DNA of 64,000 bases from Salipiger thiooxidans (lineage in GTDB: Bacteria > Pseudomonadota > Alphaproteobacteria > Rhodobacterales > Rhodobacteraceae). Positions 1 through 64,000 of this stretch are shown here, piece after piece (the stretch's first letter is position 1; each line of letters opens with the position of its first letter). A model generated the notes under the pieces. The model saw only the letters and a list, made by a program, of their open reading frames with translations, made no database searches and was not told the origin of the DNA. The DNA is taken from contig NZ_FNAV01000012.1 in the NCBI RefSeq assembly GCF_900102075.1, forward strand, positions 1 through 64,000. Direction: 5' to 3'. The translations under genes were made by a program, and so were the position numbers.

Positions 1-1
1 C

Positions 2-478
2 ATGAAGGAGCTGAACCTGCGTGCCGACGAGTTCATCGTCACCGGCAAGGGGCCGGCGGCGGAGGCCTTCGCGCGGATCGGGCTCGGGGCGGCGGGTCTC
101 GAGCGCAAGCTCGAGGCGCCCGAGGCGCTGCTGCTCGAGATCATCGGGCGCATGGAGGATCTCGACCGCGCCGCGCAGATCCGGGTGGCCGACGAGATCT
201 TCGGCGGCACCGGCGGCGAGCGCTTCGTCGAGCTGCTGGCGCGCGGCGAGGACGGCATGCGCGCGATGATGCAGGAGGCTCGCGAGATGGGGCTGGTGAT
301 GGAGGCCGAGCTGGTCGCCAACCCCCGCGTCGACTACGCGCTCTCCGGCGTGGACAGCGCCTCGGGCGGGCCGACCTCCGGTCCGCGCGGCTGCCTGCGC
401 GACAGCCGGGCTGGCACGATCTCCTCCGGCGCGCCGGCGCACCGCTACTGCCCCGCCTTCACCCTTCCGATCACCTGA
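2..478 (+). CDS. Phage tape-measure-like fragment, probably a deletion fusion
   Basis: The frame is open from the window edge, so the true start may lie outside. Residues about 30-105 are helical and alanine/glutamate-rich and resemble part of a phage tail tape-measure protein. From about residue 110 the composition changes to Ser/Gly/Pro-rich with two Cys, and the protein stops at 158 residues, far shorter than any tape-measure protein. Inference: an internal deletion joined a tape-measure segment to the end of another tail gene. The stop lies 9 bases before the next gene's ATG, so the operon order survives. The tape-measure match is from memory of the family and is tentative. Confidence 0.45.
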   Translation: MKELNLRADEFIVTGKGPAAEAFARIGLGAAGLERKLEAPEALLLEIIGRMEDLDRAAQIRVADEIFGGTGGERFVELLARGEDGMRAMMQEAREMGLVMEAELVANPRVDYALSGVDSASGGPTSGPRGCLRDSRAGTISSGAPAHRYCPAFTLPIT

Positions 479-487
479 GGATCCGCC

Positions 488-1288
488 ATGACGATCACCC
501 GATACACCCAGCTCGGCGCCGCCACGATGGCGCGCCCCTCGGCCTCGCCGGTCACCATCAATTCCACGCTCTCGAAGATCGCCTCGGTGGGCGGGCTGCT
601 GGCCTACCTCGACCCGGGGCAGGTGGCCGAGAGCATCGCGCCGCTCTCGCTCAAGGAGCTGGTCTCGCGCAACCACCGCTTCAACGCTGCGACCACGGGC
701 GAGAGCCCGACCGCCACGACGTTGGGTGGTCTCGCGGCCTATGACTACGACGGCGCCAACGACGCGCTGGACCTCATCAACATCGACAGCGGTGGCAACG
801 TGAACATTCTGCCGCTCGGCGCGAGCTACTCGGTGATCCTCGCGGCGCAGCCCGACGCGCTCTCCGGCGCCCGGTCGCTGTTCGGCGGGGTCGCGGGCAG
901 CGGCACCTGGGCGCGGCTCGACGTCAACTCGAACGGCGCTCTGGCGGGCTACCACGGCGGCGGTGCGGGGATTCCGCAGACGGTTCCCGGGCGCATCACC
1001 GCCGGGGCAACGCATCTCTGCGCGCTGAGCTTCGACGCGGCGGCAAACACGCTGGCGGTCTACGCCAACGGGCTGATCGGCAGCACCGTGCAGAGCGGCC
1101 CCGCGGCGCTGACCAACCGCACGCTGCAGCTCGGCAACCACGCGGCCTCGGGCTTCCAGCAGTTCGACGGCAAGATCGGCGACGTCATCGTCTTCGACTG
1201 GGCGATGCAGGCGGCGGAGAACGCCCTGCGGCGCCAGATCGTGCACGAGGCCCTCGCCGCGAAATGGGGCGTCACCCTGCTGGGGTAA
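488..1288 (+). CDS. Phage structural protein with LamG/concanavalin-like fold
   Basis: A 266-residue protein with no signal peptide. Residues about 70-250 are rich in short beta strands, with the pattern of LamG-like jelly-roll domains used by phage tail or host-recognition proteins, including GKIGDVIVFD followed by a helical end. It follows the tape-measure fragment and precedes the lysis genes, the usual place for tail-tip or decoration proteins. Binding of a surface sugar or polymer is an inference from fold and position only. A 9-bp inverted repeat lies downstream at 1324-1332/1354-1362 but has no T-run. Confidence 0.5.
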   Translation: MTITRYTQLGAATMARPSASPVTINSTLSKIASVGGLLAYLDPGQVAESIAPLSLKELVSRNHRFNAATTGESPTATTLGGLAAYDYDGANDALDLINIDSGGNVNILPLGASYSVILAAQPDALSGARSLFGGVAGSGTWARLDVNSNGALAGYHGGGAGIPQTVPGRITAGATHLCALSFDAAANTLAVYANGLIGSTVQSGPAALTNRTLQLGNHAASGFQQFDGKIGDVIVFDWAMQAAENALRRQIVHEALAAKWGVTLLG

Positions 1289-1481
1289 GGCGCCAGCGCT
1301 GGTCCGGACTTCACTGAAGATGAGGCCACCGGTTCTGCACGGGCTTGCGCATGCCGGTGGCCGCCACAGGGCGCACAAAGGGTGAGCCCCCTGTGGCAGA
1401 GCACGATCTGGTGCGTTCGACGTGCCCGGCAAATCACGAGTTTGAACAGTACAGACCGGGGTGGAAATGGGAGACAGAAAC

Positions 1482-2087
1482 ATGACCGGCGACGAGTTCC
1501 CGAAGTCCAGAAGCGGCCGGGTGATCGAACTGGGAAAGATCATGGGCGCCATCGCTGCCATCTTCGGCGCCACCAGCTTGATATGGGGGATGACCTTCGG
1601 GCCGCTGCGCGAGGGCTACCTGATGATAGGCGACTTCGTGGACCGCTTCGCGCGCCTCGAGGTCACCGTCTCCGAGCTGCAGCAGGATGTGGCGCGGGCC
1701 AATGGCGAGGACCGGGTCATCCGGCAGATTCAGGGCCAGAGCTACATCCGCGAGCCGGTGAAGCAGGGCGACAACGTGGTGATGACCATGGTGGCGGCGC
1801 GCACGAAGCTCGGGGTCGACTGTCGCCTCACCGACTGGACGCCGATATTTACTGACGAGCTCAACATCCCGACGCCGGGGCAGCGGCTGAACGCGGGACG
1901 TGCGCCCCGGCAGCTCAGCGACGACACGCAGACGCTGCGCATCGAGATGATCCCTCCGGCCATCCTCCGGCCCGGGCGGATCACGGTCTACCTGACGCTG
2001 ACCTACCAGTGCCCGACCGAGAACGGCACGACCACCGTCCAGGACCGCACGGACACGTTGGCCTATCAGCTCTTGTCTGCCGGGTGA
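1482..2087 (+). CDS. Small single-span membrane protein of unknown function, phage region
   Basis: Start chosen at ATG 1482 because GGGAG at 1469-1473 lies 8 bases upstream; GTG 1461 and ATG 1467 are in frame but lack as good a site. The 201-residue product has one hydrophobic segment (about residues 18-38), then a short heptad-like stretch (about 45-65), then a soluble domain with two cysteines that is probably beta-rich. I do not recognise the family. Between tail and lysis genes it could be a tail-associated or membrane accessory protein; no catalytic motif is visible. Confidence 0.5.
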   Translation: MTGDEFPKSRSGRVIELGKIMGAIAAIFGATSLIWGMTFGPLREGYLMIGDFVDRFARLEVTVSELQQDVARANGEDRVIRQIQGQSYIREPVKQGDNVVMTMVAARTKLGVDCRLTDWTPIFTDELNIPTPGQRLNAGRAPRQLSDDTQTLRIEMIPPAILRPGRITVYLTLTYQCPTENGTTTVQDRTDTLAYQLLSAG

Positions 2088-2401
2088 GGGACGGGCGCAG
2101 CCACTAGATAGGGAACTTGGCGCCGAAGGGTTGGCGGCTTCAGCGCCTGGCTGAACCCGCTCGTCGACTTCAAGCGATCACGGGCTCCGGCGCAACCCTG
2201 CAAGTTGTGTCAGCTGGCCTTGGCCTATCTCGGCCTGGGGGTGGCGCGGCAAATAACGGGCGCAGCGAAATAAGTGTGGTCGGGCGAGACATCGTGAGTG
2301 GTGGCCGCGCTGCGCCCGCAACCCTGAGTATACACGAAATCTGAAACCGAGAATTACATTTCTTTAGTCGACGCTGCCGAAACAGCGTCCCGTCTCTGAC
2401 C
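2088..2401. other. Non-coding stretch before the lysis cassette
   Basis: About 310 bases without a convincing gene. A 75-codon open frame at 2117-2344 has no ribosome-binding site and no recognisable sequence. The 3' part (about 2330-2375) is AT-rich relative to its surroundings and could hold a promoter, but no clear -35/-10 pair is visible. Confidence 0.4.
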
Positions 2402-2425
2402 GCCCCGCCTCGTGCGGGGCTTTTT
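2402..2425 (+). terminator. Intrinsic terminator just before the endolysin gene
   Basis: A perfect 7-bp stem (GCCCCGC/GCGGGGC) with loop CTCGT is followed by five T. It ends 15 bases before the endolysin ATG, so transcription from upstream must read through it to reach the lysis genes. Confidence 0.75.
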
Positions 2426-2440
2426 CATGGGAGAATCTCA

Positions 2441-3232
2441 ATGAAGCTTATCGCCAACTGGCGCGACGTCGCGAAGAAGAGCCACAGCATGTGGGCCTTC
2501 TACCTGAGCCTCGTCTTCCTGCTGCTGCCGGAAGCGCTCTATTACTTCCTCGCCCTCGATACGAACCCGCACCTCTGGTTTTGGCTCGGCGTCGCCTTCC
2601 TCGTCTACGGGATCTGGGGCCGCCTGAAAGATCAGGGCATCGACCGGACCACGCTCAGGAGCCCGCTCTACGTCGTCCTTCTGGCGGCGATCATCGCGGG
2701 GGGAGGCGTCTTCCTGACCGGCGAGCGCCCGCACCGGCCCGCCAATGTCCCGCGGCTCTCGCAGGCAGGGCCGGAACAGCTCTTCCTCCAGGAGGCGATT
2801 CCGCTGGTCTCGAAGTGGGAGGGGCTCAGGACCGAGGCCTACCTCGACACCATCGCGAGCCCGCCGGTCTGGACCGTGTGTTATGGCGAGACCGTCGGCG
2901 TGAAGGCGGGGGACCGCTACAGCGCGGACGAGTGCGCGGCCATGCTCGGCCGCCGGATCCTCGTCTATCGCTCCGGCCTGCACCGGTACATGTCACCCGA
3001 GACGCTGGCGCGGCGGATGCCGCCAACGCGGGACGCGGCGTACACCTCGCTCGCCTACAACGTCGGGGTGGCCGGGGCAGGGAAGAGCACGGCGACCAGG
3101 CGCCTGAACGCCGGGGACATCCGCGGCGGCTGCGAGGCGCTGACCTGGTGGAACAAGGCCGGTGGCCGCGTGATCCGCGGGTTGGTGAACCGCCGTGCAG
3201 AGGAGCAGGCCAAGTGCCTGATCGGCGCATGA
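2441..3232 (+). CDS. Phage endolysin (GH24 muramidase type) with N-terminal membrane domain
   Basis: A 263-residue protein. Residues about 18-37, 44-60 and 75-93 are hydrophobic and probably form a membrane domain resembling small phage holin-like proteins. The C-terminal half is lysozyme-like: Glu127 in KWEGLR, Asp136 in AYLDT and Thr145 in VWTVCYG fit the E-8-D-5-T triad of T4-type lysozymes, with about three extra residues before the Thr. It would cut the glycan strands of peptidoglycan during lysis. GGGAGA lies just upstream of the ATG, and the spanin-like pair follows. The membrane part could be a holin fused to the enzyme or simply an anchor. Confidence 0.85.
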   Translation: MKLIANWRDVAKKSHSMWAFYLSLVFLLLPEALYYFLALDTNPHLWFWLGVAFLVYGIWGRLKDQGIDRTTLRSPLYVVLLAAIIAGGGVFLTGERPHRPANVPRLSQAGPEQLFLQEAIPLVSKWEGLRTEAYLDTIASPPVWTVCYGETVGVKAGDRYSADECAAMLGRRILVYRSGLHRYMSPETLARRMPPTRDAAYTSLAYNVGVAGAGKSTATRRLNAGDIRGGCEALTWWNKAGGRVIRGLVNRRAEEQAKCLIGA

Positions 3233-3272
3233 GCTCGCTCATGGTGGCATCCCGCAGCGCGAGGATGGGCTG

Positions 3273-3482
3273 ATGGGCCGATTCTGGTTCGGCATCCCGG
3301 ACGTGGCGAAGACCATCCTGTTCTTCACCGGCTTCGCGCTGGTCTGCGGCTTCGCGGGCTGGCTCATCCGCGGCGGCTGCGACGAGGCCGCGAACCTCGA
3401 GGCCTGCCGCGAGCGCACCAAGATCGAAAAGGAGATCCGCCGTGAAAGCGATGATGATTTGCTGCGTGGCATTACTGAGTAG
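3273..3482 (+). CDS. Small membrane protein, probable inner-membrane spanin (Rz-like)
   Basis: A 69-residue protein with one membrane span (about residues 12-33) followed by a charged, helical tail, the layout of an i-spanin, although the periplasmic part is short. It directly follows the endolysin, and the lipoprotein gene beginning at 3442 starts inside it in another frame, as in Rz/Rz1 arrangements. The assignment rests on position, topology and overlap, not on a sequence match. Confidence 0.5.
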   Translation: MGRFWFGIPDVAKTILFFTGFALVCGFAGWLIRGGCDEAANLEACRERTKIEKEIRRESDDDLLRGITE

Positions 3483-3879
3483 CTGTGCCGTGCCGGGCGA
3501 CTTCTGCGAGGTCGTGACCGGCGAGAAGCGTTTCGACCCGGCGACCGGCGCCGCGATGATCCGCACGGATCGCGAGGACGTGGTGCAGATCCGGGTCGAA
3601 AACGACTACTGGCTGGCGCGCTGTCAGGTGTCAGACAAAAGCGACTTTACTGTCAGGTCGCTGACCCATTTCGCCTTTACCAAGGAAAAGCCGTCGTTCG
3701 CGCCACATGCAGGAAAGGTCGGGAGTGAGCCCAAACTCCTCATTGGCGAGAACGCGTTCTCCCGAATAATTTCTGTGGCGCAGCAAGGATGTCCTCTTGC
3801 CCTGTCCCGCGCTACGCGCGGAACTCACAGGCAGGAGCGCGACAGGCCGGTTGCCCGTCCCGCCGCGGCCCGAATGTGA
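3442..3879 (+). CDS. Lipoprotein, probable outer-membrane spanin (Rz1-like), 3' end displaced
   Basis: Starts at GTG 3442 with AAGGAG 7 bases upstream, inside the preceding gene. A short hydrophobic leader ends in LLSSC, a lipobox (Cys15), so the mature protein is a lipoprotein; facing the preceding membrane protein it would be the o-spanin. The phage-like part runs to about residue 60 (base 3621). From 3622 the frame runs into a pair of 29-30 bp repeats and lower-GC DNA, giving about 85 unrelated residues. Inference: an element inserted at the 3' end replaced the original stop. Whether the protein still works is unclear. Confidence 0.5.
   Translation: MKAMMICCVALLSSCAVPGDFCEVVTGEKRFDPATGAAMIRTDREDVVQIRVENDYWLARCQVSDKSDFTVRSLTHFAFTKEKPSFAPHAGKVGSEPKLLIGENAFSRIISVAQQGCPLALSRATRGTHRQERDRPVARPAAARM
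3622..3680. repeat. Two imperfect 29-30 bp tandem repeats, candidate transposon end
   Basis: Copies at 3622-3650 and 3651-3680 both begin TGTCAGGT and end TTTAC, with partly matching centres. Multiple sub-terminal repeats starting with TG are typical of IS21-like element ends. No transposase gene lies between here and the sulfatase, so this would be a remnant. It marks the boundary between the prophage and the accessory region. Confidence 0.4.
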
Positions 3880-3880
3880 C

Positions 3881-6253
3881 CTACTGCAGTTCGACGGTTA
3901 CCTGCTTGATCGTGCCGGTGAATGCGAATGGCGCAGCTTCCCTGTAGGCGGGAGTGACCGTTGCACCGAGGTCCATTCCAATGTCCAGCGTCTCTGTTGC
4001 GGAGTAGCGGGACGGCACGACCTTCTCCACGTTTCCGGTTGCAACCTCGGCACCGTCCACGAGAAGCGTCGCCGTGCCGCCTGTAACCTCCTTCCCGGCC
4101 TCAAAAGGAAGCTGTTCATAGATCATCGTCACGGTGTGCTCACCTGCTTCCAGCGGCGTCTCTCCCGCAACCCGGTAGAGCTCCTTGCCGAAAAAGTTGA
4201 ACTCATAGACCGGCACCCCGTCCTCGAGATACAGCGTGTATCCGGCCGCTGACCCACCGTTCGCGATCATCACGCCGCTTGCGCCTCCCTCGGGCACCTC
4301 GATTTCGGCGGTGATCGTATGGGAGCGCTGATAGGCCGGAGCCGCGCTGCCTTCGGGTATGCGGACCGTGCCCGGCGCATAGGTGAAGACGTTGCGACCG
4401 CGGGTCACGGACGGGCGTTCGGGGTTTCTTGCGCGATCAGAGAAGCGATCGTCGAGCGGGTAGACCTGGAACTTCTGGGCCTCTTCGTCGAACATCGCCT
4501 GAAGCTCGGCGAGCTTCTCGGGGTTCTCGGCGGCAACGTCATGTGCCTCAGAGAAATCTTCCTCGATGTTGTAGAGCTCCCAGGTGTTGTTGTCGAAACC
4601 GACCGAGCCGGTCAGCTCCCAGGGTGCGCCGTGGAACGACGCGGCGACCCAGCCATCATGATAGAGCGCGCGATGCCCTCCGGTCTCGAAGTACTGCGTG
4701 TGCCGTGTCCCGGGGGCCTCGGCGTCGGCAAAGGTGTAGTCCATGCTCACGCCTGCCATGGGCGTCTGCTCGGTGCCGTTGACCACTTCGGGCTCGGGAA
4801 TGCCCACCGCTTCGAGGATCGTCGGGGCGATGTCCACGACGTGATGGAACTGCGTCCGGATGCCACCGGTGTCGGTGATCTGCGCGGGCCAGCTGATGAC
4901 CATGCCATTTCGGGTCCCCCCGAAATGCGAGGGCACGCGCTTCATCCACTGGAACGGCGACGAACCTGCCCAGGCCCAGCCCACAGGGTAGTGATTTTCA
5001 TGTAGCGGGCCGCCGATCTCGTCCATCACGGGCAGCTGCGCTTCGACCGTGTCGGGTACGCCGTTCTGGGTCATCATATTGTTCAGAGTGCCGGTGATGC
5101 TGCCCTCGGCGCTCGGGCCGTTGTCGCCCGCAATGAGGATGATCAGCGTATTGTCGGCACCGGGCATGGTGCGGACCTTCTCGATGAGGCGCCCGATTTC
5201 ATAATCGGTCTGCGCCAGGAAGCCGGCAAAGACCTCCTGGTGCTTGCTGAAGAGTTTTTGTGCATCTGCGTCCAGGGCGTCCCAGGCCCGGATCTCCTCC
5301 GGTCGCGGCGTGAGGTCCGTATCCTCGGGGACGACGCCGATATCCTTCTGCCGGGCCAGTGTCTCTTCGCGGACCGCGTCCCAGCCCTGGTCGAACTGGC
5401 CGGCGAACTTGTCGATCCATTCCTGGCTGACATGCAGCGGGGCATGCACCGCGCCCGGCGCAAAATACATGAAGTAGGGCTTGTCGGGCGCGATGGACTG
5501 CTGGCGATCGAGCCAAGCGACCGCGTCATCCACCAGATCGACGTTGAGGTTGTAGCCTTGCTCCGGGGTGGTCTCCGGCTCCACAGGAATCGTGTTGCGG
5601 AACAGCTGCGGATCCCACTGGCTGGTCTCACCGCCCTGGAAACCGTACCAGTATTCAAAGCCCAGCCCGGTGGGCCAGTGATCAAATGGCCCCATGGGAG
5701 AGGTCTCCCAATCCGGCGTATTGTGCCACTTGCCGAAAGCCGAGGTCGAATAGCCGTGATCCTTGAGGATCTCCGCGATGGTCGCGGTAGAGCGCGGCCA
5801 GATGCTGTCGTAGCCGGGATAGCCGGTGGAGAGCTCGGTGATCGTGCCAAAACCGCTTTGATGATGATTGCGCCCGGTCAGCAGGGCCGCCCGCGTCGGC
5901 GAGCAGATTGCGGTGGTGTGGAACCGCGTATAACGCAGGCCATCTTCTGCAAGGGCATCCATCGCCGGGGTCGGAACCGGCCCCCCGAATGTGCCTGGCT
6001 GGCCGAACCCAAGGTCGTCGATCAGCACGACCAGGACGTTGGGCGCCCCTTCGGGCGGTGTCACCGGCTGCGGATAATCCTGCGTCGAGCCTTCGAAGGT
6101 CTTGGTGATGACCCCGTTGAATGGTGCCGGCGGCAGCGGCAGGACCGAGCCGCCCCGGGGCGCATCTTGCGCGCTGACCGTTGAAGCAGACGTGATGAAC
6201 AGGAGGGCAGCGCCTTCTCGAAGCGCACGCCTGAAGTGGAACCGCTGGGTCAT
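3881..6253 (-). CDS. Exported arylsulfatase, type I formylglycine family
   Basis: A 790-residue hydrolase of sulfate esters. Residues 1-29 look like a Sec signal peptide, so it acts outside the cytoplasm. The sulfatase signature CSPTRAALLTGR carries Cys117, Pro119 and Arg121; Cys117 would be converted to formylglycine, which needs a maturation enzyme not seen here. Metal-site motifs include LIDDLGFG near residue 77 and GDNGPS further on. Residues about 640-790 form an extra beta-rich C-terminal domain, making this longer than typical 500-600-residue enzymes and like the larger aryl/alkyl-sulfatase forms. GAGGGA precedes the ATG. An inverted repeat TCAGT/ACTGA at 6263-6276 lies just upstream and could be an operator. 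Confidence 0.9.
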   Translation of the reverse strand: MTQRFHFRRALREGAALLFITSASTVSAQDAPRGGSVLPLPPAPFNGVITKTFEGSTQDYPQPVTPPEGAPNVLVVLIDDLGFGQPGTFGGPVPTPAMDALAEDGLRYTRFHTTAICSPTRAALLTGRNHHQSGFGTITELSTGYPGYDSIWPRSTATIAEILKDHGYSTSAFGKWHNTPDWETSPMGPFDHWPTGLGFEYWYGFQGGETSQWDPQLFRNTIPVEPETTPEQGYNLNVDLVDDAVAWLDRQQSIAPDKPYFMYFAPGAVHAPLHVSQEWIDKFAGQFDQGWDAVREETLARQKDIGVVPEDTDLTPRPEEIRAWDALDADAQKLFSKHQEVFAGFLAQTDYEIGRLIEKVRTMPGADNTLIILIAGDNGPSAEGSITGTLNNMMTQNGVPDTVEAQLPVMDEIGGPLHENHYPVGWAWAGSSPFQWMKRVPSHFGGTRNGMVISWPAQITDTGGIRTQFHHVVDIAPTILEAVGIPEPEVVNGTEQTPMAGVSMDYTFADAEAPGTRHTQYFETGGHRALYHDGWVAASFHGAPWELTGSVGFDNNTWELYNIEEDFSEAHDVAAENPEKLAELQAMFDEEAQKFQVYPLDDRFSDRARNPERPSVTRGRNVFTYAPGTVRIPEGSAAPAYQRSHTITAEIEVPEGGASGVMIANGGSAAGYTLYLEDGVPVYEFNFFGKELYRVAGETPLEAGEHTVTMIYEQLPFEAGKEVTGGTATLLVDGAEVATGNVEKVVPSRYSATETLDIGMDLGATVTPAYREAAPFAFTGTIKQVTVELQ

Positions 6254-6586
6254 AGACTTCCCTCAGTAATCACTGAATCAATCTTGATGCTAGGTTAACA
6301 CACAATTCATGCGTGCAAATAGGCCTCTTTCACTCGCGCAATTCGGAGCGAAGCTGCGGTCACGAGGTGACCCAGCACCTGCCGGACCTCCCGCCGGGGG
6401 CTGTGGACCCTACCGGCTGAACGCTCTCGGATGCGGCGCTGGCGCGGCTGCCATGCTCGGCCTGTGGGGGGCGGGCGGCCCGAAGAGGTGCGGTTCGGGT
6501 GGAGCCATGGGGGCGGGGGAGCCTGGTGCGCTTTTAGGCAGTCTTCTGCGATAGCGTACTGGCGGCAGCTGCGGTCCCGGGAAAAC
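6254..6586. other. Intergenic stretch upstream of the sulfatase
   Basis: Next to the sulfatase start the DNA is AT-rich (6254-6320) and holds the small palindrome at 6263-6276, so the sulfatase promoter probably lies here. The GC-rich remainder contains an open frame at 6309-6554 with no ribosome-binding site and a Gly/Ala-rich product, which I do not accept as a gene. Confidence 0.4.
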
Positions 6587-6673
6587 TCACAAAATCAGTC
6601 AAGATGACCTTGCGTCATCTTTGGGTCTATTGTTTCAAGCCGCCAGCGGCTCATGCCGCGTTTTGTGATTTTT
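6587..6673 (+). ncRNA. Predicted multi-stem RNA structure upstream of the zinc-ribbon gene
   Basis: An outer 8-bp stem (TCACAAAA 6587-6594 with TTTTGTGA 6661-6668, followed by TTTTT) encloses a perfect 8-bp hairpin (AAGATGAC 6601-6608 with GTCATCTT 6614-6621) and a short GCCGC/GCGGC hairpin (6639-6650). The T-run suggests a transcript could end here, 30 bases before the next start codon. It could be a leader or attenuator, or a small RNA with its terminator. No known RNA family was recognised. Confidence 0.35.
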
Positions 6674-6703
6674 CGGTAACCAAAGAACAGGTGCTCGACC
6701 ACT

Positions 6704-6889
6704 ATGCGGCTCGATCAACAGAGATACTTCCACTGCAAACACTGTAGTCACAAACTCCGCTTCGGGCGCCGCGAATGCGGTGCCTGTTACCAGCACACGC
6801 CGGTCTACAACCGGTTCATCTTCTGGCTGGTGCTGGTCCTGCTGCTCACGGTCAGCCCACTCGCTTCGTTGGTCGTCGCTGCGGTATAG
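6704..6889 (+). CDS. Zinc-ribbon membrane microprotein
   Basis: A 61-residue protein. Residues 11-29 hold two Cys pairs (CKHC and CGAC), the layout of a small zinc ribbon, and residues about 38-58 form one membrane span. Function is unknown; such proteins can anchor or sense at the membrane. The ribosome-binding site is weak. Local GC is clearly lower than in neighbouring genes, and structured repeats lie on both sides (6587-6673 and 6897-6981), suggesting an acquired unit. A chance frame is unlikely because the cysteine spacing and the span both look selected. Confidence 0.55.
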   Translation: MRLDQQRYFHCKHCSHKLRFGRRECGACYQHTPVYNRFIFWLVLVLLLTVSPLASLVVAAV

Positions 6890-6896
6890 CTGCTCA

Positions 6897-6981
6897 ATAG
6901 GATGCTGCGAACGTTTCAAGATTCACGATCCGTTCTCGCTTTGTTCGTTGAAACGTGAGAGGCTAAGAAGCTGTATCCTAT
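6897..6981. repeat. Nested inverted repeat downstream of the microprotein gene
   Basis: Outer arms ATAGGAT (6897-6903) and ATCCTAT (6975-6981) enclose inner arms ACGTTTCAA (6911-6919) and TTGAAACGT (6948-6956). It lies between the convergent microprotein and sulfotransferase genes. It may be a two-way terminator or a mobile-element end; no good T-run follows. Confidence 0.45.
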
Positions 6982-7009
6982 CGAGTTTTCGAACTCTGGT
7001 ACGACAGCA

Positions 7010-8086
7010 TCAGCGGAAACCCAGTGCGCGGCGCAGCCGCATCATCGGCGAGGTCTCGTCTGCCGCGCGGCGCGCGATCTCGTCCAGAACCGCCTTCTTG
7101 CGGGTGGCATCCACGGTGCAGACATCGCGCACGTCGCGCAGTGCGGCGTGGCGGCGCTCGGCCTCGTCGCGGGGCATGGCGGTGGCGTCGATCTCGGGGA
7201 AGGAGATACCGTGGGTCTCCGCCAGCCAGTCGAGATCGGTGCAGCGCGCCTCGATCACCTCGTGCAGCCCGTTGCGGAGCACCGGCTTCGACTGGCCGGG
7301 CACGGCGGCGTCGGCGGTGCGCACCAGCCACTTGTAGCGCTGCGGGCGGCGGTCGTAGTGACGATGCGGGGATTTCTGCGTGCCGCGGAAATACTGCTGC
7401 AGGATCTCCATGGCCTCGGGGCTCGCGGTCTCGTTCTCGGCGTAGCTGCGACGGTCGAAGGCCCCGGGATCGGTCATCGGCAGGAAGTGCGTGATGAAGT
7501 CGGTCACCACGTCGCCGCCGGTCAGCGCCTCGCGCGCGTAGCGGCGGCAGATTACCTCGCCCGGGCCCTTCGAGGCCCAGGGCTCGAGCACGTCGCGGAA
7601 GCGGCTGGCCGAGGGCAGCTCGAACTCGGGGCGCTTCTTCAGGTCCTGCTGTGCGGCGGACAGGAAGTAGGAGGCGGGCGCGCGCAGGTAGGCCATCACC
7701 CGGATGTTGGCGAATTGCGGCTTCAGGATACCGTTCATGCGGGCGAAGGCGGCGTCGGTGAAGGGGCGGAACTGGTTCTCGCAGCTCAGCACCACCAGCG
7801 AGGGCGAACGCTTGGCGATGCGCTCTTCGAGCCGGGCCCAGAGATCGGCACCGGCTTCCTCGGCCTTCTTCTGCTCGCGCGCGGCGTTCACGTAGCCCGG
7901 CATGTTGCCCTTGGGCAGGCGGCTCAGGTGGGCGAAGATCTGCTGGTGGTTGGCGTGGCGCTCGGCCTCGCCCACGACGACGCCTGCCGCCTCGAGCATC
8001 TTGCGGTTGGCCACGAGCGCGTGCTGGATCGAGCTCGAGCCGGTCTTGCCGTGGCCGATGTGGATCAGGAGGTCGGGTTTCTTCAT
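7010..8086 (-). CDS. Sulfotransferase-like protein
   Basis: The product (358 residues from ATG 8086, chosen for AGGA 5 bases upstream; GTG 8110 is an alternative) begins with LLIHIGHGKTGSSSIQHAL, a P-loop-like strand-loop-helix that binds the 5'-phosphosulfate part of PAPS in sulfotransferases. A downstream VMAYLRAPASYFLSA segment resembles the 3'-phosphate-binding region. It would move sulfate to a carbohydrate or other acceptor, which cannot be told. Its gene faces away from the nearby sulfatase. Upstream lie two 15-bp direct repeats (8205-8241). Family membership is fairly sure, substrate unknown. Confidence 0.75.
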   Translation of the reverse strand: MKKPDLLIHIGHGKTGSSSIQHALVANRKMLEAAGVVVGEAERHANHQQIFAHLSRLPKGNMPGYVNAAREQKKAEEAGADLWARLEERIAKRSPSLVVLSCENQFRPFTDAAFARMNGILKPQFANIRVMAYLRAPASYFLSAAQQDLKKRPEFELPSASRFRDVLEPWASKGPGEVICRRYAREALTGGDVVTDFITHFLPMTDPGAFDRRSYAENETASPEAMEILQQYFRGTQKSPHRHYDRRPQRYKWLVRTADAAVPGQSKPVLRNGLHEVIEARCTDLDWLAETHGISFPEIDATAMPRDEAERRHAALRDVRDVCTVDATRKKAVLDEIARRAADETSPMMRLRRALGFR

Positions 8087-8204
8087 GGGGATCCTGTAGA
8101 GCTTCAGCACATCTCTCTAGAGCGTTTGGGGACGGACCGGAAACGCTTTCCGCGGCCTCATTCCTGGGTCGGGCACCGCGATCGTGACCCGGCGCGTCGG
8201 GTGA

Positions 8205-8241
8205 GTCTTGCACATCTAGTCGCGTGGTCTTGCACATCTAG
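8205..8241. repeat. Two perfect 15-bp direct repeats, 22-bp period
   Basis: GTCTTGCACATCTAG occurs at 8205-8219 and 8227-8241, start-to-start distance 22 bases (about two helical turns). It lies upstream of the minus-strand sulfotransferase gene (start 8086) and looks like a tandem activator- or repressor-binding site. Confidence 0.5.
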
Positions 8242-8308
8242 GGGCTCGTGCGCGCTCGCGCCATGGGGGGCCGCGGCATGGGCGGGCGGGCGCCGGTGCG
8301 CGCGTCTG

Positions 8309-9205
8309 TCAGGCCATGCCGGAGCTGCGCATGTCCTCGACCGCGAAGTCGATGAGCGCCCGGGTCTTGCGCGGCAGCGTCCGGCCCTCGAGCCAGACCG
8401 CGGCGATGGGGCGGGCGGGGCTGTCGTAGCCGGGCAGCAGGGGCACCAGCCGGCCGGCCTCGATATCATCGCCCAGCACGAAGACCGGGCAATAGGCCAC
8501 GCCGTCGCCCGCCACCGCCAGATCGCGCGCCACCTGCGCGCTGTTCACCATGAAGCGCGTCGGCACCCGCACCGTGGTGGTGTCGCCGTCGCGCAGAAAG
8601 CGCCAGCGGGCGGGGTCGGAGCGGTTGGTGTCGACGATGCAGAGATGGCTTGCAAGATCCTCGGGCGTGGCGGGCGCGGGGTGGCGGGCGAGGTAGTCGG
8701 GACTCGCCACCAGCCGCGAGCGGATGGCACCGAGCTTGCGGCGCTTCAGCGACGACAGCGCGGGCTCGCCGATGCGGAAGCCCAGGTCGATGCCATCGGC
8801 GGCAAGGTCGACATAGGCATCGCTGAGCCGCAGGTCGATGGTCAGCTCCGGGTGCGGTGCGGCGAAGCGCGACAGCAGGTCCTTGACGTATTTCTCGCCG
8901 AATGTGACCGGCGCCGAGACCCTGAGCGTGCCGGTGAAGCCGCGCCCGTCCTCGGTCACCTCGGCCAGCATCTCGTCGAGTTCGTCCAGCAGCGCGGGCG
9001 CCCGCGCCAGCAGCGCCTCGCCCGAGGCGGTGACGCCCACCTTGCGCGTGGTGCGCTGCAGCAGCCGCACGCCCAGCCGCCGCTCGAGCTCGGCCACGTA
9101 TTTCGAGGTCAGCCGGTTCGAGATCCCCAGCCGCTCGGCGGCGCCGGTGAACGAGCCGGTCTCGGCGGTGGCGACGAAGGCGCGCAGGCCGTCGATCATG
9201 TCCAT
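8309..9205 (-). CDS. LysR-family transcriptional regulator
   Basis: About 298 residues with an N-terminal winged helix-turn-helix (TAETGSFTGAAERLGIS, then a linker helix) and a periplasmic-binding-protein-like effector domain. Start at ATG 9205 (or 9199) because LysR proteins begin a few residues before this helix; an upstream ATG at 9253 has a better ribosome site (AAAGGA) but would place the palindrome at 9224-9244 inside the gene. It is divergent from doxX and the dioxygenase gene, the usual layout when the LysR protein controls the neighbour. The inducer is unknown, perhaps a quinone or phenolic compound. Confidence 0.85.
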   Translation of the reverse strand: MDMIDGLRAFVATAETGSFTGAAERLGISNRLTSKYVAELERRLGVRLLQRTTRKVGVTASGEALLARAPALLDELDEMLAEVTEDGRGFTGTLRVSAPVTFGEKYVKDLLSRFAAPHPELTIDLRLSDAYVDLAADGIDLGFRIGEPALSSLKRRKLGAIRSRLVASPDYLARHPAPATPEDLASHLCIVDTNRSDPARWRFLRDGDTTTVRVPTRFMVNSAQVARDLAVAGDGVAYCPVFVLGDDIEAGRLVPLLPGYDSPARPIAAVWLEGRTLPRKTRALIDFAVEDMRSSGMA

Positions 9206-9223
9206 GCGATCATTACGAACGAA

Positions 9224-9244
9224 ATGTGGATTGTCATTCCACAT
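9224..9244. promoter_or_regulatory. Candidate LysR operator
   Basis: Perfect inverted repeat ATGTGGA/TCCACAT with a 7-base centre, between the divergent regulator and doxX genes. The size and place fit a LysR-type recognition site. Confidence 0.5.
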
Positions 9245-9357
9245 CATCTCCATTTCATTCCTTTCCCGCAAGGCGCATCTTGGGCCTATCAAAACACACA
9301 CCGCCACCGGGGACGCCACGACGCGCCGGTGCCGGACCTGACCGAAGGACCACCACC

Positions 9358-9762
9358 ATGATCGACGTGAAATCCGCGCCCTATGCCGCGCTCCTGCTCC
9401 GCGTCTGCACCGGCGCGCTTTTCGTGACGCACGGGCTTACCAAGCTCTTCGTCTTCACCCCCGCCGGCACCATGGGCTTTTTCGAGAGCCTCGGCCTGCC
9501 GGGCTGGCTCGGCCTTGCCACCATGCTCTTCGAGATCGTGGGCGGCGCGGCGCTGATCCTCGGCGTCGCCACCCGCCTCGTGGCGCTGGTCGCCGTCCCG
9601 GTGCTGCTGGGCGCCGCGATCACCGCCCACTGGAGCAACGGCTTCGGCTTCTCGAACGCCGGCGGCGGCTGGGAATACCCGGTGATGTGGGCCGCCGTGA
9701 TGGCCGCGCTCGCCCTGCTCGGCGACGGCGCGCTCGCGTTCTGGCCGCTCAAGCGCGGCTGA
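9358..9762 (+). CDS. DoxX-family membrane protein
   Basis: 134 residues with four hydrophobic segments and the DoxX/DoxD-like pattern (LLRVCTGALFVTHGLTKLF near the start). GAAGGA lies about 9 bases before ATG 9358, which fixes the start. Members occur with redox or stress genes, but the reaction is not settled. The LysR-doxX-dioxygenase order is common in proteobacteria and suggests joint control. Confidence 0.85.
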   Translation: MIDVKSAPYAALLLRVCTGALFVTHGLTKLFVFTPAGTMGFFESLGLPGWLGLATMLFEIVGGAALILGVATRLVALVAVPVLLGAAITAHWSNGFGFSNAGGGWEYPVMWAAVMAALALLGDGALAFWPLKRG

Positions 9763-9849
9763 GCGCCCGCACCTATTAACGGGTGCCGCCGTGCCGCATG
9801 ATCGGCATGGCGCCGCGCCCGACGCAACCCATTCCAGGGGAGATCCGCC

Positions 9850-10671
9850 ATGAGCATCTCGCAACAACTGCAGAAACTGAAAGACGGCCTGAAGGCCTCG
9901 GACCGCATGCCGGTGGTCTTCCTTGGCCACGGCAGCCCGATGAACGCCATCGAGGACAACCCCTACGCGCGCAGCTGGGCCAGGCTCGGCCAGACGCTGC
10001 CGCGCCCGCAGGCGATCCTCGTGGTCTCGGCGCACTGGATGACCAGGGGCTCGACGCTGGTCAGCGTGACCGCGCGCCCCGAGACGATCCACGATTTCTA
10101 CGGCTTCCCGCAGGAGCTGTTCCAGCAGCAGTACCCGGCGCCCGGCGCGCCCGGGCTCGCCGCCGAGGTGGTGTCGATCCTCGCCAGCCACCACGCCGAG
10201 GGCGACGACACCTGGGGGCTCGATCACGGCGCCTGGTCGGTGCTGAAGTTCCTCTATCCGGGGGCCGACGTGCGGGTGTTCCAGCTCTCGATCGACATGC
10301 GTGCCGACCTGCCGGAACACGTGGCCATCGGCGAGGCGCTGCGCGGCCTGCGCAGTCGCGGCGTGCTGATCCTGGGATCCGGCAACGTGGTGCACAACCT
10401 GCGCGAAGTGCGCTGGGGCGGCGGGCCCGCCCATGACTGGGCCGAGGAGTTCGACACGTTCTTCGCCGACCGGCTGGGGCAGGGCGACATCGCCGCGCTC
10501 AGCGACCGCGCCGGCATGGGCCGGCTCTTCAATATGGCGCACCCGAGCTTCGACCACTACCTGCCGGCGCTCACCGTCGCCGGGGCGGCCGATGCGAAGG
10601 ACCGGCTGATCTTCATGAACGACAGCATCGACCTGGGATCGGTCTCGATGCGCAGCTTCGTCTACTACTGA
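9850..10671 (+). CDS. ygiD: 4,5-DOPA dioxygenase extradiol-like protein (LigB/YgiD family)
   Basis: A 273-residue cytosolic metalloenzyme of the LigB extradiol ring-cleaving superfamily. Conserved histidines are visible at His27 (FLGHGSP), His62 (SAHW), His126 (LDHGAW), His182 (GNVVHN) and His231/236 (MAHPSFDHYL); the first two and a late one match the metal ligands of E. coli YgiD. It would open catechol-type rings; the natural substrate is uncertain. It lies 87 bases after doxX and probably shares its transcript. Confidence 0.88.
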   Translation: MSISQQLQKLKDGLKASDRMPVVFLGHGSPMNAIEDNPYARSWARLGQTLPRPQAILVVSAHWMTRGSTLVSVTARPETIHDFYGFPQELFQQQYPAPGAPGLAAEVVSILASHHAEGDDTWGLDHGAWSVLKFLYPGADVRVFQLSIDMRADLPEHVAIGEALRGLRSRGVLILGSGNVVHNLREVRWGGGPAHDWAEEFDTFFADRLGQGDIAALSDRAGMGRLFNMAHPSFDHYLPALTVAGAADAKDRLIFMNDSIDLGSVSMRSFVYY

Positions 10672-10698
10672 GATACAAGGACCGGGAAGGCCCCCGAC

Positions 10699-11451
10699 AT
10701 GCTCGTGACAGGTATATCGACGACGGACTGGCAACCGGTGCAGAAGGCCGAAGAGAAGGGCCGCTTCGTGCGCCAGGACTCGTCCTTCCGCAACCGGATC
10801 ACCCGGGACGGGGCGCCGGGCCACTCACCGGTGAGGGCGGCTTTCCCGCCGAGGCCGGGCGCTACCGGCATCGCCTGAACCTGCCCCCGGGCGTCGCGCA
10901 CGCTGATGGCCCGCGCCCTGAAGGGGCTCGAGGAGATCATCCCGGCTGCCGTGGTGAACCCCGCACCGGGCGCGCAGGGCTGGGAATTCTGCGGCCACCC
11001 GGGCGCCGGGGAAGATCCGCTGCACTGGGCCGCCTACCTGCACGAGCTCTACACCCGCGCCGACAGGCAGTTCACCGGCCGCGCCACGGTGCCGGTGCTT
11101 TGGGACATGAAGCGCGACGTGATGGTCAACAACGAAAGCGCTGACATCCTGCGCATGTTCGACACCGCCTTCGAGGGGCTGGTGCCCTCGGACCTGCGGC
11201 TCTGCCCCGAGGACCTTGCCGCCGGGATCGACGCGCTCAACCCGCGGATCTCGGCCTGCATGGCGCGCATCCTCGCGCGGCCCGGGGTGCGGGCGACGGT
11301 CAACATGGATCACATCACGCGGGGGTACTACGCCATCAAGGCGCTGCACCCAACGCGGATCCGGCCAATTGGCCCCGCGCATTTGGGGCGCTGTTGCGGG
11401 GGTGACCTTGGGGACCTTGCCGGGGGCGCTTTGTGGAGGGGGCGGGAGTGA
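10699..11451 (+). pseudogene. Broken glutathionyl-hydroquinone reductase (Xi-class GST, YqjG-like)
   Basis: From ATG 10699 the product reads as the start of a YqjG/ECM4-type enzyme (GRFVRQDSSFRN). The frame is lost near 10820, where GEGGF and EAGRY motifs continue in another frame, and an in-frame TGA stands at 10876-10878. The original frame then resumes with a changed active-site motif (CPRASRT instead of CPWAHRT), GLEEIIPAAVVNP, DMKRDVMVNNESADILRMF and the usual ending DHITRGYYAIKALHP. About 90-100 residues of the helical domain are missing between ALNPRI and MARILARPGV. A frameshift pair, a stop and a deletion together make a working enzyme very unlikely. Confidence 0.85.
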
Positions 11452-11501
11452 GGGGCCAGCCCCTCACACTCCCCGGAGTTTAGGGGCAAGATGAAGGGCG
11501 G
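11448..11501 (+). repeat. Dispersed hairpin-core repeat, copy 1
   Basis: Hairpin with 8-bp arms GTGAGGGG/CCCCTCAC (11448-11467), then the core CCCCGGAGTTTA, GGGGCAAGATGAAGGGCGG (11471-11501). It lies at the 3' end of the broken reductase and overlaps its stop. The GC-rich rest up to 11746 holds nothing recognisable. Confidence 0.7.
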
Positions 11502-11746
11502 ACGCGGCGCTGGGGCGTCTGGCCGCGTGCTTTTTGATTTCGGGCTGTGGGGCTCGCGGGTGGCGGGGCGTTTTTTGGCTTTGGAGCGTGGCCGGGTGTA
11601 GGGGGCGCACGCGGGCTGGTGTGTCGGCGGGTTGTGGGGCGCCGGGGCCATGTGCCGGGTGCGGGGAGGTGGGGCCGGTTCGGGGTGAAGGTGCTGGCGT
11701 ATTGGTTGAGGGGCAGGGCGCCGGGGGACGTCCTGCCCCTTTTTCG

Positions 11747-12067
11747 TCATGCGGGCTGGGTGATCTTCTGGATTGCCCGGAAGCCTTCGAAACGGGGGGC
11801 GCCGCTGTGCAGCTTGCGGGTCTCGCCGGCGCGGGAATGGGCGGCGCGGAAGCTGTCGCTGCGGGTCCAGTCGCGGAAGTGCTCCTCGCTCTCCCACACG
11901 GTGTGCGAGGCGTAGAGGATGGTGCCGTCCTCCTCGGGGCCCTTCAGCATATGGAACTCCACGAAGCCGGGGTTCTCGTGCAGCTTGCTTTCGCGGCCGA
12001 GCCAGAGTTCCTCGAACTCGGCGGCGTTCTCGAGCGGGACGGTGAAGCGGTTCATTGCGAGATACAT
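11747..12067 (-). CDS. Heme-degrading monooxygenase, IsdG/HmuQ type
   Basis: 106 residues with the dimeric alpha-beta barrel pattern of antibiotic-biosynthesis monooxygenases. Asn6, Trp67 and His77 fall at the positions of the catalytic Asn, Trp and His of IsdG/IsdI, supporting heme ring opening that frees iron. AAAGGA lies 6 bases upstream of the ATG, and it follows hmuV by 18 bases as the last gene of the heme-uptake operon, where HmuQ/HmuD-type enzymes also sit in rhizobia. A different small substrate is possible, but residues and context agree. Confidence 0.75.
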   Translation of the reverse strand: MYLAMNRFTVPLENAAEFEELWLGRESKLHENPGFVEFHMLKGPEEDGTILYASHTVWESEEHFRDWTRSDSFRAAHSRAGETRKLHSGAPRFEGFRAIQKITQPA

Positions 12068-12085
12068 CTGTGGTCCTTTCTGGGG

Positions 12086-12874
12086 TCACTCCGCCGCGAG
12101 CGAGGCGGGGTGGGGGAGGATGAAGGGCGTGCCGGGCGGCGGCGCCAGGCCCACGCGCAGCGTGCAGCCGTAGGCGCGGGAGAGAGTCTCGGAGGACATT
12201 ACCCCGGAGACGGGCCCCGCGGCCAGCACGTGTCCGCCGGAGAGAAGCGCCACGTGGTCGGCGAACATGGCGGTGAGGTTGAGGTCGTGCATCACGGTCA
12301 CCACGCCGCCGCCGTCATCGGCGAAATCGCGGGCGATCTGCATGACCGCGAGCTGGTGGGCGATGTCGAGCGCCGAGACCGGCTCGTCGAGGAAGAGCCA
12401 GCGCGGCCCGTCCTCGTCGGCGGCGGCGCCGACCTGCGCCAGCACGCGGGCGAGCTGGGCGCGTTGCTGTTCGCCGCCCGAGAGCGACTGGTAGGGGCGT
12501 CCGGCATGGTGGCCGAGGTCGACCCGGGCCAGCGCCTGCAGCGCGGCGCGGCGGTCGTGGCCGGCGCGGCCGCGCGAGAGCCCGATCTCGACCACCTCGA
12601 GCACGGTGAAGGGGAAGGCCAGCGCCGAAGCCTGCGGCAGCACGCCCCGGATCGCCGCCAGCTCCCACGGGGCCAGCCCGTCGAGATCGTGGCCGTTGAG
12701 CGTGATCCGCCCGCCGTGCGGCAGGTCGCCGGTCAGGGCCTTGAGCAGCGTGGTCTTGCCCGAACCGTTGGGGCCGCAGATGGCGGTGACCTTGCCGGGC
12801 GCGGCGTCGAAGTCGACGCGGTGCAGGACCTCGGTGCGGCCGAGCCGGACGGTGATGTCGTGCGCGTGCACCAT
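12086..12874 (-). CDS. hmuV: Heme ABC transporter ATP-binding protein
   Basis: 262 residues from ATG 12874, which overlaps the hmuU stop (ATGA). Walker A GPNGSGKTT, signature LSGGEQQRAQLARVL, Walker B WLFLDEPVSALD and the switch His in VMHDLN are all present. It powers heme import through HmuU. A longer in-frame start at 12913 is less likely because it lies inside hmuU. The operon order hmuS-T-U-V fixes the assignment. Confidence 0.93.
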   Translation of the reverse strand: MVHAHDITVRLGRTEVLHRVDFDAAPGKVTAICGPNGSGKTTLLKALTGDLPHGGRITLNGHDLDGLAPWELAAIRGVLPQASALAFPFTVLEVVEIGLSRGRAGHDRRAALQALARVDLGHHAGRPYQSLSGGEQQRAQLARVLAQVGAAADEDGPRWLFLDEPVSALDIAHQLAVMQIARDFADDGGGVVTVMHDLNLTAMFADHVALLSGGHVLAAGPVSGVMSSETLSRAYGCTLRVGLAPPPGTPFILPHPASLAAE

Positions 12875-13950
12875 CAGAGGTCCACCACGCCGCGCTGCCG
12901 GAGCAGGATCCACAGGAAGACCGGCGCGCCCAGCACCGCGGTGACGATGCCGATGGGCAGCTCCGCCGGGGCCACGACGACGCGGCTGATCATGTCCGCC
13001 ACCAGCAGCAGCGCGGCGCCCAGAAGCGCCGCGTTGATCAGCAGCGCCCGGTGGTCGGGGCCGGAGGCGAGGCGCAGCAGGTGCGGCACCACGATGCCGA
13101 TGAAGCCGATGCCACCCGAGACCGCCACGGCGGCGCCGGTGGCGGCGGCGACGCAGAGGATGGAGAGCCGCTTCATGCGCTGCACGGGGATGCCGATGTG
13201 GGCGGCGGTGGCCTCGCCGAGCGCCAGCGCGTTCAGGGCGCGGCCCAGCAGCACCGCGCCCGCGAGCGAGACGGCGATCACCGGCAGCGCCACCGCGAGC
13301 TTGGTCCAGCTCGCACCGGCAAGCGAGCCGAGGCCCCAGAAGGTGAGGTCGCGCAGCTGCGCGTCGTCGGCCATGTAGACCAGCACGCCCGAGACCGCGC
13401 CGGTCAGTGCCCCAAGCGCGATGCCGGCAAGCAGCATCGTCGCCACCGAAGTGTGACCGCGCCGGGTCGCGACGCGGTAGAGCAGCAGCGTGGTGACCCA
13501 GCCGCCGAGGAAGGCCGCGACCGGCACGAGGTAGGGCCCCGGCAGGACGGCCAGTGCCGGCGGCAGCAGCCCGCCCAGCACGATGGCGAGGATCGCGCCG
13601 AGCCCCGCGCCCGCGCTCACCCCGACGATGCCGGGATCGGCCAGCGGGTTGCGGAAGAGCCCCTGCATCACCGCGCCCGAGACCGCCAGCGCCGCGCCCA
13701 CCGCGAGCCCCATGGCAAGGCGCGGCAGGCGGATGTCCAGCAGCACAACGCGCTCCATGGCGCTGAGTTCGTCGCCGCGCAGGAGCTTTCCCGCGACGTC
13801 CCAGAGTTGCACGCCGGTGGCGCCCACGGTGAGGCTCGTCAGCGCCACGACCACGAGCAGCAGCGCCAGCAGCCCGTGCAGGCGCCGGGCCCGGCTCAGC
13901 CTGTCGGGCGGCGCGGGGGTGGCGAGGGTCGGATCGGTGAGAGCGACCAC
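12874..13950 (-). CDS. hmuU: Heme ABC transporter permease
   Basis: 358 residues with about ten hydrophobic segments and the FecCD/BtuC permease motifs (RLPRLAMGLAVGAALAVSG, GLFRNPLADPGIVGVS, GFIGIVVPHLLR). It forms the inner-membrane channel for heme with HmuV, fed by HmuT. It starts 3 bases after the hmuT stop. The first 25 or so residues form a variable cytoplasmic tail. Confidence 0.93.
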   Translation of the reverse strand: MVALTDPTLATPAPPDRLSRARRLHGLLALLLVVVALTSLTVGATGVQLWDVAGKLLRGDELSAMERVVLLDIRLPRLAMGLAVGAALAVSGAVMQGLFRNPLADPGIVGVSAGAGLGAILAIVLGGLLPPALAVLPGPYLVPVAAFLGGWVTTLLLYRVATRRGHTSVATMLLAGIALGALTGAVSGVLVYMADDAQLRDLTFWGLGSLAGASWTKLAVALPVIAVSLAGAVLLGRALNALALGEATAAHIGIPVQRMKRLSILCVAAATGAAVAVSGGIGFIGIVVPHLLRLASGPDHRALLINAALLGAALLLVADMISRVVVAPAELPIGIVTAVLGAPVFLWILLRQRGVVDL

Positions 13951-13953
13951 GGC

Positions 13954-14832
13954 TCAGGACCCGTAGAGCGCGGCGGCAAGTTCGCTCACCGCCGCGCCGG
14001 TGCGGGGGCCGAAGCCCAGCAGCTTGAGCCCGTCCATCTGGACCAGCGACCGGCTCTCCGCCGCCGGGGTCACCGCCAGCGCGGGCAGGGCGAAGAGTTC
14101 TTCGGCGCTGGCGCCATGGTCGCCGCCGCGGTCCATCATCAGGATCACGTCGGGGGCGGCGGCGGCGGCGGCCTCGTCCGAAAGCGGCTTGTAGCCGGTC
14201 ACGCCCTCGAGCGCGTTGACGCCGCCCGCCATGGCGATGATCGCCGCGGCGCCGGTGTCGTCGCCCGCGCCCATCAGCCGGCCGCCCTGCGCCGAGAGCA
14301 CGAAGAGCACGCGCTTGGGGGCACCGCCGTGTTCCTGCGCGCGGGCCTTGGCGGTCTCGATCTGCCCGGTGACCTGCCGGGCCAGCGCCTCGGCCTCGTC
14401 CGGCACTTCGAGCGCGTCGCCCACGGCGCGGATCTTGGCGGCGACGCTTTCGGCGTCGAAGCCGCCGGGCACGGTGATGAAGGGGATGGCGGCCTCTTCC
14501 AGCACCCCGAGCGTCTCGGGCGGGCCGGCGCCTTCCTCGGAGAGAATCAGGTCGGGACTGACCGAGAGCACGCCCTCGGGCGAGAGCGCGCGCATGTAGC
14601 CGACGTCCGGAAGGGCCTGAGCCTCGGGCGGGAAGGTCGAGGTGGTGTCGCGGGCGATCAGCCGGTGCTGCTGGCCGAGCGCATAGACGATCTCGGTCAC
14701 CGAGCCGCCGATGGCGAGCGTGTCGGCCTCGCCGCGCGCGGCCTGTGCGGGCAGGATCGCCGCGCCGAGCCCGCCGAGCGCGAGATAGGCGGCGGAGGAG
14801 AGGGTAAGGGCCAGGACGGAGCGGCGGTTCAT
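13954..14832 (-). CDS. hmuT: Periplasmic heme-binding protein
   Basis: 292 residues from ATG 14832, overlapping the hmuS stop by ATGA. The N-terminus MNRRSVLAL and the following hydrophobic stretch could be a twin-arginine or Sec signal. The mature part shows class III binding-protein motifs (IVYALGQQHRLIARD, SPDLILSEEG, a Gly-rich GVNALEGVTGYKPLS). It carries heme from the receptor to HmuUV. Confidence 0.9.
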   Translation of the reverse strand: MNRRSVLALTLSSAAYLALGGLGAAILPAQAARGEADTLAIGGSVTEIVYALGQQHRLIARDTTSTFPPEAQALPDVGYMRALSPEGVLSVSPDLILSEEGAGPPETLGVLEEAAIPFITVPGGFDAESVAAKIRAVGDALEVPDEAEALARQVTGQIETAKARAQEHGGAPKRVLFVLSAQGGRLMGAGDDTGAAAIIAMAGGVNALEGVTGYKPLSDEAAAAAAPDVILMMDRGGDHGASAEELFALPALAVTPAAESRSLVQMDGLKLLGFGPRTGAAVSELAAALYGS

Positions 14833-15878
14833 GCGGTGACCTCCTCGGCCGAGGGCAGGGCGTCCACGATCTCGCGCCACGCCGGGCGGTGGTCGTTGCC
14901 GTCCTTGCCGACGCCGAAGCACTGGAAGATCAGCCCGCCTTCGGCGTCGAAGGCCTCGACCGAGACCGCGGCGCCGCGTTGCGTGGGTTTCTCGACCGCC
15001 CAGAGCTCGGCCACCTTGTCGCGGCGCAGGTGCAGGTTGAAGCCCGGGTCCATGACGTTCTGCCACGGCCCCATCGGGCGCAGCGTGCGGATCGGGCCCG
15101 AGTGGATCTGGATGCAGCCGCGGTTGCCGACGAAGAGCATGATCGCGGTCTCGCGGTCGCGTACGGTCTCGAGCATCTGATCGACGCAGCCCGGATCGAG
15201 CCGCCGGGCAAAGGGCGCGCCGGCGATGCGGTAGGCGCCGAGCCGGTTCATCCGCAGCTTCGAGCACAGCCGCAGGAACTGGTGGGTGTCGGTCAGCCGC
15301 GCCCATTCCTTGCGCAGGATGTCGAGCTTTGCAGGGTCGGACTTCGGCGCCTCGACCGGTTCGCGCGGGGCGACGTCGAGCGTGTCCGCGGTCTCGCCGG
15401 TGGCCAGCGCCTCCCTGGCGGCGACCCATGCGGCAAGGTCGGACCCGGCGCGGAGGTGGATCTTGTGCACCGCGTCGCCGGCGGCGTCGAACACCTGCAG
15501 GCTGCGGCGGAGGCCGTGCTCGCCCTCGTGCTCGACCATGAAGCCGTGCACCCAGTGTTTGGGGAAGATCCGCAGGTCGATCTCGTCAGCCAGCACCATC
15601 GCGGCATGCGGTCCGGGGTGGTAGTTGGCGTAGGTGCCGACCTTCTCGTGCACCGCGGCCTCGACCCGGGTCAGCGCCATGACCTCGCCCATGCGCTCGG
15701 CGGCGTGGATGACGACGTCGGGATGGGCGGTGATGCGGATCACGCCATGCCCGGTCTGGGCGGCGAGAAGCTGGGCTTCGGAGATCTTCAGGCGGTCCGC
15801 GAGGTCGCGGCTGCGGGCGGCACCGGCCTCGGTGAGGGCGGCGCGAATCTCGTTCGGGGTGGGCGTGCGGGTTGTCAT
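14829..15878 (-). CDS. hmuS: Hemin-degrading or heme-trafficking factor HmuS
   Basis: 349 residues, with the two repeated HemS/ChuX-like halves typical of the family (about 30-175 and 200-345). Start chosen at ATG 15878 (AGG 5 bases upstream) rather than ATG 15902, which has no ribosome site. The protein receives cytoplasmic heme; family members are described as heme chaperones or as anaerobic heme-degrading enzymes. It is the first gene of the hmuSTUV-isdG unit and is divergent from hmuR. Confidence 0.92.
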   Translation of the reverse strand: MTTRTPTPNEIRAALTEAGAARSRDLADRLKISEAQLLAAQTGHGVIRITAHPDVVIHAAERMGEVMALTRVEAAVHEKVGTYANYHPGPHAAMVLADEIDLRIFPKHWVHGFMVEHEGEHGLRRSLQVFDAAGDAVHKIHLRAGSDLAAWVAAREALATGETADTLDVAPREPVEAPKSDPAKLDILRKEWARLTDTHQFLRLCSKLRMNRLGAYRIAGAPFARRLDPGCVDQMLETVRDRETAIMLFVGNRGCIQIHSGPIRTLRPMGPWQNVMDPGFNLHLRRDKVAELWAVEKPTQRGAAVSVEAFDAEGGLIFQCFGVGKDGNDHRPAWREIVDALPSAEEVTA

Positions 15879-15950
15879 GACACCTGTCCGGTTCTTCAGC
15901 ATGTGAGGAAAGAACGACGGCTGGCGCTTGTGACGGCTGGCAAGTCCTTG

Positions 15951-15973
15951 TTGACTGTTTTACTAAGATAATG
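15951..15973 (+). promoter_or_regulatory. AT-rich control motif shared with the exb operon
   Basis: In the hmuS-hmuR gap a 23-base stretch begins TTGACT and ends TAAGATAATG. Read on the minus strand, 21999-22021 upstream of the exb-tonB unit carries a related stretch (TTGAGC to TAAGGTATTG), 14 of 23 positions identical. It may contain promoter elements or the site of an iron-responsive regulator. It does not clearly match an Irr or RirA box. Confidence 0.35.
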
Positions 15974-16084
15974 TACCGGCTGCAAGTATCAAACCCGAAG
16001 GTGCTGCGGAAATGCGCCTTACCGTGGTTTCAGCCAGCCCCAGGCCAGCGATCAAGAAAAACGCTGACAGAGGGACAACACCCC

Positions 16085-18148
16085 ATGACTCGCAAAATGC
16101 TGCGCGGCTCCACCGCGTTGTTTGTGGCGCTGTGCGCCATCCCCGCCCTGCCTGCCGTGGCGCAGGAAGGCACCACCGCCGGCACCGGCTCGCAGGACGC
16201 CGTCTCGCGCGGCTTCCTCGGCACGCTCTGGATGACCCCGGGCAAGCGCGACCTGAGCCTCGGCAGCGCCGTGTCGCGCACCACGATCGACGCCGAGGAG
16301 ATCGCCGACCGGCAGGCCGGCACCATCGCCGAGCTGCTCGACACCATCCCCAGCGTGACGCTGATCAACGGCTCCACACCGCAGGGCTCGGGCATCAACA
16401 TCCGCGGCTATGGCGCCAACTCGACCTACGGCAACGATCAGAAGATCGCGATCCAGATCGACGGCGCCTCGGTTGGCTCGGAAGAGCTCTACCGCATCGG
16501 CACCCAGCTCTTCACCGACCCGCTGCTGTTCCGCGAGGTCGAGGTGCTGCGCGGCACCATCGGCAGCTTCGAATACGGCTCGGGCATCGTCGGCGGCGTC
16601 GTCCGGCTCGAGACCAAGGACGCCTCGGATTTCACCGGCGGTGTGCCCGGTTTGCGCATCGGCCAGACGCTCGAGTTCAGCTCGAACACCGCCGGGGCCA
16701 CCAGCTCGACCACGCTGGCATGGCAGCCCGACGACCGGGCGGAGTTCCTTCTCAACTACACCTGGCGCCAGCAGGACGACCAGATCGACGGCGACGGCGA
16801 CGTGATCGGCAACAGCGAGTTCGAGACGCCGTCGTGGCTCGCCAAGGGCAAGTACACCTTCGGGCAGGACGACGACCACTCGATCAGCCTGTCGTTCTCG
16901 CGCACCACGGCGGACGAGAAGGACGTGCCCTATGACACCTTCTCGACCACCGCCGGCAGCTTCGGCAACGTCGACCGCACCACCGAGACCCAGCAGGCGA
17001 CGCTGCAATACGGCTACAACCCGGTCAGCGACCTCGTCGACCTGACCGCGACGCTCTCCTATGCCGACCAGAAGATCGACTACAGCTACGTGCCGGGCTC
17101 CTCGCCGCTCGAGGTCACGCCGACCTGGCCGTTCCTCGAGGCGACGGTCAACGCCAAGCAGCGCTACGAGACCACAAAGCTCGTGGTGAAGAACGAGGCG
17201 CGCTTCCTGACCGGCGGGGTGGCGCATTCGCTGCGCACCGGGGCCGAGGTCTCGCGCCGGGTGCGCAAGGACAACGACGCCTCCAGCGCCCCGGGCGGCG
17301 AGGACAACCGCGTGGCGCTCTTCGTCATCGACGAGATGACCGCGGGCGGGTTCACCATCACCCCGGCGCTGCGCTGGGAGAAATCAAAGGTCGAGAGCGC
17401 CGAGAATTACGGCGACTACGAAAACGACGCGCTGATGGGCGGGCTGGCGCTCGCCTATGAGTTCGACAACGGGCTCTCGGTCTTCGGAAGTTATGCCTAC
17501 ACCGAGGGCCTGCCGATCATCGACGATCTCGGTTCCGCCGCAATCAACGACTGGCGCATGAGCACCACCGAAAAGGCCGAGACCTGGGAGATCGGCGCCT
17601 CCTGGGCCGGCACCGACGTGCTGTCTGCGGGCGACAATTTCTCGGTGCGCGGCAACTACTACAGCACGAAGATGTGGGACGTGACCAGCTACAGCGCCTC
17701 GGGCTCGACTACCGAGAACCTGAGCCGCATCGAGACCGAGGGCTTCGAGATCGAGGCCTCCTACGGGCTTTCCAACGGTGTCTATTTCGACCTGCAGGGC
17801 TCGACCGGGCAGGGCACGGAATATGCCGACGGCGTGCCGGATACCGACTGGCGGAACCAGCCTGCCACCACCGTCGGCCTGACGCTTGGTCGCAAGTGGG
17901 GAGAGTGGCTCGACACCAGCTGGGAGGTGCGTCATACGGCGGATGCGCGCGATGCTCTGCTCGAGGATCTGCCGGATTACACGGTGCACAACCTGCGTGC
18001 CACGTGGAAGCCCCAGAACGGGGCACTCGAGGGCACCGAAGTGCGGTTCGGCCTCGAGAATGCCTTCGACCTCGACTACACGGGCAACCTGTCGTCCCGC
18101 AAGGCGCCGGGCCGGACCTACAAGCTGGGCATCACAAAGGTCTTCTGA
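16085..18148 (+). CDS. hmuR: TonB-dependent heme receptor
   Basis: 687 residues from ATG 16085, followed by a Sec signal peptide ending at AVAQ; an upstream ATG at 15971 only adds residues before it. A plug domain (about 65-180; ELLDTIPSVTLINGS, INIRGYG, VEVLRGTIGSFEYGSGIVGG) and a long beta-barrel follow, ending in a C-terminal Phe typical of outer-membrane barrels. It takes up heme using energy from TonB/ExbBD, encoded convergently just downstream. Context supports heme rather than a siderophore. Confidence 0.93.
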   Translation: MTRKMLRGSTALFVALCAIPALPAVAQEGTTAGTGSQDAVSRGFLGTLWMTPGKRDLSLGSAVSRTTIDAEEIADRQAGTIAELLDTIPSVTLINGSTPQGSGINIRGYGANSTYGNDQKIAIQIDGASVGSEELYRIGTQLFTDPLLFREVEVLRGTIGSFEYGSGIVGGVVRLETKDASDFTGGVPGLRIGQTLEFSSNTAGATSSTTLAWQPDDRAEFLLNYTWRQQDDQIDGDGDVIGNSEFETPSWLAKGKYTFGQDDDHSISLSFSRTTADEKDVPYDTFSTTAGSFGNVDRTTETQQATLQYGYNPVSDLVDLTATLSYADQKIDYSYVPGSSPLEVTPTWPFLEATVNAKQRYETTKLVVKNEARFLTGGVAHSLRTGAEVSRRVRKDNDASSAPGGEDNRVALFVIDEMTAGGFTITPALRWEKSKVESAENYGDYENDALMGGLALAYEFDNGLSVFGSYAYTEGLPIIDDLGSAAINDWRMSTTEKAETWEIGASWAGTDVLSAGDNFSVRGNYYSTKMWDVTSYSASGSTTENLSRIETEGFEIEASYGLSNGVYFDLQGSTGQGTEYADGVPDTDWRNQPATTVGLTLGRKWGEWLDTSWEVRHTADARDALLEDLPDYTVHNLRATWKPQNGALEGTEVRFGLENAFDLDYTGNLSSRKAPGRTYKLGITKVF

Positions 18149-18183
18149 ACCCGTCGGGTTCCCTCACGACGGCGACCGAGGAA

Positions 18184-18217
18184 GGCGCTCCCCGCAGAAC
18201 GCGGGGGGCGCCTTTTT
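18184..18217 (+). terminator. Terminator of hmuR
   Basis: Arms GGCGCTCCCCGC (18184-18195) and GCGGGGGGCGCC (18201-18212), one G-T pair, loop AGAAC, then five T. It lies 36 bases after the hmuR stop. Confidence 0.9.
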
Positions 18218-18495
18218 CATGTCCGGAGGGAGAAGCGGCGCGTGATGGCGGGGGGTCGGAGGGGGAAGTGTGCGAGGTGGGTGGGGAGCCGGCCTGCGGG
18301 ATGACGTGAGAGGCCGCGCGAGGTGCGGTATTGGAATTCCCCGCGGGTGCGGGAGCGGTAGTGCGCGAGGGGGCGCCGGAAGATGGCCCCCGGGGTCGAC
18401 AGCGGCGTCTGGCGAGACTGGCCGTTCGGACTGCTGGGCGGGCGATGACGAGTGACCCGACCACCGAAGGGGCACGGCACTGCACGACTGACCGG
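18218..18495. other. Non-coding stretch before the tandem array
   Basis: GC-rich sequence without a ribosome-binding site or recognisable frame. Some 24-base spacing of similar words may continue here from the array downstream, but it is too decayed to be sure. It lies between the hmuR terminator and the large hairpin. Confidence 0.4.
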
Positions 18496-18504
18496 CGCGA
18501 CACC

Positions 18505-18565
18505 CCCTATATCGGAGCGATGTCCGAGCTCCGCCCCGGAGCCCGGACATCGCTCCGATATAGGG
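18505..18565. repeat. 61-bp near-perfect hairpin
   Basis: Arms 18505-18533 and 18537-18565 (29 bases each) are complementary at 28 of 29 positions around a CCC loop. The outer ends read CCCTATATCGG and CCGATATAGGG. There is no T-run after it, so it is not an ordinary terminator. It overlaps the decayed end of the 24-bp array. Confidence 0.9.
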
Positions 18566-18928
18566 ATATGGTCCTGCTCCGACCCAGTCACACGACATCG
18601 CGCCGGGATGCAAATACGGCGACGCTCGGGTCTGGCGACGCAGCAAGGCTCCGCCCCGGAGCGCGGCAAAGCTATGGCCCGGACACAGAGCAAGGCTCTG
18701 ACCCGGTGAAGCGGCGACGTTCGGCCCCCAGGCGCGACGCCGCTCTGACACGGAAAGACTGCAACGCTCGGCGCTACAGAGACAGCAAGGGTCCGCCCCG
18801 CAGTGACCGCAAAGCTTAGCCCCGCAGACACAGGCCAGGATTCGACCCACAGACACCGCGAAGCTCCAACCCACAGACACCGCGAAGCTCCAACCCGCAG
18901 ACACCGCGAAGCTCCAACCCGCAGACAC
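18520..18928. repeat. 24-bp tandem repeat array, about 17 units, decaying away from one end
   Basis: The units nearest 18928 (18857-18880, 18881-18904, 18905-18928) are nearly identical (CGCGAAGCTC, then CAACCC, then RCAGACAC). Going leftward the units keep the 24-base register (one unit of 25) but diverge step by step, with GCTC/GCTCCG as the most lasting word. On the minus strand each fresh unit would read as eight codons (VSAGWSFA), but one 25-base unit breaks the frame and no start context is seen. The array lies between two terminators of convergent genes. Confidence 0.85.
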
Positions 18929-18929
18929 G

Positions 18930-18957
18930 AAAAAGGCGCGCCGGGGCGCGCCTTTTT
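18930..18957. terminator. Two-way terminator of tonB
   Basis: AAAAA, GGCGCGCC, loop GG, GGCGCGCC, TTTTT: a perfect palindrome that can stop transcription in both directions. It lies 30 bases after the tonB stop and directly abuts the freshest unit of the 24-bp array. Confidence 0.9.
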
Positions 18958-18987
18958 CGGTCGTGAGGGCTGCTCGGGGCAGGGCCG

Positions 18988-20016
18988 TCAGCGGGCCTTG
19001 ATCTGCACCGAGAAGCTGCGTTGCGCCCCTGCCGGCGGGGCCGGGAAGGGGGCGGCGCGCTGCACCACCCGCAGCGCCGCGCTGTCGAGCGCCGACGAGC
19101 CCGAGCTGCGCGCCACCGACGCCCCGGCGAGCCCGCCGTTGGTGCCGATCCGGAATGCCACCACCGTGGCGCCGCGCACGTTCAAAGACGGCCGCGGCAC
19201 CCGCGAGAGCTTGCGCATCACCTGGCCCGGGTAGTTGCTCGCCGCGGCATTGCCCGCCTGCTGCGAGCGCCCGCCGGCGCCGCTGCGGGTCGCCGTCGCG
19301 GTCTCGCTGCCCGCTTCCTGCCCGGCATTGGCATTGCGCTCGGCGTTGCCCTGAGGCGCGGCCTGCGGTTGCCGGCGCTCGGGTTTGGCCTGCGTGGTGC
19401 GGGTCTGGCGCTGCGGTTCCGGCCGGGGCTCGGGCTCCGGCCTGGTCCTGGCGAGGTTCTCGGGCCGCTCGACCGGGCGCGGCGAGCTTGCCAGCGCTTT
19501 GGTCGTCGGCTCGGGCGTCTCTTCCTCCTCGGCCTCGAGGGTTTCCTCGGGCGGCGGCGGGGTCAGCTCCTCGGGCGGTTCGACCTCGGCAGTTTCCTCG
19601 GGCGGGGCCAGCGCCACGATGGCGTCCTCGGCGGGCGCGTCCGGCACCGGCAGCGGCGCCTCGGCGGTGAGCGGCGTCTCGGGCACCGGCTCCGCCTGCT
19701 GCGGCGTCACCGGCCGGGCCGGCTCGGGCTGCACCGTTTCCACCGGCTCGGCGGGCGTGGGGTCCACCGGCTCCACCGGGGTCAGCGCCGCCTCTTCGAC
19801 GGGCTCCACCTCGGTCGTCTCTTCCGGCGTCTCGGCCGAGAGCGTGCCCGCGGCCATGTCGGCAAAGCTCGAGCCCAGCCGCGCCTCGGCGGCCCCGTCC
19901 GAGCCTTCGATCTCGACCGGCGGACCGTCGGGCATCAGGGCCAGCGCCAGCGCGCCATGGGCGCTGAAGGCCAGCAGCAGCGCCAGCACCTTGCGCATTC
20001 GCGATTGCGCGATCAT
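18988..20016 (-). CDS. tonB: TonB energy-transducing protein
   Basis: 342 residues: a short cytoplasmic end, one membrane span (about 8-28), a long Pro/Glu-rich spacer (about 60-180), an Arg/Gln-rich linker and a C-terminal TonB domain (about 255-342; NYPGQVMRKLSRVPRP, VVAFRIGTNGGL). It passes proton-motive energy from ExbB/ExbD to outer-membrane receptors, here most likely HmuR. The ATG overlaps the preceding exbD stop. Confidence 0.9.
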   Translation of the reverse strand: MIAQSRMRKVLALLLAFSAHGALALALMPDGPPVEIEGSDGAAEARLGSSFADMAAGTLSAETPEETTEVEPVEEAALTPVEPVDPTPAEPVETVQPEPARPVTPQQAEPVPETPLTAEAPLPVPDAPAEDAIVALAPPEETAEVEPPEELTPPPPEETLEAEEEETPEPTTKALASSPRPVERPENLARTRPEPEPRPEPQRQTRTTQAKPERRQPQAAPQGNAERNANAGQEAGSETATATRSGAGGRSQQAGNAAASNYPGQVMRKLSRVPRPSLNVRGATVVAFRIGTNGGLAGASVARSSGSSALDSAALRVVQRAAPFPAPPAGAQRSFSVQIKAR

Positions 20017-20405
20017 TCCAGCCCCCTTTCACTGACGATGACGACGCGCTCGGCACCGCCGCTGCGCAGGGCGCGGGCCAGTGCGACAAGATCCTCGGCG
20101 GGCAGCTCTCGGTCGGGGATCAGCCGCACCACGGCCAGCCCCTCTTCGCCGCGCGCCTCGAGAAAGGCCTCGGGCGTGGCGATGTCCTGCCCGGCAAGGC
20201 TCATGCGCCCGTCGGGATGCACCACCAGCGCGTCGGCCGGGGGCGAGGTGGACTCGAGGTCGCTGGTGTTCACCAGCTTCAGCGCGCTGTCGATGGGCTG
20301 CGCCAGCGTGCCCGCCACCAGGAAGAAGATCAGCATCAGGAACACGATGTTGATCAGCGCGATGGTGTTCTCGCGTTCGGGTTTGGGCGGTCTCGCGCGC
20401 ATCAC
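20013..20405 (-). CDS. exbD: ExbD/TolR-family protein, second of a pair
   Basis: 130 residues with one N-terminal span (about 16-36; ALINIVFLMLIFFLVAGTL) and a periplasmic domain. It forms the ExbB-ExbD motor for TonB. The usual membrane Asp of ExbD (LIDVIFLLL in the neighbouring paralogue) is Asn here (LINIVFL), so proton coupling may rest on the other ExbD. It overlaps both neighbours by ATGA. Confidence 0.85.
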   Translation of the reverse strand: MMRARPPKPERENTIALINIVFLMLIFFLVAGTLAQPIDSALKLVNTSDLESTSPPADALVVHPDGRMSLAGQDIATPEAFLEARGEEGLAVVRLIPDRELPAEDLVALARALRSGGAERVVIVSERGLE

Positions 20406-20794
20406 GATGCTCCCAGGATGGCCAGGGCGAAGCCCGGTACGCCGCGCAGCACCACCAGCAGGTCGGTCAGCCGCTGGGCGCTCACCCCCGGCTGCAGCGA
20501 CACGATGAGCGGCTGCGGCTCCTCGTCTTCGGCTCCGGCGCGGCGCTCGGCCAGCGCCTCGGGCAGCGCCTCGAGCGCCAGCTCGGCGCTGTTGAGCCGC
20601 GCCGTCTCGGGCCCGAGCTGCAGGAACAGCGGCCGCGCCGTCGAACTGGTCGCCGCCCCGGCACCGCCGGCGGTCAGCTCGACCTCGGCGAACTTGCTGA
20701 AGGTCGAGCTCAGCATGAAGAAGAGCAGGAGCAGGAAGATGACGTCGATCAGCGACGTCATCGACAGCTTGCGCCTGCGCCGGACCTTACGCAT
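20402..20794 (-). CDS. exbD: ExbD/TolR-family protein, first of a pair
   Basis: 130 residues with a basic N-terminus, a span of about residues 15-35 carrying the conserved Asp (SLIDVIFLLLLFFMLSS), and a periplasmic domain. It has the proton-path Asp that the following paralogue lacks. It starts 8 bases before the exbB stop, so translation is probably coupled. Confidence 0.88.
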   Translation of the reverse strand: MRKVRRRRKLSMTSLIDVIFLLLLFFMLSSTFSKFAEVELTAGGAGAATSSTARPLFLQLGPETARLNSAELALEALPEALAERRAGAEDEEPQPLIVSLQPGVSAQRLTDLLVVLRGVPGFALAILGAS

Positions 20795-21443
20795 GGGCCG
20801 GGGCCCCGTCGGCGGCGCGCAGGGCAGCGGCCTGGCCGCCCGAGGGCGAGAGGGCGCTGCGGATGCACCTCTCGGCGAGCACGCGCTCGGCCTCCATGCG
20901 GCTCTCGAACCAGCTCAGGATCAGCGAGGTCGGCATGGCGACCGCAAGGCCCACGGCGGTGGTCAGCAGCGCCACCCAGATGCCGCCGGCAAGGATCGAC
21001 GGATCGACCTGGCTGCCCGCGTCCTGCAGCGCCTGGAAGGCCGAGATCATGCCGAGGACGGTGCCGAAGAGACCCAGCAGCGGCGACAGCTGCGCCACCG
21101 AATCGAGGAACCGAAAGCCGCTCTCGAGCCGGGCGAAACGGGTCTCGGCCTCGGCCTCGAGCCGGCCCGCGTCGCAGCGCCCGGTGAAGGCCAGCGCGAT
21201 CACTGGCTTGAGGTAGCTCCTGGAATGCGCGAGTTCGCCCGCGGCGGTGCCACGGTCGCCCTTGTCCCAGGCCTCGACCGCGAGACGCAGCGCCTTGTGA
21301 CGCCCGACGCCGGCCGCCTGGAACTGCCAGAGCTTGTAGAGCACCACAGCCAGCGTCAGCACCGACAGCACGATGAGCAGCAGCACGACCGGGCCGCCAA
21401 GATCCGCGATGCGGATCACGAGGGATTTGAGGCTGTCGATCAT
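20787..21443 (-). CDS. exbB: ExbB/MotA/TolQ-family proton channel
   Basis: 218 residues from ATG 21443, which overlaps the preceding stop (ATGA). Three spans (about 15-37, 110-135 and 150-172) with the family pattern SPLLGLFGTVLGMI and LLTTAVGLAVAMP. With the two ExbD proteins it forms the proton-driven motor for TonB. Confidence 0.9.
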   Translation of the reverse strand: MIDSLKSLVIRIADLGGPVVLLLIVLSVLTLAVVLYKLWQFQAAGVGRHKALRLAVEAWDKGDRGTAAGELAHSRSYLKPVIALAFTGRCDAGRLEAEAETRFARLESGFRFLDSVAQLSPLLGLFGTVLGMISAFQALQDAGSQVDPSILAGGIWVALLTTAVGLAVAMPTSLILSWFESRMEAERVLAERCIRSALSPSGGQAAALRAADGAPAHA

Positions 21444-21883
21444 CCCAGCATCTCCACGTCGGTGCGGCTGCTCAGGGTCAGGCCGCGGGTACAGGCATCG
21501 GCGCCGAGTGCCCCCGCCTCGCAGGTGCTCGCACCGTTGATGAGGATCTGGCCGAGCGCGTCGCATTGCGCGCCGGGTACCACGAACTGGCGCAGCCGCG
21601 GCTTGCCCGCGGGCAGGGTGCCGAAATCGAAGAGGGTCAGCCGCTCGACCTGGCCGTTGGCGTCGAAGAGGACGGTCTCGTAGACCGCCTTGGCGATGTC
21701 GCCACCGGCGCCGTTCCTGGCAAGGAAGCTGAGCTTGCAGCCGGCCTCGACCTGCTCCTGGGCGTTAAGTTCAATGGTCAGCGAACCCGTCTCGGCATCC
21801 TGCGCAGAGAGAGCAGCCGGCAGCAGCGCCAGCGCTGCGACAAGCAGGGCGGACAGGGAAGGGCGGGGGATGGCACGGGGCAC
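21440..21883 (-). CDS. Exported protein of unknown function heading the exb-tonB operon
   Basis: About 147 residues from GTG 21883, chosen because AAGGAG lies 6 bases upstream; earlier in-frame codons lack a signal. A signal peptide (PSLSALLVAALALLPAALSA) leads a small beta-rich domain with four Cys that could form two disulfides (EAGCKLSF, AQCDALG, TCEAG, DACTRG). The family is not recognised. Its place directly before exbB suggests a periplasmic part in TonB work or heme/iron uptake. Confidence 0.6.
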   Translation of the reverse strand: MPRAIPRPSLSALLVAALALLPAALSAQDAETGSLTIELNAQEQVEAGCKLSFLARNGAGGDIAKAVYETVLFDANGQVERLTLFDFGTLPAGKPRLRQFVVPGAQCDALGQILINGASTCEAGALGADACTRGLTLSSRTDVEMLG

Positions 21884-21998
21884 CGTCACCTCCTTGGAAG
21901 GGTGGTAAATGACATGATCCGCTGGCAGTGCCCCGCGGGCAATTCGCTGGCAGGACAGGACGAACGCCGAAAGAGTCACCACAGCGGGCGGAAAAGTG

Positions 21999-22021
21999 CA
22001 ATACCTTATAAACTTGCTCAA
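21999..22021 (-). promoter_or_regulatory. Control motif upstream of the exb-tonB operon
   Basis: On the minus strand TTGAGC, a T-rich middle and TAAGGTATTG, matching 14 of 23 positions of the hmuR-side motif at 15951-15973. It lies about 115 bases before the first gene. The regulator cannot be named. Confidence 0.35.
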
Positions 22022-22211
22022 GTATTCCGCCCCGCATGGGGCCTCGCGACGATGGCACATTGCCCGAGGGGAAGGCACGCGAAAACACCCCGCGACCGTT
22101 GTCGTGGGGTGACGCCTGGAAACGGCCCGAAGGCCCGCGCCGGTCCCGACCCGTCTGGTGGTCCGGTCCCGTATCGGGTGATGATGTCTGCTGACCGGAA
22201 AACCGGCAAAT

Positions 22212-22286
22212 TGGAGCGGGCGATGAGATTCGAACTCACGACCCTTACCTTGGCAAGGTAATGCTCTACCCCTGAGCTACGCCCGC
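22212..22286 (-). tRNA. tRNA-Gly (GCC), copy A
   Basis: A full 75-base cloverleaf with encoded CCA: acceptor GCGGGCG, D-arm GCTC/GAGC, anticodon loop CTTGCCAAG giving GCC, and T-arm GGTTCGA-like (GAGTTCGAATC). An identical-looking copy lies 112 bases away. Confidence 0.97.
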
Positions 22287-22323
22287 ATCCGTTTACGACG
22301 GCGCTGCCGTCGAAGGGTCCATC

Positions 22324-22398
22324 TGGAGCGGGCGATGAGATTCGAACTCACGACCCTTACCTTGGCAAGGTAATGCTCTACCCCTGAGCTACGCCCGC
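22324..22398 (-). tRNA. tRNA-Gly (GCC), copy B
   Basis: Same 75-base sequence and GCC anticodon as the copy at 22212-22286. The two are separated by 37 bases and probably share a transcript. Confidence 0.97.
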
Positions 22399-22573
22399 GT
22401 CCTTGATGGTGGAGGCGATTTAGAGTCTCCCGCGCCGGTCTGCAAGGGGAAAATCTCACCTTTCTGCGAATTCTTTCGACGGGGCCGGAATGACACCGCG
22501 TTCAAGTCCATGAGAGCGCCGCCCGGGCACCGATGCGGGGCGACGCGACCTTCAAGAAAGCCAGGTGTTTGCC

Positions 22574-23098
22574 ATGCCATCCGTTCTCAACCGTTACGCC
22601 ACCCCGCTGCTGACGGGGATCTTCCTCGTGTCCCTCGTCTCGGGGATCGCGCTTTTCTTCCACTGGAATCCGACGTGGTTCCACGCGATGCACGAATGGC
22701 TGAGCCTGCTGCTCATCCTGCCCTTCGCGCTGCACCTGTGGAAAAACTGGCGGCCGCTGCGCTGCTATCTGCGCCGCCCGGCCTTCGCCATCGCCATGCT
22801 GGCCTCGCTCGCCGCGGCGCTGCTCTTCGTCCTGCCGCTCGGCGGGCTCACCGGCAGCGCCGGCACCGCGGGGCAGGGCGGCCGCCCGGCGCAGTTCGCC
22901 GTCGCCGGCCTGATGATCGAAGGCACGGTGGACAGCGTCGCCGCGGTGCTGGGCGAAACGCCGGACCAGCTGATGCAGGCGCTCGAAGGGTCGGGAATCG
23001 TCGCCGGAGACCCACACCAGAGCCTCTCCGACCTCGCCGCCGCCTCCGGCATCGACGAGCGCAGGCTCTACGCCGTGCTGGCGGCGCAGGCCCGCTAG
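22574..23098 (+). CDS. DUF4405-like membrane protein
   Basis: 174 residues from ATG 22574. Three hydrophobic segments (about 10-28, 38-56 and 72-90) carry His residues (HWNPTWFHAMHEW, LHLWKNW) spaced as in cytochrome-b-like heme ligands, typical of DUF4405. The soluble C-terminus looks like a small helical domain. It may bind heme or act with a reductase, but no partner gene is adjacent. Confidence 0.65.
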   Translation: MPSVLNRYATPLLTGIFLVSLVSGIALFFHWNPTWFHAMHEWLSLLLILPFALHLWKNWRPLRCYLRRPAFAIAMLASLAAALLFVLPLGGLTGSAGTAGQGGRPAQFAVAGLMIEGTVDSVAAVLGETPDQLMQALEGSGIVAGDPHQSLSDLAAASGIDERRLYAVLAAQAR

Positions 23099-23114
23099 GG
23101 CCGCAGTCGCAAAC

Positions 23115-23516
23115 TCAGTCCCGGGGTGGCAGCTGCTCGACGGCGCCGCCCTGGGCCACCCAGTCGGTGAAGCCGTCGCGGAGGTGGGCCGCCTCGAAGC
23201 CCATCTCCTGCAGCGCCGCCACCGTCAGCGCCGAGCGCCAGCCGCTGGCGCAATGGAACAGGTAGCGCTTGCCCTCCTGGGCGAAGACCGGCTTGTGATA
23301 GGGGCTGTCGGGATCGACCCAGAACTCGATCATGCCGCGCGGCGCGTGCACCGAGCCGGGAATCACGCCGCTGCGCTGGCGCTCGCGGATGTCGCGGATG
23401 TCGACGATCACCAGATCCGGATCCCCGAGCGCGGCGATCGCCTCCGCGGTTCCGACCTCGGAAATGCGCGCCCGCGCTTCCGCCACAAGCTGCGCCGCCG
23501 TCTTCTTCAGTGCCAT
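23115..23516 (-). CDS. Rhodanese-domain protein
   Basis: 133 residues, one rhodanese domain. The active-site loop is CASGWRS with Cys89 as the persulfide carrier, preceded by IVDIRDIRERQRSG. It would move sulfane sulfur to an acceptor such as cyanide or a thiol; the biological partner is unknown. Strong GGAGGAGGAG upstream. Repeat copy 2 lies just upstream of its start. Confidence 0.88.
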   Translation of the reverse strand: MALKKTAAQLVAEARARISEVGTAEAIAALGDPDLVIVDIRDIRERQRSGVIPGSVHAPRGMIEFWVDPDSPYHKPVFAQEGKRYLFHCASGWRSALTVAALQEMGFEAAHLRDGFTDWVAQGGAVEQLPPRD

Positions 23517-23540
23517 GCTCTCCTCCTCCGGGCGAGGCTT

Positions 23541-23610
23541 CGCCCTTCATCTTGCCGGATAAACTCCGGGGGGATTCCGGACGCATGTCCGGAATGGGGG
23601 CAGAGCCCCC
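23541..23610 (-). repeat. Dispersed hairpin-core repeat, copy 2
   Basis: Read on the minus strand: hairpin A GGGGG-CTCTG-CCCCC (23596-23610), hairpin B with 9-bp arms ATTCCGGAC/GTCCGGAAT around ATGC (23574-23595), then the core GGAGTTTATCCGGCAAGATG (within 23541-23573). It follows the pyruvate carboxylase gene in the same direction. Confidence 0.85.
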
Positions 23611-23782
23611 TGCTTCCGCTCCGCAAGCGAGACCCGCAGGACAGTCCGAAGACCCCACAACGCACGCCCGTCAAAACCGAAACCCCGAAACCCCGCCCGA
23701 TCAGGACCGGTCCCCGACACTCCGGCCCGCGACACTGCAGACGAGCGGGCGGGACCGGCGGCGCCGCCCCGCCCGCAGGCGC

Positions 23783-26700
23783 TCATTCCAGCTCGATGAG
23801 CAGGTCCTTGGCGTCGATCTGGCCGCCGGGGACGACGTGCACCGCCGTCACCGTGGCGTCGCGCTCGGCGTGCAGGCCGGTCTCCATCTTCATCGCCTCG
23901 ATGGTCAGAAGCAGGTCGCCGGTCTTGACCTTCTGCCCCACCGACACCGCGACCGAGGCCACGACGCCCGGCATCGGCGCCCCGATATGCGAGGGGTTGC
24001 CGGTCTCGGCCTTGGGCCGGGCGGCGGTGGTGGCCTTCGCCTTCCGGTCCGGCACGCGCACCGCGCGCGGCTGGCCGTTCAGCTCGAAGAACACCCGCAC
24101 CTCGCCATCGTCCTGGGTCTCGCCCACGGTGATCAGCCGGATCTCGAGCGTCTTGCCCGGATCGATCTCGGCGGTGATCTCGTCGCCGGGCGCCATGCCG
24201 TAGAAGTAGGTCAGCGTGGGCAGGGTGCGGACGGGGCCGTATTCCTCGTGCCGCGCCACGTAGTCGGTGAAGACCTTGGGGTACATGAGGTAGCCGTTGA
24301 AGTCCTCGTCGTCGAACTCGATGTCCTCGAACTTCGCCGCAAGCTCCGCCCGCAGCGCATCGAAATTCGCCGGGGGCAGGTGCTTGCCCGGGCGTTCGGT
24401 GTTGGGCTTCTCGGATTTCAGCACCTTCTTCACGATGCCCTTCGGGAAGCCCCCCGGCGGCTGGCCGAGGTTGCCCCGCATCATGTCGACCACCGAATCG
24501 GGGAAGCTGACCTCGGTCTTCGGATCCTCGACCTGCGCCCGGGTCAGCCCCTGGCTCACCATCATCAGCGCCATGTCGCCCACCACCTTGGACGAGGGCG
24601 TCACCTTCACGATGTCGCCGAACATCATGTTCACGTCGGCATAGGTCTTGGCGACCTCGTGCCAGCGCTCTTCCAGCCCCAGCGAGCGCGCCTGCGCCTT
24701 GAGGTTGGTGAACTGTCCGCCCGGCATCTCGTGCAGGTAGACCTCGGAGGCCGGCGCCTGCATGCCGCTTTCGAACGCCGCGTACTGGCCGCGCACCGCT
24801 TCCCAGTAGTTCGAGACCTCGCGGATCACGTCCACGTCGAGCCCGGTGTCGCGGTCGGTGTGGCGCAGCGCCTCGACGATGGAGCCCAGCGTCGGCTGCG
24901 AGGTGTTGCCCGAGAGCGCGTCCATGGCCGCGTCCACCGCGTCGACGCCCGCCTTCGAGGCCTCCATGATGGTGGCGATGGCAGCGCCGCTGGTGTCGTG
25001 GGTGTGGAAGTGGATCGGCAGGCCGACCTCTTCCTTCAGCGCCTTGATCAGCGCGCCGGCGGCGGAGGGCTTCAGCAGCCCCGCCATGTCCTTGAGTCCC
25101 AGCACGTGGGCGCCCGCGGCCTTCAGCTCCTTGCCCATGGCGACGTAGTACTTGAGGTCGTACTTGGCGCGCGCCGGGTCGAGGATGTCACCGGTGTAGC
25201 AGACTGTGCCCTCGCAGATCTTGCCGCTCTCGATCACCGCGTCCATGGCGACGCGCATGTTCTCGACCCAGTTCAGCGAGTCGAAGACGCGGAACACGTC
25301 GACGCCCGAGTCCGCCGCCTGCTTCACGAAGCTCTCGACCACGTTGTCGGGATAGTTGGTGTAGCCCACGCCGTTGGAGGCGCGCAGCAGCATCTGCGTC
25401 ATCACGTTGGGCATCTTGGCGCGGATGTCGCGCAGGCGCTGCCACGGGCATTCCTGCAGGAAACGGTAGGCCACGTCGAAGGTGGCGCCGCCCCAGCACT
25501 CGACCGAGAACAGGTTCGACAGGTTCGCCGCATAGGCCGGCGCCACCTTGATCATGTCGAGCGAGCGCATGCGGGTGGCCAGCAGCGACTGGTGACCGTC
25601 GCGCATGGTGGTGTCGGTGATCAGCAGCTGCGTCTGCTCGGACATCCAGTCGGCGACCGCCTGCGCGCCCTTCTCCTCGAGCAGGGTGCGGGTGCCCGGC
25701 GGTGGCGTCTCGGTGCGCGGGGCGGGGGGCTTGGCGGGCTTGAGATCGGCGGGCGGCTTGGGGCGCCCGGCGACCTCGGGGTGACCGTTCACCGTGATGT
25801 CGGCGATGTAGGTCAGCACCTTGGTGCCCCGGTCCCGGCGCTTCTTGAAGTCGAAGAGCTCGGGCGTCGTGTCGATGAACTTGGTGGTGTACTGGTTGTT
25901 GAGGAAGGTCGGGTGCTTCAGCAGGTTGATCACGAAGTCGATGTTCGTGCTCACGCCCCGGATGCGGAATTCGCGCAGCGCGCGGTCCATCCGGCGGATC
26001 GCCTGCTCGGGGGTCGGCGCCTTGGCGGTGACCTTCACCAGCAGCGAGTCGTAATAGCGGGTGATCACCCCGCCGGCGTAGGCGGTGCCGCCGTCGAGGC
26101 GGATGCCCATGCCGGTGGCCGAGCGGTAGGCGGTGAGCCGGCCGTAGTCGGGGATGAAGTTGTTGGTCGGATCCTCGGTGGTGATCCGGGTCTGCAGCGC
26201 GTGGCCGGTGAGCCGGATGTCGTATTGCGAGGCCTTGCCGGTGGCCTCGGCGAGGCTTTTGCCCTCGGCGATCATGATCTGGGCCTGCACGATGTCGATG
26301 CCGGTGACCTCTTCGGTCACGGTGTGCTCGACCTGCACGCGCGGGTTCACCTCGATGAAGTAGAACTTGCCCGTCTCCATATCCATCAGGAACTCGACGG
26401 TGCCGGCGCATTCGTAGTTCACGTGGGCACAGATCTTGCGGCCGAGCTCGCAGAGCTCCTCGCGCTGCGCTTCCGAGAGATACGGCGCGGGCGCGCGCTC
26501 GACGACCTTCTGGTTGCGGCGCTGCACCGAGCAGTCGCGCTCGTAGAGGTGGTAGATGTTGCCCTGCTTGTCGCCGAGGATCTGCACCTCGACGTGGCGG
26601 GCGCGGATGATCATCTTCTCGAGATAGCCCTCGCCGTTGCCGAAGGCCGCCTCGGCCTCGCGGCGGCCCTCGAGCACCTTCTCCTTGAGCTCCTTGGCGT

Positions 26701-27226
26701 TGTTGATCGGGCGCATGCCGCGCCCGCCGCCGCCCCAGGACGCCTTGAGCATCAGCGGGTAGCAGATCTCTTCGGCCTCCTTCGCGATGGCGTCGAAGTC
26801 GTCGCCCAGCACCTCGGTGGCGGGGATGACCGGGACGCCGGCGGCGACGGCCACCTTGCGGGCGCTGGCCTTGTCGCCGAGCGCACGCATGGTCTCGGCC
26901 CTGGGTCCGATGAAGGTGATCCCGGCAGCGTCGCAGGCATCCACGAACTCGGGGTTCTCGGAGAGCAGCCCGTAGCCCGGGTGGATGGCGTCGGCGCCCG
27001 ATTCCTTGGCCACGCGGATGATCTCGGGGATCGACAGGTAGGCCGCCACGGGGCCCAGCCCCTCGCCGATGCGATAGGCCTCGTCGGCCTTGAAGCGATG
27101 CAGCCCGAGCTTGTCCTCTTCGGCGAAGACGGCGACCGTCTTCTTCCCCATCTCGTTGGCCGCTCGCATGATGCGGATGGCAATCTCTCCGCGGTTCGCG
27201 ACCAGAATTTTCTGGAACTCGGGCAT
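23783..27226 (-). CDS. pyc: Pyruvate carboxylase
   Basis: 1147 residues from ATG 27226, set by GGAGGA upstream. It makes oxaloacetate from pyruvate and bicarbonate with ATP. Domains: biotin carboxylase (about 1-455; KILVANRGEIAIRI, Gly-rich ATP loop ASWGGGGRGM), carboxyltransferase (about 530-810; TTMRDGHQSLLATRMR, the metal-site FHTHD), an allosteric/linker region, and a biotin domain ending with EAMKMET (biotinyl Lys1113). Paired TTTGCA sites at 27307-27344, about 80 bases upstream, suggest control by the ScfR regulator encoded at 43488-44879. Repeat copy 2 lies at the 3' end. Confidence 0.97.
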   Translation of the reverse strand: MPEFQKILVANRGEIAIRIMRAANEMGKKTVAVFAEEDKLGLHRFKADEAYRIGEGLGPVAAYLSIPEIIRVAKESGADAIHPGYGLLSENPEFVDACDAAGITFIGPRAETMRALGDKASARKVAVAAGVPVIPATEVLGDDFDAIAKEAEEICYPLMLKASWGGGGRGMRPINNAKELKEKVLEGRREAEAAFGNGEGYLEKMIIRARHVEVQILGDKQGNIYHLYERDCSVQRRNQKVVERAPAPYLSEAQREELCELGRKICAHVNYECAGTVEFLMDMETGKFYFIEVNPRVQVEHTVTEEVTGIDIVQAQIMIAEGKSLAEATGKASQYDIRLTGHALQTRITTEDPTNNFIPDYGRLTAYRSATGMGIRLDGGTAYAGGVITRYYDSLLVKVTAKAPTPEQAIRRMDRALREFRIRGVSTNIDFVINLLKHPTFLNNQYTTKFIDTTPELFDFKKRRDRGTKVLTYIADITVNGHPEVAGRPKPPADLKPAKPPAPRTETPPPGTRTLLEEKGAQAVADWMSEQTQLLITDTTMRDGHQSLLATRMRSLDMIKVAPAYAANLSNLFSVECWGGATFDVAYRFLQECPWQRLRDIRAKMPNVMTQMLLRASNGVGYTNYPDNVVESFVKQAADSGVDVFRVFDSLNWVENMRVAMDAVIESGKICEGTVCYTGDILDPARAKYDLKYYVAMGKELKAAGAHVLGLKDMAGLLKPSAAGALIKALKEEVGLPIHFHTHDTSGAAIATIMEASKAGVDAVDAAMDALSGNTSQPTLGSIVEALRHTDRDTGLDVDVIREVSNYWEAVRGQYAAFESGMQAPASEVYLHEMPGGQFTNLKAQARSLGLEERWHEVAKTYADVNMMFGDIVKVTPSSKVVGDMALMMVSQGLTRAQVEDPKTEVSFPDSVVDMMRGNLGQPPGGFPKGIVKKVLKSEKPNTERPGKHLPPANFDALRAELAAKFEDIEFDDEDFNGYLMYPKVFTDYVARHEEYGPVRTLPTLTYFYGMAPGDEITAEIDPGKTLEIRLITVGETQDDGEVRVFFELNGQPRAVRVPDRKAKATTAARPKAETGNPSHIGAPMPGVVASVAVSVGQKVKTGDLLLTIEAMKMETGLHAERDATVTAVHVVPGGQIDAKDLLIELE

Positions 27227-27306
27227 CGCTGGTATTCCTCCTTCAACGGCCTCTCTCCGACCGTGGCGGAGAGTGAACGCGATGCCGCGATGCAGCGCAA
27301 GATGGC

Positions 27307-27344
27307 TTTGCAAAGTTAGCGAATTTAGCCGAACGCTTTGCAGA
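27307..27344. promoter_or_regulatory. Candidate ScfR/PccR operator upstream of pyc
   Basis: TTTGCAAA at 27307-27314 and TTTGCAGA at 27337-27344, starts 30 bases apart, with related words TTAGCGAA and TTAGCCGAA between them. The same half-site pair and spacing occur upstream of the ScfR gene, and with 32 bases upstream of pccB. Confidence 0.6.
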
Positions 27345-27947
27345 ATCGCGGTTCGGAAGGAGGCAGCGCCCCCGCGGAGGGCGCGGGGACGCTGCGGTTT
27401 CACCGGGGCCCGCCGCATCGTCGGGGGAGGAGGCAACGACGCCGCCCGCGGTGCCCGGCGCCAAAGGTTCGCCGGGGATGAAAAAGGTCCGGGGCCGCCC
27501 GCATGGAACGCCGTTGACCGGAGGTCCCGGACCGGGTGTCGTCACCCGACCTGCCGTTGACGGCCTAGCGCGCTCCGTCGGCCGGCGCAGGGCGCGCAGA
27601 CAGGAAAATCTCGTCCTGCAGCCTCGTCCTGAAGGTCGCGATGATCTCAATCATCCACGTGTGATCGCAAACCCGGTCGCACCTTCGGGAGGGGCGTGAG
27701 TGGGCGCACCCGCAGTCGTTTCCTTGCGTGCGGCGGCCGGGGCCGTGACCGACCATGCCGCCGCACTTGAAAAGGTATTTTTCGGGGAGCACGAGGCGCC
27801 TTCCGATAATGATAACAGGGTACCACGGACACACGCCTCGGTTGCGTTAATAATACGTGAACTGAATTTCACCCGCGGCGGTCAATTTTACGAACAAATG
27901 CGGAACGCACCTTTTGTCGCCGCCGCGCATGCGCTAGATTTCCCGGC
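27345..27947. other. Intergenic region between pyc and the helicase gene
   Basis: About 600 bases. A hairpin (GGTCCGGGGCC 27486-27496 with GGTCCCGGACC 27523-27533) is followed on the minus strand by five T (27485-27481) and looks like a minus-strand terminator with no accepted gene before it. An AT-rich segment at 27790-27895 probably holds promoters. A GTG-started frame at 27700-27951 is treated separately. Confidence 0.4.
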
Positions 27948-27951
27948 ATGA
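27700..27951 (+). CDS. Possible small protein overlapping the helicase start
   Basis: An 83-codon frame from GTG 27700 with GGGAGGGG 5 bases upstream, ending in a TGA that overlaps the helicase ATG (ATGA). It contains SDNDNRVPRTH and no membrane span. The family is not recognised, and the AT-rich end looks partly like promoter DNA, so it may be a chance frame. Confidence 0.25.
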   Translation: MGAPAVVSLRAAAGAVTDHAAALEKVFFGEHEAPSDNDNRVPRTHASVALIIRELNFTRGGQFYEQMRNAPFVAAAHALDFPA

Positions 27952-30395
27952 GCAGTTTCGATGACATGGACGCCTTCGAAGGCGCCTCGCTGTCGGCGCG
28001 CGCCATGGCGGCGCGCCCCGCGCCTTATCTTGACGACCTGAACCCGGCGCAGCGCGAGGCGGTCGAACGGCTCGACGGGCCGGTGCTGATGCTCGCGGGG
28101 GCGGGGACCGGCAAGACCAAGGCGCTGACCAGCCGCATCGTGCACCTGCTGGTGAGCGGCAAGGCGCGCCCGAACGAGATCCTGTCGGTGACCTTCACCA
28201 ACAAGGCCGCGCGCGAGATGAAGGAGCGGGTGGGCCGCCTGCTCGGGCAGCAGATCGAGGGCATGCCGTGGCTCGGCACCTTCCACTCGATCTGCGTCAA
28301 GCTGCTGCGCCGCCATGCCGAGCTGGTGGGGCTGAAGTCGAACTTCACCATCCTCGACACCGACGACCAGATCCGGCTGCTGAAACAGCTCATCGCCGCC
28401 AACAACATCGACGAGAAGCGCTGGCCTGCCCGCCAGCTCTCGGGGCTGATCGACCACTGGAAGAACCGGGCCTGGGTTCCGACCAAGGTGCCCGCCTCCG
28501 AGGCCTCGGCGTTCAACAACCGCGGCACCGAGCTTTACGAGCAGTACCAGACCCGCCTGCGCGAGCTGAACGCCTGCGATTTCGGTGACCTGCTGCTGCA
28601 CATGGTGACGATCTTCCAGACCCACCAGGACGTGCTCGAACAGTACCAGCGCTGGTTCCGCTACATCCTCGTGGACGAGTACCAGGACACCAACGTCGCC
28701 CAGTACCTGTGGCTGCGGCTGCTGGCGGGGGCGCACAAGAACATCTGCTGCGTCGGCGACGACGACCAGTCGATCTACGGCTGGCGCGGCGCCGAGGTCG
28801 GCAACATCCTGCGCTTCGAAAAGGATTTCCCCGGCGCCCACGTGGTGCGGCTGGAACAGAACTACCGCTCGACCGCGCATATCCTCGCCGCCGCCTCCGG
28901 CGTGATCCGCGGCAACGAGGGGCGGCTCGGCAAGGAGCTCTGGACGGCGGCCGATGGCGGCGAGAAGGTCCGTCTGATCGGCCACTGGGACGGCGAGGAA
29001 GAGGCGCGCTGGATCGGCGAGGAGATCGAGGCGCTGCAGAAGGGCACGCGCGGCATCCGGCCGCATTCGCTCGACGACATGGCGATCCTCGTCCGGGCCT
29101 CGCACCAGATGCGCGCCTTCGAGGACCGCTTCCTGACCATCGGGCTGCCCTACCGGGTGATCGGCGGGCCGCGCTTCTACGAACGGCTCGAGATCCGCGA
29201 TGCCATGGCCTATTTCCGGCTGGTGGTCTCGCCCGACGACGACCTTGCCTTCGAGCGCATCGTCAATACCCCCAAGCGCGGGCTCGGCGACAAGGCCCAG
29301 CAGGTGATCCAGCACACCGCCCGCGAATTCGGCGTGAGCCTCATCGAGGGCGCCCGCATCGCGGTCGAGGAAGAGCGCATCAAGGGCAAGGGCGGGGGCC
29401 AGCTGCGGCTCCTGTGCGAGAACCTCGCGCGCTGGCGCGAGACCATGCTCGGGCCGGTGCTGCGCCCGGGCGAGATCGACGGCGACGATCCGACCGACGT
29501 GATCGACGACGAGCCCGCCTTCGTGGTCGGCGGCACCCGGCGCGGCCGCCCGCGGGTGACCCACATGGAGCTTGCCGAGATGATCCTCGACGAAAGCGGC
29601 TACACCGCCATGTGGCAGGCCGACAAGACGCCCGAGGCGCCGGGGCGGCTCGAGAACCTCAAGGAACTCGTGAAGGCGCTCGAGCAGTTCGAGAACCTGC
29701 AGGGGTTTCTCGAGCACGTCGCGCTGATCATGGACAACGAGAGCGAGGAGGCCGGCGCCAAGGTCTCGATCATGACCCTGCACGCGGCCAAGGGGCTCGA
29801 GTTTCCCGCCGTGTTCCTGCCCGGCTGGGAGGACGGCCTGTTCCCCTCGCAGCGCAGCATGGACGAGAGCGGGGTGAAGGGGCTCGAGGAAGAGCGGCGC
29901 CTCGCCTACGTGGGGATCACCCGGGCCGAAGAGCTTTGCACAATTTCCTTTGCCGGCAACCGGCGGGTGTTCGGTCAGTGGCAGTCGGCGCTGCCCTCGC
30001 GCTTCATCGACGAACTGCCCGAGGAACATGTCGAGGTGCTGACGCCGCCGGGTCTCTACGGCGGCGGCTACGGTGCCGCGGCGGCCTATGGCACCGGCTC
30101 GGGGCTCGAGACCCGCGCCGCCGAGGCCAATGTCTACAACTCTCCGGGCTGGAAGCGCCTGCAGGAGCGTTCGACCCAGCGCCCGGTGAGCCAGCCGCGC
30201 GAGAGCCGCAACACCATCATCGACCTGCAGGCGGTCTCGGCCTTCGAGATGGGCCAGCGGGTGTTCCACCAGAAGTTCGGCTACGGCGAGATCATCGGCA
30301 TCGAGGGCGACAAGCTCGAGATCGCCTTCGAGAAGGCCGGCACCAAGAAGGTGGTGGCCCGGTTCGTGCACGCCGAGACCGACGTCCCGTTCTGA
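27948..30395 (+). CDS. pcrA: UvrD/PcrA-type DNA helicase
   Basis: 815 residues of the superfamily 1A 3'-5' helicases used in excision repair and in removing recombination proteins. Walker A AGAGTGKT (50-57), ILVDEYQDTN (motif II), QSIYGWRGAE (motif III), VRLEQNYRS (motif IV), VSIMTLHAAKGLEF (motif V) and EERRLAYVGITRAEE (motif VI) are all visible. The C-terminus FHQKFGYGEIIGIEGDKL is the Tudor-like end of PcrA/UvrD that touches RNA polymerase. The symbol could equally be uvrD. Confidence 0.93.
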   Translation: MSSFDDMDAFEGASLSARAMAARPAPYLDDLNPAQREAVERLDGPVLMLAGAGTGKTKALTSRIVHLLVSGKARPNEILSVTFTNKAAREMKERVGRLLGQQIEGMPWLGTFHSICVKLLRRHAELVGLKSNFTILDTDDQIRLLKQLIAANNIDEKRWPARQLSGLIDHWKNRAWVPTKVPASEASAFNNRGTELYEQYQTRLRELNACDFGDLLLHMVTIFQTHQDVLEQYQRWFRYILVDEYQDTNVAQYLWLRLLAGAHKNICCVGDDDQSIYGWRGAEVGNILRFEKDFPGAHVVRLEQNYRSTAHILAAASGVIRGNEGRLGKELWTAADGGEKVRLIGHWDGEEEARWIGEEIEALQKGTRGIRPHSLDDMAILVRASHQMRAFEDRFLTIGLPYRVIGGPRFYERLEIRDAMAYFRLVVSPDDDLAFERIVNTPKRGLGDKAQQVIQHTAREFGVSLIEGARIAVEEERIKGKGGGQLRLLCENLARWRETMLGPVLRPGEIDGDDPTDVIDDEPAFVVGGTRRGRPRVTHMELAEMILDESGYTAMWQADKTPEAPGRLENLKELVKALEQFENLQGFLEHVALIMDNESEEAGAKVSIMTLHAAKGLEFPAVFLPGWEDGLFPSQRSMDESGVKGLEEERRLAYVGITRAEELCTISFAGNRRVFGQWQSALPSRFIDELPEEHVEVLTPPGLYGGGYGAAAAYGTGSGLETRAAEANVYNSPGWKRLQERSTQRPVSQPRESRNTIIDLQAVSAFEMGQRVFHQKFGYGEIIGIEGDKLEIAFEKAGTKKVVARFVHAETDVPF

Positions 30396-30597
30396 GGTGG
30401 GGGGCCGCGGCCGGGGCGCAGGCTGTGGTTTCCGCGGATTGGTGGGGCGTTGGGCTGGTTCGGGCGCTTGGTGCGTCTGCCTGAGCGGTCAGGCGAGGTT
30501 TCCTGATGTTATCGGCCACGGGGACTGGCCGCGCCCGTGTGGTGGCCCTGTGCGGTGGTGAGGGGGGCGCCCTGTTCTCCGATCTCGCGCGGGCGGG

Positions 30598-30648
30598 GGC
30601 GTCGGGACGCCTCCGGCGGGAGTTTATCTGGCAAGATGAAGGGACGGG
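30598..30648 (+). repeat. Dispersed hairpin-core repeat, copy 3
   Basis: Hairpin GGCGTC-GG-GACGCC (30598-30611), a few bases, then the core GGAGTTTATCTGGCAAGATG and AAGGGACGGG (30619-30648). It lies downstream of the helicase gene in the same direction. The rest of the gap (30396-30597) holds nothing recognisable. Confidence 0.8.
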
Positions 30649-30669
30649 ACGTCCCGAGGGATGGGCCGG

Positions 30670-33600
30670 TCAGCCGTTCGGCATCCGCAGCACCACGTTC
30701 CGGCCGTTCTTGTTGAGCTGGAGTTCCGTATCGCCGATGGCCGCGACGCGGCCGCCGTCCAGACGGTCGCCCACCTTCACGTTCTGCAGCCGCCCGTTCG
30801 ACAGCCGCACCAGCGCGCGGCGGCTCGAGGGGGTGCCGAAGACGCCGATCAAGTTGATCTGGCGCAGGTTGATCTGGTTCTTGACCGTGGCGGCGCCCGC
30901 GACGCTGCTGTTCTGCGGGATCCGCGGCGCGGCGGGCTGGGCGCGCACTGTGGCGGCAGAAGCGGTCCGCACCGGCTCGGATTCGGTGCGCTTGACGATG
31001 GTGTCGATGTCGCGCGGCCGGTTCTTCGGCTGGATCGAGCTTGCCACCGCGAGCCGTGTGCCGACCGGCACTTCGGCGACGATCTCGTCTGCCTCGGCTT
31101 CGGGTTCTGCTTCCGGTTCTGGCGGGGTATCGACGGTGGCGGCGACCTGCTGGGCGATGGCCTCTGCCATCGCCGCCTCGGCCTGCTGCTGGGCCGCTTC
31201 GCTGATCGCAGCCGGGCGTTCGATCGGGCGCTTTCCGGCCAGTTCCGCAAACGAGTTGCCGCCCAGCGTGGCGCGCTCGGCCTGTTCGACGAGATCGCCG
31301 GGACGGGGCTGCGGGCGGCTCTGGGCGAGCGGGTTCCCTGGCTCGGCGCTTGCGGTGTCGGTGGACGCGGCGTCACTCGTGGCCGCGCCGGTCTCTTCGC
31401 TGCCGGTCTCTTCGCCGCCGGACGCGGGAGCCTCGGGCCGCGCTGTGGGGGCGATGGGGGCGGCTTCGTCTGCCGGCCCGGCGGGGCTGCGCTGCGGCGG
31501 GATCTGCGGCGGCGGGCCGGTGAAGACCCGGATACCGTCGGGCGAGATCGCGCCCTCGGGGGTGGCACGCACCAGCCCGTTCTCGTCGAGGTCGAAGCGC
31601 ACGTCCGGTCCAGGCGGCAGGCGCACCGGCTCGAGCGCCACGTCGTCGTTCAGGGTGCCCGCGGGCGGCAGCGCCACCGCGTCGTACTGGCCGACCTTGG
31701 GATCGACCGAGGCGATGTAGAGGTCGTCGACGGAATCGGTCTGCGGGTGGTGCGGCGCGGAGGGCGCGCGCTCCCAGATGCCGGTGGCGGCGTAGCGCGC
31801 GGCGGCCTCGTCGGCGCTCGGGCTCTGGCCAGTGGGTTCGGCGGGGAGCGGCTGGGTCGGGACCGGGGCGGCGTCCCCGTCGGGCGGCAGCAGAGCCGCG
31901 ACGTCCATCCCTTCGTCGGCCAGGGTTTCGGCGGCATCGGCGGCGGCTTCCGGCTCGTCGGCGATGGCGACGCCGTCGCCGAGCGCCGCGTCATCGGGCG
32001 CCTCGGAGGTGGCGATCGCCGCGGCGGCGGGCTCGTCGGGACGGAAGAAGCGCGAGATGCCGTCCTCGAGGAAGACCGAGGCCCAGGCGGCGACGGCGGC
32101 GAGGAAGAGCAGCAGCACCACGGTCAGCATCAGCCCGAGGAAGCGCGGCTTGCCGCCGATCTGCTCGTCGCGGCGGGCGCCGAACACCGTCATGCGGCGG
32201 CGTTCCTCGTCCGGGTCGATGGCCGCGGTGCCGGCCGCGGAGGCGGTGACGGGGGGGCCGGGATCCTCGTTGCGCGAGCGGCGCAGGGCGGCGACGCGCA
32301 GGCCGTCACGGGGCTCTGCCGCGGTCTCGGGCGCGGGCTGGGGGACTGGCGGCGGTGCGGGCTGGGGCCGGGGGGCGCTGGCGGCGGCGGCCTTGGCGCC
32401 GTTGCGTGCACGCTTCGGGGCTGCGGGTTTCTTGCGCGGGGCGGGCGTGGGATCGGCGGCGGGCTCCGGCGGCGGCGACGGGCGCAGCTTCGGAGCGGGG
32501 GCACCGGCGGGCGCGGCGGCCTGCGGCACCGGGGCGGCGGGCGCCTCGGGGATGTCGCGGGTGGCGCGCATGGTGCTGAAGCTGGGCGCCGGGTCGGGGC
32601 GCGCACCGGCGGGGTCGGCGACGCGCGGCGCGGCGCCGGTGGCGGCGGCCGAGACGAGCGGTCGGGTGAGGGCCGTCTCGCCCGGCTCGGCAGGGGTGGT
32701 ATCGGCGCGGGCGTTGCCGCCGGGGCCGAAGACGCCCTGTGCGAAGCGCACCCGCTGGTCCGGATCGGGCAGCGGCGCGGGTTCGGCGGCGTCCCCCGGA
32801 AGGGCCGGCTCCGGTGCGTTGTCCCTGGGCGACGACGGTGCGGCATCCTGCTTGTGGGGTGCGGCGGGCGGTGTTGGGGCCGCTGCGGCGCGTTCCGTCG
32901 GGAGGCTCTCGGGGGCCGGGGTGTCGGTCTCCGCGGCGTTTTCCGTGGGCGGGGTTGCGGGGGTGGTCGCGGGTGTTCGGGTGGCCCGTTCCGTCGGCGC
33001 GGTTTCGGAAACCGGGGCGGGACGCTCGGCGCTGGGGTCCGTCGGGACAGTTTCCGGCGCGGGCGTCTCCGCTGCGGCGTCCGGCGTGGGCGCAAGCTTG
33101 GCGGGGGCCGCAGACACCTCGGGGACGGCCTCGGCCTCGGGCCGGGCGGGCGCAACCGGCGCCGCGTCGCGCGGGGCCGTCTGGGCACCGCGGCGCCACG
33201 GCAGCACGGGGGCTGCGGCGACGATGCGCACCGGCTGCGGCAGGCGGTCGGGGGGGACGCCGGTCCAGCCGGGGGCGGCGCCGAAGAAGGGCGCGCCGGT
33301 GAAGGCGCCGTCGGGGGCCATCGCGGTGAAGCCCACCGGCACGAAACCGTGGGCGCTCACGAAGCCCGCCGCCTCTTCCAGCGTCTCGCGCGCCACGGCG
33401 GCGGCGAAGAGCCGCTCTCCGTCCGTGGACCAGTCGCAGACCAGCTCGTCCACCGCGTAGGGGGTCGCGCCGTCGAGGGCGGCCTGAACCGCCGCCTCCT
33501 GCTGGGCCGGATCGCCCGGCGCGGCGAGGTCGAGATAGCGGATCTGCTCGTTCGGCAGGATCAGCAGCACCTGCGCCCCTTCGGGCGAGAGCTGTTCTGC

Positions 33601-33741
33601 GGTCGCGCGCAGGGCGGTCAGCTCGGCGTCGAGATCCGCACTGTCGAGCGCCACGTCTCCCGCCGGGCTCCACCCGGTCACTGCCCGTCGCAGCAGGGTG
33701 ATTCCGTCGGACGAAAGGGAAAGCGCGAAATTCGGTACCAT
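30670..33741 (-). CDS. Large membrane-spanning protein with GspC/PilP-like C-terminus
   Basis: 1023 residues. Residues about 1-150 look like a compact cytoplasmic domain similar in pattern to the GspL/PilM actin-like fold (VLLILPNEQIRYLDLAAPG, then a Glu/Ala-rich helix). A very long Pro/Ala/Glu-rich region (about 180-510) leads to one membrane span (about 535-556), a second disordered region, and a C-terminal beta domain (about 945-1023; INLIGVFGTPSSRRALVRLS and VKVGDRLDGGRVAAIGDTEL) resembling the GspC homology region or PilP. It may link cytoplasmic and periplasmic parts of an envelope machine. No pilus or secretion genes lie nearby. The domain matches are inferences. Confidence 0.65.
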   Translation of the reverse strand: MVPNFALSLSSDGITLLRRAVTGWSPAGDVALDSADLDAELTALRATAEQLSPEGAQVLLILPNEQIRYLDLAAPGDPAQQEAAVQAALDGATPYAVDELVCDWSTDGERLFAAAVARETLEEAAGFVSAHGFVPVGFTAMAPDGAFTGAPFFGAAPGWTGVPPDRLPQPVRIVAAAPVLPWRRGAQTAPRDAAPVAPARPEAEAVPEVSAAPAKLAPTPDAAAETPAPETVPTDPSAERPAPVSETAPTERATRTPATTPATPPTENAAETDTPAPESLPTERAAAAPTPPAAPHKQDAAPSSPRDNAPEPALPGDAAEPAPLPDPDQRVRFAQGVFGPGGNARADTTPAEPGETALTRPLVSAAATGAAPRVADPAGARPDPAPSFSTMRATRDIPEAPAAPVPQAAAPAGAPAPKLRPSPPPEPAADPTPAPRKKPAAPKRARNGAKAAAASAPRPQPAPPPVPQPAPETAAEPRDGLRVAALRRSRNEDPGPPVTASAAGTAAIDPDEERRRMTVFGARRDEQIGGKPRFLGLMLTVVLLLFLAAVAAWASVFLEDGISRFFRPDEPAAAAIATSEAPDDAALGDGVAIADEPEAAADAAETLADEGMDVAALLPPDGDAAPVPTQPLPAEPTGQSPSADEAAARYAATGIWERAPSAPHHPQTDSVDDLYIASVDPKVGQYDAVALPPAGTLNDDVALEPVRLPPGPDVRFDLDENGLVRATPEGAISPDGIRVFTGPPPQIPPQRSPAGPADEAAPIAPTARPEAPASGGEETGSEETGAATSDAASTDTASAEPGNPLAQSRPQPRPGDLVEQAERATLGGNSFAELAGKRPIERPAAISEAAQQQAEAAMAEAIAQQVAATVDTPPEPEAEPEAEADEIVAEVPVGTRLAVASSIQPKNRPRDIDTIVKRTESEPVRTASAATVRAQPAAPRIPQNSSVAGAATVKNQINLRQINLIGVFGTPSSRRALVRLSNGRLQNVKVGDRLDGGRVAAIGDTELQLNKNGRNVVLRMPNG

Positions 33742-33910
33742 GGCCGATCTCTATCACTGCTCAAGTGCTTGTGGGAGTCCCATGACGCCCGATGCCCGGC
33801 TGTAGCGGCTCTTTGCCGAGCCAGTGGGCGCCTGCGGGACGGGGCCTTGAAGACCTCTTCTAGAGGTTCGATGTTACCTGAGATTGAGCATGTTTGAAGG
33901 AGTATTTTCC

Positions 33911-34606
33911 ATGCGTCGTTTCGTTCTCGCCGTCCTCTGTGCCGCGGCGCTGCCTCTTGCCGCAATTGCGCAGGAGCAGGGCCCGCAGATCACCGTCACC
34001 GGCGAGGGCCGCGCGGCCGCGGTTCCGGACATGGCCACGGTCACCCTTGGCGTCACCGCGCAGGATGCCGATGCCGGTGCTGCCATGGCCGAGACCAAAC
34101 GCGTCGCGGGCGCCATCCTCGACCGGCTCGAGGGCATGGGCATCGAGGCGCGCGACCGCCAGACCTCGGATCTCGGGCTGCAGCCGGTCTGGAGCAACTA
34201 CCGTGACGACCGCGCGCAGGAGATCACCGGCTACGAGGCGAGCAACCGGCTCACGGTGCGGGTGCGCGACCTTGCCCAGCTGGGTGACGTACTGGGCGCG
34301 GTGACCGAGGACGGCGCCAACCGGCTCTCGGGGCTGAGCTTCGGCCTGCAGGACCCGGACCCGGTGGAAGAGGAAGCCCGGCGCGACGCGGTGGCCGACG
34401 CCATGCAGCGGGCGCGGGTGCTGGCCGAGGCCGCGGGCGTGACGCTTGGGCCGGTGCTGTCGATCAGCGAATCCGGCGGCGGCTACGCGCCCGAGCCGAT
34501 GATGATGATGGAGGCGCGCGACAAGTCGGTGCCGGTGGCCGCGGGCGAAACCGTGCTGGCGGCGCGGGTGACCATGGTCTTCTCGCTCGGCGAAGGCGAC
34601 CAGTGA
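33911..34606 (+). CDS. SIMPL-domain (DUF541) periplasmic protein
   Basis: 231 residues from ATG 33911 (AAGGAG 8 bases upstream; the ATG at 33884 precedes that site). A Sec signal peptide (1-20, ending AIAQ) is followed by the SIMPL/DUF541 domain (ITVTGEGRAAAVPDMATVTL, then a repeated alpha-beta pattern). Members are exported and linked to stress or lipid defence in some bacteria; the activity is unknown. It overlaps the MOSC gene by GTGA. Confidence 0.85.
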   Translation: MRRFVLAVLCAAALPLAAIAQEQGPQITVTGEGRAAAVPDMATVTLGVTAQDADAGAAMAETKRVAGAILDRLEGMGIEARDRQTSDLGLQPVWSNYRDDRAQEITGYEASNRLTVRVRDLAQLGDVLGAVTEDGANRLSGLSFGLQDPDPVEEEARRDAVADAMQRARVLAEAAGVTLGPVLSISESGGGYAPEPMMMMEARDKSVPVAAGETVLAARVTMVFSLGEGDQ

Positions 34607-35139
34607 CCGAAGTCGTGGCCGTTGCGCGGGACGCCGCGCACCGGTTCTCGAAGCAGCTCTGCCCCGGGATCGTGCTGATCGCGGGGCAGGGGGTCGAGGG
34701 TGACGCCCATCGCGGCGTCACCGTGCAGCACCGGTCGCGGGTGGCGCAGGACCCGACCCAGCCCAACCTGCGGCAGGTCCACCTGCTCGCCGCCGAGCTG
34801 CTCGACGAGCTCAATGCCAAGGGCTACGACGTGGGCCCCGGCGAGATGGGCGAGAACGTGACGACCCGCGGCATCGACCTGCTGGCACTGCCGCGCGGGA
34901 CCCGGCTGGCGCTCGGGGAGGCCGAGGTCGAGGTGACCGGCCTGCGCAACCCCTGCGCGCAGATCTCGGGTTTCCGCTCGGGGCTCCTGTCGGAGGTGCT
35001 GATGCGCACGCCGGAAGGCGGTCTGGTGCGACGGGCGGGGATCATGGCGGTGGTCACCCGTGGCGGGGCGGTGACGCCCGGCGACGCGATCGCGGTCAAG
35101 CTGCCGGCCGCGCCGCACCTGCCGCTCGAACGGGTCTGA
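34603..35139 (+). CDS. MOSC-domain protein
   Basis: 178 residues from GTG 34603 in the stop overlap. The fold pattern (GVEGDAHRG, HLLAAELLDEL, GEMGENVTTRGIDL, NPCAQI) is the MOSC domain of molybdenum-cofactor sulfurases, with the conserved Cys in NPC. It probably carries sulfur for a molybdoenzyme, or reduces N-hydroxylated compounds like YiiM; the partner is not in the window. Confidence 0.85.
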   Translation: MTEVVAVARDAAHRFSKQLCPGIVLIAGQGVEGDAHRGVTVQHRSRVAQDPTQPNLRQVHLLAAELLDELNAKGYDVGPGEMGENVTTRGIDLLALPRGTRLALGEAEVEVTGLRNPCAQISGFRSGLLSEVLMRTPEGGLVRRAGIMAVVTRGGAVTPGDAIAVKLPAAPHLPLERV

Positions 35140-35173
35140 GCGTCGTCGTCATCGCGGATCCGCAAATCCCCGG

Positions 35174-35206
35174 AAAAGCAAAGGGCCCGGCGCTGCCGCC
35201 GGGCCC
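35174..35206 (-). terminator. Terminator of metY
   Basis: Perfect 10-bp arms GGGCCCGGCG/CGCCGGGCCC around CTGC (35183-35206), followed on the minus strand by TTTGCTTTT. It lies 7 bases after the metY stop and may also serve the convergent MOSC gene. Confidence 0.85.
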
Positions 35207-35212
35207 GGCCGG

Positions 35213-36490
35213 TCATCCGGCGTTCTTCAGCGCCTGGTCGAGGTCGGCGATCAGGTCGTCCGGGTCCTCGATCCCGATCGAGATCCGCACCACGTTCGGT
35301 GCGGCCCCGGCGGCGATCTGCTGCTCTTCGGAGAGCTGGCGGTGCGTGGTCGAGGCCGAGTGGATCACCAGGCTCCGGGCATCGCCGAGGTTGGCGACGT
35401 GGCTGAAGATCTCGAGCCCGTCGACGAATTTCAGGCAGCTCTCGTAGCCGCCCTTCAGCGCCACTGTGAACAGCCCGCCCGCGCCGTTGGGACAGATCCG
35501 CGCCACCCGGTCGTTGTAGGGCGACGAGGGCAGGCCCGCGTAGGTCACCTGCGCCACCGCCGGGTGGTTCTCGAGCCACGAGGCCACGCGCACCGCGTTC
35601 TCCACGTGCTTCTGCATCCGCAGCGACAGGGTCTCGATGCCCATCAGCGTGTAATGGGCGCCCTGCGGGTTCATCGTCATCCCGAGGTCACGCAGCCCCA
35701 CGGCGATGGAATGGAAGGTGAAGGCCAGCCCGCCGAAGGTCTCGTGGAACTTCAGCCCGTGGTAGGCGGGCTCGGGATCGGCGAGCGAGGGGAACTTGCC
35801 CGAGGCGGACCAGTCGAACTTGCCGGAATCCACCACCGCGCCGCCGGTCACCGTGCCGTTGCCGGTCATGTACTTGGTCAGCGAGTGCACCACCAGCGTC
35901 GCGCCATGCTCGATGGGGCGGCAGAGGTAGGGCGTGGCCGAAGTGTTGTCGACGATGAGCGGCAGCCCGGCGCGGTCGGCGATGGCTGCCACCGCGTCGA
36001 GGTCGGTGACGTAGCCGCCCGGGTTGGCGATGCTCTCGCAGAAGATCGCGCGGGTGTTCTCGTCGATGGCGCCCTCGATGGCGGCGGGGTCGTCGAAATC
36101 GACGAAGCTGCAGGACCAGCCGAAGCGTTTGATGGTCTGGCTGAACTGGGTGATCGTGCCACCGTAGAGCCGCGTCGAGGCGACGATGTTCAGCCCCGGG
36201 CCCATCAGCGGGAACAGCGCCATGATCTGCGCCGCGTGGCCGGAAGAGACGCAGACCGCCCCGGCACCGCCCTCGAGCGTCGCGACCCGCTCCTGCAGCG
36301 CCGCCACCGTCGGGTTGGTGAGGCGCGAGTAGATGTAGCCCACCTCCTGAAGGTTGAAGAGCGCCGCGGCGTGATCCGCATCGCGGAAGACATAGGCGGT
36401 GGTCTGGTAGATCGGGGTCTGACGTGCGCCGGTCGCCGGATCGGGGCGCGCGCCCGCGTGAACCTGCAACGTGTCGAAGCCGTGAGTCAT
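35213..36490 (-). CDS. metY: O-acetylhomoserine sulfhydrylase (PLP enzyme)
   Basis: 425 residues of the Cys/Met-metabolism PLP family. The PLP Lys is Lys206 (VVHSLTKYMTGNG); YSRLTNPTVAALQERVATLE and the long insert before SLADPEPAYHGLKFHETFG are typical of MetY rather than MetB/MetZ. It makes homocysteine from O-acetylhomoserine and sulfide in methionine synthesis. Methionine gamma-lyase is a less likely option. It stands alone with its own terminator. The 296 bases upstream (36491-36786) hold nothing recognisable. Confidence 0.9.
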   Translation of the reverse strand: MTHGFDTLQVHAGARPDPATGARQTPIYQTTAYVFRDADHAAALFNLQEVGYIYSRLTNPTVAALQERVATLEGGAGAVCVSSGHAAQIMALFPLMGPGLNIVASTRLYGGTITQFSQTIKRFGWSCSFVDFDDPAAIEGAIDENTRAIFCESIANPGGYVTDLDAVAAIADRAGLPLIVDNTSATPYLCRPIEHGATLVVHSLTKYMTGNGTVTGGAVVDSGKFDWSASGKFPSLADPEPAYHGLKFHETFGGLAFTFHSIAVGLRDLGMTMNPQGAHYTLMGIETLSLRMQKHVENAVRVASWLENHPAVAQVTYAGLPSSPYNDRVARICPNGAGGLFTVALKGGYESCLKFVDGLEIFSHVANLGDARSLVIHSASTTHRQLSEEQQIAAGAAPNVVRISIGIEDPDDLIADLDQALKNAG

Positions 36491-36786
36491 CGAGTCCTCC
36501 CTCTGGATTCCCTGCCCGAAAGGGTTAGGACATTGTGGCCCGGCTCACAACAGGCGGCTTGGTCGCGGGGGGGCGGCTGGGGGCTTGGGTGTTGCGGCAT
36601 GGCCGTGAGCAGGCGTTGGCGCGGGCGTTGTGGCGACAGGGCGCGCGTGGACCCTACGCGCCGCGCGCACCGCAGCCCGACCGGCGCACACGGCTCCGGC
36701 GTCCTCACAGCCCCCGCCGAAGCGCCCCAGGCACGGCGCCATCCCGAAGCCAGCGCCCGCGCGGCATCGCCTCAGGCGGGCGCCGC

Positions 36787-37938
36787 TCAGGCCTGCTCCA
36801 GCACCTCGACGCAAAGCACCGTCGGCAGGTGCCGCGCGATCTCCTGCCAGCTGTCGCCCTCGTCGGCACTGGCGAAGACCGAGCCGGTGTTGGTGCCGAA
36901 ATAGACGCCGGCGGGCTCGGCGTGGTCGGTGGCCATGGCCTGCCGCAACACGGTGAAAAAACACGATTGCTGCGGCAGCCCGTCGCGGCAGGCGTGCCAG
37001 CTCTCGCCGCCATCGCGCGAGCGCCAGACCGCGGCGCTGGCCTCGGGCGGGTAGCGGCCCTCGGTGTCGCCGTTCAGCGGCAGCGTCCAGATCGTCCCGG
37101 GGTCGCGCGGGTGCACCCCGATGGGAAAGCCGAAGGTCGAGGGCAGCCCGTCGGTGATCTCGTCCCAGCTGCGCCCGCCATCGCGCGAGCGGAAGACGCC
37201 GTGGTGGTTCTGCTGGTAGAGCATGTCGCCGTCGCCCGGCGCGTGCTGGAGGTTGTGCACGCAATGGCCGGTCTCGATGCCGTCCCCGGACGCCGGGTGG
37301 CTCGACGGCGTCGCCGGGGCGTTGGAGCGGCGGTTGCGGCGCTCCCATGTGTCGCCGCCGTCCTCCGAGGCGAAGACCCCCGCCGCCGAGATCGCCACCC
37401 AGATCTTCTCGGGCGCGTCGTGCACGGTGACGATGCTGTGCAGCGTGAGCCCCGCCGCCCCGGGCTGCCAGCTGTCCGACGAGGGGTGATCGGCGAGCCC
37501 GGCCATCTCGTCCCAGGTCTCGCCGCCATCGGTGCTGCGGAAGAGCCGCGCGGGCTTGGACCCGGCGTACAGCGCCTGGGGCGTGTGGCGCACCGACCAG
37601 AGCGCGTCGAGCCGCCCGGTGAAAGGGGCGGGGGGCTGCGCGGTGACGCCCAGCAGCTTCGCCGTGTCGGGGTCGTTGCGCACCCAGTCGTCCATCTGCC
37701 CGTCGGCGAGCTTGGCCAGCGTCCAGTCCGTGCCGTCGCCGCTGCGCCAGACCCCGGCGCCGAACCAGTCGTTGCCGCCCACCGCCCAGATCCGCCCGGT
37801 CTGCGGGTCGCCGCCCATGTGGTTGATCGGCCAGCCGTCGCAGAATGGCCCCGCGACCGACCAGCCGTCGCCCTCGGGCGTGCCGGAGAGCAGGAAGGCG
37901 CCCTTGGTGGTGCCGACGAGGACGGTCACGTGGGTCAT
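36787..37938 (-). CDS. BNR/Asp-box beta-propeller protein
   Basis: 383 residues from ATG 37938 (GGAG upstream). At least five Asp-boxes are visible (STDGGETW, SEDGGDTW, SRDGGRSW, SRDGGESW, SADEGDSW), so it should fold as a propeller of the sialidase/photosystem-stability-factor superfamily. There is no signal peptide, so it is probably cytoplasmic. Members are often labelled exo-alpha-sialidase, but sialidase catalytic residues cannot be shown here. Confidence 0.75.
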   Translation of the reverse strand: MTHVTVLVGTTKGAFLLSGTPEGDGWSVAGPFCDGWPINHMGGDPQTGRIWAVGGNDWFGAGVWRSGDGTDWTLAKLADGQMDDWVRNDPDTAKLLGVTAQPPAPFTGRLDALWSVRHTPQALYAGSKPARLFRSTDGGETWDEMAGLADHPSSDSWQPGAAGLTLHSIVTVHDAPEKIWVAISAAGVFASEDGGDTWERRNRRSNAPATPSSHPASGDGIETGHCVHNLQHAPGDGDMLYQQNHHGVFRSRDGGRSWDEITDGLPSTFGFPIGVHPRDPGTIWTLPLNGDTEGRYPPEASAAVWRSRDGGESWHACRDGLPQQSCFFTVLRQAMATDHAEPAGVYFGTNTGSVFASADEGDSWQEIARHLPTVLCVEVLEQA

Positions 37939-38068
37939 TTTTTTGGGCTCCGAATGCGCATGGCGAAAATATGATGATATCAACCTATCACGAGCTGACA
38001 GATTCGCGGAACGCGTTTTCGGATCACCGGCGAGGTGCCGCCGTCTTGCTCTGCGCGGGGCGGGCGCC

Positions 38069-39070
38069 TCAGCGCATCCAGAGGCCCTCGCGCTTGAGCC
38101 GGTTGCGGATCGCCTGTTCGCGCCGGGGCAGATCGTCGCGATCGAAGAGCGCCCGCGCCTTCGCGCCGCGCCCCTGGTAGACCATGCGCCGGATCGGCAC
38201 GTACTGCTTCAGCACCTGCCGGACCCGGTGCGGCGCGGCAATCTCCTCGAGCCGCTGCACCACCGCGTCGGCCTCGCGGGCGTAGAGCAGCGGCAGCGCG
38301 CGGTAGTGGCAGGTGACCGCGCCATCAAGCAGCCCCTCGGGCAGCGCGTCGCGCCCGCCGCCGAACGCGTGGATCACCAGCGGCAGCGCGATCTGGTCGA
38401 GCCACGGGTCGAGGCTCTGGCACACCAGCTCCGGCGGTGGGTCGTCGCGGATCTCGAGCGCGTAGTCGAGGAAGCGCTGCCCGAAGCGGCGGGGGCATTC
38501 GTAGAAGAAGAAGCCCGCGTTCAAGTAGAGGTAGCGGCGCCAGTGCTCCTCGGGCCAGCCGGTGTCGAGGGAGCTTTCGAAATCGAGCCCGAAGCGGTCG
38601 TAGAGCGATGTCCAGATCGCGGTGTAGCCGGGGCCGTAAAGCTCGATCTGTGGCCACGTGCCCTCGCGGCGGAGCGAGGCGCCGGGCCGGGCGAAATCGA
38701 AGGGCACGGAGGCGAGATCGCCAAGCACCAGCGTGTCGGTGTCGAAGAACACGAAGGGCTCGCCCTCGGGCAGGGCGGCAAGCGCCTCGATCTTGTTGCC
38801 GTAGGGATAGGCCTGCCCGAAGTGGCGGCTCTCGAAGGGCAGGAAGATGGCGCCGTGCGCGCTGAGAAGCTCCCGCACCTCGGCATCGAGGATGCGCGGG
38901 TTCTGCGACCAGAGCGGACCGGGCTGCGGCTCGGCCACGAAGAGCCGCACCTGATCGCGCGGGGTCGCGTGGGCGAGCGACAGGGCGAAGAGCAGCGCCT
39001 CGTACTGCAGCCGCCCCGCCTGTCCGACGATCATCACGTTGAGCGGTTGCGCCCGCGCCGGTGCTGTCAT
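38069..39070 (-). CDS. Glycosyltransferase-like protein (GT-A fold)
   Basis: 333 residues. A nucleotide-binding start (LNVMIVGQAGRLQYEALLFA) and the metal-binding DxD motif in FVFFDTDTLVLGD near residue 110 point to a GT-A/GT8-like transferase; LNAGFFFYECPRRF resembles the acceptor-side motif of such enzymes. Donor and acceptor sugars are unknown. It stands alone between the propeller and hydrolase genes. Confidence 0.7.
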   Translation of the reverse strand: MTAPARAQPLNVMIVGQAGRLQYEALLFALSLAHATPRDQVRLFVAEPQPGPLWSQNPRILDAEVRELLSAHGAIFLPFESRHFGQAYPYGNKIEALAALPEGEPFVFFDTDTLVLGDLASVPFDFARPGASLRREGTWPQIELYGPGYTAIWTSLYDRFGLDFESSLDTGWPEEHWRRYLYLNAGFFFYECPRRFGQRFLDYALEIRDDPPPELVCQSLDPWLDQIALPLVIHAFGGGRDALPEGLLDGAVTCHYRALPLLYAREADAVVQRLEEIAAPHRVRQVLKQYVPIRRMVYQGRGAKARALFDRDDLPRREQAIRNRLKREGLWMR

Positions 39071-39142
39071 GCCCCCCGCCTGCCTCGTGTCCTGCGGTGT
39101 TTTCCCGCCATCATAGGCCGCCGAAGGGCGCGGGCCGCGCCG

Positions 39143-39835
39143 TCAGATCTCGATGGCTTCGAGAACCTCGGGCTCGATCACCTTCACCCCGGGCAGGCCC
39201 GCGGCCAGCGCCTCGGCGGATTGCTCGAGCGCGTCGAAGGTGCGGTAGTGCATGGGGATCACGGTCTTGAAGTCGAAGTAGGTCTTCGCCGCCCAGGCCG
39301 CCGCCTTCATGTCCATGGTGTAATAGCCGCCCGCCGAGAGCATGCCGATGTCCGGCTTGTGATAGGCGCCGATCCACGCCATGTCGGCCATGATCGTGGT
39401 GTCGCCCGAGAAATAGATCGTGTGGCCCTCGCCCTCGATGATGAAGCCGGTCTCCATGCCGGTGTAGACGGGCTTGTCGTCCACGGTCATCGACGAGCTG
39501 TGCGAGGCGGGCACCATGGTGATCTTGACCTCGCCGAAGGCGATGGTGCCGCCCTTGTTGAAGGCGTGGCCAGCGTTGGCGCCCTGGCTTTCCAGCAGGC
39601 CGATCAGTTCGAAGATGCCGGAGACCGGCAGGCCGGTGTCCTTCGAGATCTGCACCACGTCGGAGCTGTGGTCGAAGTGGCCGTGGGTCATGAGGATCTG
39701 CGTCGCGCCCTCGAGCGCCTCTGCCTTGCGGTCCTCGGGCATCATGGGGTTGCCGTTGAGCCAGGGGTCGATGAGCAGCACCTGATCCGCGATCTCGAAG
39801 CGGAAGGAGCCGTGGCCGAGCCAGATGATCTTCAT
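39143..39835 (-). CDS. Metal-dependent hydrolase, UPF0173 / MBL-fold
   Basis: 230 residues of the metallo-beta-lactamase fold. The HGHFDHSSD motif carries metal ligands His51, His53, Asp55 and His56; PASHSS, SGDTT and MHYRTFDA supply the others. The family is UlaG/UPF0173-like; the substrate is unknown. ATG 39835 is supported by the family start MKIIWLGHGSF. Confidence 0.88.
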   Translation of the reverse strand: MKIIWLGHGSFRFEIADQVLLIDPWLNGNPMMPEDRKAEALEGATQILMTHGHFDHSSDVVQISKDTGLPVSGIFELIGLLESQGANAGHAFNKGGTIAFGEVKITMVPASHSSSMTVDDKPVYTGMETGFIIEGEGHTIYFSGDTTIMADMAWIGAYHKPDIGMLSAGGYYTMDMKAAAWAAKTYFDFKTVIPMHYRTFDALEQSAEALAAGLPGVKVIEPEVLEAIEI

Positions 39836-39895
39836 GGGGGAATCCTCCGGTTGCGTGTTCCGGCCCGACGGTAGCGCAACTTTGCGGGGGGTAAA

Positions 39896-40006
39896 GGGGG
39901 CGCTGCCCCCATCTGCCTGCGGCAGACTCCCCCGGGATATTTATGGCCACTGGAAGACGGGGCGTTCAGACGGGGCGTGTTTTCCAATGGCCCCAAATAT
40001 CCCCGC
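39896..40006. repeat. Dispersed hairpin-core repeat, variant copy 6, with an inverted partner
   Basis: Plus strand: hairpin A GGGGG-CGCTG-CCCCC (39896-39910), hairpin B TCTGCC-TGC-GGCAGA (39912-39926), then a different core, GGGATATTTATGGCCACTGG (39934-39953) followed by AAGA. At 39980-40006 the same core recurs inverted, giving an imperfect inverted repeat about 75 bases long. It lies between the hydrolase and ampD genes, both on the minus strand. Confidence 0.75.
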
Positions 40007-40054
40007 CGGAGGCAGGCACGAGGCCGCGAACACGCGGACCGCCGGGTCTTTTCG

Positions 40055-40714
40055 TCAGGCCGCCGGCCAGGCGCGGGCAAGCCCCGCCATCAGGGCGCGG
40101 TCGGTCAGGTCGAGCGGGCCGCTGGCGCCGGGCCGGAACCGGTCGCGGAAGGCGGCGAGCAGGGCGTCGTGCTGGTCGGGGGTGAAGCGGTAGCCGAAGC
40201 TTCGGGCGTCGGTGTGGAAATCGCCGGGTGCGCCCGCATCGGCGCGGATCGCGAGGCCGCGCCGCGCGAGCCGTGCCCAGTCGAACCGCGGGCCGGGGTC
40301 GATCTTGCGCCCCGGCGCCATGTCGGAATGGCCGATCACCCGCTCGGGCGGGATCTGCCAGCGCCCGAGGATGTCCGCGAGCAGCGGCTCGAGCGCCGCC
40401 ATCTGGGGCTCGGGGAAGGGCTCCTTGCCGGTGTTGGCAATCTCGATGCCGATGGAGCGCGAATTCACCTCCTCGACGCTGCCCCAGGCCCCGAGGCCCG
40501 CGTGCCAGGCCCGCATGTCCTCGCGGACCAGCTGCCAGCAGGTGCCGTCACGCGCGATGACGTAATGGGCCGAGACTTCGGAGACGGGGTTGCAGAGCCA
40601 GTCGCGCGCCGCCTCGGCGCCGGCCATGGCGGTGTAGTGCAGCACGACCATGTCCGGCGCCGCGCCAAGCCGGCGCGGGCCGAAATTGTCGCTGGGGTGC
40701 CAGAGCGGCGTCAG
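40055..40714 (-). CDS. ampD: N-acetylmuramoyl-L-alanine amidase (AmpD-like), possible CTG start
   Basis: A zinc amidase that cuts the lactyl-amide bond of muropeptides during peptidoglycan recycling. Metal-ligand motifs VVLHYTAM, VIGHSDMAPGRKIDPG and the Tyr/Glu environment (GIEIANTG) are present. The first ATG (40651) would drop the conserved lead-in HPSDNFGPRR. That segment is open back to a CTG at 40714, which overlaps the upstream stop as CTGA; no ATG, GTG or TTG lies between. The start is therefore taken as CTG with translational coupling, giving 219 residues. The ATG start remains possible. Confidence 0.8.
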   Translation of the reverse strand: MTPLWHPSDNFGPRRLGAAPDMVVLHYTAMAGAEAARDWLCNPVSEVSAHYVIARDGTCWQLVREDMRAWHAGLGAWGSVEEVNSRSIGIEIANTGKEPFPEPQMAALEPLLADILGRWQIPPERVIGHSDMAPGRKIDPGPRFDWARLARRGLAIRADAGAPGDFHTDARSFGYRFTPDQHDALLAAFRDRFRPGASGPLDLTDRALMAGLARAWPAA

Positions 40715-41403
40715 CCGCCGCGCGCCGCGCGGAAGGGCGCGGGGTCCCAGGCGCAGGCGAAGCCGTCGCCATCGGGGTCGAGCCCCTTGCGGTCCCGCTG
40801 CGGGCCGCCGCCCGCGAGGAAGGCTTCCTGCGCGAGGTCGGACGAGTTGTACTGCCCGCAGGCGCGCCCGATGCGGTTGCCGTCATAGCGCCCCGAGCGC
40901 TCGTAGAGCGGTGTGCCTACCGGGTTGGTGGTCTGCAGCGCGTAGGCCACGATATTGGGGCTGTTGCTGTCCGGGCGCGGCGGCAGCTGCGTCGGCGTCA
41001 CAACCTGATACTGCGCCCGGTTCTGGGCGATCAGCGCCGCGTCGTCCTGGATGTCGCGCTCGGCCGAGACCGCCTCGAAGCTGTTCTCGTTCGAGATCCC
41101 GGCGGAGTTGGTGACCATCTGCGGCGCGGCATTGGAGGGTGAGGCCTGCAGCGGCGCCACGCCCGAGTTCTGCGCCGCGGCGGTGGCGGCCGCCTGCGTC
41201 TCGAGGCTGTTGCCGTCGAGGGTGCTGGTCTCGACCGCGGTTGGCGGTTGAACGGTCAGCTGGGTGTTCTGAGCCTCCTGCTGCGAGCGGTACTGCTGCT
41301 CGCCGTAGTCCTGGAACCCGACCCCTGCACCGCTGTCGGGCATGTTCGATGCACATCCCGCCAGCGCCAGCGCCGCCACTCCGCAAAGGAAAACCGTTCT
41401 CAT
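40711..41403 (-). CDS. Lipoprotein with excalibur-type C-terminus
   Basis: 230 residues. Signal with lipobox ALAGC (Cys17), then a long Gln/Ala/Thr-rich low-complexity region (about 25-130), then a C-terminal segment with DPDGDGFACAWDP, the calcium-binding-like excalibur motif. It is probably an envelope lipoprotein. It is directly upstream of ampD, overlapping its CTG, which suggests a shared cell-wall role. The function itself is not known. Confidence 0.7.
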   Translation of the reverse strand: MRTVFLCGVAALALAGCASNMPDSGAGVGFQDYGEQQYRSQQEAQNTQLTVQPPTAVETSTLDGNSLETQAAATAAAQNSGVAPLQASPSNAAPQMVTNSAGISNENSFEAVSAERDIQDDAALIAQNRAQYQVVTPTQLPPRPDSNSPNIVAYALQTTNPVGTPLYERSGRYDGNRIGRACGQYNSSDLAQEAFLAGGGPQRDRKGLDPDGDGFACAWDPAPFRAARGG

Positions 41404-41436
41404 GTCGATATCGTCACCCTTCCTGTCCGTGCGTTC

Positions 41437-42924
41437 CTACCACCACTTCGCCGGTTTTTCCACAAAGCCCGCGGCGCGCTCGAGCGCGTAGGCGGTGTTC
41501 AGCAGATCGCCCTCTTCCCAGGGCCGCCCGATCAGCTGCAGCCCCAGCGGCAGGCCCTGCTTGTCCAGCCCCGCCGGAACGCTAACGCCCGGAAGCCCGG
41601 CAAGGTTCACCGTGACGGTGAAAACGTCGTTGAGATACATCTGCACCGGATCCGCGTCCTGCATCTCGCCCAGCCCGAAGGCGGCCGAGGGGGTGGCGGG
41701 GGTGAGGATGGCGTCGACCCCGGCCGCGAAGGCGTCCTCGAAGTCCTTCTTGATCAGGGTGCGGACCTTGCGGGCGCGGTTGTAATAGGCGTCGTAGAAG
41801 CCCGCCGACAGCACGTAGGTGCCGACCATGACCCGGCGCTGGACCTCGGCGCCGAAGCCCTCGGCGCGGGTCTTCTCGTACATGTCGTTGATGCCCTCGC
41901 CCTGCGAGAGCCGGGCGCGGTGGCCGTAGCGCACGCCGTCGTAGCGGGCGAGGTTCGACGAGGCCTCGGCCGGCGCGATCACGTAGTAGGTGGGCAGCGC
42001 GTACCTGGTGTGCGGCAGCGAGATGTCGACGATCCTGGCGCCCGCGTCCGCCAGCATGTCGCGGCCCCGGGCCCAGAGCGCCTCGATCTCGTCGGGCATG
42101 CCGTCCATGTGGTACTCGCGCGGGATGCCGATGGTCTTGCCGCGGATGTCGCCGGTCAGCATGGCCTCGAAATCCGGCACCGCCAGCTCGGCCGAGGTCG
42201 AATCCTTGGGATCGTGACCGCACATCGCCTGCAGCAGGATCGCGGCGTCGCGCACGTCCTTGGTCATCGGGCCGGCCTGGTCGAGCGACGAGGCGAAGGC
42301 CACGATGCCCCAGCGCGAGCAGCGCCCGTAGGTCGGCTTGATGCCGGTGATGCCGGTGAAGGCCGCGGGCTGGCGGATCGAGCCGCCGGTGTCGGTGCCG
42401 GTGGCGGCAAGGCAGAGATCCGCCGCGACCGCCGCCGCCGAGCCGCCGGACGAGCCGCCGGGCGTCAGCGCGGTGTCGTCGTTGCCGCGGCGCCACGGGT
42501 TGACCGCGTTGCCGTAGCACGAGGTCTCGTTCGACGAGCCCATGGCGAACTCGTCCATGTTGAGCTTGCCGAGCATCACTGCGCCCGCGTCGAAGAGCTT
42601 GCCGGTGACGGTGGATTCGTACTCGGGCCGGAAGCCCTCGAGGATGCGCGAGGCGGCCTGCGACGGCACGCCCCTGGTGCAGAAGAGGTCCTTGATGCCC
42701 ATCGGGATGCCGCAGAGCGACGGCGCCTCGCCGCCCTTGATGCGGGCATCGGCGGCCCTCGCCTGCTCCATGGCGATCTCGGGGGTCTTGTGCACGAAGG
42801 CCCCGAGCGCGTCGGCGGCGTCGATGGCGCCGAGGCAGGCTTCGGTCAGCTCGACCGAGGTCATGTCACCGGCGCGCAGCGCGTCGCGCGCCTCGGCTAC
42901 TTTCATCTTGGTCAGATCGGTCAT
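41437..42924 (-). CDS. gatA: Aspartyl/glutamyl-tRNA amidotransferase subunit A
   Basis: 495 residues of the amidase-signature family. The catalytic Lys78 (GIKDLF), cis-Ser158 (GGSSGGS) and Ser182 (TGGSIR) are in place. With GatC and GatB (not in the window) it turns Glu-tRNA(Gln) or Asp-tRNA(Asn) into the amide forms. The ATG overlaps the gatC stop. Confidence 0.95.
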
Positions 42925-43208
42925 TCCACCACCTTCGGCACGGCAAAGAAGCCCTCGCGGGCATCGGGGGCATTGCTCAGGATCTTGTCCTGCTGGTTGC
43001 CGTCGGTCACGCCGTCCTGCCGGCGCTTGAGACGCATCGGGGTGACCGAGACCATCGGCTCGACGCCCTCCACGTCCACTTCGTTCAGCTGCTCGATGAA
43101 ATCGAGGATGTTCGAGAATTCCTGTGCCAGCGCCGGAAGCTGGTCGTCCTCGACCCGGATCCGGGCGAGCTTCGCCACGCGGGCGGCGGTGTCGGTGTCG
43201 ATCGACAT
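42921..43208 (-). CDS. gatC: Aspartyl/glutamyl-tRNA amidotransferase subunit C
   Basis: 95 residues from ATG 43208 (GGGAG upstream). The typical GatC pattern [20 protein letters not shown], then [12 protein letters not shown] and a C-terminal [12 protein letters not shown]. It stabilises GatA. Overlapping stop and start with gatA show an operon. Confidence 0.95.
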
Positions 43209-43386
43209 CGGGCGGCTCCCCTGTCTGAATATGTCCGCAAGAGTTTCGCCCGCTTTACCGCCGCAGCCGCGCAGCCGCAAGCGTGTCGGGCGCGCGCCAC
43301 CGGCCACAAGGCCGTCATCGCGCAGCACGCACCACCCCATCACCGGCAGGATCCTCCGCGGCGCAGGCGACACCACCAGGACCGCC

Positions 43387-43455
43387 CCCGCCCTTCATCT
43401 TGCCAGATAAACTCCGGGGGTGAGGCGCGGCACGCGCCGAGGGGGCAGCGCCCCC
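43387..43455 (-). repeat. Dispersed hairpin-core repeat, copy 4
   Basis: Minus strand: hairpin A GGGGG-CGCTG-CCCCC (43441-43455), hairpin B GGCGCG-TGC-CGCGCC (43424-43438), then the core GGAGTTTATCTGGCAAGATG and AAGGGCGGG (within 43387-43420). It lies 33 bases after the ScfR gene, oriented with it. Confidence 0.85.
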
Positions 43456-43487
43456 TTCCTTTTCCCGAAGGTCTTCCCCCCGAAGCC

Positions 43488-44879
43488 TCACTCCAGCGCG
43501 TAGGGCAGCACCTCGCGCCGCTCGGGGTGGATGGCGAGCCGCTTCTCGAGCGGCGGCACCGAGCGCTGGTGGCAGTCGGTGCGCTCGCAGATCCGGCAGG
43601 AAATGCCGATGGGCTCGAAGGCGCCGTCGCGGTCGAGCCCCAGCCCGTCGGCATAGACCAGCGCGCCCGCGTGGCGCACCTCGCAGCCGAGCGCCATGGC
43701 ATAGCGCCGCACCGGCGCGCCGAAATGACCGCCGCGCTTGGTGACGTCGCGGGCGAGCAGCACGTAGCGCACCCCGTCGGGGGTCTCGGCAAGCTGGCGC
43801 AGGAAGCGGCCCGGGGTCTCGAAGGCGCGGTGCACGTTCCAGAGCGGGCAGGCGCCGCCGAAGCGGGCGAACTGCAGCCGCGTGGCCGAGTGGCGCTTGG
43901 TGATGGTGCCCGCCTGGTCGACGCGGGCGAAGAAGAACGGGATGCCCTTGGCGCCGGGGCGCTGCAGCGTCGAGAGCCGGTGCGCCACCTGCTCGATCGA
44001 GGCCCCGAAGCGCGAGGCCAGCAGCTCGAGATCGTGGCGCGCCTCCTGCGCGGCGGCGAGGAAACGGCCGTAGGGCATCATCGCGGCGCCGGCGAAGTAG
44101 TTGGCAAGTCCCAGCTTGGCGATGGCGCGGGCGGCGTCGGACTGGAACCGCGCAAGGTCCAGCGTCGCCTCGAGCAGGTCGTTCTGCCGCAACAGCGCCA
44201 CCTGCACCAGCAGCTGGAAGCTCTGGGTCTCGGGCGGGGCGAGGCTCGAGAGGGTGAGCACCTTGCGCTCGGGATCGAAGACCCGCAGCGCGCCGGTCTG
44301 GGCGAACTCGACGCGGATGCCGCGCTCGCGCAGCCGCGAAATGACGCCCGTGCGCATTTCGCCGGTCAGCCCGCCGGCGTAGTGCTCGGCAGCGCGGTCG
44401 ACGGCGTCGATGTAGTTGTCGCAGTAGTGGAAGAAGTCGCGCACCTCTTCCCACGGCGAGGGCTGGAGCTGCGCACCCTCGCGCCCCAGCGCCTCGTCGA
44501 GCGAGGCCAGCCGCTCGTGGGTCTGCCGGTAGGCGCGGTGAAGTTCGAGGAAGGCGCGGGCCAGCGCCGGGGCGTTCGACGCGGTGAGCCGCAGGTCGGC
44601 CAGCGGAGGGGCCTCGCCGAACACCGGGTCGGCCAGCGCCTCGCGCATGTCGGTGACCAGGCGTTCGCTGTCGCCCTGTCCAAGCTCCGTGACGTCGAAG
44701 CCGAATTCCTGCGCCAGCGCCAGCACCACCGTGGTCGAGACCGGGCGGTTGTTGTTCTCCATCTGGTTCAGGTAGGGCAGCGAGATCCCCAGTTTCCCGG
44801 CGAAATCCTTCTGCGTCAGGCCGAGGCGGCCGCGCAGGTCGCGCAGCTTGGCGCCAGCATAAAGCTTGCGTGTGGGCAT
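43488..44879 (-). CDS. Short-chain fatty acyl-CoA regulator (ScfR family, PccR-like)
   Basis: 463 residues from ATG 44879 (GGAGGAGG upstream). An N-terminal XRE-type helix-turn-helix (about 10-65; LGLTQKDFAGKLGISLPYLN), a middle IrrE/DUF955-like region and a C-terminal DUF2083-type part with the Cys cluster CRICERTDC (Cys428, 431, 436). This is the layout of RamB/PccR proteins, which bind TTTGCAAA-like sites and sense acyl-CoA. It lies near pccB, and sites of this type occur upstream of it, of pccB and of pyc. By analogy with R. sphaeroides PccR it should control propionyl-CoA use. Confidence 0.88.
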   Translation of the reverse strand: MPTRKLYAGAKLRDLRGRLGLTQKDFAGKLGISLPYLNQMENNNRPVSTTVVLALAQEFGFDVTELGQGDSERLVTDMREALADPVFGEAPPLADLRLTASNAPALARAFLELHRAYRQTHERLASLDEALGREGAQLQPSPWEEVRDFFHYCDNYIDAVDRAAEHYAGGLTGEMRTGVISRLRERGIRVEFAQTGALRVFDPERKVLTLSSLAPPETQSFQLLVQVALLRQNDLLEATLDLARFQSDAARAIAKLGLANYFAGAAMMPYGRFLAAAQEARHDLELLASRFGASIEQVAHRLSTLQRPGAKGIPFFFARVDQAGTITKRHSATRLQFARFGGACPLWNVHRAFETPGRFLRQLAETPDGVRYVLLARDVTKRGGHFGAPVRRYAMALGCEVRHAGALVYADGLGLDRDGAFEPIGISCRICERTDCHQRSVPPLEKRLAIHPERREVLPYALE

Positions 44880-44926
44880 GTCTCCTCCTCCGTCACCCGG
44901 CGGGGCGGCCTGCAGGGCAGGGTGGC

Positions 44927-44964
44927 TTTGCAGCTTAGCGCCGGGTGGTGACGTTCTTTGCAAA
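44927..44964. promoter_or_regulatory. Candidate ScfR/PccR operator at its own gene
   Basis: TTTGCAGC at 44927-44934, followed by TTAGC, and TTTGCAAA at 44957-44964; starts 30 bases apart. It lies about 50-85 bases upstream of the regulator's ATG, suggesting self-control. Confidence 0.6.
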
Positions 44965-45029
44965 TCTCGCGCGCCACGTCCAGAGGGCGCGCGTGTGCGG
45001 AGGTCAGGATGGGCCGGACGGGGCCGGGC

Positions 45030-46253
45030 TCAGAGGGCAAGCCCGGCGAGGCGGCGCTCGCGGCGGATCACCAGCAGGATCGACACGATCGAGGCGACGC
45101 CGGTGGCGAACATCAGCCAGAGCAGCGGCCACGCGCCGGTGCCGGGTTGCAACAGCGCGCCCGCCAGCGCCGAGAGCGCCGCGCCGCCGCCGATCATGAT
45201 CGCGCCCGAGAGGCCCGAGGCGGTACCCGCGAGATGCGGCCGCACCGACAGCGCGCCGGCGGTGGCGTTGGGGATGGTCATGCCGTTGCCGAGGCCGACG
45301 AAGGTCATGAAGCCGAAGAAGGTCCATTCCGACTGGAAACCCGCGGCGAAGACCATCAGCGCCGTGCCGAGTCCTGCGGCGTTCAGCACGCAGCCCCAGA
45401 GGATCATGCGGTTGATGCCGACCCGCGCCGAGTAGCGCCCCGAAAGGCCGTTGCCGATGAAGTAGCCCACGGCAGGTGCTCCGAAGAAGAACCCCAGCGC
45501 CGCGGGCGAGAGGTGGAACACCGCGGAGCCCACGAAGGGCGCGCCGCCGAGATAGGCGAAGAAGGCACCCGACGAGAGCGCGCAGGTCAGCGCGTAGCCC
45601 CAGAAGCGCGGGCTGCGGAAGAGCTCGGGGTATTCGCGGAACTGCTGCATCAGCGACAGCCCGCGCGACACCGAGGTCTCGCCGAGGTCGCGCCAGCTCA
45701 TCCACAGGATCAGCGCACCGAGGATGAACAGGAGCCAGAAGGTCGACTGCCAGCCGAAGGCCTCGTCGAGCATGCCGCCGAACACCGGGCCCACCATCGG
45801 CACGACTGCGACGCCCATGGTCACGTAGCCGATCATCGACGCCGCCTGGTCCTGCGGTACCATGTCCCGGACCACCGCACGGCTCAGCACCATGGCCGTG
45901 ACGACCACGGCCTGGCACATCCTGAAGGTGAGGAAGGTGGCGATGTCGGGGGCGAAGATGCAGCCGAGCGTCGCCCCGAGGAACAGCACCAGGCCCCAGA
46001 GAATCACGGGGCGTCGCCCGAACTTGTCCGAGATCGGCCCGATGATGATCTGCAGGAGCGCGTTCACCCCGAGGTAGATCGCCACCGACAGCTGCATGAC
46101 CCGGTATTCCGTGTGGAAATGCTCGGTCATCCTGGGCAGAGACGGCAGGAACACGTTCATCGCAAGCGCCGACAGCCCGGCCAGCAGGATCAGCGTGACA
46201 ATATGTGGCGGGGTCGAGCGGTCCAGAAAGCGAACCATGGGTCCATTTTGCAT
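45030..46253 (-). CDS. Bcr/CflA-type drug efflux transporter (MFS)
   Basis: 407 residues with twelve hydrophobic segments. MFS signatures [16 protein letters not shown] and the Bcr/CflA-like start ([14 protein letters not shown]) support a proton-coupled exporter. The start is ATG 46253 or 46238; no clear ribosome site separates them. It is divergent from pccB, sharing the region with the TTTGCA sites, so it may also respond to the regulator. The substrate is unknown. Confidence 0.85.
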
Positions 46254-46322
46254 GGCTAGAGCCGTATGGTCCCCCGCGCGGTTTGTCCATTCGGGAAAGC
46301 CTGACCCCGATCTATTTGCTTT

Positions 46323-46371
46323 TTTGCAATTAGCTCATAATGCCATTTCCAAGCTTTGCAAATTTGCCGAA
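46323..46371. promoter_or_regulatory. Candidate ScfR/PccR operator upstream of pccB
   Basis: TTTGCAAT at 46323-46330 (followed by TAGC), TTTGCAAA at 46355-46362 and TTTGCCGAA at 46363-46371. The first two starts are 32 bases apart. It lies 58-105 bases before the pccB ATG. Confidence 0.65.
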
Positions 46372-46428
46372 TTTGACTTGAGTGGGAAAGCCGCCTCTGT
46401 ATGGTCACGCCAAACGAAAGGGACGGCG

Positions 46429-47961
46429 ATGAAAGACATTCTGCACGAACTGGAAGACCGGCGCGCAGGTGCGCGCCTCGGCGGTGGCCAGAAGCGGATC
46501 GACGCGCAGCACGCCAAGGGCAAGCTGACCGCGCGCGAGCGGATCGAGCTTCTCCTCGACGACGGCAGCTTCGAAGAATACGACATGTTCGTCGCCCACC
46601 GGTGCACCGATTTCGGCATGGAGAACAACCGTCCGTACGGCGACGGCGTGATCACCGGCTGGGGCACCATCAACGGCCGCATGGTCTATGTCTTCAGCCA
46701 GGATTTTACCGTCCTCGGCGGGTCGGTCTCGGCCACCCACGCGCAGAAAATCTGCAAGATCATGGACATGGCCATGCAGAACGGCGCCCCGGTGATCGGT
46801 CTCAACGACTCGGGCGGCGCGCGCATCCAGGAGGGTGTCGACAGCCTCGCGGGCTACGCCGAGATCTTCCAGCGCAACGTGCTCGCCTCGGGCGTGGTTC
46901 CGCAGATCTCCGTCATCATGGGCCCCTGCGCCGGCGGCGCGGTCTACTCGCCCGCCATGACCGACTTCATCTTCATGGTGAAGGACACCTCCTACATGTT
47001 CGTCACCGGCCCCGACGTGGTGAAGACCGTGACCAACGAGGTGGTGACCGCCGAAGAGCTGGGCGGCGCCTCGACCCACACCAGGAAGAGCTCGGTCGCC
47101 GACGGCGCCTTCGAGAACGACGTCGAGGCCCTGGCCGAAGTGCGCCGCCTCGTCGACTTCCTGCCGCTCAACAACCGCCAGAAGCCGCCGGTGCGGCCGT
47201 TCTTCGATGACGTGGCGCGGCTCGAGGACTCGCTCGACACGATCATCCCCGAGAACGCCAACCAGCCCTACGACATGAAGGAACTGATCCTGAAGGTCGC
47301 GGACGAGGGCGACTTCTACGAGATCCAGGAAGAGCACGCCAAGAACATCATCACCGGCTTCATCCGGCTCGAGGGCCAGACCGTGGGCGTGATCGCCAAC
47401 CAGCCCATGGTGCTGGCGGGCTGTCTCGACATCGACAGCTCGAAGAAGGCGGCACGGTTCGTGCGCTTCTGCGACTGTTTCGAGATCCCGCTGCTGACCT
47501 TTGTCGACGTGCCGGGCTTCCTGCCGGGCACCGGCCAGGAATACGGCGGCGTCATCAAGCACGGCGCCAAGCTGCTCTTCGCCTATGGCGAGGCGACGGT
47601 GCCCAAGGTCACCGTCATCACCCGCAAGGCCTATGGCGGCGCCTATGACGTGATGAGCTCCAAGCACCTGCGGGGCGACGTGAACTATGCGTGGCCCACC
47701 GCCGAGATCGCGGTGATGGGCGCCAAGGGCGCGACCGAGATCATCCACCGCGCCGATCTCGGCGACCCCGAGAAGATCGCCAAGCACACCGCCGATTACG
47801 AGGGCCGCTTCGCCAACCCCTTCGTGGCGGCCGAGCGCGGCTTCATCGACGAGGTGATCCAGCCGCGGTCGACCCGTCGCCGGGTGAGCCGCGCCTTCGC
47901 GATGCTGCGGGGCAAGCAGCTCTCGAATCCGTGGAAGAAGCACGACAACATTCCGCTCTGA
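46429..47961 (+). CDS. pccB: Propionyl-CoA carboxylase beta subunit
   Basis: 510 residues from ATG 46429. A carboxyltransferase with two crotonase-like halves; [21 protein letters not shown] and [14 protein letters not shown] form the first oxyanion site, [17 protein letters not shown] and [12 protein letters not shown] the second. It moves the carboxyl group from biotin on PccA to propionyl-CoA, giving methylmalonyl-CoA. PccA is encoded 2.3 kb downstream on the same strand. Confidence 0.97.
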
Positions 47962-47980
47962 TCCGGACAGGGGAGGGGGA

Positions 47981-48319
47981 ATGGCCCGCGGGGCATGGCA
48001 TATGCACGAGGAGGAGGGCGGGCTGATCCTGGCCCGCCGCTGGCCGGCGCGATTTGACCTCGTGGTCGAGACGCGCCTGCCGCCGGTGACGCGCCGGGGC
48101 CGGCTGGCCCACCAGGTGCGGCAGGACGTCTGGCGTGCCTTGCGCGACCTTCGCGGCTTCTCGCCCTGCGTGTCGGTGCGGACCGACGAAGAGGGCACCG
48201 TGCTGCGGGCGGGCGGACAGCTGGACGCGGCGGCCCCCGGAGCGTTGGCGGCGAGACGCATCGCCGCCGTTCTCGAGGACCCGGGCAACCGTGCCCGCTG
48301 GCTCAGGTGGTCCAGATGA
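47981..48319 (+). CDS. Small basic protein of unknown function in the pcc locus
   Basis: 112 residues from ATG 47981, preceded by GGAGGGGGA. Arg-rich, no membrane span or signal. It lies 19 bases after pccB and overlaps the next gene by ATGA, so it is probably cotranscribed. I do not recognise the family. Confidence 0.65.
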   Translation: MARGAWHMHEEEGGLILARRWPARFDLVVETRLPPVTRRGRLAHQVRQDVWRALRDLRGFSPCVSVRTDEEGTVLRAGGQLDAAAPGALAARRIAAVLEDPGNRARWLRWSR

Positions 48320-48708
48320 TGTTGAACCTGCCGGTGATTCTCCTCGTTGCCGCGGCAGCGATGCCGGTGGCGGGCGAGCCCGTCGTGGTGCCCTCCGGGA
48401 TGCCGGTCAGCTTCGAGGATGTCATTTGGGACCAGCCCGGCGACGGTCTGGTCTACCGCTTTCGCTTCCTCGCACCCGAGATCGGGGGGGAGGCGCCGAG
48501 ACTTTACGAAGAGGTGTCATCCGACATGGATTATCTATGCGAGTCCTTCGCGCTGCCGCGGCTCGCGGCGATCGGCCCCGAGCCATCGCGCATCGTGATC
48601 TCCCTCATGGCCGAACCGGTCGCCTTCGGCGATCCGGCGCCTGAGGTGAGGCAGTATTTTGAGGCCTACTCCCACGCTGAAGGCAACTGCATCTGGGAGG
48701 CTTTCTGA
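48316..48708 (+). CDS. Exported protein resembling DUF6497
   Basis: 130 residues from ATG 48316, which overlaps the preceding stop. A signal peptide (about 1-20, ending PVAG) is followed by a small domain with VPSGMPVSFEDVIWDQPG, DMDYLCESFALPRL and a Cys pair that could form a disulfide. The pattern recalls DUF6497 proteins of Rhodobacteraceae; function unknown. Its C-terminus NCIWEAF is typical. Confidence 0.65.
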   Translation: MMLNLPVILLVAAAAMPVAGEPVVVPSGMPVSFEDVIWDQPGDGLVYRFRFLAPEIGGEAPRLYEEVSSDMDYLCESFALPRLAAIGPEPSRIVISLMAEPVAFGDPAPEVRQYFEAYSHAEGNCIWEAF

Positions 48709-48760
48709 TGCCTGCACAACATCTTGGGAGATTTTGCTCATACGGTGGGCAGACTGCGTC

Positions 48761-48787
48761 TTTGCAGTCACATATCCGCTTTGCAGC
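48761..48787. promoter_or_regulatory. Weak candidate ScfR half-site pair
   Basis: TTTGCAGT (48761-48768) and TTTGCAGC (48780-48787), starts 19 bases apart, between two small genes of the pcc locus. The spacing differs from the 30-32 bases of the other three sites, so this may be chance. Confidence 0.25.
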
Positions 48788-48922
48788 GCGAGGCAGATAT
48801 TGTCCCCGCAAAACTTGGGCTATGTTGAAATCCGATTGCACCCAAGCAATCGAAACCTCGGAGCGAGGACAGGCAAGGCCAGAGGGCTTTGTCGGTTCCG
48901 TTGAACCTGACAGGAGAAAAAG

Positions 48923-49063
48923 ATGTCCAAGAGCATCAAAGTGCTTGCAATGCTTGGTCTGTTCGGGCTTGCCGCTTGCGGCGGTCAGCAAGAAGAAGAG
49001 TACGTGGTGGTCGACCCCGAGCCCATCACGACCGAGCCCGTCTACACCGGCAAGTACAAGTAA
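48923..49063 (+). CDS. 46-residue lipoprotein
   Basis: ATG 48923 with AGGAG 7 bases upstream; stop TAA. The leader ends in LFGLAAC, a clear lipobox, leaving a very short acidic tail (GGQQEEEYVVVDPEP, then Thr/Tyr-rich). Too short to be an enzyme; probably an envelope microlipoprotein. It lies between pccB and pccA with its own upstream gap of about 200 bases. Confidence 0.75.
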   Translation: MSKSIKVLAMLGLFGLAACGGQQEEEYVVVDPEPITTEPVYTGKYK

Positions 49064-49135
49064 TACTGTGGGGCGGGCCTGCGGGCCCGCCCCCCTTTCG
49101 CCCCGCGCGGTGGCCCTCGGTTCGGAGGGCGGGCG

Positions 49136-49498
49136 ATGCTGAAACACCGTGGCTTCCCGGGCCGTCTGCCCGGAACCGATTTCCAGTTCACCATCCGGCG
49201 GGCCAACCCGCGCGGCATCACTGCGCTCGTGCGTCGCGAACGCTATCGCGACCGCAAGGCCGTGGACAAGCGCGCCGACCTCGCCTTCATGGCGGCGCTG
49301 TGGGAACACTTCGGCGACCAGCCCTTCGAACGCGGCAATCTCGACGCGGGACGCCTGTCCTGGCTGTTCGGCCGCGAGGTGCTCCCCTACGACGATCCCT
49401 TCGATCCGGAGAGCTACGACTCGCTGCTCGTGATCAACGAGCAGGCCGCCCGCGCGTCCTTCCCCGAGGCCTTTGAGGAGGACGGGGATTGGGAGTGA
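49136..49498 (+). CDS. Conserved-looking small protein of unknown function
   Basis: 120 residues, no signal or span. Basic first half (RRANPRGITALVRRERYRDR), acidic aromatic C-terminus. The gap of 72 bases after the microlipoprotein contains a GC-rich hairpin that may end that transcript. The family is not recognised. Confidence 0.55.
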   Translation: MLKHRGFPGRLPGTDFQFTIRRANPRGITALVRRERYRDRKAVDKRADLAFMAALWEHFGDQPFERGNLDAGRLSWLFGREVLPYDDPFDPESYDSLLVINEQAARASFPEAFEEDGDWE

Positions 49499-49862
49499 TT
49501 GCACAATCCATGATTGCGGATTGGCGGGAAAGCGCCGATCTGCGCGTGTGCATCAGATTCGCCTTTGCGGGGGGGGATCATTCGTGCAACGTAAGGTTGT
49601 TGCGAGTTGATTGGCGCCCTCGCAGGGCGCCCCTCATTCACCGTTACCCTTCCCCTTGCGGACGGCCCGACTTATCCCCTGGTCGGCCGTCCGCCCCTTC
49701 TTCCCGACGTGTGACGGTCGCCGCGCGGCTTTCCGCCCAATCTCGGCGCCGCGCCGCCGCTTTTGCGCGCGGTGACGAATTTCGGTGGAACCTCCCCGGG
49801 AAATCTGGCGTTTATGCTCTGATCGTTTCAACGACCAGAACGGAACAAAGGGAGTTTCCAAC
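49499..49862. other. Intergenic region with two hairpins
   Basis: About 360 bases. Hairpin GGCGCCCT-CGC-AGGGCGCC (49613-49631) and hairpin arms GCGGACGGCC/GGCCGTCCGC (49658-49667/49685-49694) stand 27 bases apart without strong T-runs. They could be a terminator, a leader RNA or part of a small RNA. No tRNA-like fold was seen. Confidence 0.4.
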
Positions 49863-50072
49863 ATGGCAAAGACCGCCATCTGCGTCGCCGCAATCCTCGG
49901 CCTCTTCACCGTCGCAGCTTGCGAAAGCTCGGACCTCAGCCGTGGCGCCATCGGCGCTGGCTCGGGCTATCTCATCGACCGCGCGGTCGGCGGTGACGGC
50001 ATGGTCGGTGCAGCCGTTGGTGCGACCGCAGGCGTGGTCTGCGACGACGTCACGCCGCAGTACTGCAACTGA
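49863..50072 (+). CDS. Small glycine-zipper lipoprotein
   Basis: 69 residues from ATG 49863 (GGGAG 8 bases upstream). Leader with lipobox TVAAC, then a Gly/Ala-rich stretch GAIGAGSGYLIDRAVGG and AAVGATAG, the spacing of glycine-zipper (YMGG-like) envelope proteins, ending with two Cys. It is followed by a terminator, so it is the last gene of its unit before pccA. Confidence 0.75.
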   Translation: MAKTAICVAAILGLFTVAACESSDLSRGAIGAGSGYLIDRAVGGDGMVGAAVGATAGVVCDDVTPQYCN

Positions 50073-50120
50073 TCGACTGATCTCCGCGGCGCCTCGCGCC
50101 GTGGCACAACAGACATCGAA

Positions 50121-50153
50121 GCCATCGGGGCCCTCAGCCCCGGTGGCTTTTTT
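50121..50153 (+). terminator. Terminator between the small lipoprotein gene and pccA
   Basis: Arms GCCATCGGGGC (50121-50131) and GCCCCGGTGGC (50137-50147) with one G-T pair, loop CCTCA, then six T. Its place means pccA needs its own promoter or readthrough. Confidence 0.9.
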
Positions 50154-50212
50154 CGTGGCCGGAGGCGCCGCGGCGCGCTGCGGCCGTGGGAACTCGTAGG
50201 AAAGGGACGACA

Positions 50213-52213
<2,001 letters not shown>

Positions 52214-52405
52214 CCCGCGCCATGACCCTGCGCCGTGACATACCGGCCCCGCAGGCAATCGCCCGCGTGACGGTGTCCCCCAGATCCGGGGGAGATGTCT
52301 CCGATTGGTCGGAGACGTCACGGCGTTGCCGCAGTCTGCGAAGGTTGCGGCAACCTCTGGCGGCGACGCTGTCCCTGTGGGGGCATTGCCGCGGAGGTGG
52401 GTGTC

Positions 52406-52939
52406 ATGACTGGGACCTGGCGGTCCGGGCGATGCGCCCGGGCCATGGGGCTGGCGATGTCGCTGACCCTGTCCACGGCGCTTTCGGGGTGTTTCTTCGA
52501 GACCGAGCAGAGCCTCAGGGCGCAGCTCTCCGAGACGCTCTACCTGCGCGAGCCGCTCTACTTCCGCGACCGGCTCGGCTGCACGGCGGCGCTCTACTCG
52601 CTCTATTCGCGCTATCCGAAGCCGGGGGTGATCCCGGTGAGCGACCTGACCGCGGCGCTGTTCCTGATGGAGCGGGGCAGGGCGGTGGCCTTCAACGTGG
52701 GGCTCAGCCCCGACGACATCTCGCGCGAGGTGATCGGTCGCGAGCAGCGCAGCGGGCTGGGGATCGTCAACGCCGGCGTCTCGGGGGCGACGGGCTGTCT
52801 CGAGGAACGGCTCGAGGTGCCGCTCTACGAGGCGATGCTGAACCCCGAGGTGGTCACGGTCTACGACCCGCAGGCGCGGGTGCTGTCGCTGATCGAGTGG
52901 GAGCAGAAGCGCGTCTGGGTGCTGCGTTCCTACGACTGA
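52406..52939 (+). CDS. Lipoprotein of unknown function
   Basis: 177 residues from ATG 52406 (GGAGG upstream). The leader carries STALSGC, a lipobox, after a basic stretch. The mature domain (ETLYLREPLYFRDRLGC, then ISREVIGREQRSGLG and a C-terminal SLIEWEQKRVWVL) is not recognised. It lies after pccA and converges on the DUF4174 gene. Confidence 0.65.
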   Translation: MTGTWRSGRCARAMGLAMSLTLSTALSGCFFETEQSLRAQLSETLYLREPLYFRDRLGCTAALYSLYSRYPKPGVIPVSDLTAALFLMERGRAVAFNVGLSPDDISREVIGREQRSGLGIVNAGVSGATGCLEERLEVPLYEAMLNPEVVTVYDPQARVLSLIEWEQKRVWVLRSYD

Positions 52940-52946
52940 GCGCGGG

Positions 52947-53426
52947 TCACTCGGCGGGGGCGTCGATCGGGGGGCGCACGGCGGAGTGCCGGTCACGCAC
53001 CTCCTGCTTGCGGAGGGGAAGCTTGTCGATGGACCGCGAGATCTCGCGCACGTCCCACGGCGCGGGCTTGCGCAGCAGGATCGTGCCGTCCTTCGAGATC
53101 AGCGTGAACATGAAGCCGCGCGGCCGCAGCTCCTGCCGGATCGGCGAACGTGCAGAGGGGTCGGTGTCGGTGATCACCACCACGTCGCGGTCCTCGAGCG
53201 CCCCGAGCCGGGCATTGATCAGCTCCATCTGCTGCACGAAGCGCGGGTCGGCCGGACTGTCGGCGAAGACCACCAGCGGCCGGCTGGTCCAGCGGAAGTC
53301 TTCGAGCGTCGCGTCGCCCGCCGGTCGGATGGCCTCGGCCGCGGGCGTTTCGGCACCCTGCGCCGCGCCAAGGCCCGCCGTCAGGGTGAACAGTCCGATG
53401 AGGACGGGTTTTATCCAGCGCATCAT
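52947..53426 (-). CDS. DUF4174 exported protein
   Basis: 159 residues from ATG 53426 (53423 is an alternative). A signal peptide (about 1-25) is followed by the DUF4174 pattern: LEDFRWTSRPLVVFADSP, VVVITDTDP, FMFTLISKDGTILLRKPAPW. It is thioredoxin-like in outline but lacks a CxxC. Function unknown. Confidence 0.75.
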   Translation of the reverse strand: MMRWIKPVLIGLFTLTAGLGAAQGAETPAAEAIRPAGDATLEDFRWTSRPLVVFADSPADPRFVQQMELINARLGALEDRDVVVITDTDPSARSPIRQELRPRGFMFTLISKDGTILLRKPAPWDVREISRSIDKLPLRKQEVRDRHSAVRPPIDAPAE

Positions 53427-54460
53427 ACCCCAAGATATAGGCACGGGGTGCCGCACCGCACAATGTTTCCAAGAGACTATCGGGATTTTTTCCACCCTTA
53501 ACCGGTTTCACACCGGGGAGGGCGCATGATGCCGGGGATCGCATGCACAAGGAAATCCGGCCGTGGACATCATCCTGCACCTGGGCGCCCATCGCGCCGC
53601 CTCGACCTCGTTCCAGACCTACCTGCGGGGCGCGGATGCGCAGCTCGCGGGGCAGGGCATCGGGGTCTGGGGGCCATGGCGGACCCGCAAGGGGCTGTTC
53701 CACGGGCTGATGGAGCCCGGGGCGCGGCCGGGCGACGCGGAGCGCGCGGCGGGGCGGGTGCGGCTTGCCGCCGAGGCGGCGGCGCGGCGCGGGCTGGCGG
53801 TGCTTCTGGTCTCGGACGAGAACACGCTCGGCACGCCGCGGGCCTGCCTGCGCGCCCGCAAGCTCTACCCGGCGGCGGGGCCGCGGCTGGCGCAGCTCTT
53901 GCGGGGCTTCGGCTCGGTCGAGCGCGCGGTGCTGCAGATCCGCTCGTCCGAGATGTGGTGGGCCTCAGTGCTGGCCCACCTCGTGGCGCGCGGCATGGCG
54001 CTGCCCGAGCCGGGGCTGATCGACCATCTGATCGCGCAGCGGCGCGGCTGGCGCGAGGTGATCGCGGACGTGGCCGCGGCACTGCCCGGGACCGAATTGC
54101 TGGTCACGCCGTTCGAGCGTTTCGCCTCGCGGCCCGACCAGCTGCTGAAACGGACCACCGGCGTGCTGTTCACGCCGCCACTGCCCTCGGGCGGGATCTG
54201 GGCGCATCGCGGCCCCTCCCTGCCGGAGCTGCGCGCCCTGCTCGACGAGCGGGGCGAGGACGCATCGTCGCTGCCTGCCGGAGAGGGGCGCTGGATGCCC
54301 TTCACGCCGGTGCAGGCCGCCGACCTGCGCGAGAGATATGCCGACGACTTGTTCTGGCTGCGTGCCGGGGCGGACGGGCTGGCACGACTGACAGAGGACC
54401 CGGAGCCCGCGACGGCCAGCACGAACTGGCCGCCGGCTTCAAAGGAGAGAGGACGGGACG

Positions 54461-56590
<2,130 letters not shown>

Positions 56591-56944
56591 GCAGGGCCTG
56601 CGGCCCGGCGCATCGGGCCGTCGTGTGACATCGGACAGGGCGCGGAGGCAGGTCTTCCGCGCCCTTCTGTTTCGGACGCTTGGGGCCGGCGCCCCCCACG
56701 GACTGCGCCCCATGCGTTCGTCTGGTGGGCCTGCGGTGACGCCACCGCGCACCGGGCACCTTGGCAACTGCGTTCGAACCGGGAGTTTGTCGCGTTTTCG
56801 GGGGGCGCGGGCCGCCGCCGCGCGACATTCCCCTGAAAATCGACGGAGCGAGGGGGCAGCCGCGGCCCCTGACACTCTTTTTCGATTTTCTTGGCGATTT
56901 CCGTGGCCTATCGTTTCCCGAACCTTTCTGAAGACGGGCGGCGG
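56591..56944. other. Intergenic region after the mutase gene
   Basis: About 350 bases. It starts with the mutase terminator (56638-56672); the rest is GC-rich up to an AT-rich stretch at 56870-56915 that could hold the promoter of the next gene. No gene was accepted here. Confidence 0.4.
56638..56672 (+). terminator. Terminator of the mutase gene
   Basis: Arms GGGCGCGGA (56638-56646) and TCCGCGCCC (56656-56664), 9 bp, followed by TTCTGTTT. It lies about 48 bases after the stop. Confidence 0.75.
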
Positions 56945-57562
56945 ATGAAGCTGCAACTGGATCACATCGCGGTGCTGGGCGAGAGCCTCGAGGAAGCGGT
57001 CGCCCACACCGAGGCGGCGGCGGGCGTGCCGATGCTGCCGGGTGGCGCACATGAGCGCTACGGCACCCACAACCAGCTTCTCGGGCTGGGCGGCGTCTAT
57101 CTCGAAGCCATCGCCATCGACCCTTCGGCCGAGCCCCCGGGGGGCCCGCGCTGGTTCGGGCTCGACCGGTTCCACGGGCCGGCGCGGCTCGACAAGTGGA
57201 TCTGCCGGGTGAGCGACATGGACGCGGCCCTTGCGGCGCTGCCCATGGCGGGCCGGCCGGTGGAGCTGGCGCGCGGGCGGCTGCGCTGGATCATGGCGGT
57301 GCCCGAGGACGGGCTCCTGCCCTATGACGGCGTCTTCCCGGCGCTGATCCAGTGGCTGAGCCCGGTGCCCGCGGGCGCCATCCTATCGGCCTCCGGCACG
57401 CGGCTCGAGGGGCTCGAGGTCATCCACCCGCAGGCCACCGAGCTGCAGGCGCTGCTGGCGCCTTGGCTCGACGCGCCGATGGTGCGCTTCACCACCGGTG
57501 CCAAGCCCGGCCTGCGGGCCGAGCTGCGCACGCCGCAGGGCCACCCGCGCGTGCTGCAGTGA
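56945..57562 (+). CDS. Glyoxalase/VOC-like protein
   Basis: 205 residues from ATG 56945; longer starts upstream lie in less typical sequence. The start KLQLDHIAVLGESLEEAVAHTE and the metal-region YLEAIAIDPSAEP match the Glyoxalase_3-like branch of the VOC superfamily. At 205 residues with this pattern it is not the short methylmalonyl-CoA epimerase. The reaction is unknown. It overlaps the GNAT gene by GTGA. Confidence 0.7.
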   Translation: MKLQLDHIAVLGESLEEAVAHTEAAAGVPMLPGGAHERYGTHNQLLGLGGVYLEAIAIDPSAEPPGGPRWFGLDRFHGPARLDKWICRVSDMDAALAALPMAGRPVELARGRLRWIMAVPEDGLLPYDGVFPALIQWLSPVPAGAILSASGTRLEGLEVIHPQATELQALLAPWLDAPMVRFTTGAKPGLRAELRTPQGHPRVLQ

Positions 57563-58038
57563 TCGTCCGTCCGGCCAACGCGTCGGACGCGGCAGCGCTC
57601 GAGGCACTGTGGAACCCGTGGATCGAGACCACCGCCATCACCTTTTCGACCGAGCTCAGGACCACCGAGGGCATCGCCACCGACATCGCGGCCCGGGGGC
57701 CCGCCTTCCAGGTCGCCGAGGACGCCGGCACGCTGCTCGGATTCGCCACCTTCTTCCCGTTCCGCGGCGGCCCCGGCTATGCCCGGACCAAGGAGCACAC
57801 CGTCATCCTCTCCCCCGAGGCAAGAGGTCGCGGGGCGGGGCGCGCGCTGATGGATGCCATCGAAGAGGTCGCGCGGGGGCAGGGCGTGCATTCGCTCTTC
57901 GCCGGCGTGTCGTCGGAAAACCCAGCGGGCATTGCGTTTCACGCCGCCATAGGCTTCCGCGAGGCCGCCCGCCTGCCGCAGGTCGGCTGGAAATTCGGGC
58001 GCTGGATGGATCTTGTGCTGATGCAGAAATTTCTCTGA
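57559..58038 (+). CDS. GNAT-family N-acetyltransferase
   Basis: 159 residues from GTG 57559, in the stop overlap. The acetyl-CoA motif ARGRGAGRALMDAIEE and the start VRPANASDAAALEALWNPW are those of phosphinothricin- or methionine-sulfoximine-type acetyltransferases. The substrate cannot be told from sequence alone. Confidence 0.88.
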   Translation: MIVRPANASDAAALEALWNPWIETTAITFSTELRTTEGIATDIAARGPAFQVAEDAGTLLGFATFFPFRGGPGYARTKEHTVILSPEARGRGAGRALMDAIEEVARGQGVHSLFAGVSSENPAGIAFHAAIGFREAARLPQVGWKFGRWMDLVLMQKFL

Positions 58039-58079
58039 ACCGCGCTGACAGTCCGCGCGGGACCGCGTAGAATCCGCCC

Positions 58080-58763
58080 ATGTCGATCTGGACCCGCATA
58101 ACCGAAGCGCTTTCGGCGCTGGCGAAGGGCGAGGGGCTGGGCGCGGTGTTCGACCGCCTCCGCCAACCGCCCGAGCGCAGCGTTGCCTTCACCATCGCCG
58201 TCATCGCGCTATCCGCCAAGATGGCCAAGGCGGACGGGCAGGTGACCCGCAACGAGGTCGCCGCCTTCCGCGAGATCTTCTCGATCGCGCCCGAGGACGA
58301 GAAGGCCGCAGCGCGCGTCTTCAACCTTGCACGGCAGGACGTGGCGGGGTTCGAGGAATACGCCCGCCGCATCCGCCGCATGTTCGACGACACCAAGGGG
58401 CCGGTCTGCGACCTGCTCGAGGGGCTGTTCTACATCGCCATGGCGGACGGGCACTACCACCCGGCAGAGGAGGCCTTCCTCGACCGCGTGGCCGAGATCT
58501 TCGAGATCCCGGCGGCCGAGTACCGCGCCGTCCGCGCCCGCTTCGTGCCCGACGCGGTGCCCGATCCCTACGCCGTGCTGGGGGTCGATCCGGCGACGCC
58601 GCTGCCCGAGATCCGCAGCCACTGGCGGCAGCTGGTGCGCGACAGCCACCCGGACGTGATGCAGGCGCGGGGCGTGCCGCCAGAGGCGGTGAAGCTGTCC
58701 GAGAAGCGGCTCATCGACATCAACCGCGCCTGGGAAGAGATCTCGGCGCAGCGCGCGGCCTGA
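58080..58763 (+). CDS. TerB-DnaJ domain protein (DjlA-like)
   Basis: 227 residues. A TerB-like helical domain (about 35-150; SAKMAKADGQVTRNEVAAF and IAMADGHYHPAEEAFL, each with the Asp-Gly pair) and a C-terminal J domain with HPD (RDSHPDV) for stimulating DnaK. Unlike E. coli DjlA it has no N-terminal membrane span. Confidence 0.87.
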   Translation: MSIWTRITEALSALAKGEGLGAVFDRLRQPPERSVAFTIAVIALSAKMAKADGQVTRNEVAAFREIFSIAPEDEKAAARVFNLARQDVAGFEEYARRIRRMFDDTKGPVCDLLEGLFYIAMADGHYHPAEEAFLDRVAEIFEIPAAEYRAVRARFVPDAVPDPYAVLGVDPATPLPEIRSHWRQLVRDSHPDVMQARGVPPEAVKLSEKRLIDINRAWEEISAQRAA

Positions 58764-58773
58764 GGCCGGGCGG

Positions 58774-59799
58774 GTGCGGCTCGCCACCTACAACATCGAA
58801 TGGTTCGACGCGCTCTTCGACGATTCCGGCCGGCTGCTGGCGGACGGCGGCTGGTCGGGCCGTCACGACATCACCCGGCGCGACCAGGCCGAGGCGCTGG
58901 GCATCGTCTTCACCGCCATGGACGCCGACGCGGTGATGATCATCGAGGCCCCGGACACGGGCTCGCGGCGCTCGACCGTGCGCGCGCTCGAGGCTTTTGC
59001 CGAGGCCTATGAGCTGCGCACGCGGCGGGTGCTGACCGGCTTCGTCAACGAGACTCAGCAGGAGATCGCGCTGCTCTACGATCCGGCGCTCCTGAGCGCC
59101 CGTCATGCGCCGCTGGGGCAGGTGACCGGCAGCCACGGCTCGCCGCGATTCGACGGGGTGTTCCGCATCGACCTCGACATCGACGCCACCGAGGACCGGG
59201 TGGTGTTCTCGAAGCCGCCGCTCGAGGTCGAGGCGGTGACCGCGACGGGGCACGTGCTGCGGCTCATCGGGGCGCATCTGAAATCGAAGGCGCCGCACGG
59301 GGCGCACAACCGCGACCAGGTGATGCGGCTGGGCATCGCCAACCGCCGCAAGCAGCTGGCGCAGGCGATCTGGCTGCGGCGGCGGGTCGAGACGCACCTG
59401 CAGGCCGGCGAGAGCGTGATCGTCATGGGCGATCTCAACGACGGCCCGGGACTCGACGAGTACGAGCACCTGTTCGGGCGCAGCTCGGTCGAGATCGTGC
59501 TGGGGGAGGGGGCCGTGGACGAGGCGATGCGGCTGCACGACCCGCACGCGGCGCAGGCGTTGTGCAACCGGCTCGGGCCGCAGCCCACCACCGCGCGGTT
59601 CTTCCTGAAGTCCCAGGGGCGCTACCTGCAGGCGATGCTCGATTACATCATGGTCTCGTCCGACCTCGCCGCGACGCGCCCGCACTGGCGCATCTGGCAT
59701 CCGTTCGACGACCCGGTCTGCTGGCGCACTCCGGAGCTCCGCGAGGCCCTGCTGACCGCCTCGGACCATTTCCCGGTGACGATCGACCTTGCGCTCTGA
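58774..59799 (+). CDS. Endonuclease/exonuclease/phosphatase-family protein
   Basis: 341 residues from GTG 58774. EEP-fold motifs: RLATYNIEWFD at the start, VIVMGDLNDGPG in the middle and TASDHFPVTIDL at the end, which supply Asn, Asp and the catalytic His. It hydrolyses a phosphodiester or phosphomonoester; the target is unknown. No signal peptide is seen. It starts 10 bases after the J-domain gene. Confidence 0.85.
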   Translation: MRLATYNIEWFDALFDDSGRLLADGGWSGRHDITRRDQAEALGIVFTAMDADAVMIIEAPDTGSRRSTVRALEAFAEAYELRTRRVLTGFVNETQQEIALLYDPALLSARHAPLGQVTGSHGSPRFDGVFRIDLDIDATEDRVVFSKPPLEVEAVTATGHVLRLIGAHLKSKAPHGAHNRDQVMRLGIANRRKQLAQAIWLRRRVETHLQAGESVIVMGDLNDGPGLDEYEHLFGRSSVEIVLGEGAVDEAMRLHDPHAAQALCNRLGPQPTTARFFLKSQGRYLQAMLDYIMVSSDLAATRPHWRIWHPFDDPVCWRTPELREALLTASDHFPVTIDLAL

Positions 59800-59828
59800 G
59801 GCGCGACTGAGGCGCGCTTGGCGGCGCC

Positions 59829-60551
59829 TCAGTCGCGCAGCAGCTTCAGCGCCTCGCGCAGGTCGATGGCGCCATCGTAGAGCGCCCGGCCCGAGATCGC
59901 GCCGTTGAGCGAGGTGCCGCAGTCGCGCAGCGCCTTGAGGTCCTTGAGCGACGACACCCCGCCCGAGGCGATGACCGGGATGGTGACCGCGCGCGCGAGC
60001 GCCGCGGTGGCCTCGATGTTGGGGCCCTGCATGGCGCCGTCGCGGTTGATGTCGGTGTAGATGATGGCGGCGACGCCCGCGTCCTCGTAGCTCTTCGCGA
60101 GCTCGATGGCGTCGACGTCGGTGACCTCGGCCCAGCCCTTGGTGGCCACGCGGCCGTCCTTGGCGTCGATGCCCACGGCGATCTTGCCGGGGAACTCGGC
60201 CGCGGCCTCGCGCACGAGGGCGGGGTTCTCGACCGCCACGGTCCCGAGGATCACCCGCGCCAGCCCCTTGTCGAGCCAGCGCTCGATGGTGGCCATGTCG
60301 CGGATGCCGCCGCCGAGCTGGGCGGGGGTGTTGGTGGTCTTGAGGATGGCCTCGACCGCGGCGGCGTTGACCGGCTCGCCGGCGAAGGCGCCGTTGAGAT
60401 CCACGAGATGGAGCCACTCACAGCCGGCGGCCACGAACTCCAGCGCCTGGGCGGCGGGGTCGTCGTTGAACACGGTGGCCTTGTCCATGTCGCCGCGAAG
60501 CAGGCGCACGGCTTTGCCGTCCTTGAGGTCGATCGCAGGGTAGAGGATCAT
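59829..60551 (-). CDS. hisA: Phosphoribosylformimino-AICAR ribotide isomerase
   Basis: 240 residues, a TIM barrel. [15 protein letters not shown] and the later [11 protein letters not shown] carry the two catalytic Asp; phosphate loops QLGGGIRD and ASGGVSS are present. It isomerises ProFAR in histidine synthesis. The usual follower hisF is absent; the next gene downstream is on the other strand. Confidence 0.95.
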
Positions 60552-60689
60552 TGCTGTCTGCTCAGTGCCGTTTTCTTGATCGTTTCATGACGCCGGGTCG
60601 CACATTATCGGACCCGGCGTCAATATTGAACGAAAACCCGGGCGGGTGCCATGCTGCAAGTCGATTTGCTCGACGGGAGGAGAGGAGCG

Positions 60690-61079
60690 ATGAAGAAGGT
60701 GACGGCAATGGCCTGCGGACTGGCGCTGATGGCGGGTACGGCGCTGGCGGATCCGGTGGAAGGGGTCTGGAAAACGCAGGGCGACGACAACGGCCATTAC
60801 GCGCTGGTGAGCATCGCCCCCTGCGGCAGCGAGATCTGCGGCACGCTCGGCAAGGGCTTCGACCGCGCCGGTAGCGAGATCCGCTCGCCCAACATCGGGC
60901 GGCAGATGATCTGGGGCATGAAGCCCAAGGGCGGCGGCAGCTACGGCGGCGGCAAGATCTGGGCCCCGGACCGGGACAAGACCTACAATTCCAGGATGCA
61001 GCTCACGGGCAATTCGCTGAAGGTCGAGGGCTGTGTGCTGGGCATCTGCCGCGGGCAGGTCTGGACGCGGGTGCGCTGA
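60690..61079 (+). CDS. DUF2147 exported protein
   Basis: 129 residues from ATG 60690 (GGAGAGGAG upstream; the ATG at 60651 has no site). A signal peptide (1-20, ALA) is followed by DUF2147: DPVEGVWKTQGDDNGHY, then IAPCGSEICGTL and a C-terminal GCVLGICRGQVW; the Cys pairs may form disulfides. Function unknown. It splits hisA from hisH on the opposite strand. Confidence 0.85.
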   Translation: MKKVTAMACGLALMAGTALADPVEGVWKTQGDDNGHYALVSIAPCGSEICGTLGKGFDRAGSEIRSPNIGRQMIWGMKPKGGGSYGGGKIWAPDRDKTYNSRMQLTGNSLKVEGCVLGICRGQVWTRVR

Positions 61080-61166
61080 GGGGGAGAGCGCGGGGGGAGG
61101 TTTTCTTGCGGCTCTTGGTGCGCCTGGGGTTTTCAGGGCCGCACGTCGTGCAGGTGGCGGGGAGGA

Positions 61167-61231
61167 GGGGGCGCTGCCCCCGTCTCCTGCGGAGACTCCC
61201 CCGGAGTTTATCCGGCAAGATGAAGGGCGGG
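61167..61231 (+). repeat. Dispersed hairpin-core repeat, copy 5
   Basis: Hairpin A GGGGG-CGCTG-CCCCC (61167-61181), hairpin B GTCTCC-TGC-GGAGAC (61182-61196), then the core GGAGTTTATCCGGCAAGATG and AAGGGCGGG (61203-61231). It is the most complete copy and lies downstream of the DUF2147 gene in the same direction. The rest of the 61080-61474 gap holds nothing recognisable. Confidence 0.9.
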
Positions 61232-61474
61232 CGTGGCGCGTTCGGTGAGGTTCGGGCCAGGGTTGACGCGGTGGCGGCGTCGTGGCGCCGCGGCGCGGGT
61301 TTGGGATCGGGCGAGGCCGGGGAGGTGAGGGGCGCTGACAAACGCCATGGGGCGTCAGGTTTCGCCGATCCGATCGCGTCCTGGATCGGCTGAAGACCAC
61401 CCACTCAACGAGATCGTGCCCGGGAGGGTGCCCATGCGCCCCGCCGGTCGAGATCTCGCTTCTACGGTGACCTG

Positions 61475-62110
61475 TCAGGGGTGCCAGGTCAGGAAGTTGG
61501 CGATCATGCGCAGGCCGGTGGCGGCGCTTTTCTCGGGGTGGAACTGCAGGCCCACGACGCTGTCCCTGGCCACGATGGCGGTGACGTCGCCGCCGTAGTC
61601 CACGTGGGCCACGCGCTGCGCCGGGTCGCTGAGGCGCATCTGGTAGGAGTGCACGAAATAGGCGTGATCGCCGGTGGCGATGCCGTCGAGCACCGGGTGC
61701 GGGCGGTCGACCACGAGGTCGTTCCAGCCCATGTGCGGCACCTTCATCGCGGGATCCGAGGGCGCGATGCGCTCGACCTCGCCGTCGATCCAGCCGAGCC
61801 CGTCGGTTTCCGTATACTCGTGGCCCTTGCGGGCAAGGAGCTGCATGCCGACGCAGATGCCGAGGAAAGGCACGCCGCGGCGCTCTACCGCCTCGACCAT
61901 GGCCTGGAAGCAGCCCGAGCGCCACAGCGCGGCGGCGCAGGACGGGAAGGCGCCGTCGCCGGGCAGCACGATGCGGTCGGCGCCGGCCACGGTCTCGGGG
62001 TCGGTGGTCACCACGACCTCGCCGGCACCCGTCTCCTGCGCCATGCGCTGGAACGCCTTCTCGGCCGAGTGCAGGTTGCCGCTTTCGTAGTCGATGATCG
62101 CCGTCAGCAT
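61475..62110 (-). CDS. hisH: Imidazole glycerol phosphate synthase, glutaminase subunit
   Basis: 211 residues from ATG 62110. A class I glutamine amidotransferase with Cys86 (GICVGMQLL), His191 and Glu193 (LQFHPEKS). It supplies ammonia to HisF, which is not in the window, in histidine and purine-linked synthesis. Confidence 0.95.
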   Translation of the reverse strand: MLTAIIDYESGNLHSAEKAFQRMAQETGAGEVVVTTDPETVAGADRIVLPGDGAFPSCAAALWRSGCFQAMVEAVERRGVPFLGICVGMQLLARKGHEYTETDGLGWIDGEVERIAPSDPAMKVPHMGWNDLVVDRPHPVLDGIATGDHAYFVHSYQMRLSDPAQRVAHVDYGGDVTAIVARDSVVGLQFHPEKSAATGLRMIANFLTWHP

Positions 62111-62173
62111 CCGTGCCGTCCTTTCCGGTTCGCCCGCGACATGCGCCGCCGGGGCGGGCACGTCAAGGCAGGC

Positions 62174-62965
62174 TCAGAGGTTCTCGTATTGCGGCATGCC
62201 CAGCACGTGGTAGCCGCAATCGACACGGATGGTCTCGCCGGTGGTGCAGGCGCCCGCGTCCGAGACCAGGAACACCGCGGTGCCGCCCACCGCCTCGAGC
62301 GTCGCGTTCGAGCGCAGCGGGGCGTTCTGCTCGGTGAACTTGTAGGTCTTGCGCGCGCCGCCGATGGCCGCGCCGGCCAGCGTCTTCATCGGGCCGGGGG
62401 AGATGGCGTTGACCCGGATGCCCTCGGGGCCGAGGTCGTTGGCGAGGTAGCGGGTCGCCGATTCCAGCGCCGCCTTGGCCACGCCCATGACGTTGTAGTT
62501 CGGGAACACCCGGGTGCTGCCGTCATAGGTGAGCGTGAGCAGCGTGCCGCCGTTCTCGACCATCAGCGGGTGGGCGCGGCGCGCCACCTCGATGAAGCTG
62601 TAGCAGGAGATGTCGAGCGAGTTCTTGAAGTTCGCCCGGCTGGTGTCGAGGAACCGCCCGGTGAGCTCGGACTTGTCCGAGAAGGCGATGGCGTGCACCA
62701 GGAAGTCGATGGTGGGCCAGCGCTCGGCCAGCATCGCGAAGCCCGCGTCGAGCGAGGCATCGTCGGTGACGTCCACGTCCACCATCAGGTCGCTGCCGAC
62801 CTGGGCCGCGAGCGGTGCAAGTCGCTTGCCGAAGGCCTCGCCCTGGTAGGTGAAAGCCAGCTCGGCCCCCGCCTCGTGCAGGGCCTTCGCGATCCCCCAT
62901 GCGATGGAGCGGTCGTTTGCCACTCCCATGACCAGCCCGCGCTTGCCCTTCAGTAGCTCCGACAT
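62174..62965 (-). CDS. fabI: Enoyl-ACP reductase (NADH)
   Basis: 263 residues of the short-chain dehydrogenase fold. GVANDRSIAWGIAKAL binds the cofactor; Tyr147, Tyr157 and Lys164 (NYNVMGVAKAALES) fit the FabI active site. It performs the last reduction in each round of fatty-acid elongation. It lies 25 bases after fabB. Confidence 0.95.
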   Translation of the reverse strand: MSELLKGKRGLVMGVANDRSIAWGIAKALHEAGAELAFTYQGEAFGKRLAPLAAQVGSDLMVDVDVTDDASLDAGFAMLAERWPTIDFLVHAIAFSDKSELTGRFLDTSRANFKNSLDISCYSFIEVARRAHPLMVENGGTLLTLTYDGSTRVFPNYNVMGVAKAALESATRYLANDLGPEGIRVNAISPGPMKTLAGAAIGGARKTYKFTEQNAPLRSNATLEAVGGTAVFLVSDAGACTTGETIRVDCGYHVLGMPQYENL

Positions 62966-62990
62966 ATCTCGTTATCCATTGTTTTTCTTG

Positions 62991-64000
62991 TTAATCGCGA
63001 TAGCGGCTCAGCAGCATGGACCCGTTGGTCCCGCCGAAGCCGAAGGAATTCGTCATCACCGTGTCGAGCCCGGCGTTCTCGACCAGTGCGGTCGCGATCT
63101 CGGCCGGATCCAGCGCCTCGTCGAGGGTCTCGACGTTGATCGAGGGGATGATGAAATCATGTTCGAGCGCCAGCAGGCAATAGATCGCCTCCTGCGCGCC
63201 GGTGGCACCCTGGCTGTGGCCGGTCATCGACTTGGTGGAGCTGACGGGCGGCGTGCTGCCGGTGCCGAAGACGCGGCGCACGGCCTCGATCTCGCCCACG
63301 TCGCCGACCGGGGTCGAGGTGCCGTGCGCGTTGATGTAGCCGACCTTGCGGTCCTCGGGCAGGGTCGACAGCGCCAGCCGCATGGCGCGCTCGCCGCCCT
63401 CGCCGGAGGGGGCGACCATGTTGTGGCCGTCCGAGGTGGCGGCGTAGCCGGTGACTTCGGCGTATATCCTGGCGCCGCGGGCACGGGCGTGCTCGAGCTC
63501 TTCCAGCACGATGATGCCGCCGCCGCCGGAGATGACGAAGCCGTCACGGTCCTTGTCGAAGGCGCGGCTGGCCTTCTCGGGCGTGTCGTTGAAATTCGAG
63601 GACATCGCGCCCATGGCGTCGAAGAGGCAGGAGAGCGTCCAGTCGAGCTCTTCGCCGCCGCCGGCGAACATCACGTCCTGCTTGCCCATCATGATCTGCT
63701 CGGCGGCGTTGCCGATGCAGTGCAGCGAGGTCGAGCAGGCCGAGGTGATCGAGTAGTTGATGCCCTTGATCTGGAAGGCGGTGGCGAGATTTGCCGACAC
63801 CGTCGAGCACATCGCCTTGGGCACAGCGACCGGGCCCACGCGCTTGGTGCTGCCGGTCTTGAGCACGGTCTGGTGCGCGGTCAGCAGCGCCGAGGTGGAG
63901 GGACCGCCGGAGCCCGCGACCAGGCCGGTGCGCGGGTTGATGACGTCGCCTTCCTCGAGGCCGGAATCCGTGATCGCCTGCTGCATGGCGATGTGGGCAT
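62991..64000 (-). CDS. fabB: Beta-ketoacyl-ACP synthase I, N-terminus outside the window
   Basis: The frame is open past 64000, so the N-terminal part is missing; ATG 63986 is internal. [16 protein letters not shown] holds the active-site Cys, [11 protein letters not shown] and [12 protein letters not shown] the two His, and NSFGFGGTN the C-terminal loop. It elongates acyl-ACP with malonyl-ACP. FabB-fabI order suggests a fab operon whose first genes lie beyond the window. Confidence 0.95.

Follow-up and report, generated by a model that had tools for sequence, protein, structure and literature searches.

A mosaic palindromic element at gene 3' ends in Salipiger thiooxidans and other Rhodobacteraceae

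Copies of the element in the window

Six copies of a short repeated element lie in the window, that is, the whole stretch of 64,000 nucleotides of Salipiger thiooxidans (the host) considered here, all of them at the places, and with the hairpin stems, given in a first-pass annotation of the sequence (Table 1). The core described there as shared is found in most of the copies, but not at 11475, where the core GGAGTTTAGGGGCAAGATGAAG is one base shorter and lacks TCY. The copy at 30598-30648 is also present, but belongs to a second type (B), in which the core is preceded by GCCTCCGGCG and the GGGGG hairpin is absent. The supposed variant copy, at 39896-39956, belongs to a complete facing pair, of which it forms the left half, and its partner core is on the minus strand. 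A generic pattern run on the window gave one match.

The Rfam scan of the window recovered two tRNAs only, the genes at 22215-22286 and 22327-22398 (-), which have an equal score of 69.8 bits and lie 40 nt apart. At 39.9 kb, three microRNA models were matched far below their gathering scores (27.1, 19.5, and 16.2 bits), which was taken as inverted-repeat noise, and there was no match at 61.2 kb. A described Rfam RNA family was rejected, given the lack of any match to the element at the gathering score. An open frame of 994 aa at 30670-33654 (-) had no Pfam match at E<=0.001.

Table 1. Components of the element in the window, by copy; core words are given in Roman numerals.
Position	Strand	Component
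11448..11467	+	hairpin GTGAGGGG-CCAG-CCCCTCAC of a type A copy whose core is the short variant
11475..11496	+	variant core GGAGTTTAGGGGCAAGATGAAG, short by one base
23545..23567	-	core, word I
23574..23595	-	hp2 ATTCCGGAC-ATGC-GTCCGGAAT, then six C
23596..23610	-	hp1 GGGGGCTCTGCCCCC
30594..30618	+	type B 5' module, predicted hairpin CGGGGGCGT-CGGG-ACGCCTCCG overlapping GCCTCCGGCG
30619..30641	+	core, word I, after type B module
39896..39910	+	hp1 GGGGGCGCTGCCCCC of complete pair
39912..39926	+	hp2 TCTGCC-TGC-GGCAGA of complete pair
39934..39956	+	core A of complete pair, word III; among the source sequences of model R1
39957..39980	+	central segment separating the facing cores
39981..40003	-	core B, word III, opposed to core A
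40004..40013	-	type B module GCCTCCGGCG of complete pair
43393..43415	-	core, word I; flanking genes are gatC and an ScfRs-type regulator gene
43421..43440	-	hp2 TC-GGCGCG-TGC-CGCGCC-TCA
43441..43455	-	hp1 GGGGGCGCTGCCCCC
61167..61181	+	hp1 GGGGGCGCTGCCCCC
61182..61197	+	hp2 GTCTCC-TGC-GGAGAC plus one T
61203..61225	+	core, word I

Abundance and architecture of the element

The core GGAGTTTATCYGGCAAGATGAAG has 125 matches in the host genome (5.87 Mb, 68 contigs) when up to 3 mismatches are allowed, and the 11 bases of its end alone (GGCAAGATGAA) have 154; the reversed control gave none in either case. Such numbers go far beyond what chance would give, and the earlier view of a dispersed family is borne out.

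Two kinds of 5' module precede the core in the host. The type A module is formed by GGGGGC(G/T)CTGCCCCC, followed by a variable hairpin (hp2) and a run of C, while the type B module is formed by GCCTCCGGCG. The full form consists of two cores in facing orientation, with an A module outside one of them and the B module GCCTCCGGCG outside the other, and the full element is thus read from the sequence as [hp1-hp2-Cn]-core-centre-core'-[CGCCGGAGGC]. Among the relatives, 41 distinct facing pairs were recovered, sought at distances of 40-110 bp, and 38 of them join A with B; the host has seven pairs (among 90 copies), six of them A with B, which amounts to 44 of the 48 pairs overall. The spacing of the cores is also narrow, 56-72 bp in 46 of the 48 pairs, 26 of which fall at 64-66 bp, with outliers at 89 and 97 bp.

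Halves outnumber complete pairs among the host copies. Tandem arrangements were also observed: locus L048 (1245-1582) holds five tandem cores approximately 79 nt apart behind a single gene, four of type B and the fifth degenerate, and loci L019 and L047 hold two tandem type B cores each.

Covariation and folding

The compensatory changes noted in the hairpin stems hold well beyond the six copies of the window, in the hp2 sets of both the host and its relatives. The hp2 is variable, and the 50 type A host copies with word I carry 34 distinct sequences of it. When the stems were re-optimised (using distinct hp2 of 14-26 nt in the host), the mean best stem was 5.91 bp between a copy's own arms, 3.97 bp between arms swapped between copies, and 3.01 bp in shuffles (n=32), and the corresponding values in the relatives were 5.72, 3.78, and 3.05 bp (n=75). 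In G135, the copy orthologous to the hp2 at 23574..23595 reads GTCCCGGAC-CTTC-GTCCGGGAC.

The core itself had been regarded as a fixed sequence beside the hairpin, a description that does not hold for the full copies, where it forms one arm of a covarying hairpin. In 43 aligned A-B pairs, 82.6% of the cells of the 23-bp core:core' stem are paired, and 129 double changes were counted, in comparison with 50.1 +- 7.3 when the 3' letters were shuffled (0 of 500 shuffles reached 129) and with 8-26 when the partner was slid. The covariation score is 0.349 versus 0.159. No clear excess was seen in the count of pairs showing a double change (13 vs 11.4; reached by 53 of 500 shuffles) or of further pair types (35 vs 32.1; reached by 50 of 500). 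RNAalifold predicted 16 pairs, five of them with double changes, and also paired the A-side C run with the B-side CGGAGG. The stem statistics and this prediction indicate, therefore, that the "fixed core" makes up one side of a long palindrome whose arms covary, so that the halves that dominate the host look like remnants, and the single halves are probably remnants of the full element.

Folding energies differ among the copies. The complete pair at 39.9 kb folds below its shuffles on the two strands (z -3.9 and -3.8), whereas the half at 61.2 kb does not (z 0.01 and -0.05), and its hp1 and hp2 are absent from the minimum-energy fold of the plus strand. The values for the halves at 30.6 kb and 43.4 kb are -0.9 and -2.5, respectively.

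Placement relative to genes and the question of termination

The position of the element relative to genes was assessed in 83 host copies, matched with up to 4 mismatches in the window and in 70 loci (281 kb counting overlaps), the loci lying around core matches with up to 2 mismatches, from 100 listed of 125; the set does not include the pair at 39.9 kb or the 11.5-kb copy with the short core, and the gene calls are those of a home-made codon-usage caller rather than an annotation. None of the 83 copies lies in a called gene, 40 are in convergent regions, 24 in tandem regions in the sense direction and 19 in the antisense direction, and none is in a divergent region. As 8 of the 35 junctions of the window (>=60 nt) are divergent, the total lack of divergent copies is improbable by chance (p 6e-10; 1e-7 on distinct loci), and the copies are enriched in convergent regions (40/83 vs 6/35 window junctions, p 0.002), although the Fisher and binomial values given here take related comparisons as independent.

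In four other genomes (400 kb each), a broader generic detector, which also calls spurious sites, found 58 sites, eight of them in called genes. Six of these eight look spurious, and the other two, both in G132, carry a type A module. Of the remaining 50 sites, 26 are in convergent regions and 5 in divergent ones, one of the latter spurious, and the tandem regions hold 12 in the sense and 7 in the antisense direction. The placement at 3' ends is therefore strong, but not absolute.

The core had been claimed to lie downstream of a gene in that gene's own direction, which is true of five copies of the window, but not of the genome as a whole, where the tandem counts are 24 sense versus 19 antisense (p 0.54; 36:26 when pooled with the four other genomes, p 0.25, not significant). 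The lack of a detectable strand preference in tandem regions means that the claimed orientation fails, so that, of the properties set beforehand for the test, covariation and position were upheld and orientation was not. In five antisense copies (L020, L035, L038, L041, and L024), the core, read backwards, begins 1-9 nt past the stop codon of the facing gene, and in the first four of these, the copies start 1-2 nt past it.

An ordinary family of Rho-independent terminators acting on the gene upstream of the core would fit the placement at 3' ends, the GC-rich hairpins, the T-rich stretch (TTTAT, TATTTTT) that follows them, and the convergent enrichment, and the RNA 3' ends of the sense copies would then cluster at GGAGTTTATC. 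The tandem counts argue against this, and the consensus scan in the sense direction of the core found no terminator-like site inside any of the six window copies, where such a site was defined as a T-rich tract 0-2 nt after the stem on the coding strand of the upstream gene, and the scans covered 39000-44500, 60500-62000, 11300-11800, and 23400-30800. In 43 of the 44 type A copies measured, moreover, 10-13 nt separate the end of the hp2 stem from the T stretch, and the conservation of the core extends well beyond that stretch. With 154 core-end matches in 5.87 Mb, such a family would serve no more than a few percent of the 3' ends of the genome. A terminator role of this kind is quite unlikely, and the one-strand intrinsic terminator proposed for the window copies was abandoned as a general explanation on the grounds of the strand counts and the terminator scans. 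The UpsM-type Rho-independent terminators of the Rhodobacteraceae, as described in passages of PMC5089854, are alike in being terminator hairpins in an untranslated region, but the present element has no detectable strand bias, and its window copies lack a sense-direction hairpin abutting a T run.

Termination in the opposite direction was also considered. When read backwards, the core is pyrimidine-rich in most words (CTTCATCTT, CTTCTTCTG, and similar), and a GC hairpin stands directly before the backward pyrimidine tract in two window copies. Two terminator-like sites touch copies, at 23530-23545 (+) and 30655-30641 (-), both against the direction of the core, and three plus-strand sites lie at least 57 nt beyond the 11.5-kb core. 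Of the 83 host copies, 17 have a hairpin immediately after the core, where it would serve the opposite strand, in comparison with 7.5 in shuffles and 7-13 at control offsets, so that only a minority of the copies could terminate transcription on that strand; a reverse-direction terminator behind every core was rejected on this count.

Conservation by descent and exchange of the core word

The gene junctions of the window were compared with those of seven members of the genus (60 kb in six of them, 2 x 20 kb in the seventh). An element was found in 15 of the 25 orthologous junctions that correspond to an element-bearing junction of the host and in 0 of the 157 that correspond to an empty one (Fisher 1e-15), comparisons which are not independent of one another, and the counts are 15/23 and 0/63 when the gap is at least 60 in both genomes. 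These counts leave out the elements of the relatives with no matched window gene pair (several in G136, G137, and G088). The presence of the element varies between genomes, and at junction 25, for example, the host has a copy and none of five other genomes does.

At the junction of the ScfRs-type regulator and gatC, the element is present in all six matched relatives, and among 19 other genomes of the genus, it was detected before gatC in nine by pattern and in G135 by eye, and none was found in nine. Behind uvrD and behind an amidotransferase gene, the pattern detected it in 5 of 16 and 4 of 19 relatives, respectively.

The element lies at the 3' ends of genes and is often kept there by descent, and the comparisons of junctions also show different core words at the same positions. 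At the pyruvate carboxylase/rhodanese junction, five genomes have the start of the core 50-52 nt upstream of the rhodanese gene and carry three different words; here, the host and G135 share the heart of the hairpin, CCGGAC/GTCCGG, and the outer pairs are compensated, and no element was detected by pattern in G122, G124, or G130. At 11.45 kb, 32 consecutive positions (hairpin, spacer, and CCCCGGAGT) are common to four genomes, and the sequence that follows CCCCGGAGT is TTAGGGGCAAGATGAAG in the host and ATTTTYGACGAAGAGAAG in the other three. The 20-nt hairpin at 11448..11467 plus ACTCCCCGGAGT is identical in G136 and G137, in which the junction is orthologous, and in G088, in which it is unmatched; in G124, a type B copy lies on the opposite strand. 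As this hairpin recurs as a module, homogenisation may be partly responsible for the identity.

The sampled genomes of the genus differ in their commonest words. In 400 kb, G135 has essentially one word, and G137 and G132 have at least three each. On a UvrD tree of 17 genomes, in which 7 of the 14 inner branches are open, the words tend to follow clades, and word I recurs in G000, G120, G129, and G134 (as a variant) and word VI in two clades, although the labels rest on few copies per genome.

Under one explanation, a fast-evolving protein or RNA binds the word sequence-specifically, and a change in this recogniser drives the replacement of the word in place throughout the genome, a process comparable to the uptake-sequence dialects of the Neisseriaceae, though located at 3' ends. 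The exchange of the word beside an unchanged hairpin at the same site is consistent with such a process, as are the differences in the commonest words among the genomes and the inverted pairs reported for uptake sequences, according to passages of PMC3630211. The co-existence of several words in one genome (G137, G132) is contrary evidence, the uptake sequences are common in genes in that same account whereas none of the 83 host copies is, and the search for PF01797 as a recogniser gave none. This explanation is very unlikely. A broader form of dialect switching in place, in which the word would be read either by a putative trans-acting factor or by a copying process, and a recogniser change would lead to the overwriting of the resident elements in both stem arms and over the whole genome, is unlikely, in our judgement.

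Distribution across genomes, plasmids, and phages

The model R1 has matches (E up to 0.001) in 55 of 100 genomes of the family, in a scan restricted to family genomes, including the source genomes, with at most 41 candidates scored per genome and stricter filters. In the window, R1 finds the complete pair, which is one of its own source sequences, and of the halves it has only weak matches, to those at 43.4 kb (E 0.038, strand of the core) and 30.6 kb (E 0.17, opposite strand), while the copies at 11.5, 23.5, and 61.2 kb are missed. Of 120 family genomes, 19 contain the word-I core when up to 3 mismatches are allowed. The type B pattern was found in 22 of 41 relatives, a set with 16 members of other families, none of which has it. 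A scan of 190 genomes across the class gave two carriers, each of them a family member, and none among the 187 genomes outside the family; the family of the scanned genomes, here, was taken as the Rhodobacteraceae from the names of the carriers. Among the matches listed, the exact core is carried by Salipiger, Citreicella, Sulfitobacter, Pseudosulfitobacter, Tateyamaria, and Marivita. It is also found in the contig L198, whose label, Cytophagaceae MAG, would place it outside the expected family, which is likely due to mis-binning.

The copy at 61.2 kb matches 13 plasmid records, 12 of them with no annotated gene under the match, from genera which we take to belong, without exception, to the Rhodobacteraceae in the wide sense. 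A second plasmid query returned 21 records, one of which is a 23-base match in a Rhizobium gene. No phage record matched the 61.2-kb copy, and a phage origin was ruled out on this basis. The R. pomeroyi megaplasmid (200 of 492 kb) has three sites, two of them convincing.

Relationship to known repeat systems

The BIME/REPIN repeats are subject to sequence turnover between species, and the RIME and ABC elements of the rhizobia are alphaproteobacterial intergenic mosaics of palindromic modules.

The present element has much in common with the BIME/REPIN systems. The REP sequences and REPINs are short, extragenic palindromes in inverted pairs, with more than 100 copies per genome and frequent heterodimers, according to passages of PMC3116915, PMC3733652, PMC8266576, and PMC2817692, and the inverted palindromic pairs, extragenic placement, more than 100 copies, and singles that are apparent remnants are shared with the BIME/REPIN class of paired REPs with a RAYT/TnpA-REP transposase, as that class is portrayed in those passages. 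The architecture of the class, with inverted units at a fixed distance in extragenic DNA, is also that of the element, although most host copies are single. By contrast, the element lacks the GTAG tag, which occurs up to 60 nt before the core in only 5 of the 83 host copies, at five different distances, and up to 45 nt after it in 2 of the 83, and forms no column in the 43 aligned A-B pairs. The element further differs in its asymmetric outer modules, A and B, its extra hairpins, and the different core words at conserved positions. The Y1 (RAYT) transposase, PF01797, has no match in the host (E<=0.001), and among 20 genomes of the genus, it was found only in G120 (1), G125 (3), and G134 (1). 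Membership of the REP/RAYT system was rejected for the lack of the tag and of the transposase in the host. The suggestion of a REP-like mobile repeat thus stands in part: the mosaic is REP-like, but its mobility is only putative, as many sites are shared by descent and no REP-type transposase gene was found in the host (E<=0.001).

The CGTC-tagged alphaproteobacterial REPs also form short palindromes and frequent heterodimers and have no dedicated transposase, according to passages of PMC3733652, the main text of which makes no mention of Rhodobacter, Ruegeria, Roseobacter, or Paracoccus. Their CGTC, as portrayed there, is an unpaired end tag, whereas in type A copies, CGTC falls where the C run meets the paired GTC of hp2. 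In raw counts, uncontrolled for base composition, 39 of 83 host copies, and 23 of 48 of type A, have a CGTC in the 60 nt that precede the core. The inverted uptake sequences of the Neisseriaceae share genome-specific dialects and inverted pairs able to form stem-loops at gene ends, but are common inside genes too (passages of PMC3630211), and the present element has two extra outer modules and longer stems. A DNA uptake sequence was ruled out by the 0/83 host copies in called genes.

A selfish or neutral repeat of the REP/BIME kind, copied long ago by a transposase that has since been lost and surviving where it does the least harm, with no cellular function, would explain the placement at 3' ends in either orientation and outside called genes. 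The tandem array of L048, the predominance of halves over pairs in the host (7 pairs among 90 copies), the presence of several words in one genome, and the interpretation of REP singlets as REPIN remnants (in passages of PMC3116915) would all be compatible with this origin. The compensatory changes that keep the stems, and the endurance of the sites across the genus, are more difficult to reconcile with it, as is the lack of a Y1 transposase (E<=0.001) in the host and 16 more of the 20 genus genomes, including G088, G132, G135, G136, and G137, which carry copies nonetheless. A purely selfish or neutral repeat is possible, but doubtful.

A possible role at the 3' border of transcripts

The architecture, the covariation of hp2 and of core:core', the placement at 3' ends, and the lack of a detectable strand preference are features read directly from the alignments and counts. 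The explanation preferred here is that of a short, non-coding, mosaic palindromic, BIME/REPIN-like element of the Rhodobacteraceae, which may act as an orientation-indifferent RNA structure at the 3' ends of genes, a reading, with its putative RNA-level function, that we consider evenly balanced between right and wrong. The strand counts and scans that contradict a one-strand terminator, together with the backward pyrimidine tracts and the 17 of 83 copies with a hairpin behind the core, are the grounds for favouring a 3' border that would be indifferent to orientation.

Under this border reading, transcripts from either side would carry GC-rich hairpins behind the stop codon, and, as the hairpins are palindromic, either orientation would serve. 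The hairpins would mark the 3' border of the mRNA by hindering 3'-to-5' exonucleases, while the intact pairs might also cause weak bidirectional termination at a pyrimidine-rich tract (such as CTTCATCTT) behind the centre. The words would change when one version is copied over the resident copies.

A number of observations run counter to a border function. Most host copies are halves, and the folds of halves are near those of shuffles (z 0.01, -0.05, and -0.9; -2.5 at 43.4 kb). Four antisense copies start 1-2 nt past the stop codon, which a border would not need, and there are divergent and in-gene exceptions in four other genomes. Persistence by descent can, in addition, be neutral.

Searches of a library of open-licence PubMed Central papers found no description of the element, and the five papers that match its exact strings are unrelated, judging by the title and the start of the abstract. 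If the preferred explanation is true, a large bacterial family shares a class of palindromic 3'-end elements that is unmarked by the Rfam models in the window, and the element outlasts speciation at given genes, where it could serve as a landmark of 3' ends. The exchange of the core word in both arms of the stem together would represent, if confirmed, a natural experiment on the homogenisation of repeats in genomes that have yielded no REP transposase.

Coupled lengths of the C runs

The runs of C that flank hp2, one at the end of hp1 and the other before the core, are coupled in length across genomes, as in the window at 43416-43420 and 43441-43445. The host has 39 copies with lengths of (5,5), 8 with (4,4), and 8 others (n=55), and the relatives have 82 with (5,5), 30 with (4,4), 17 with (6,6), and 25 others (n=154 parsed of 175 type A copies). 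This coupling could reflect either a single G run that pairs with both C runs or template switching.
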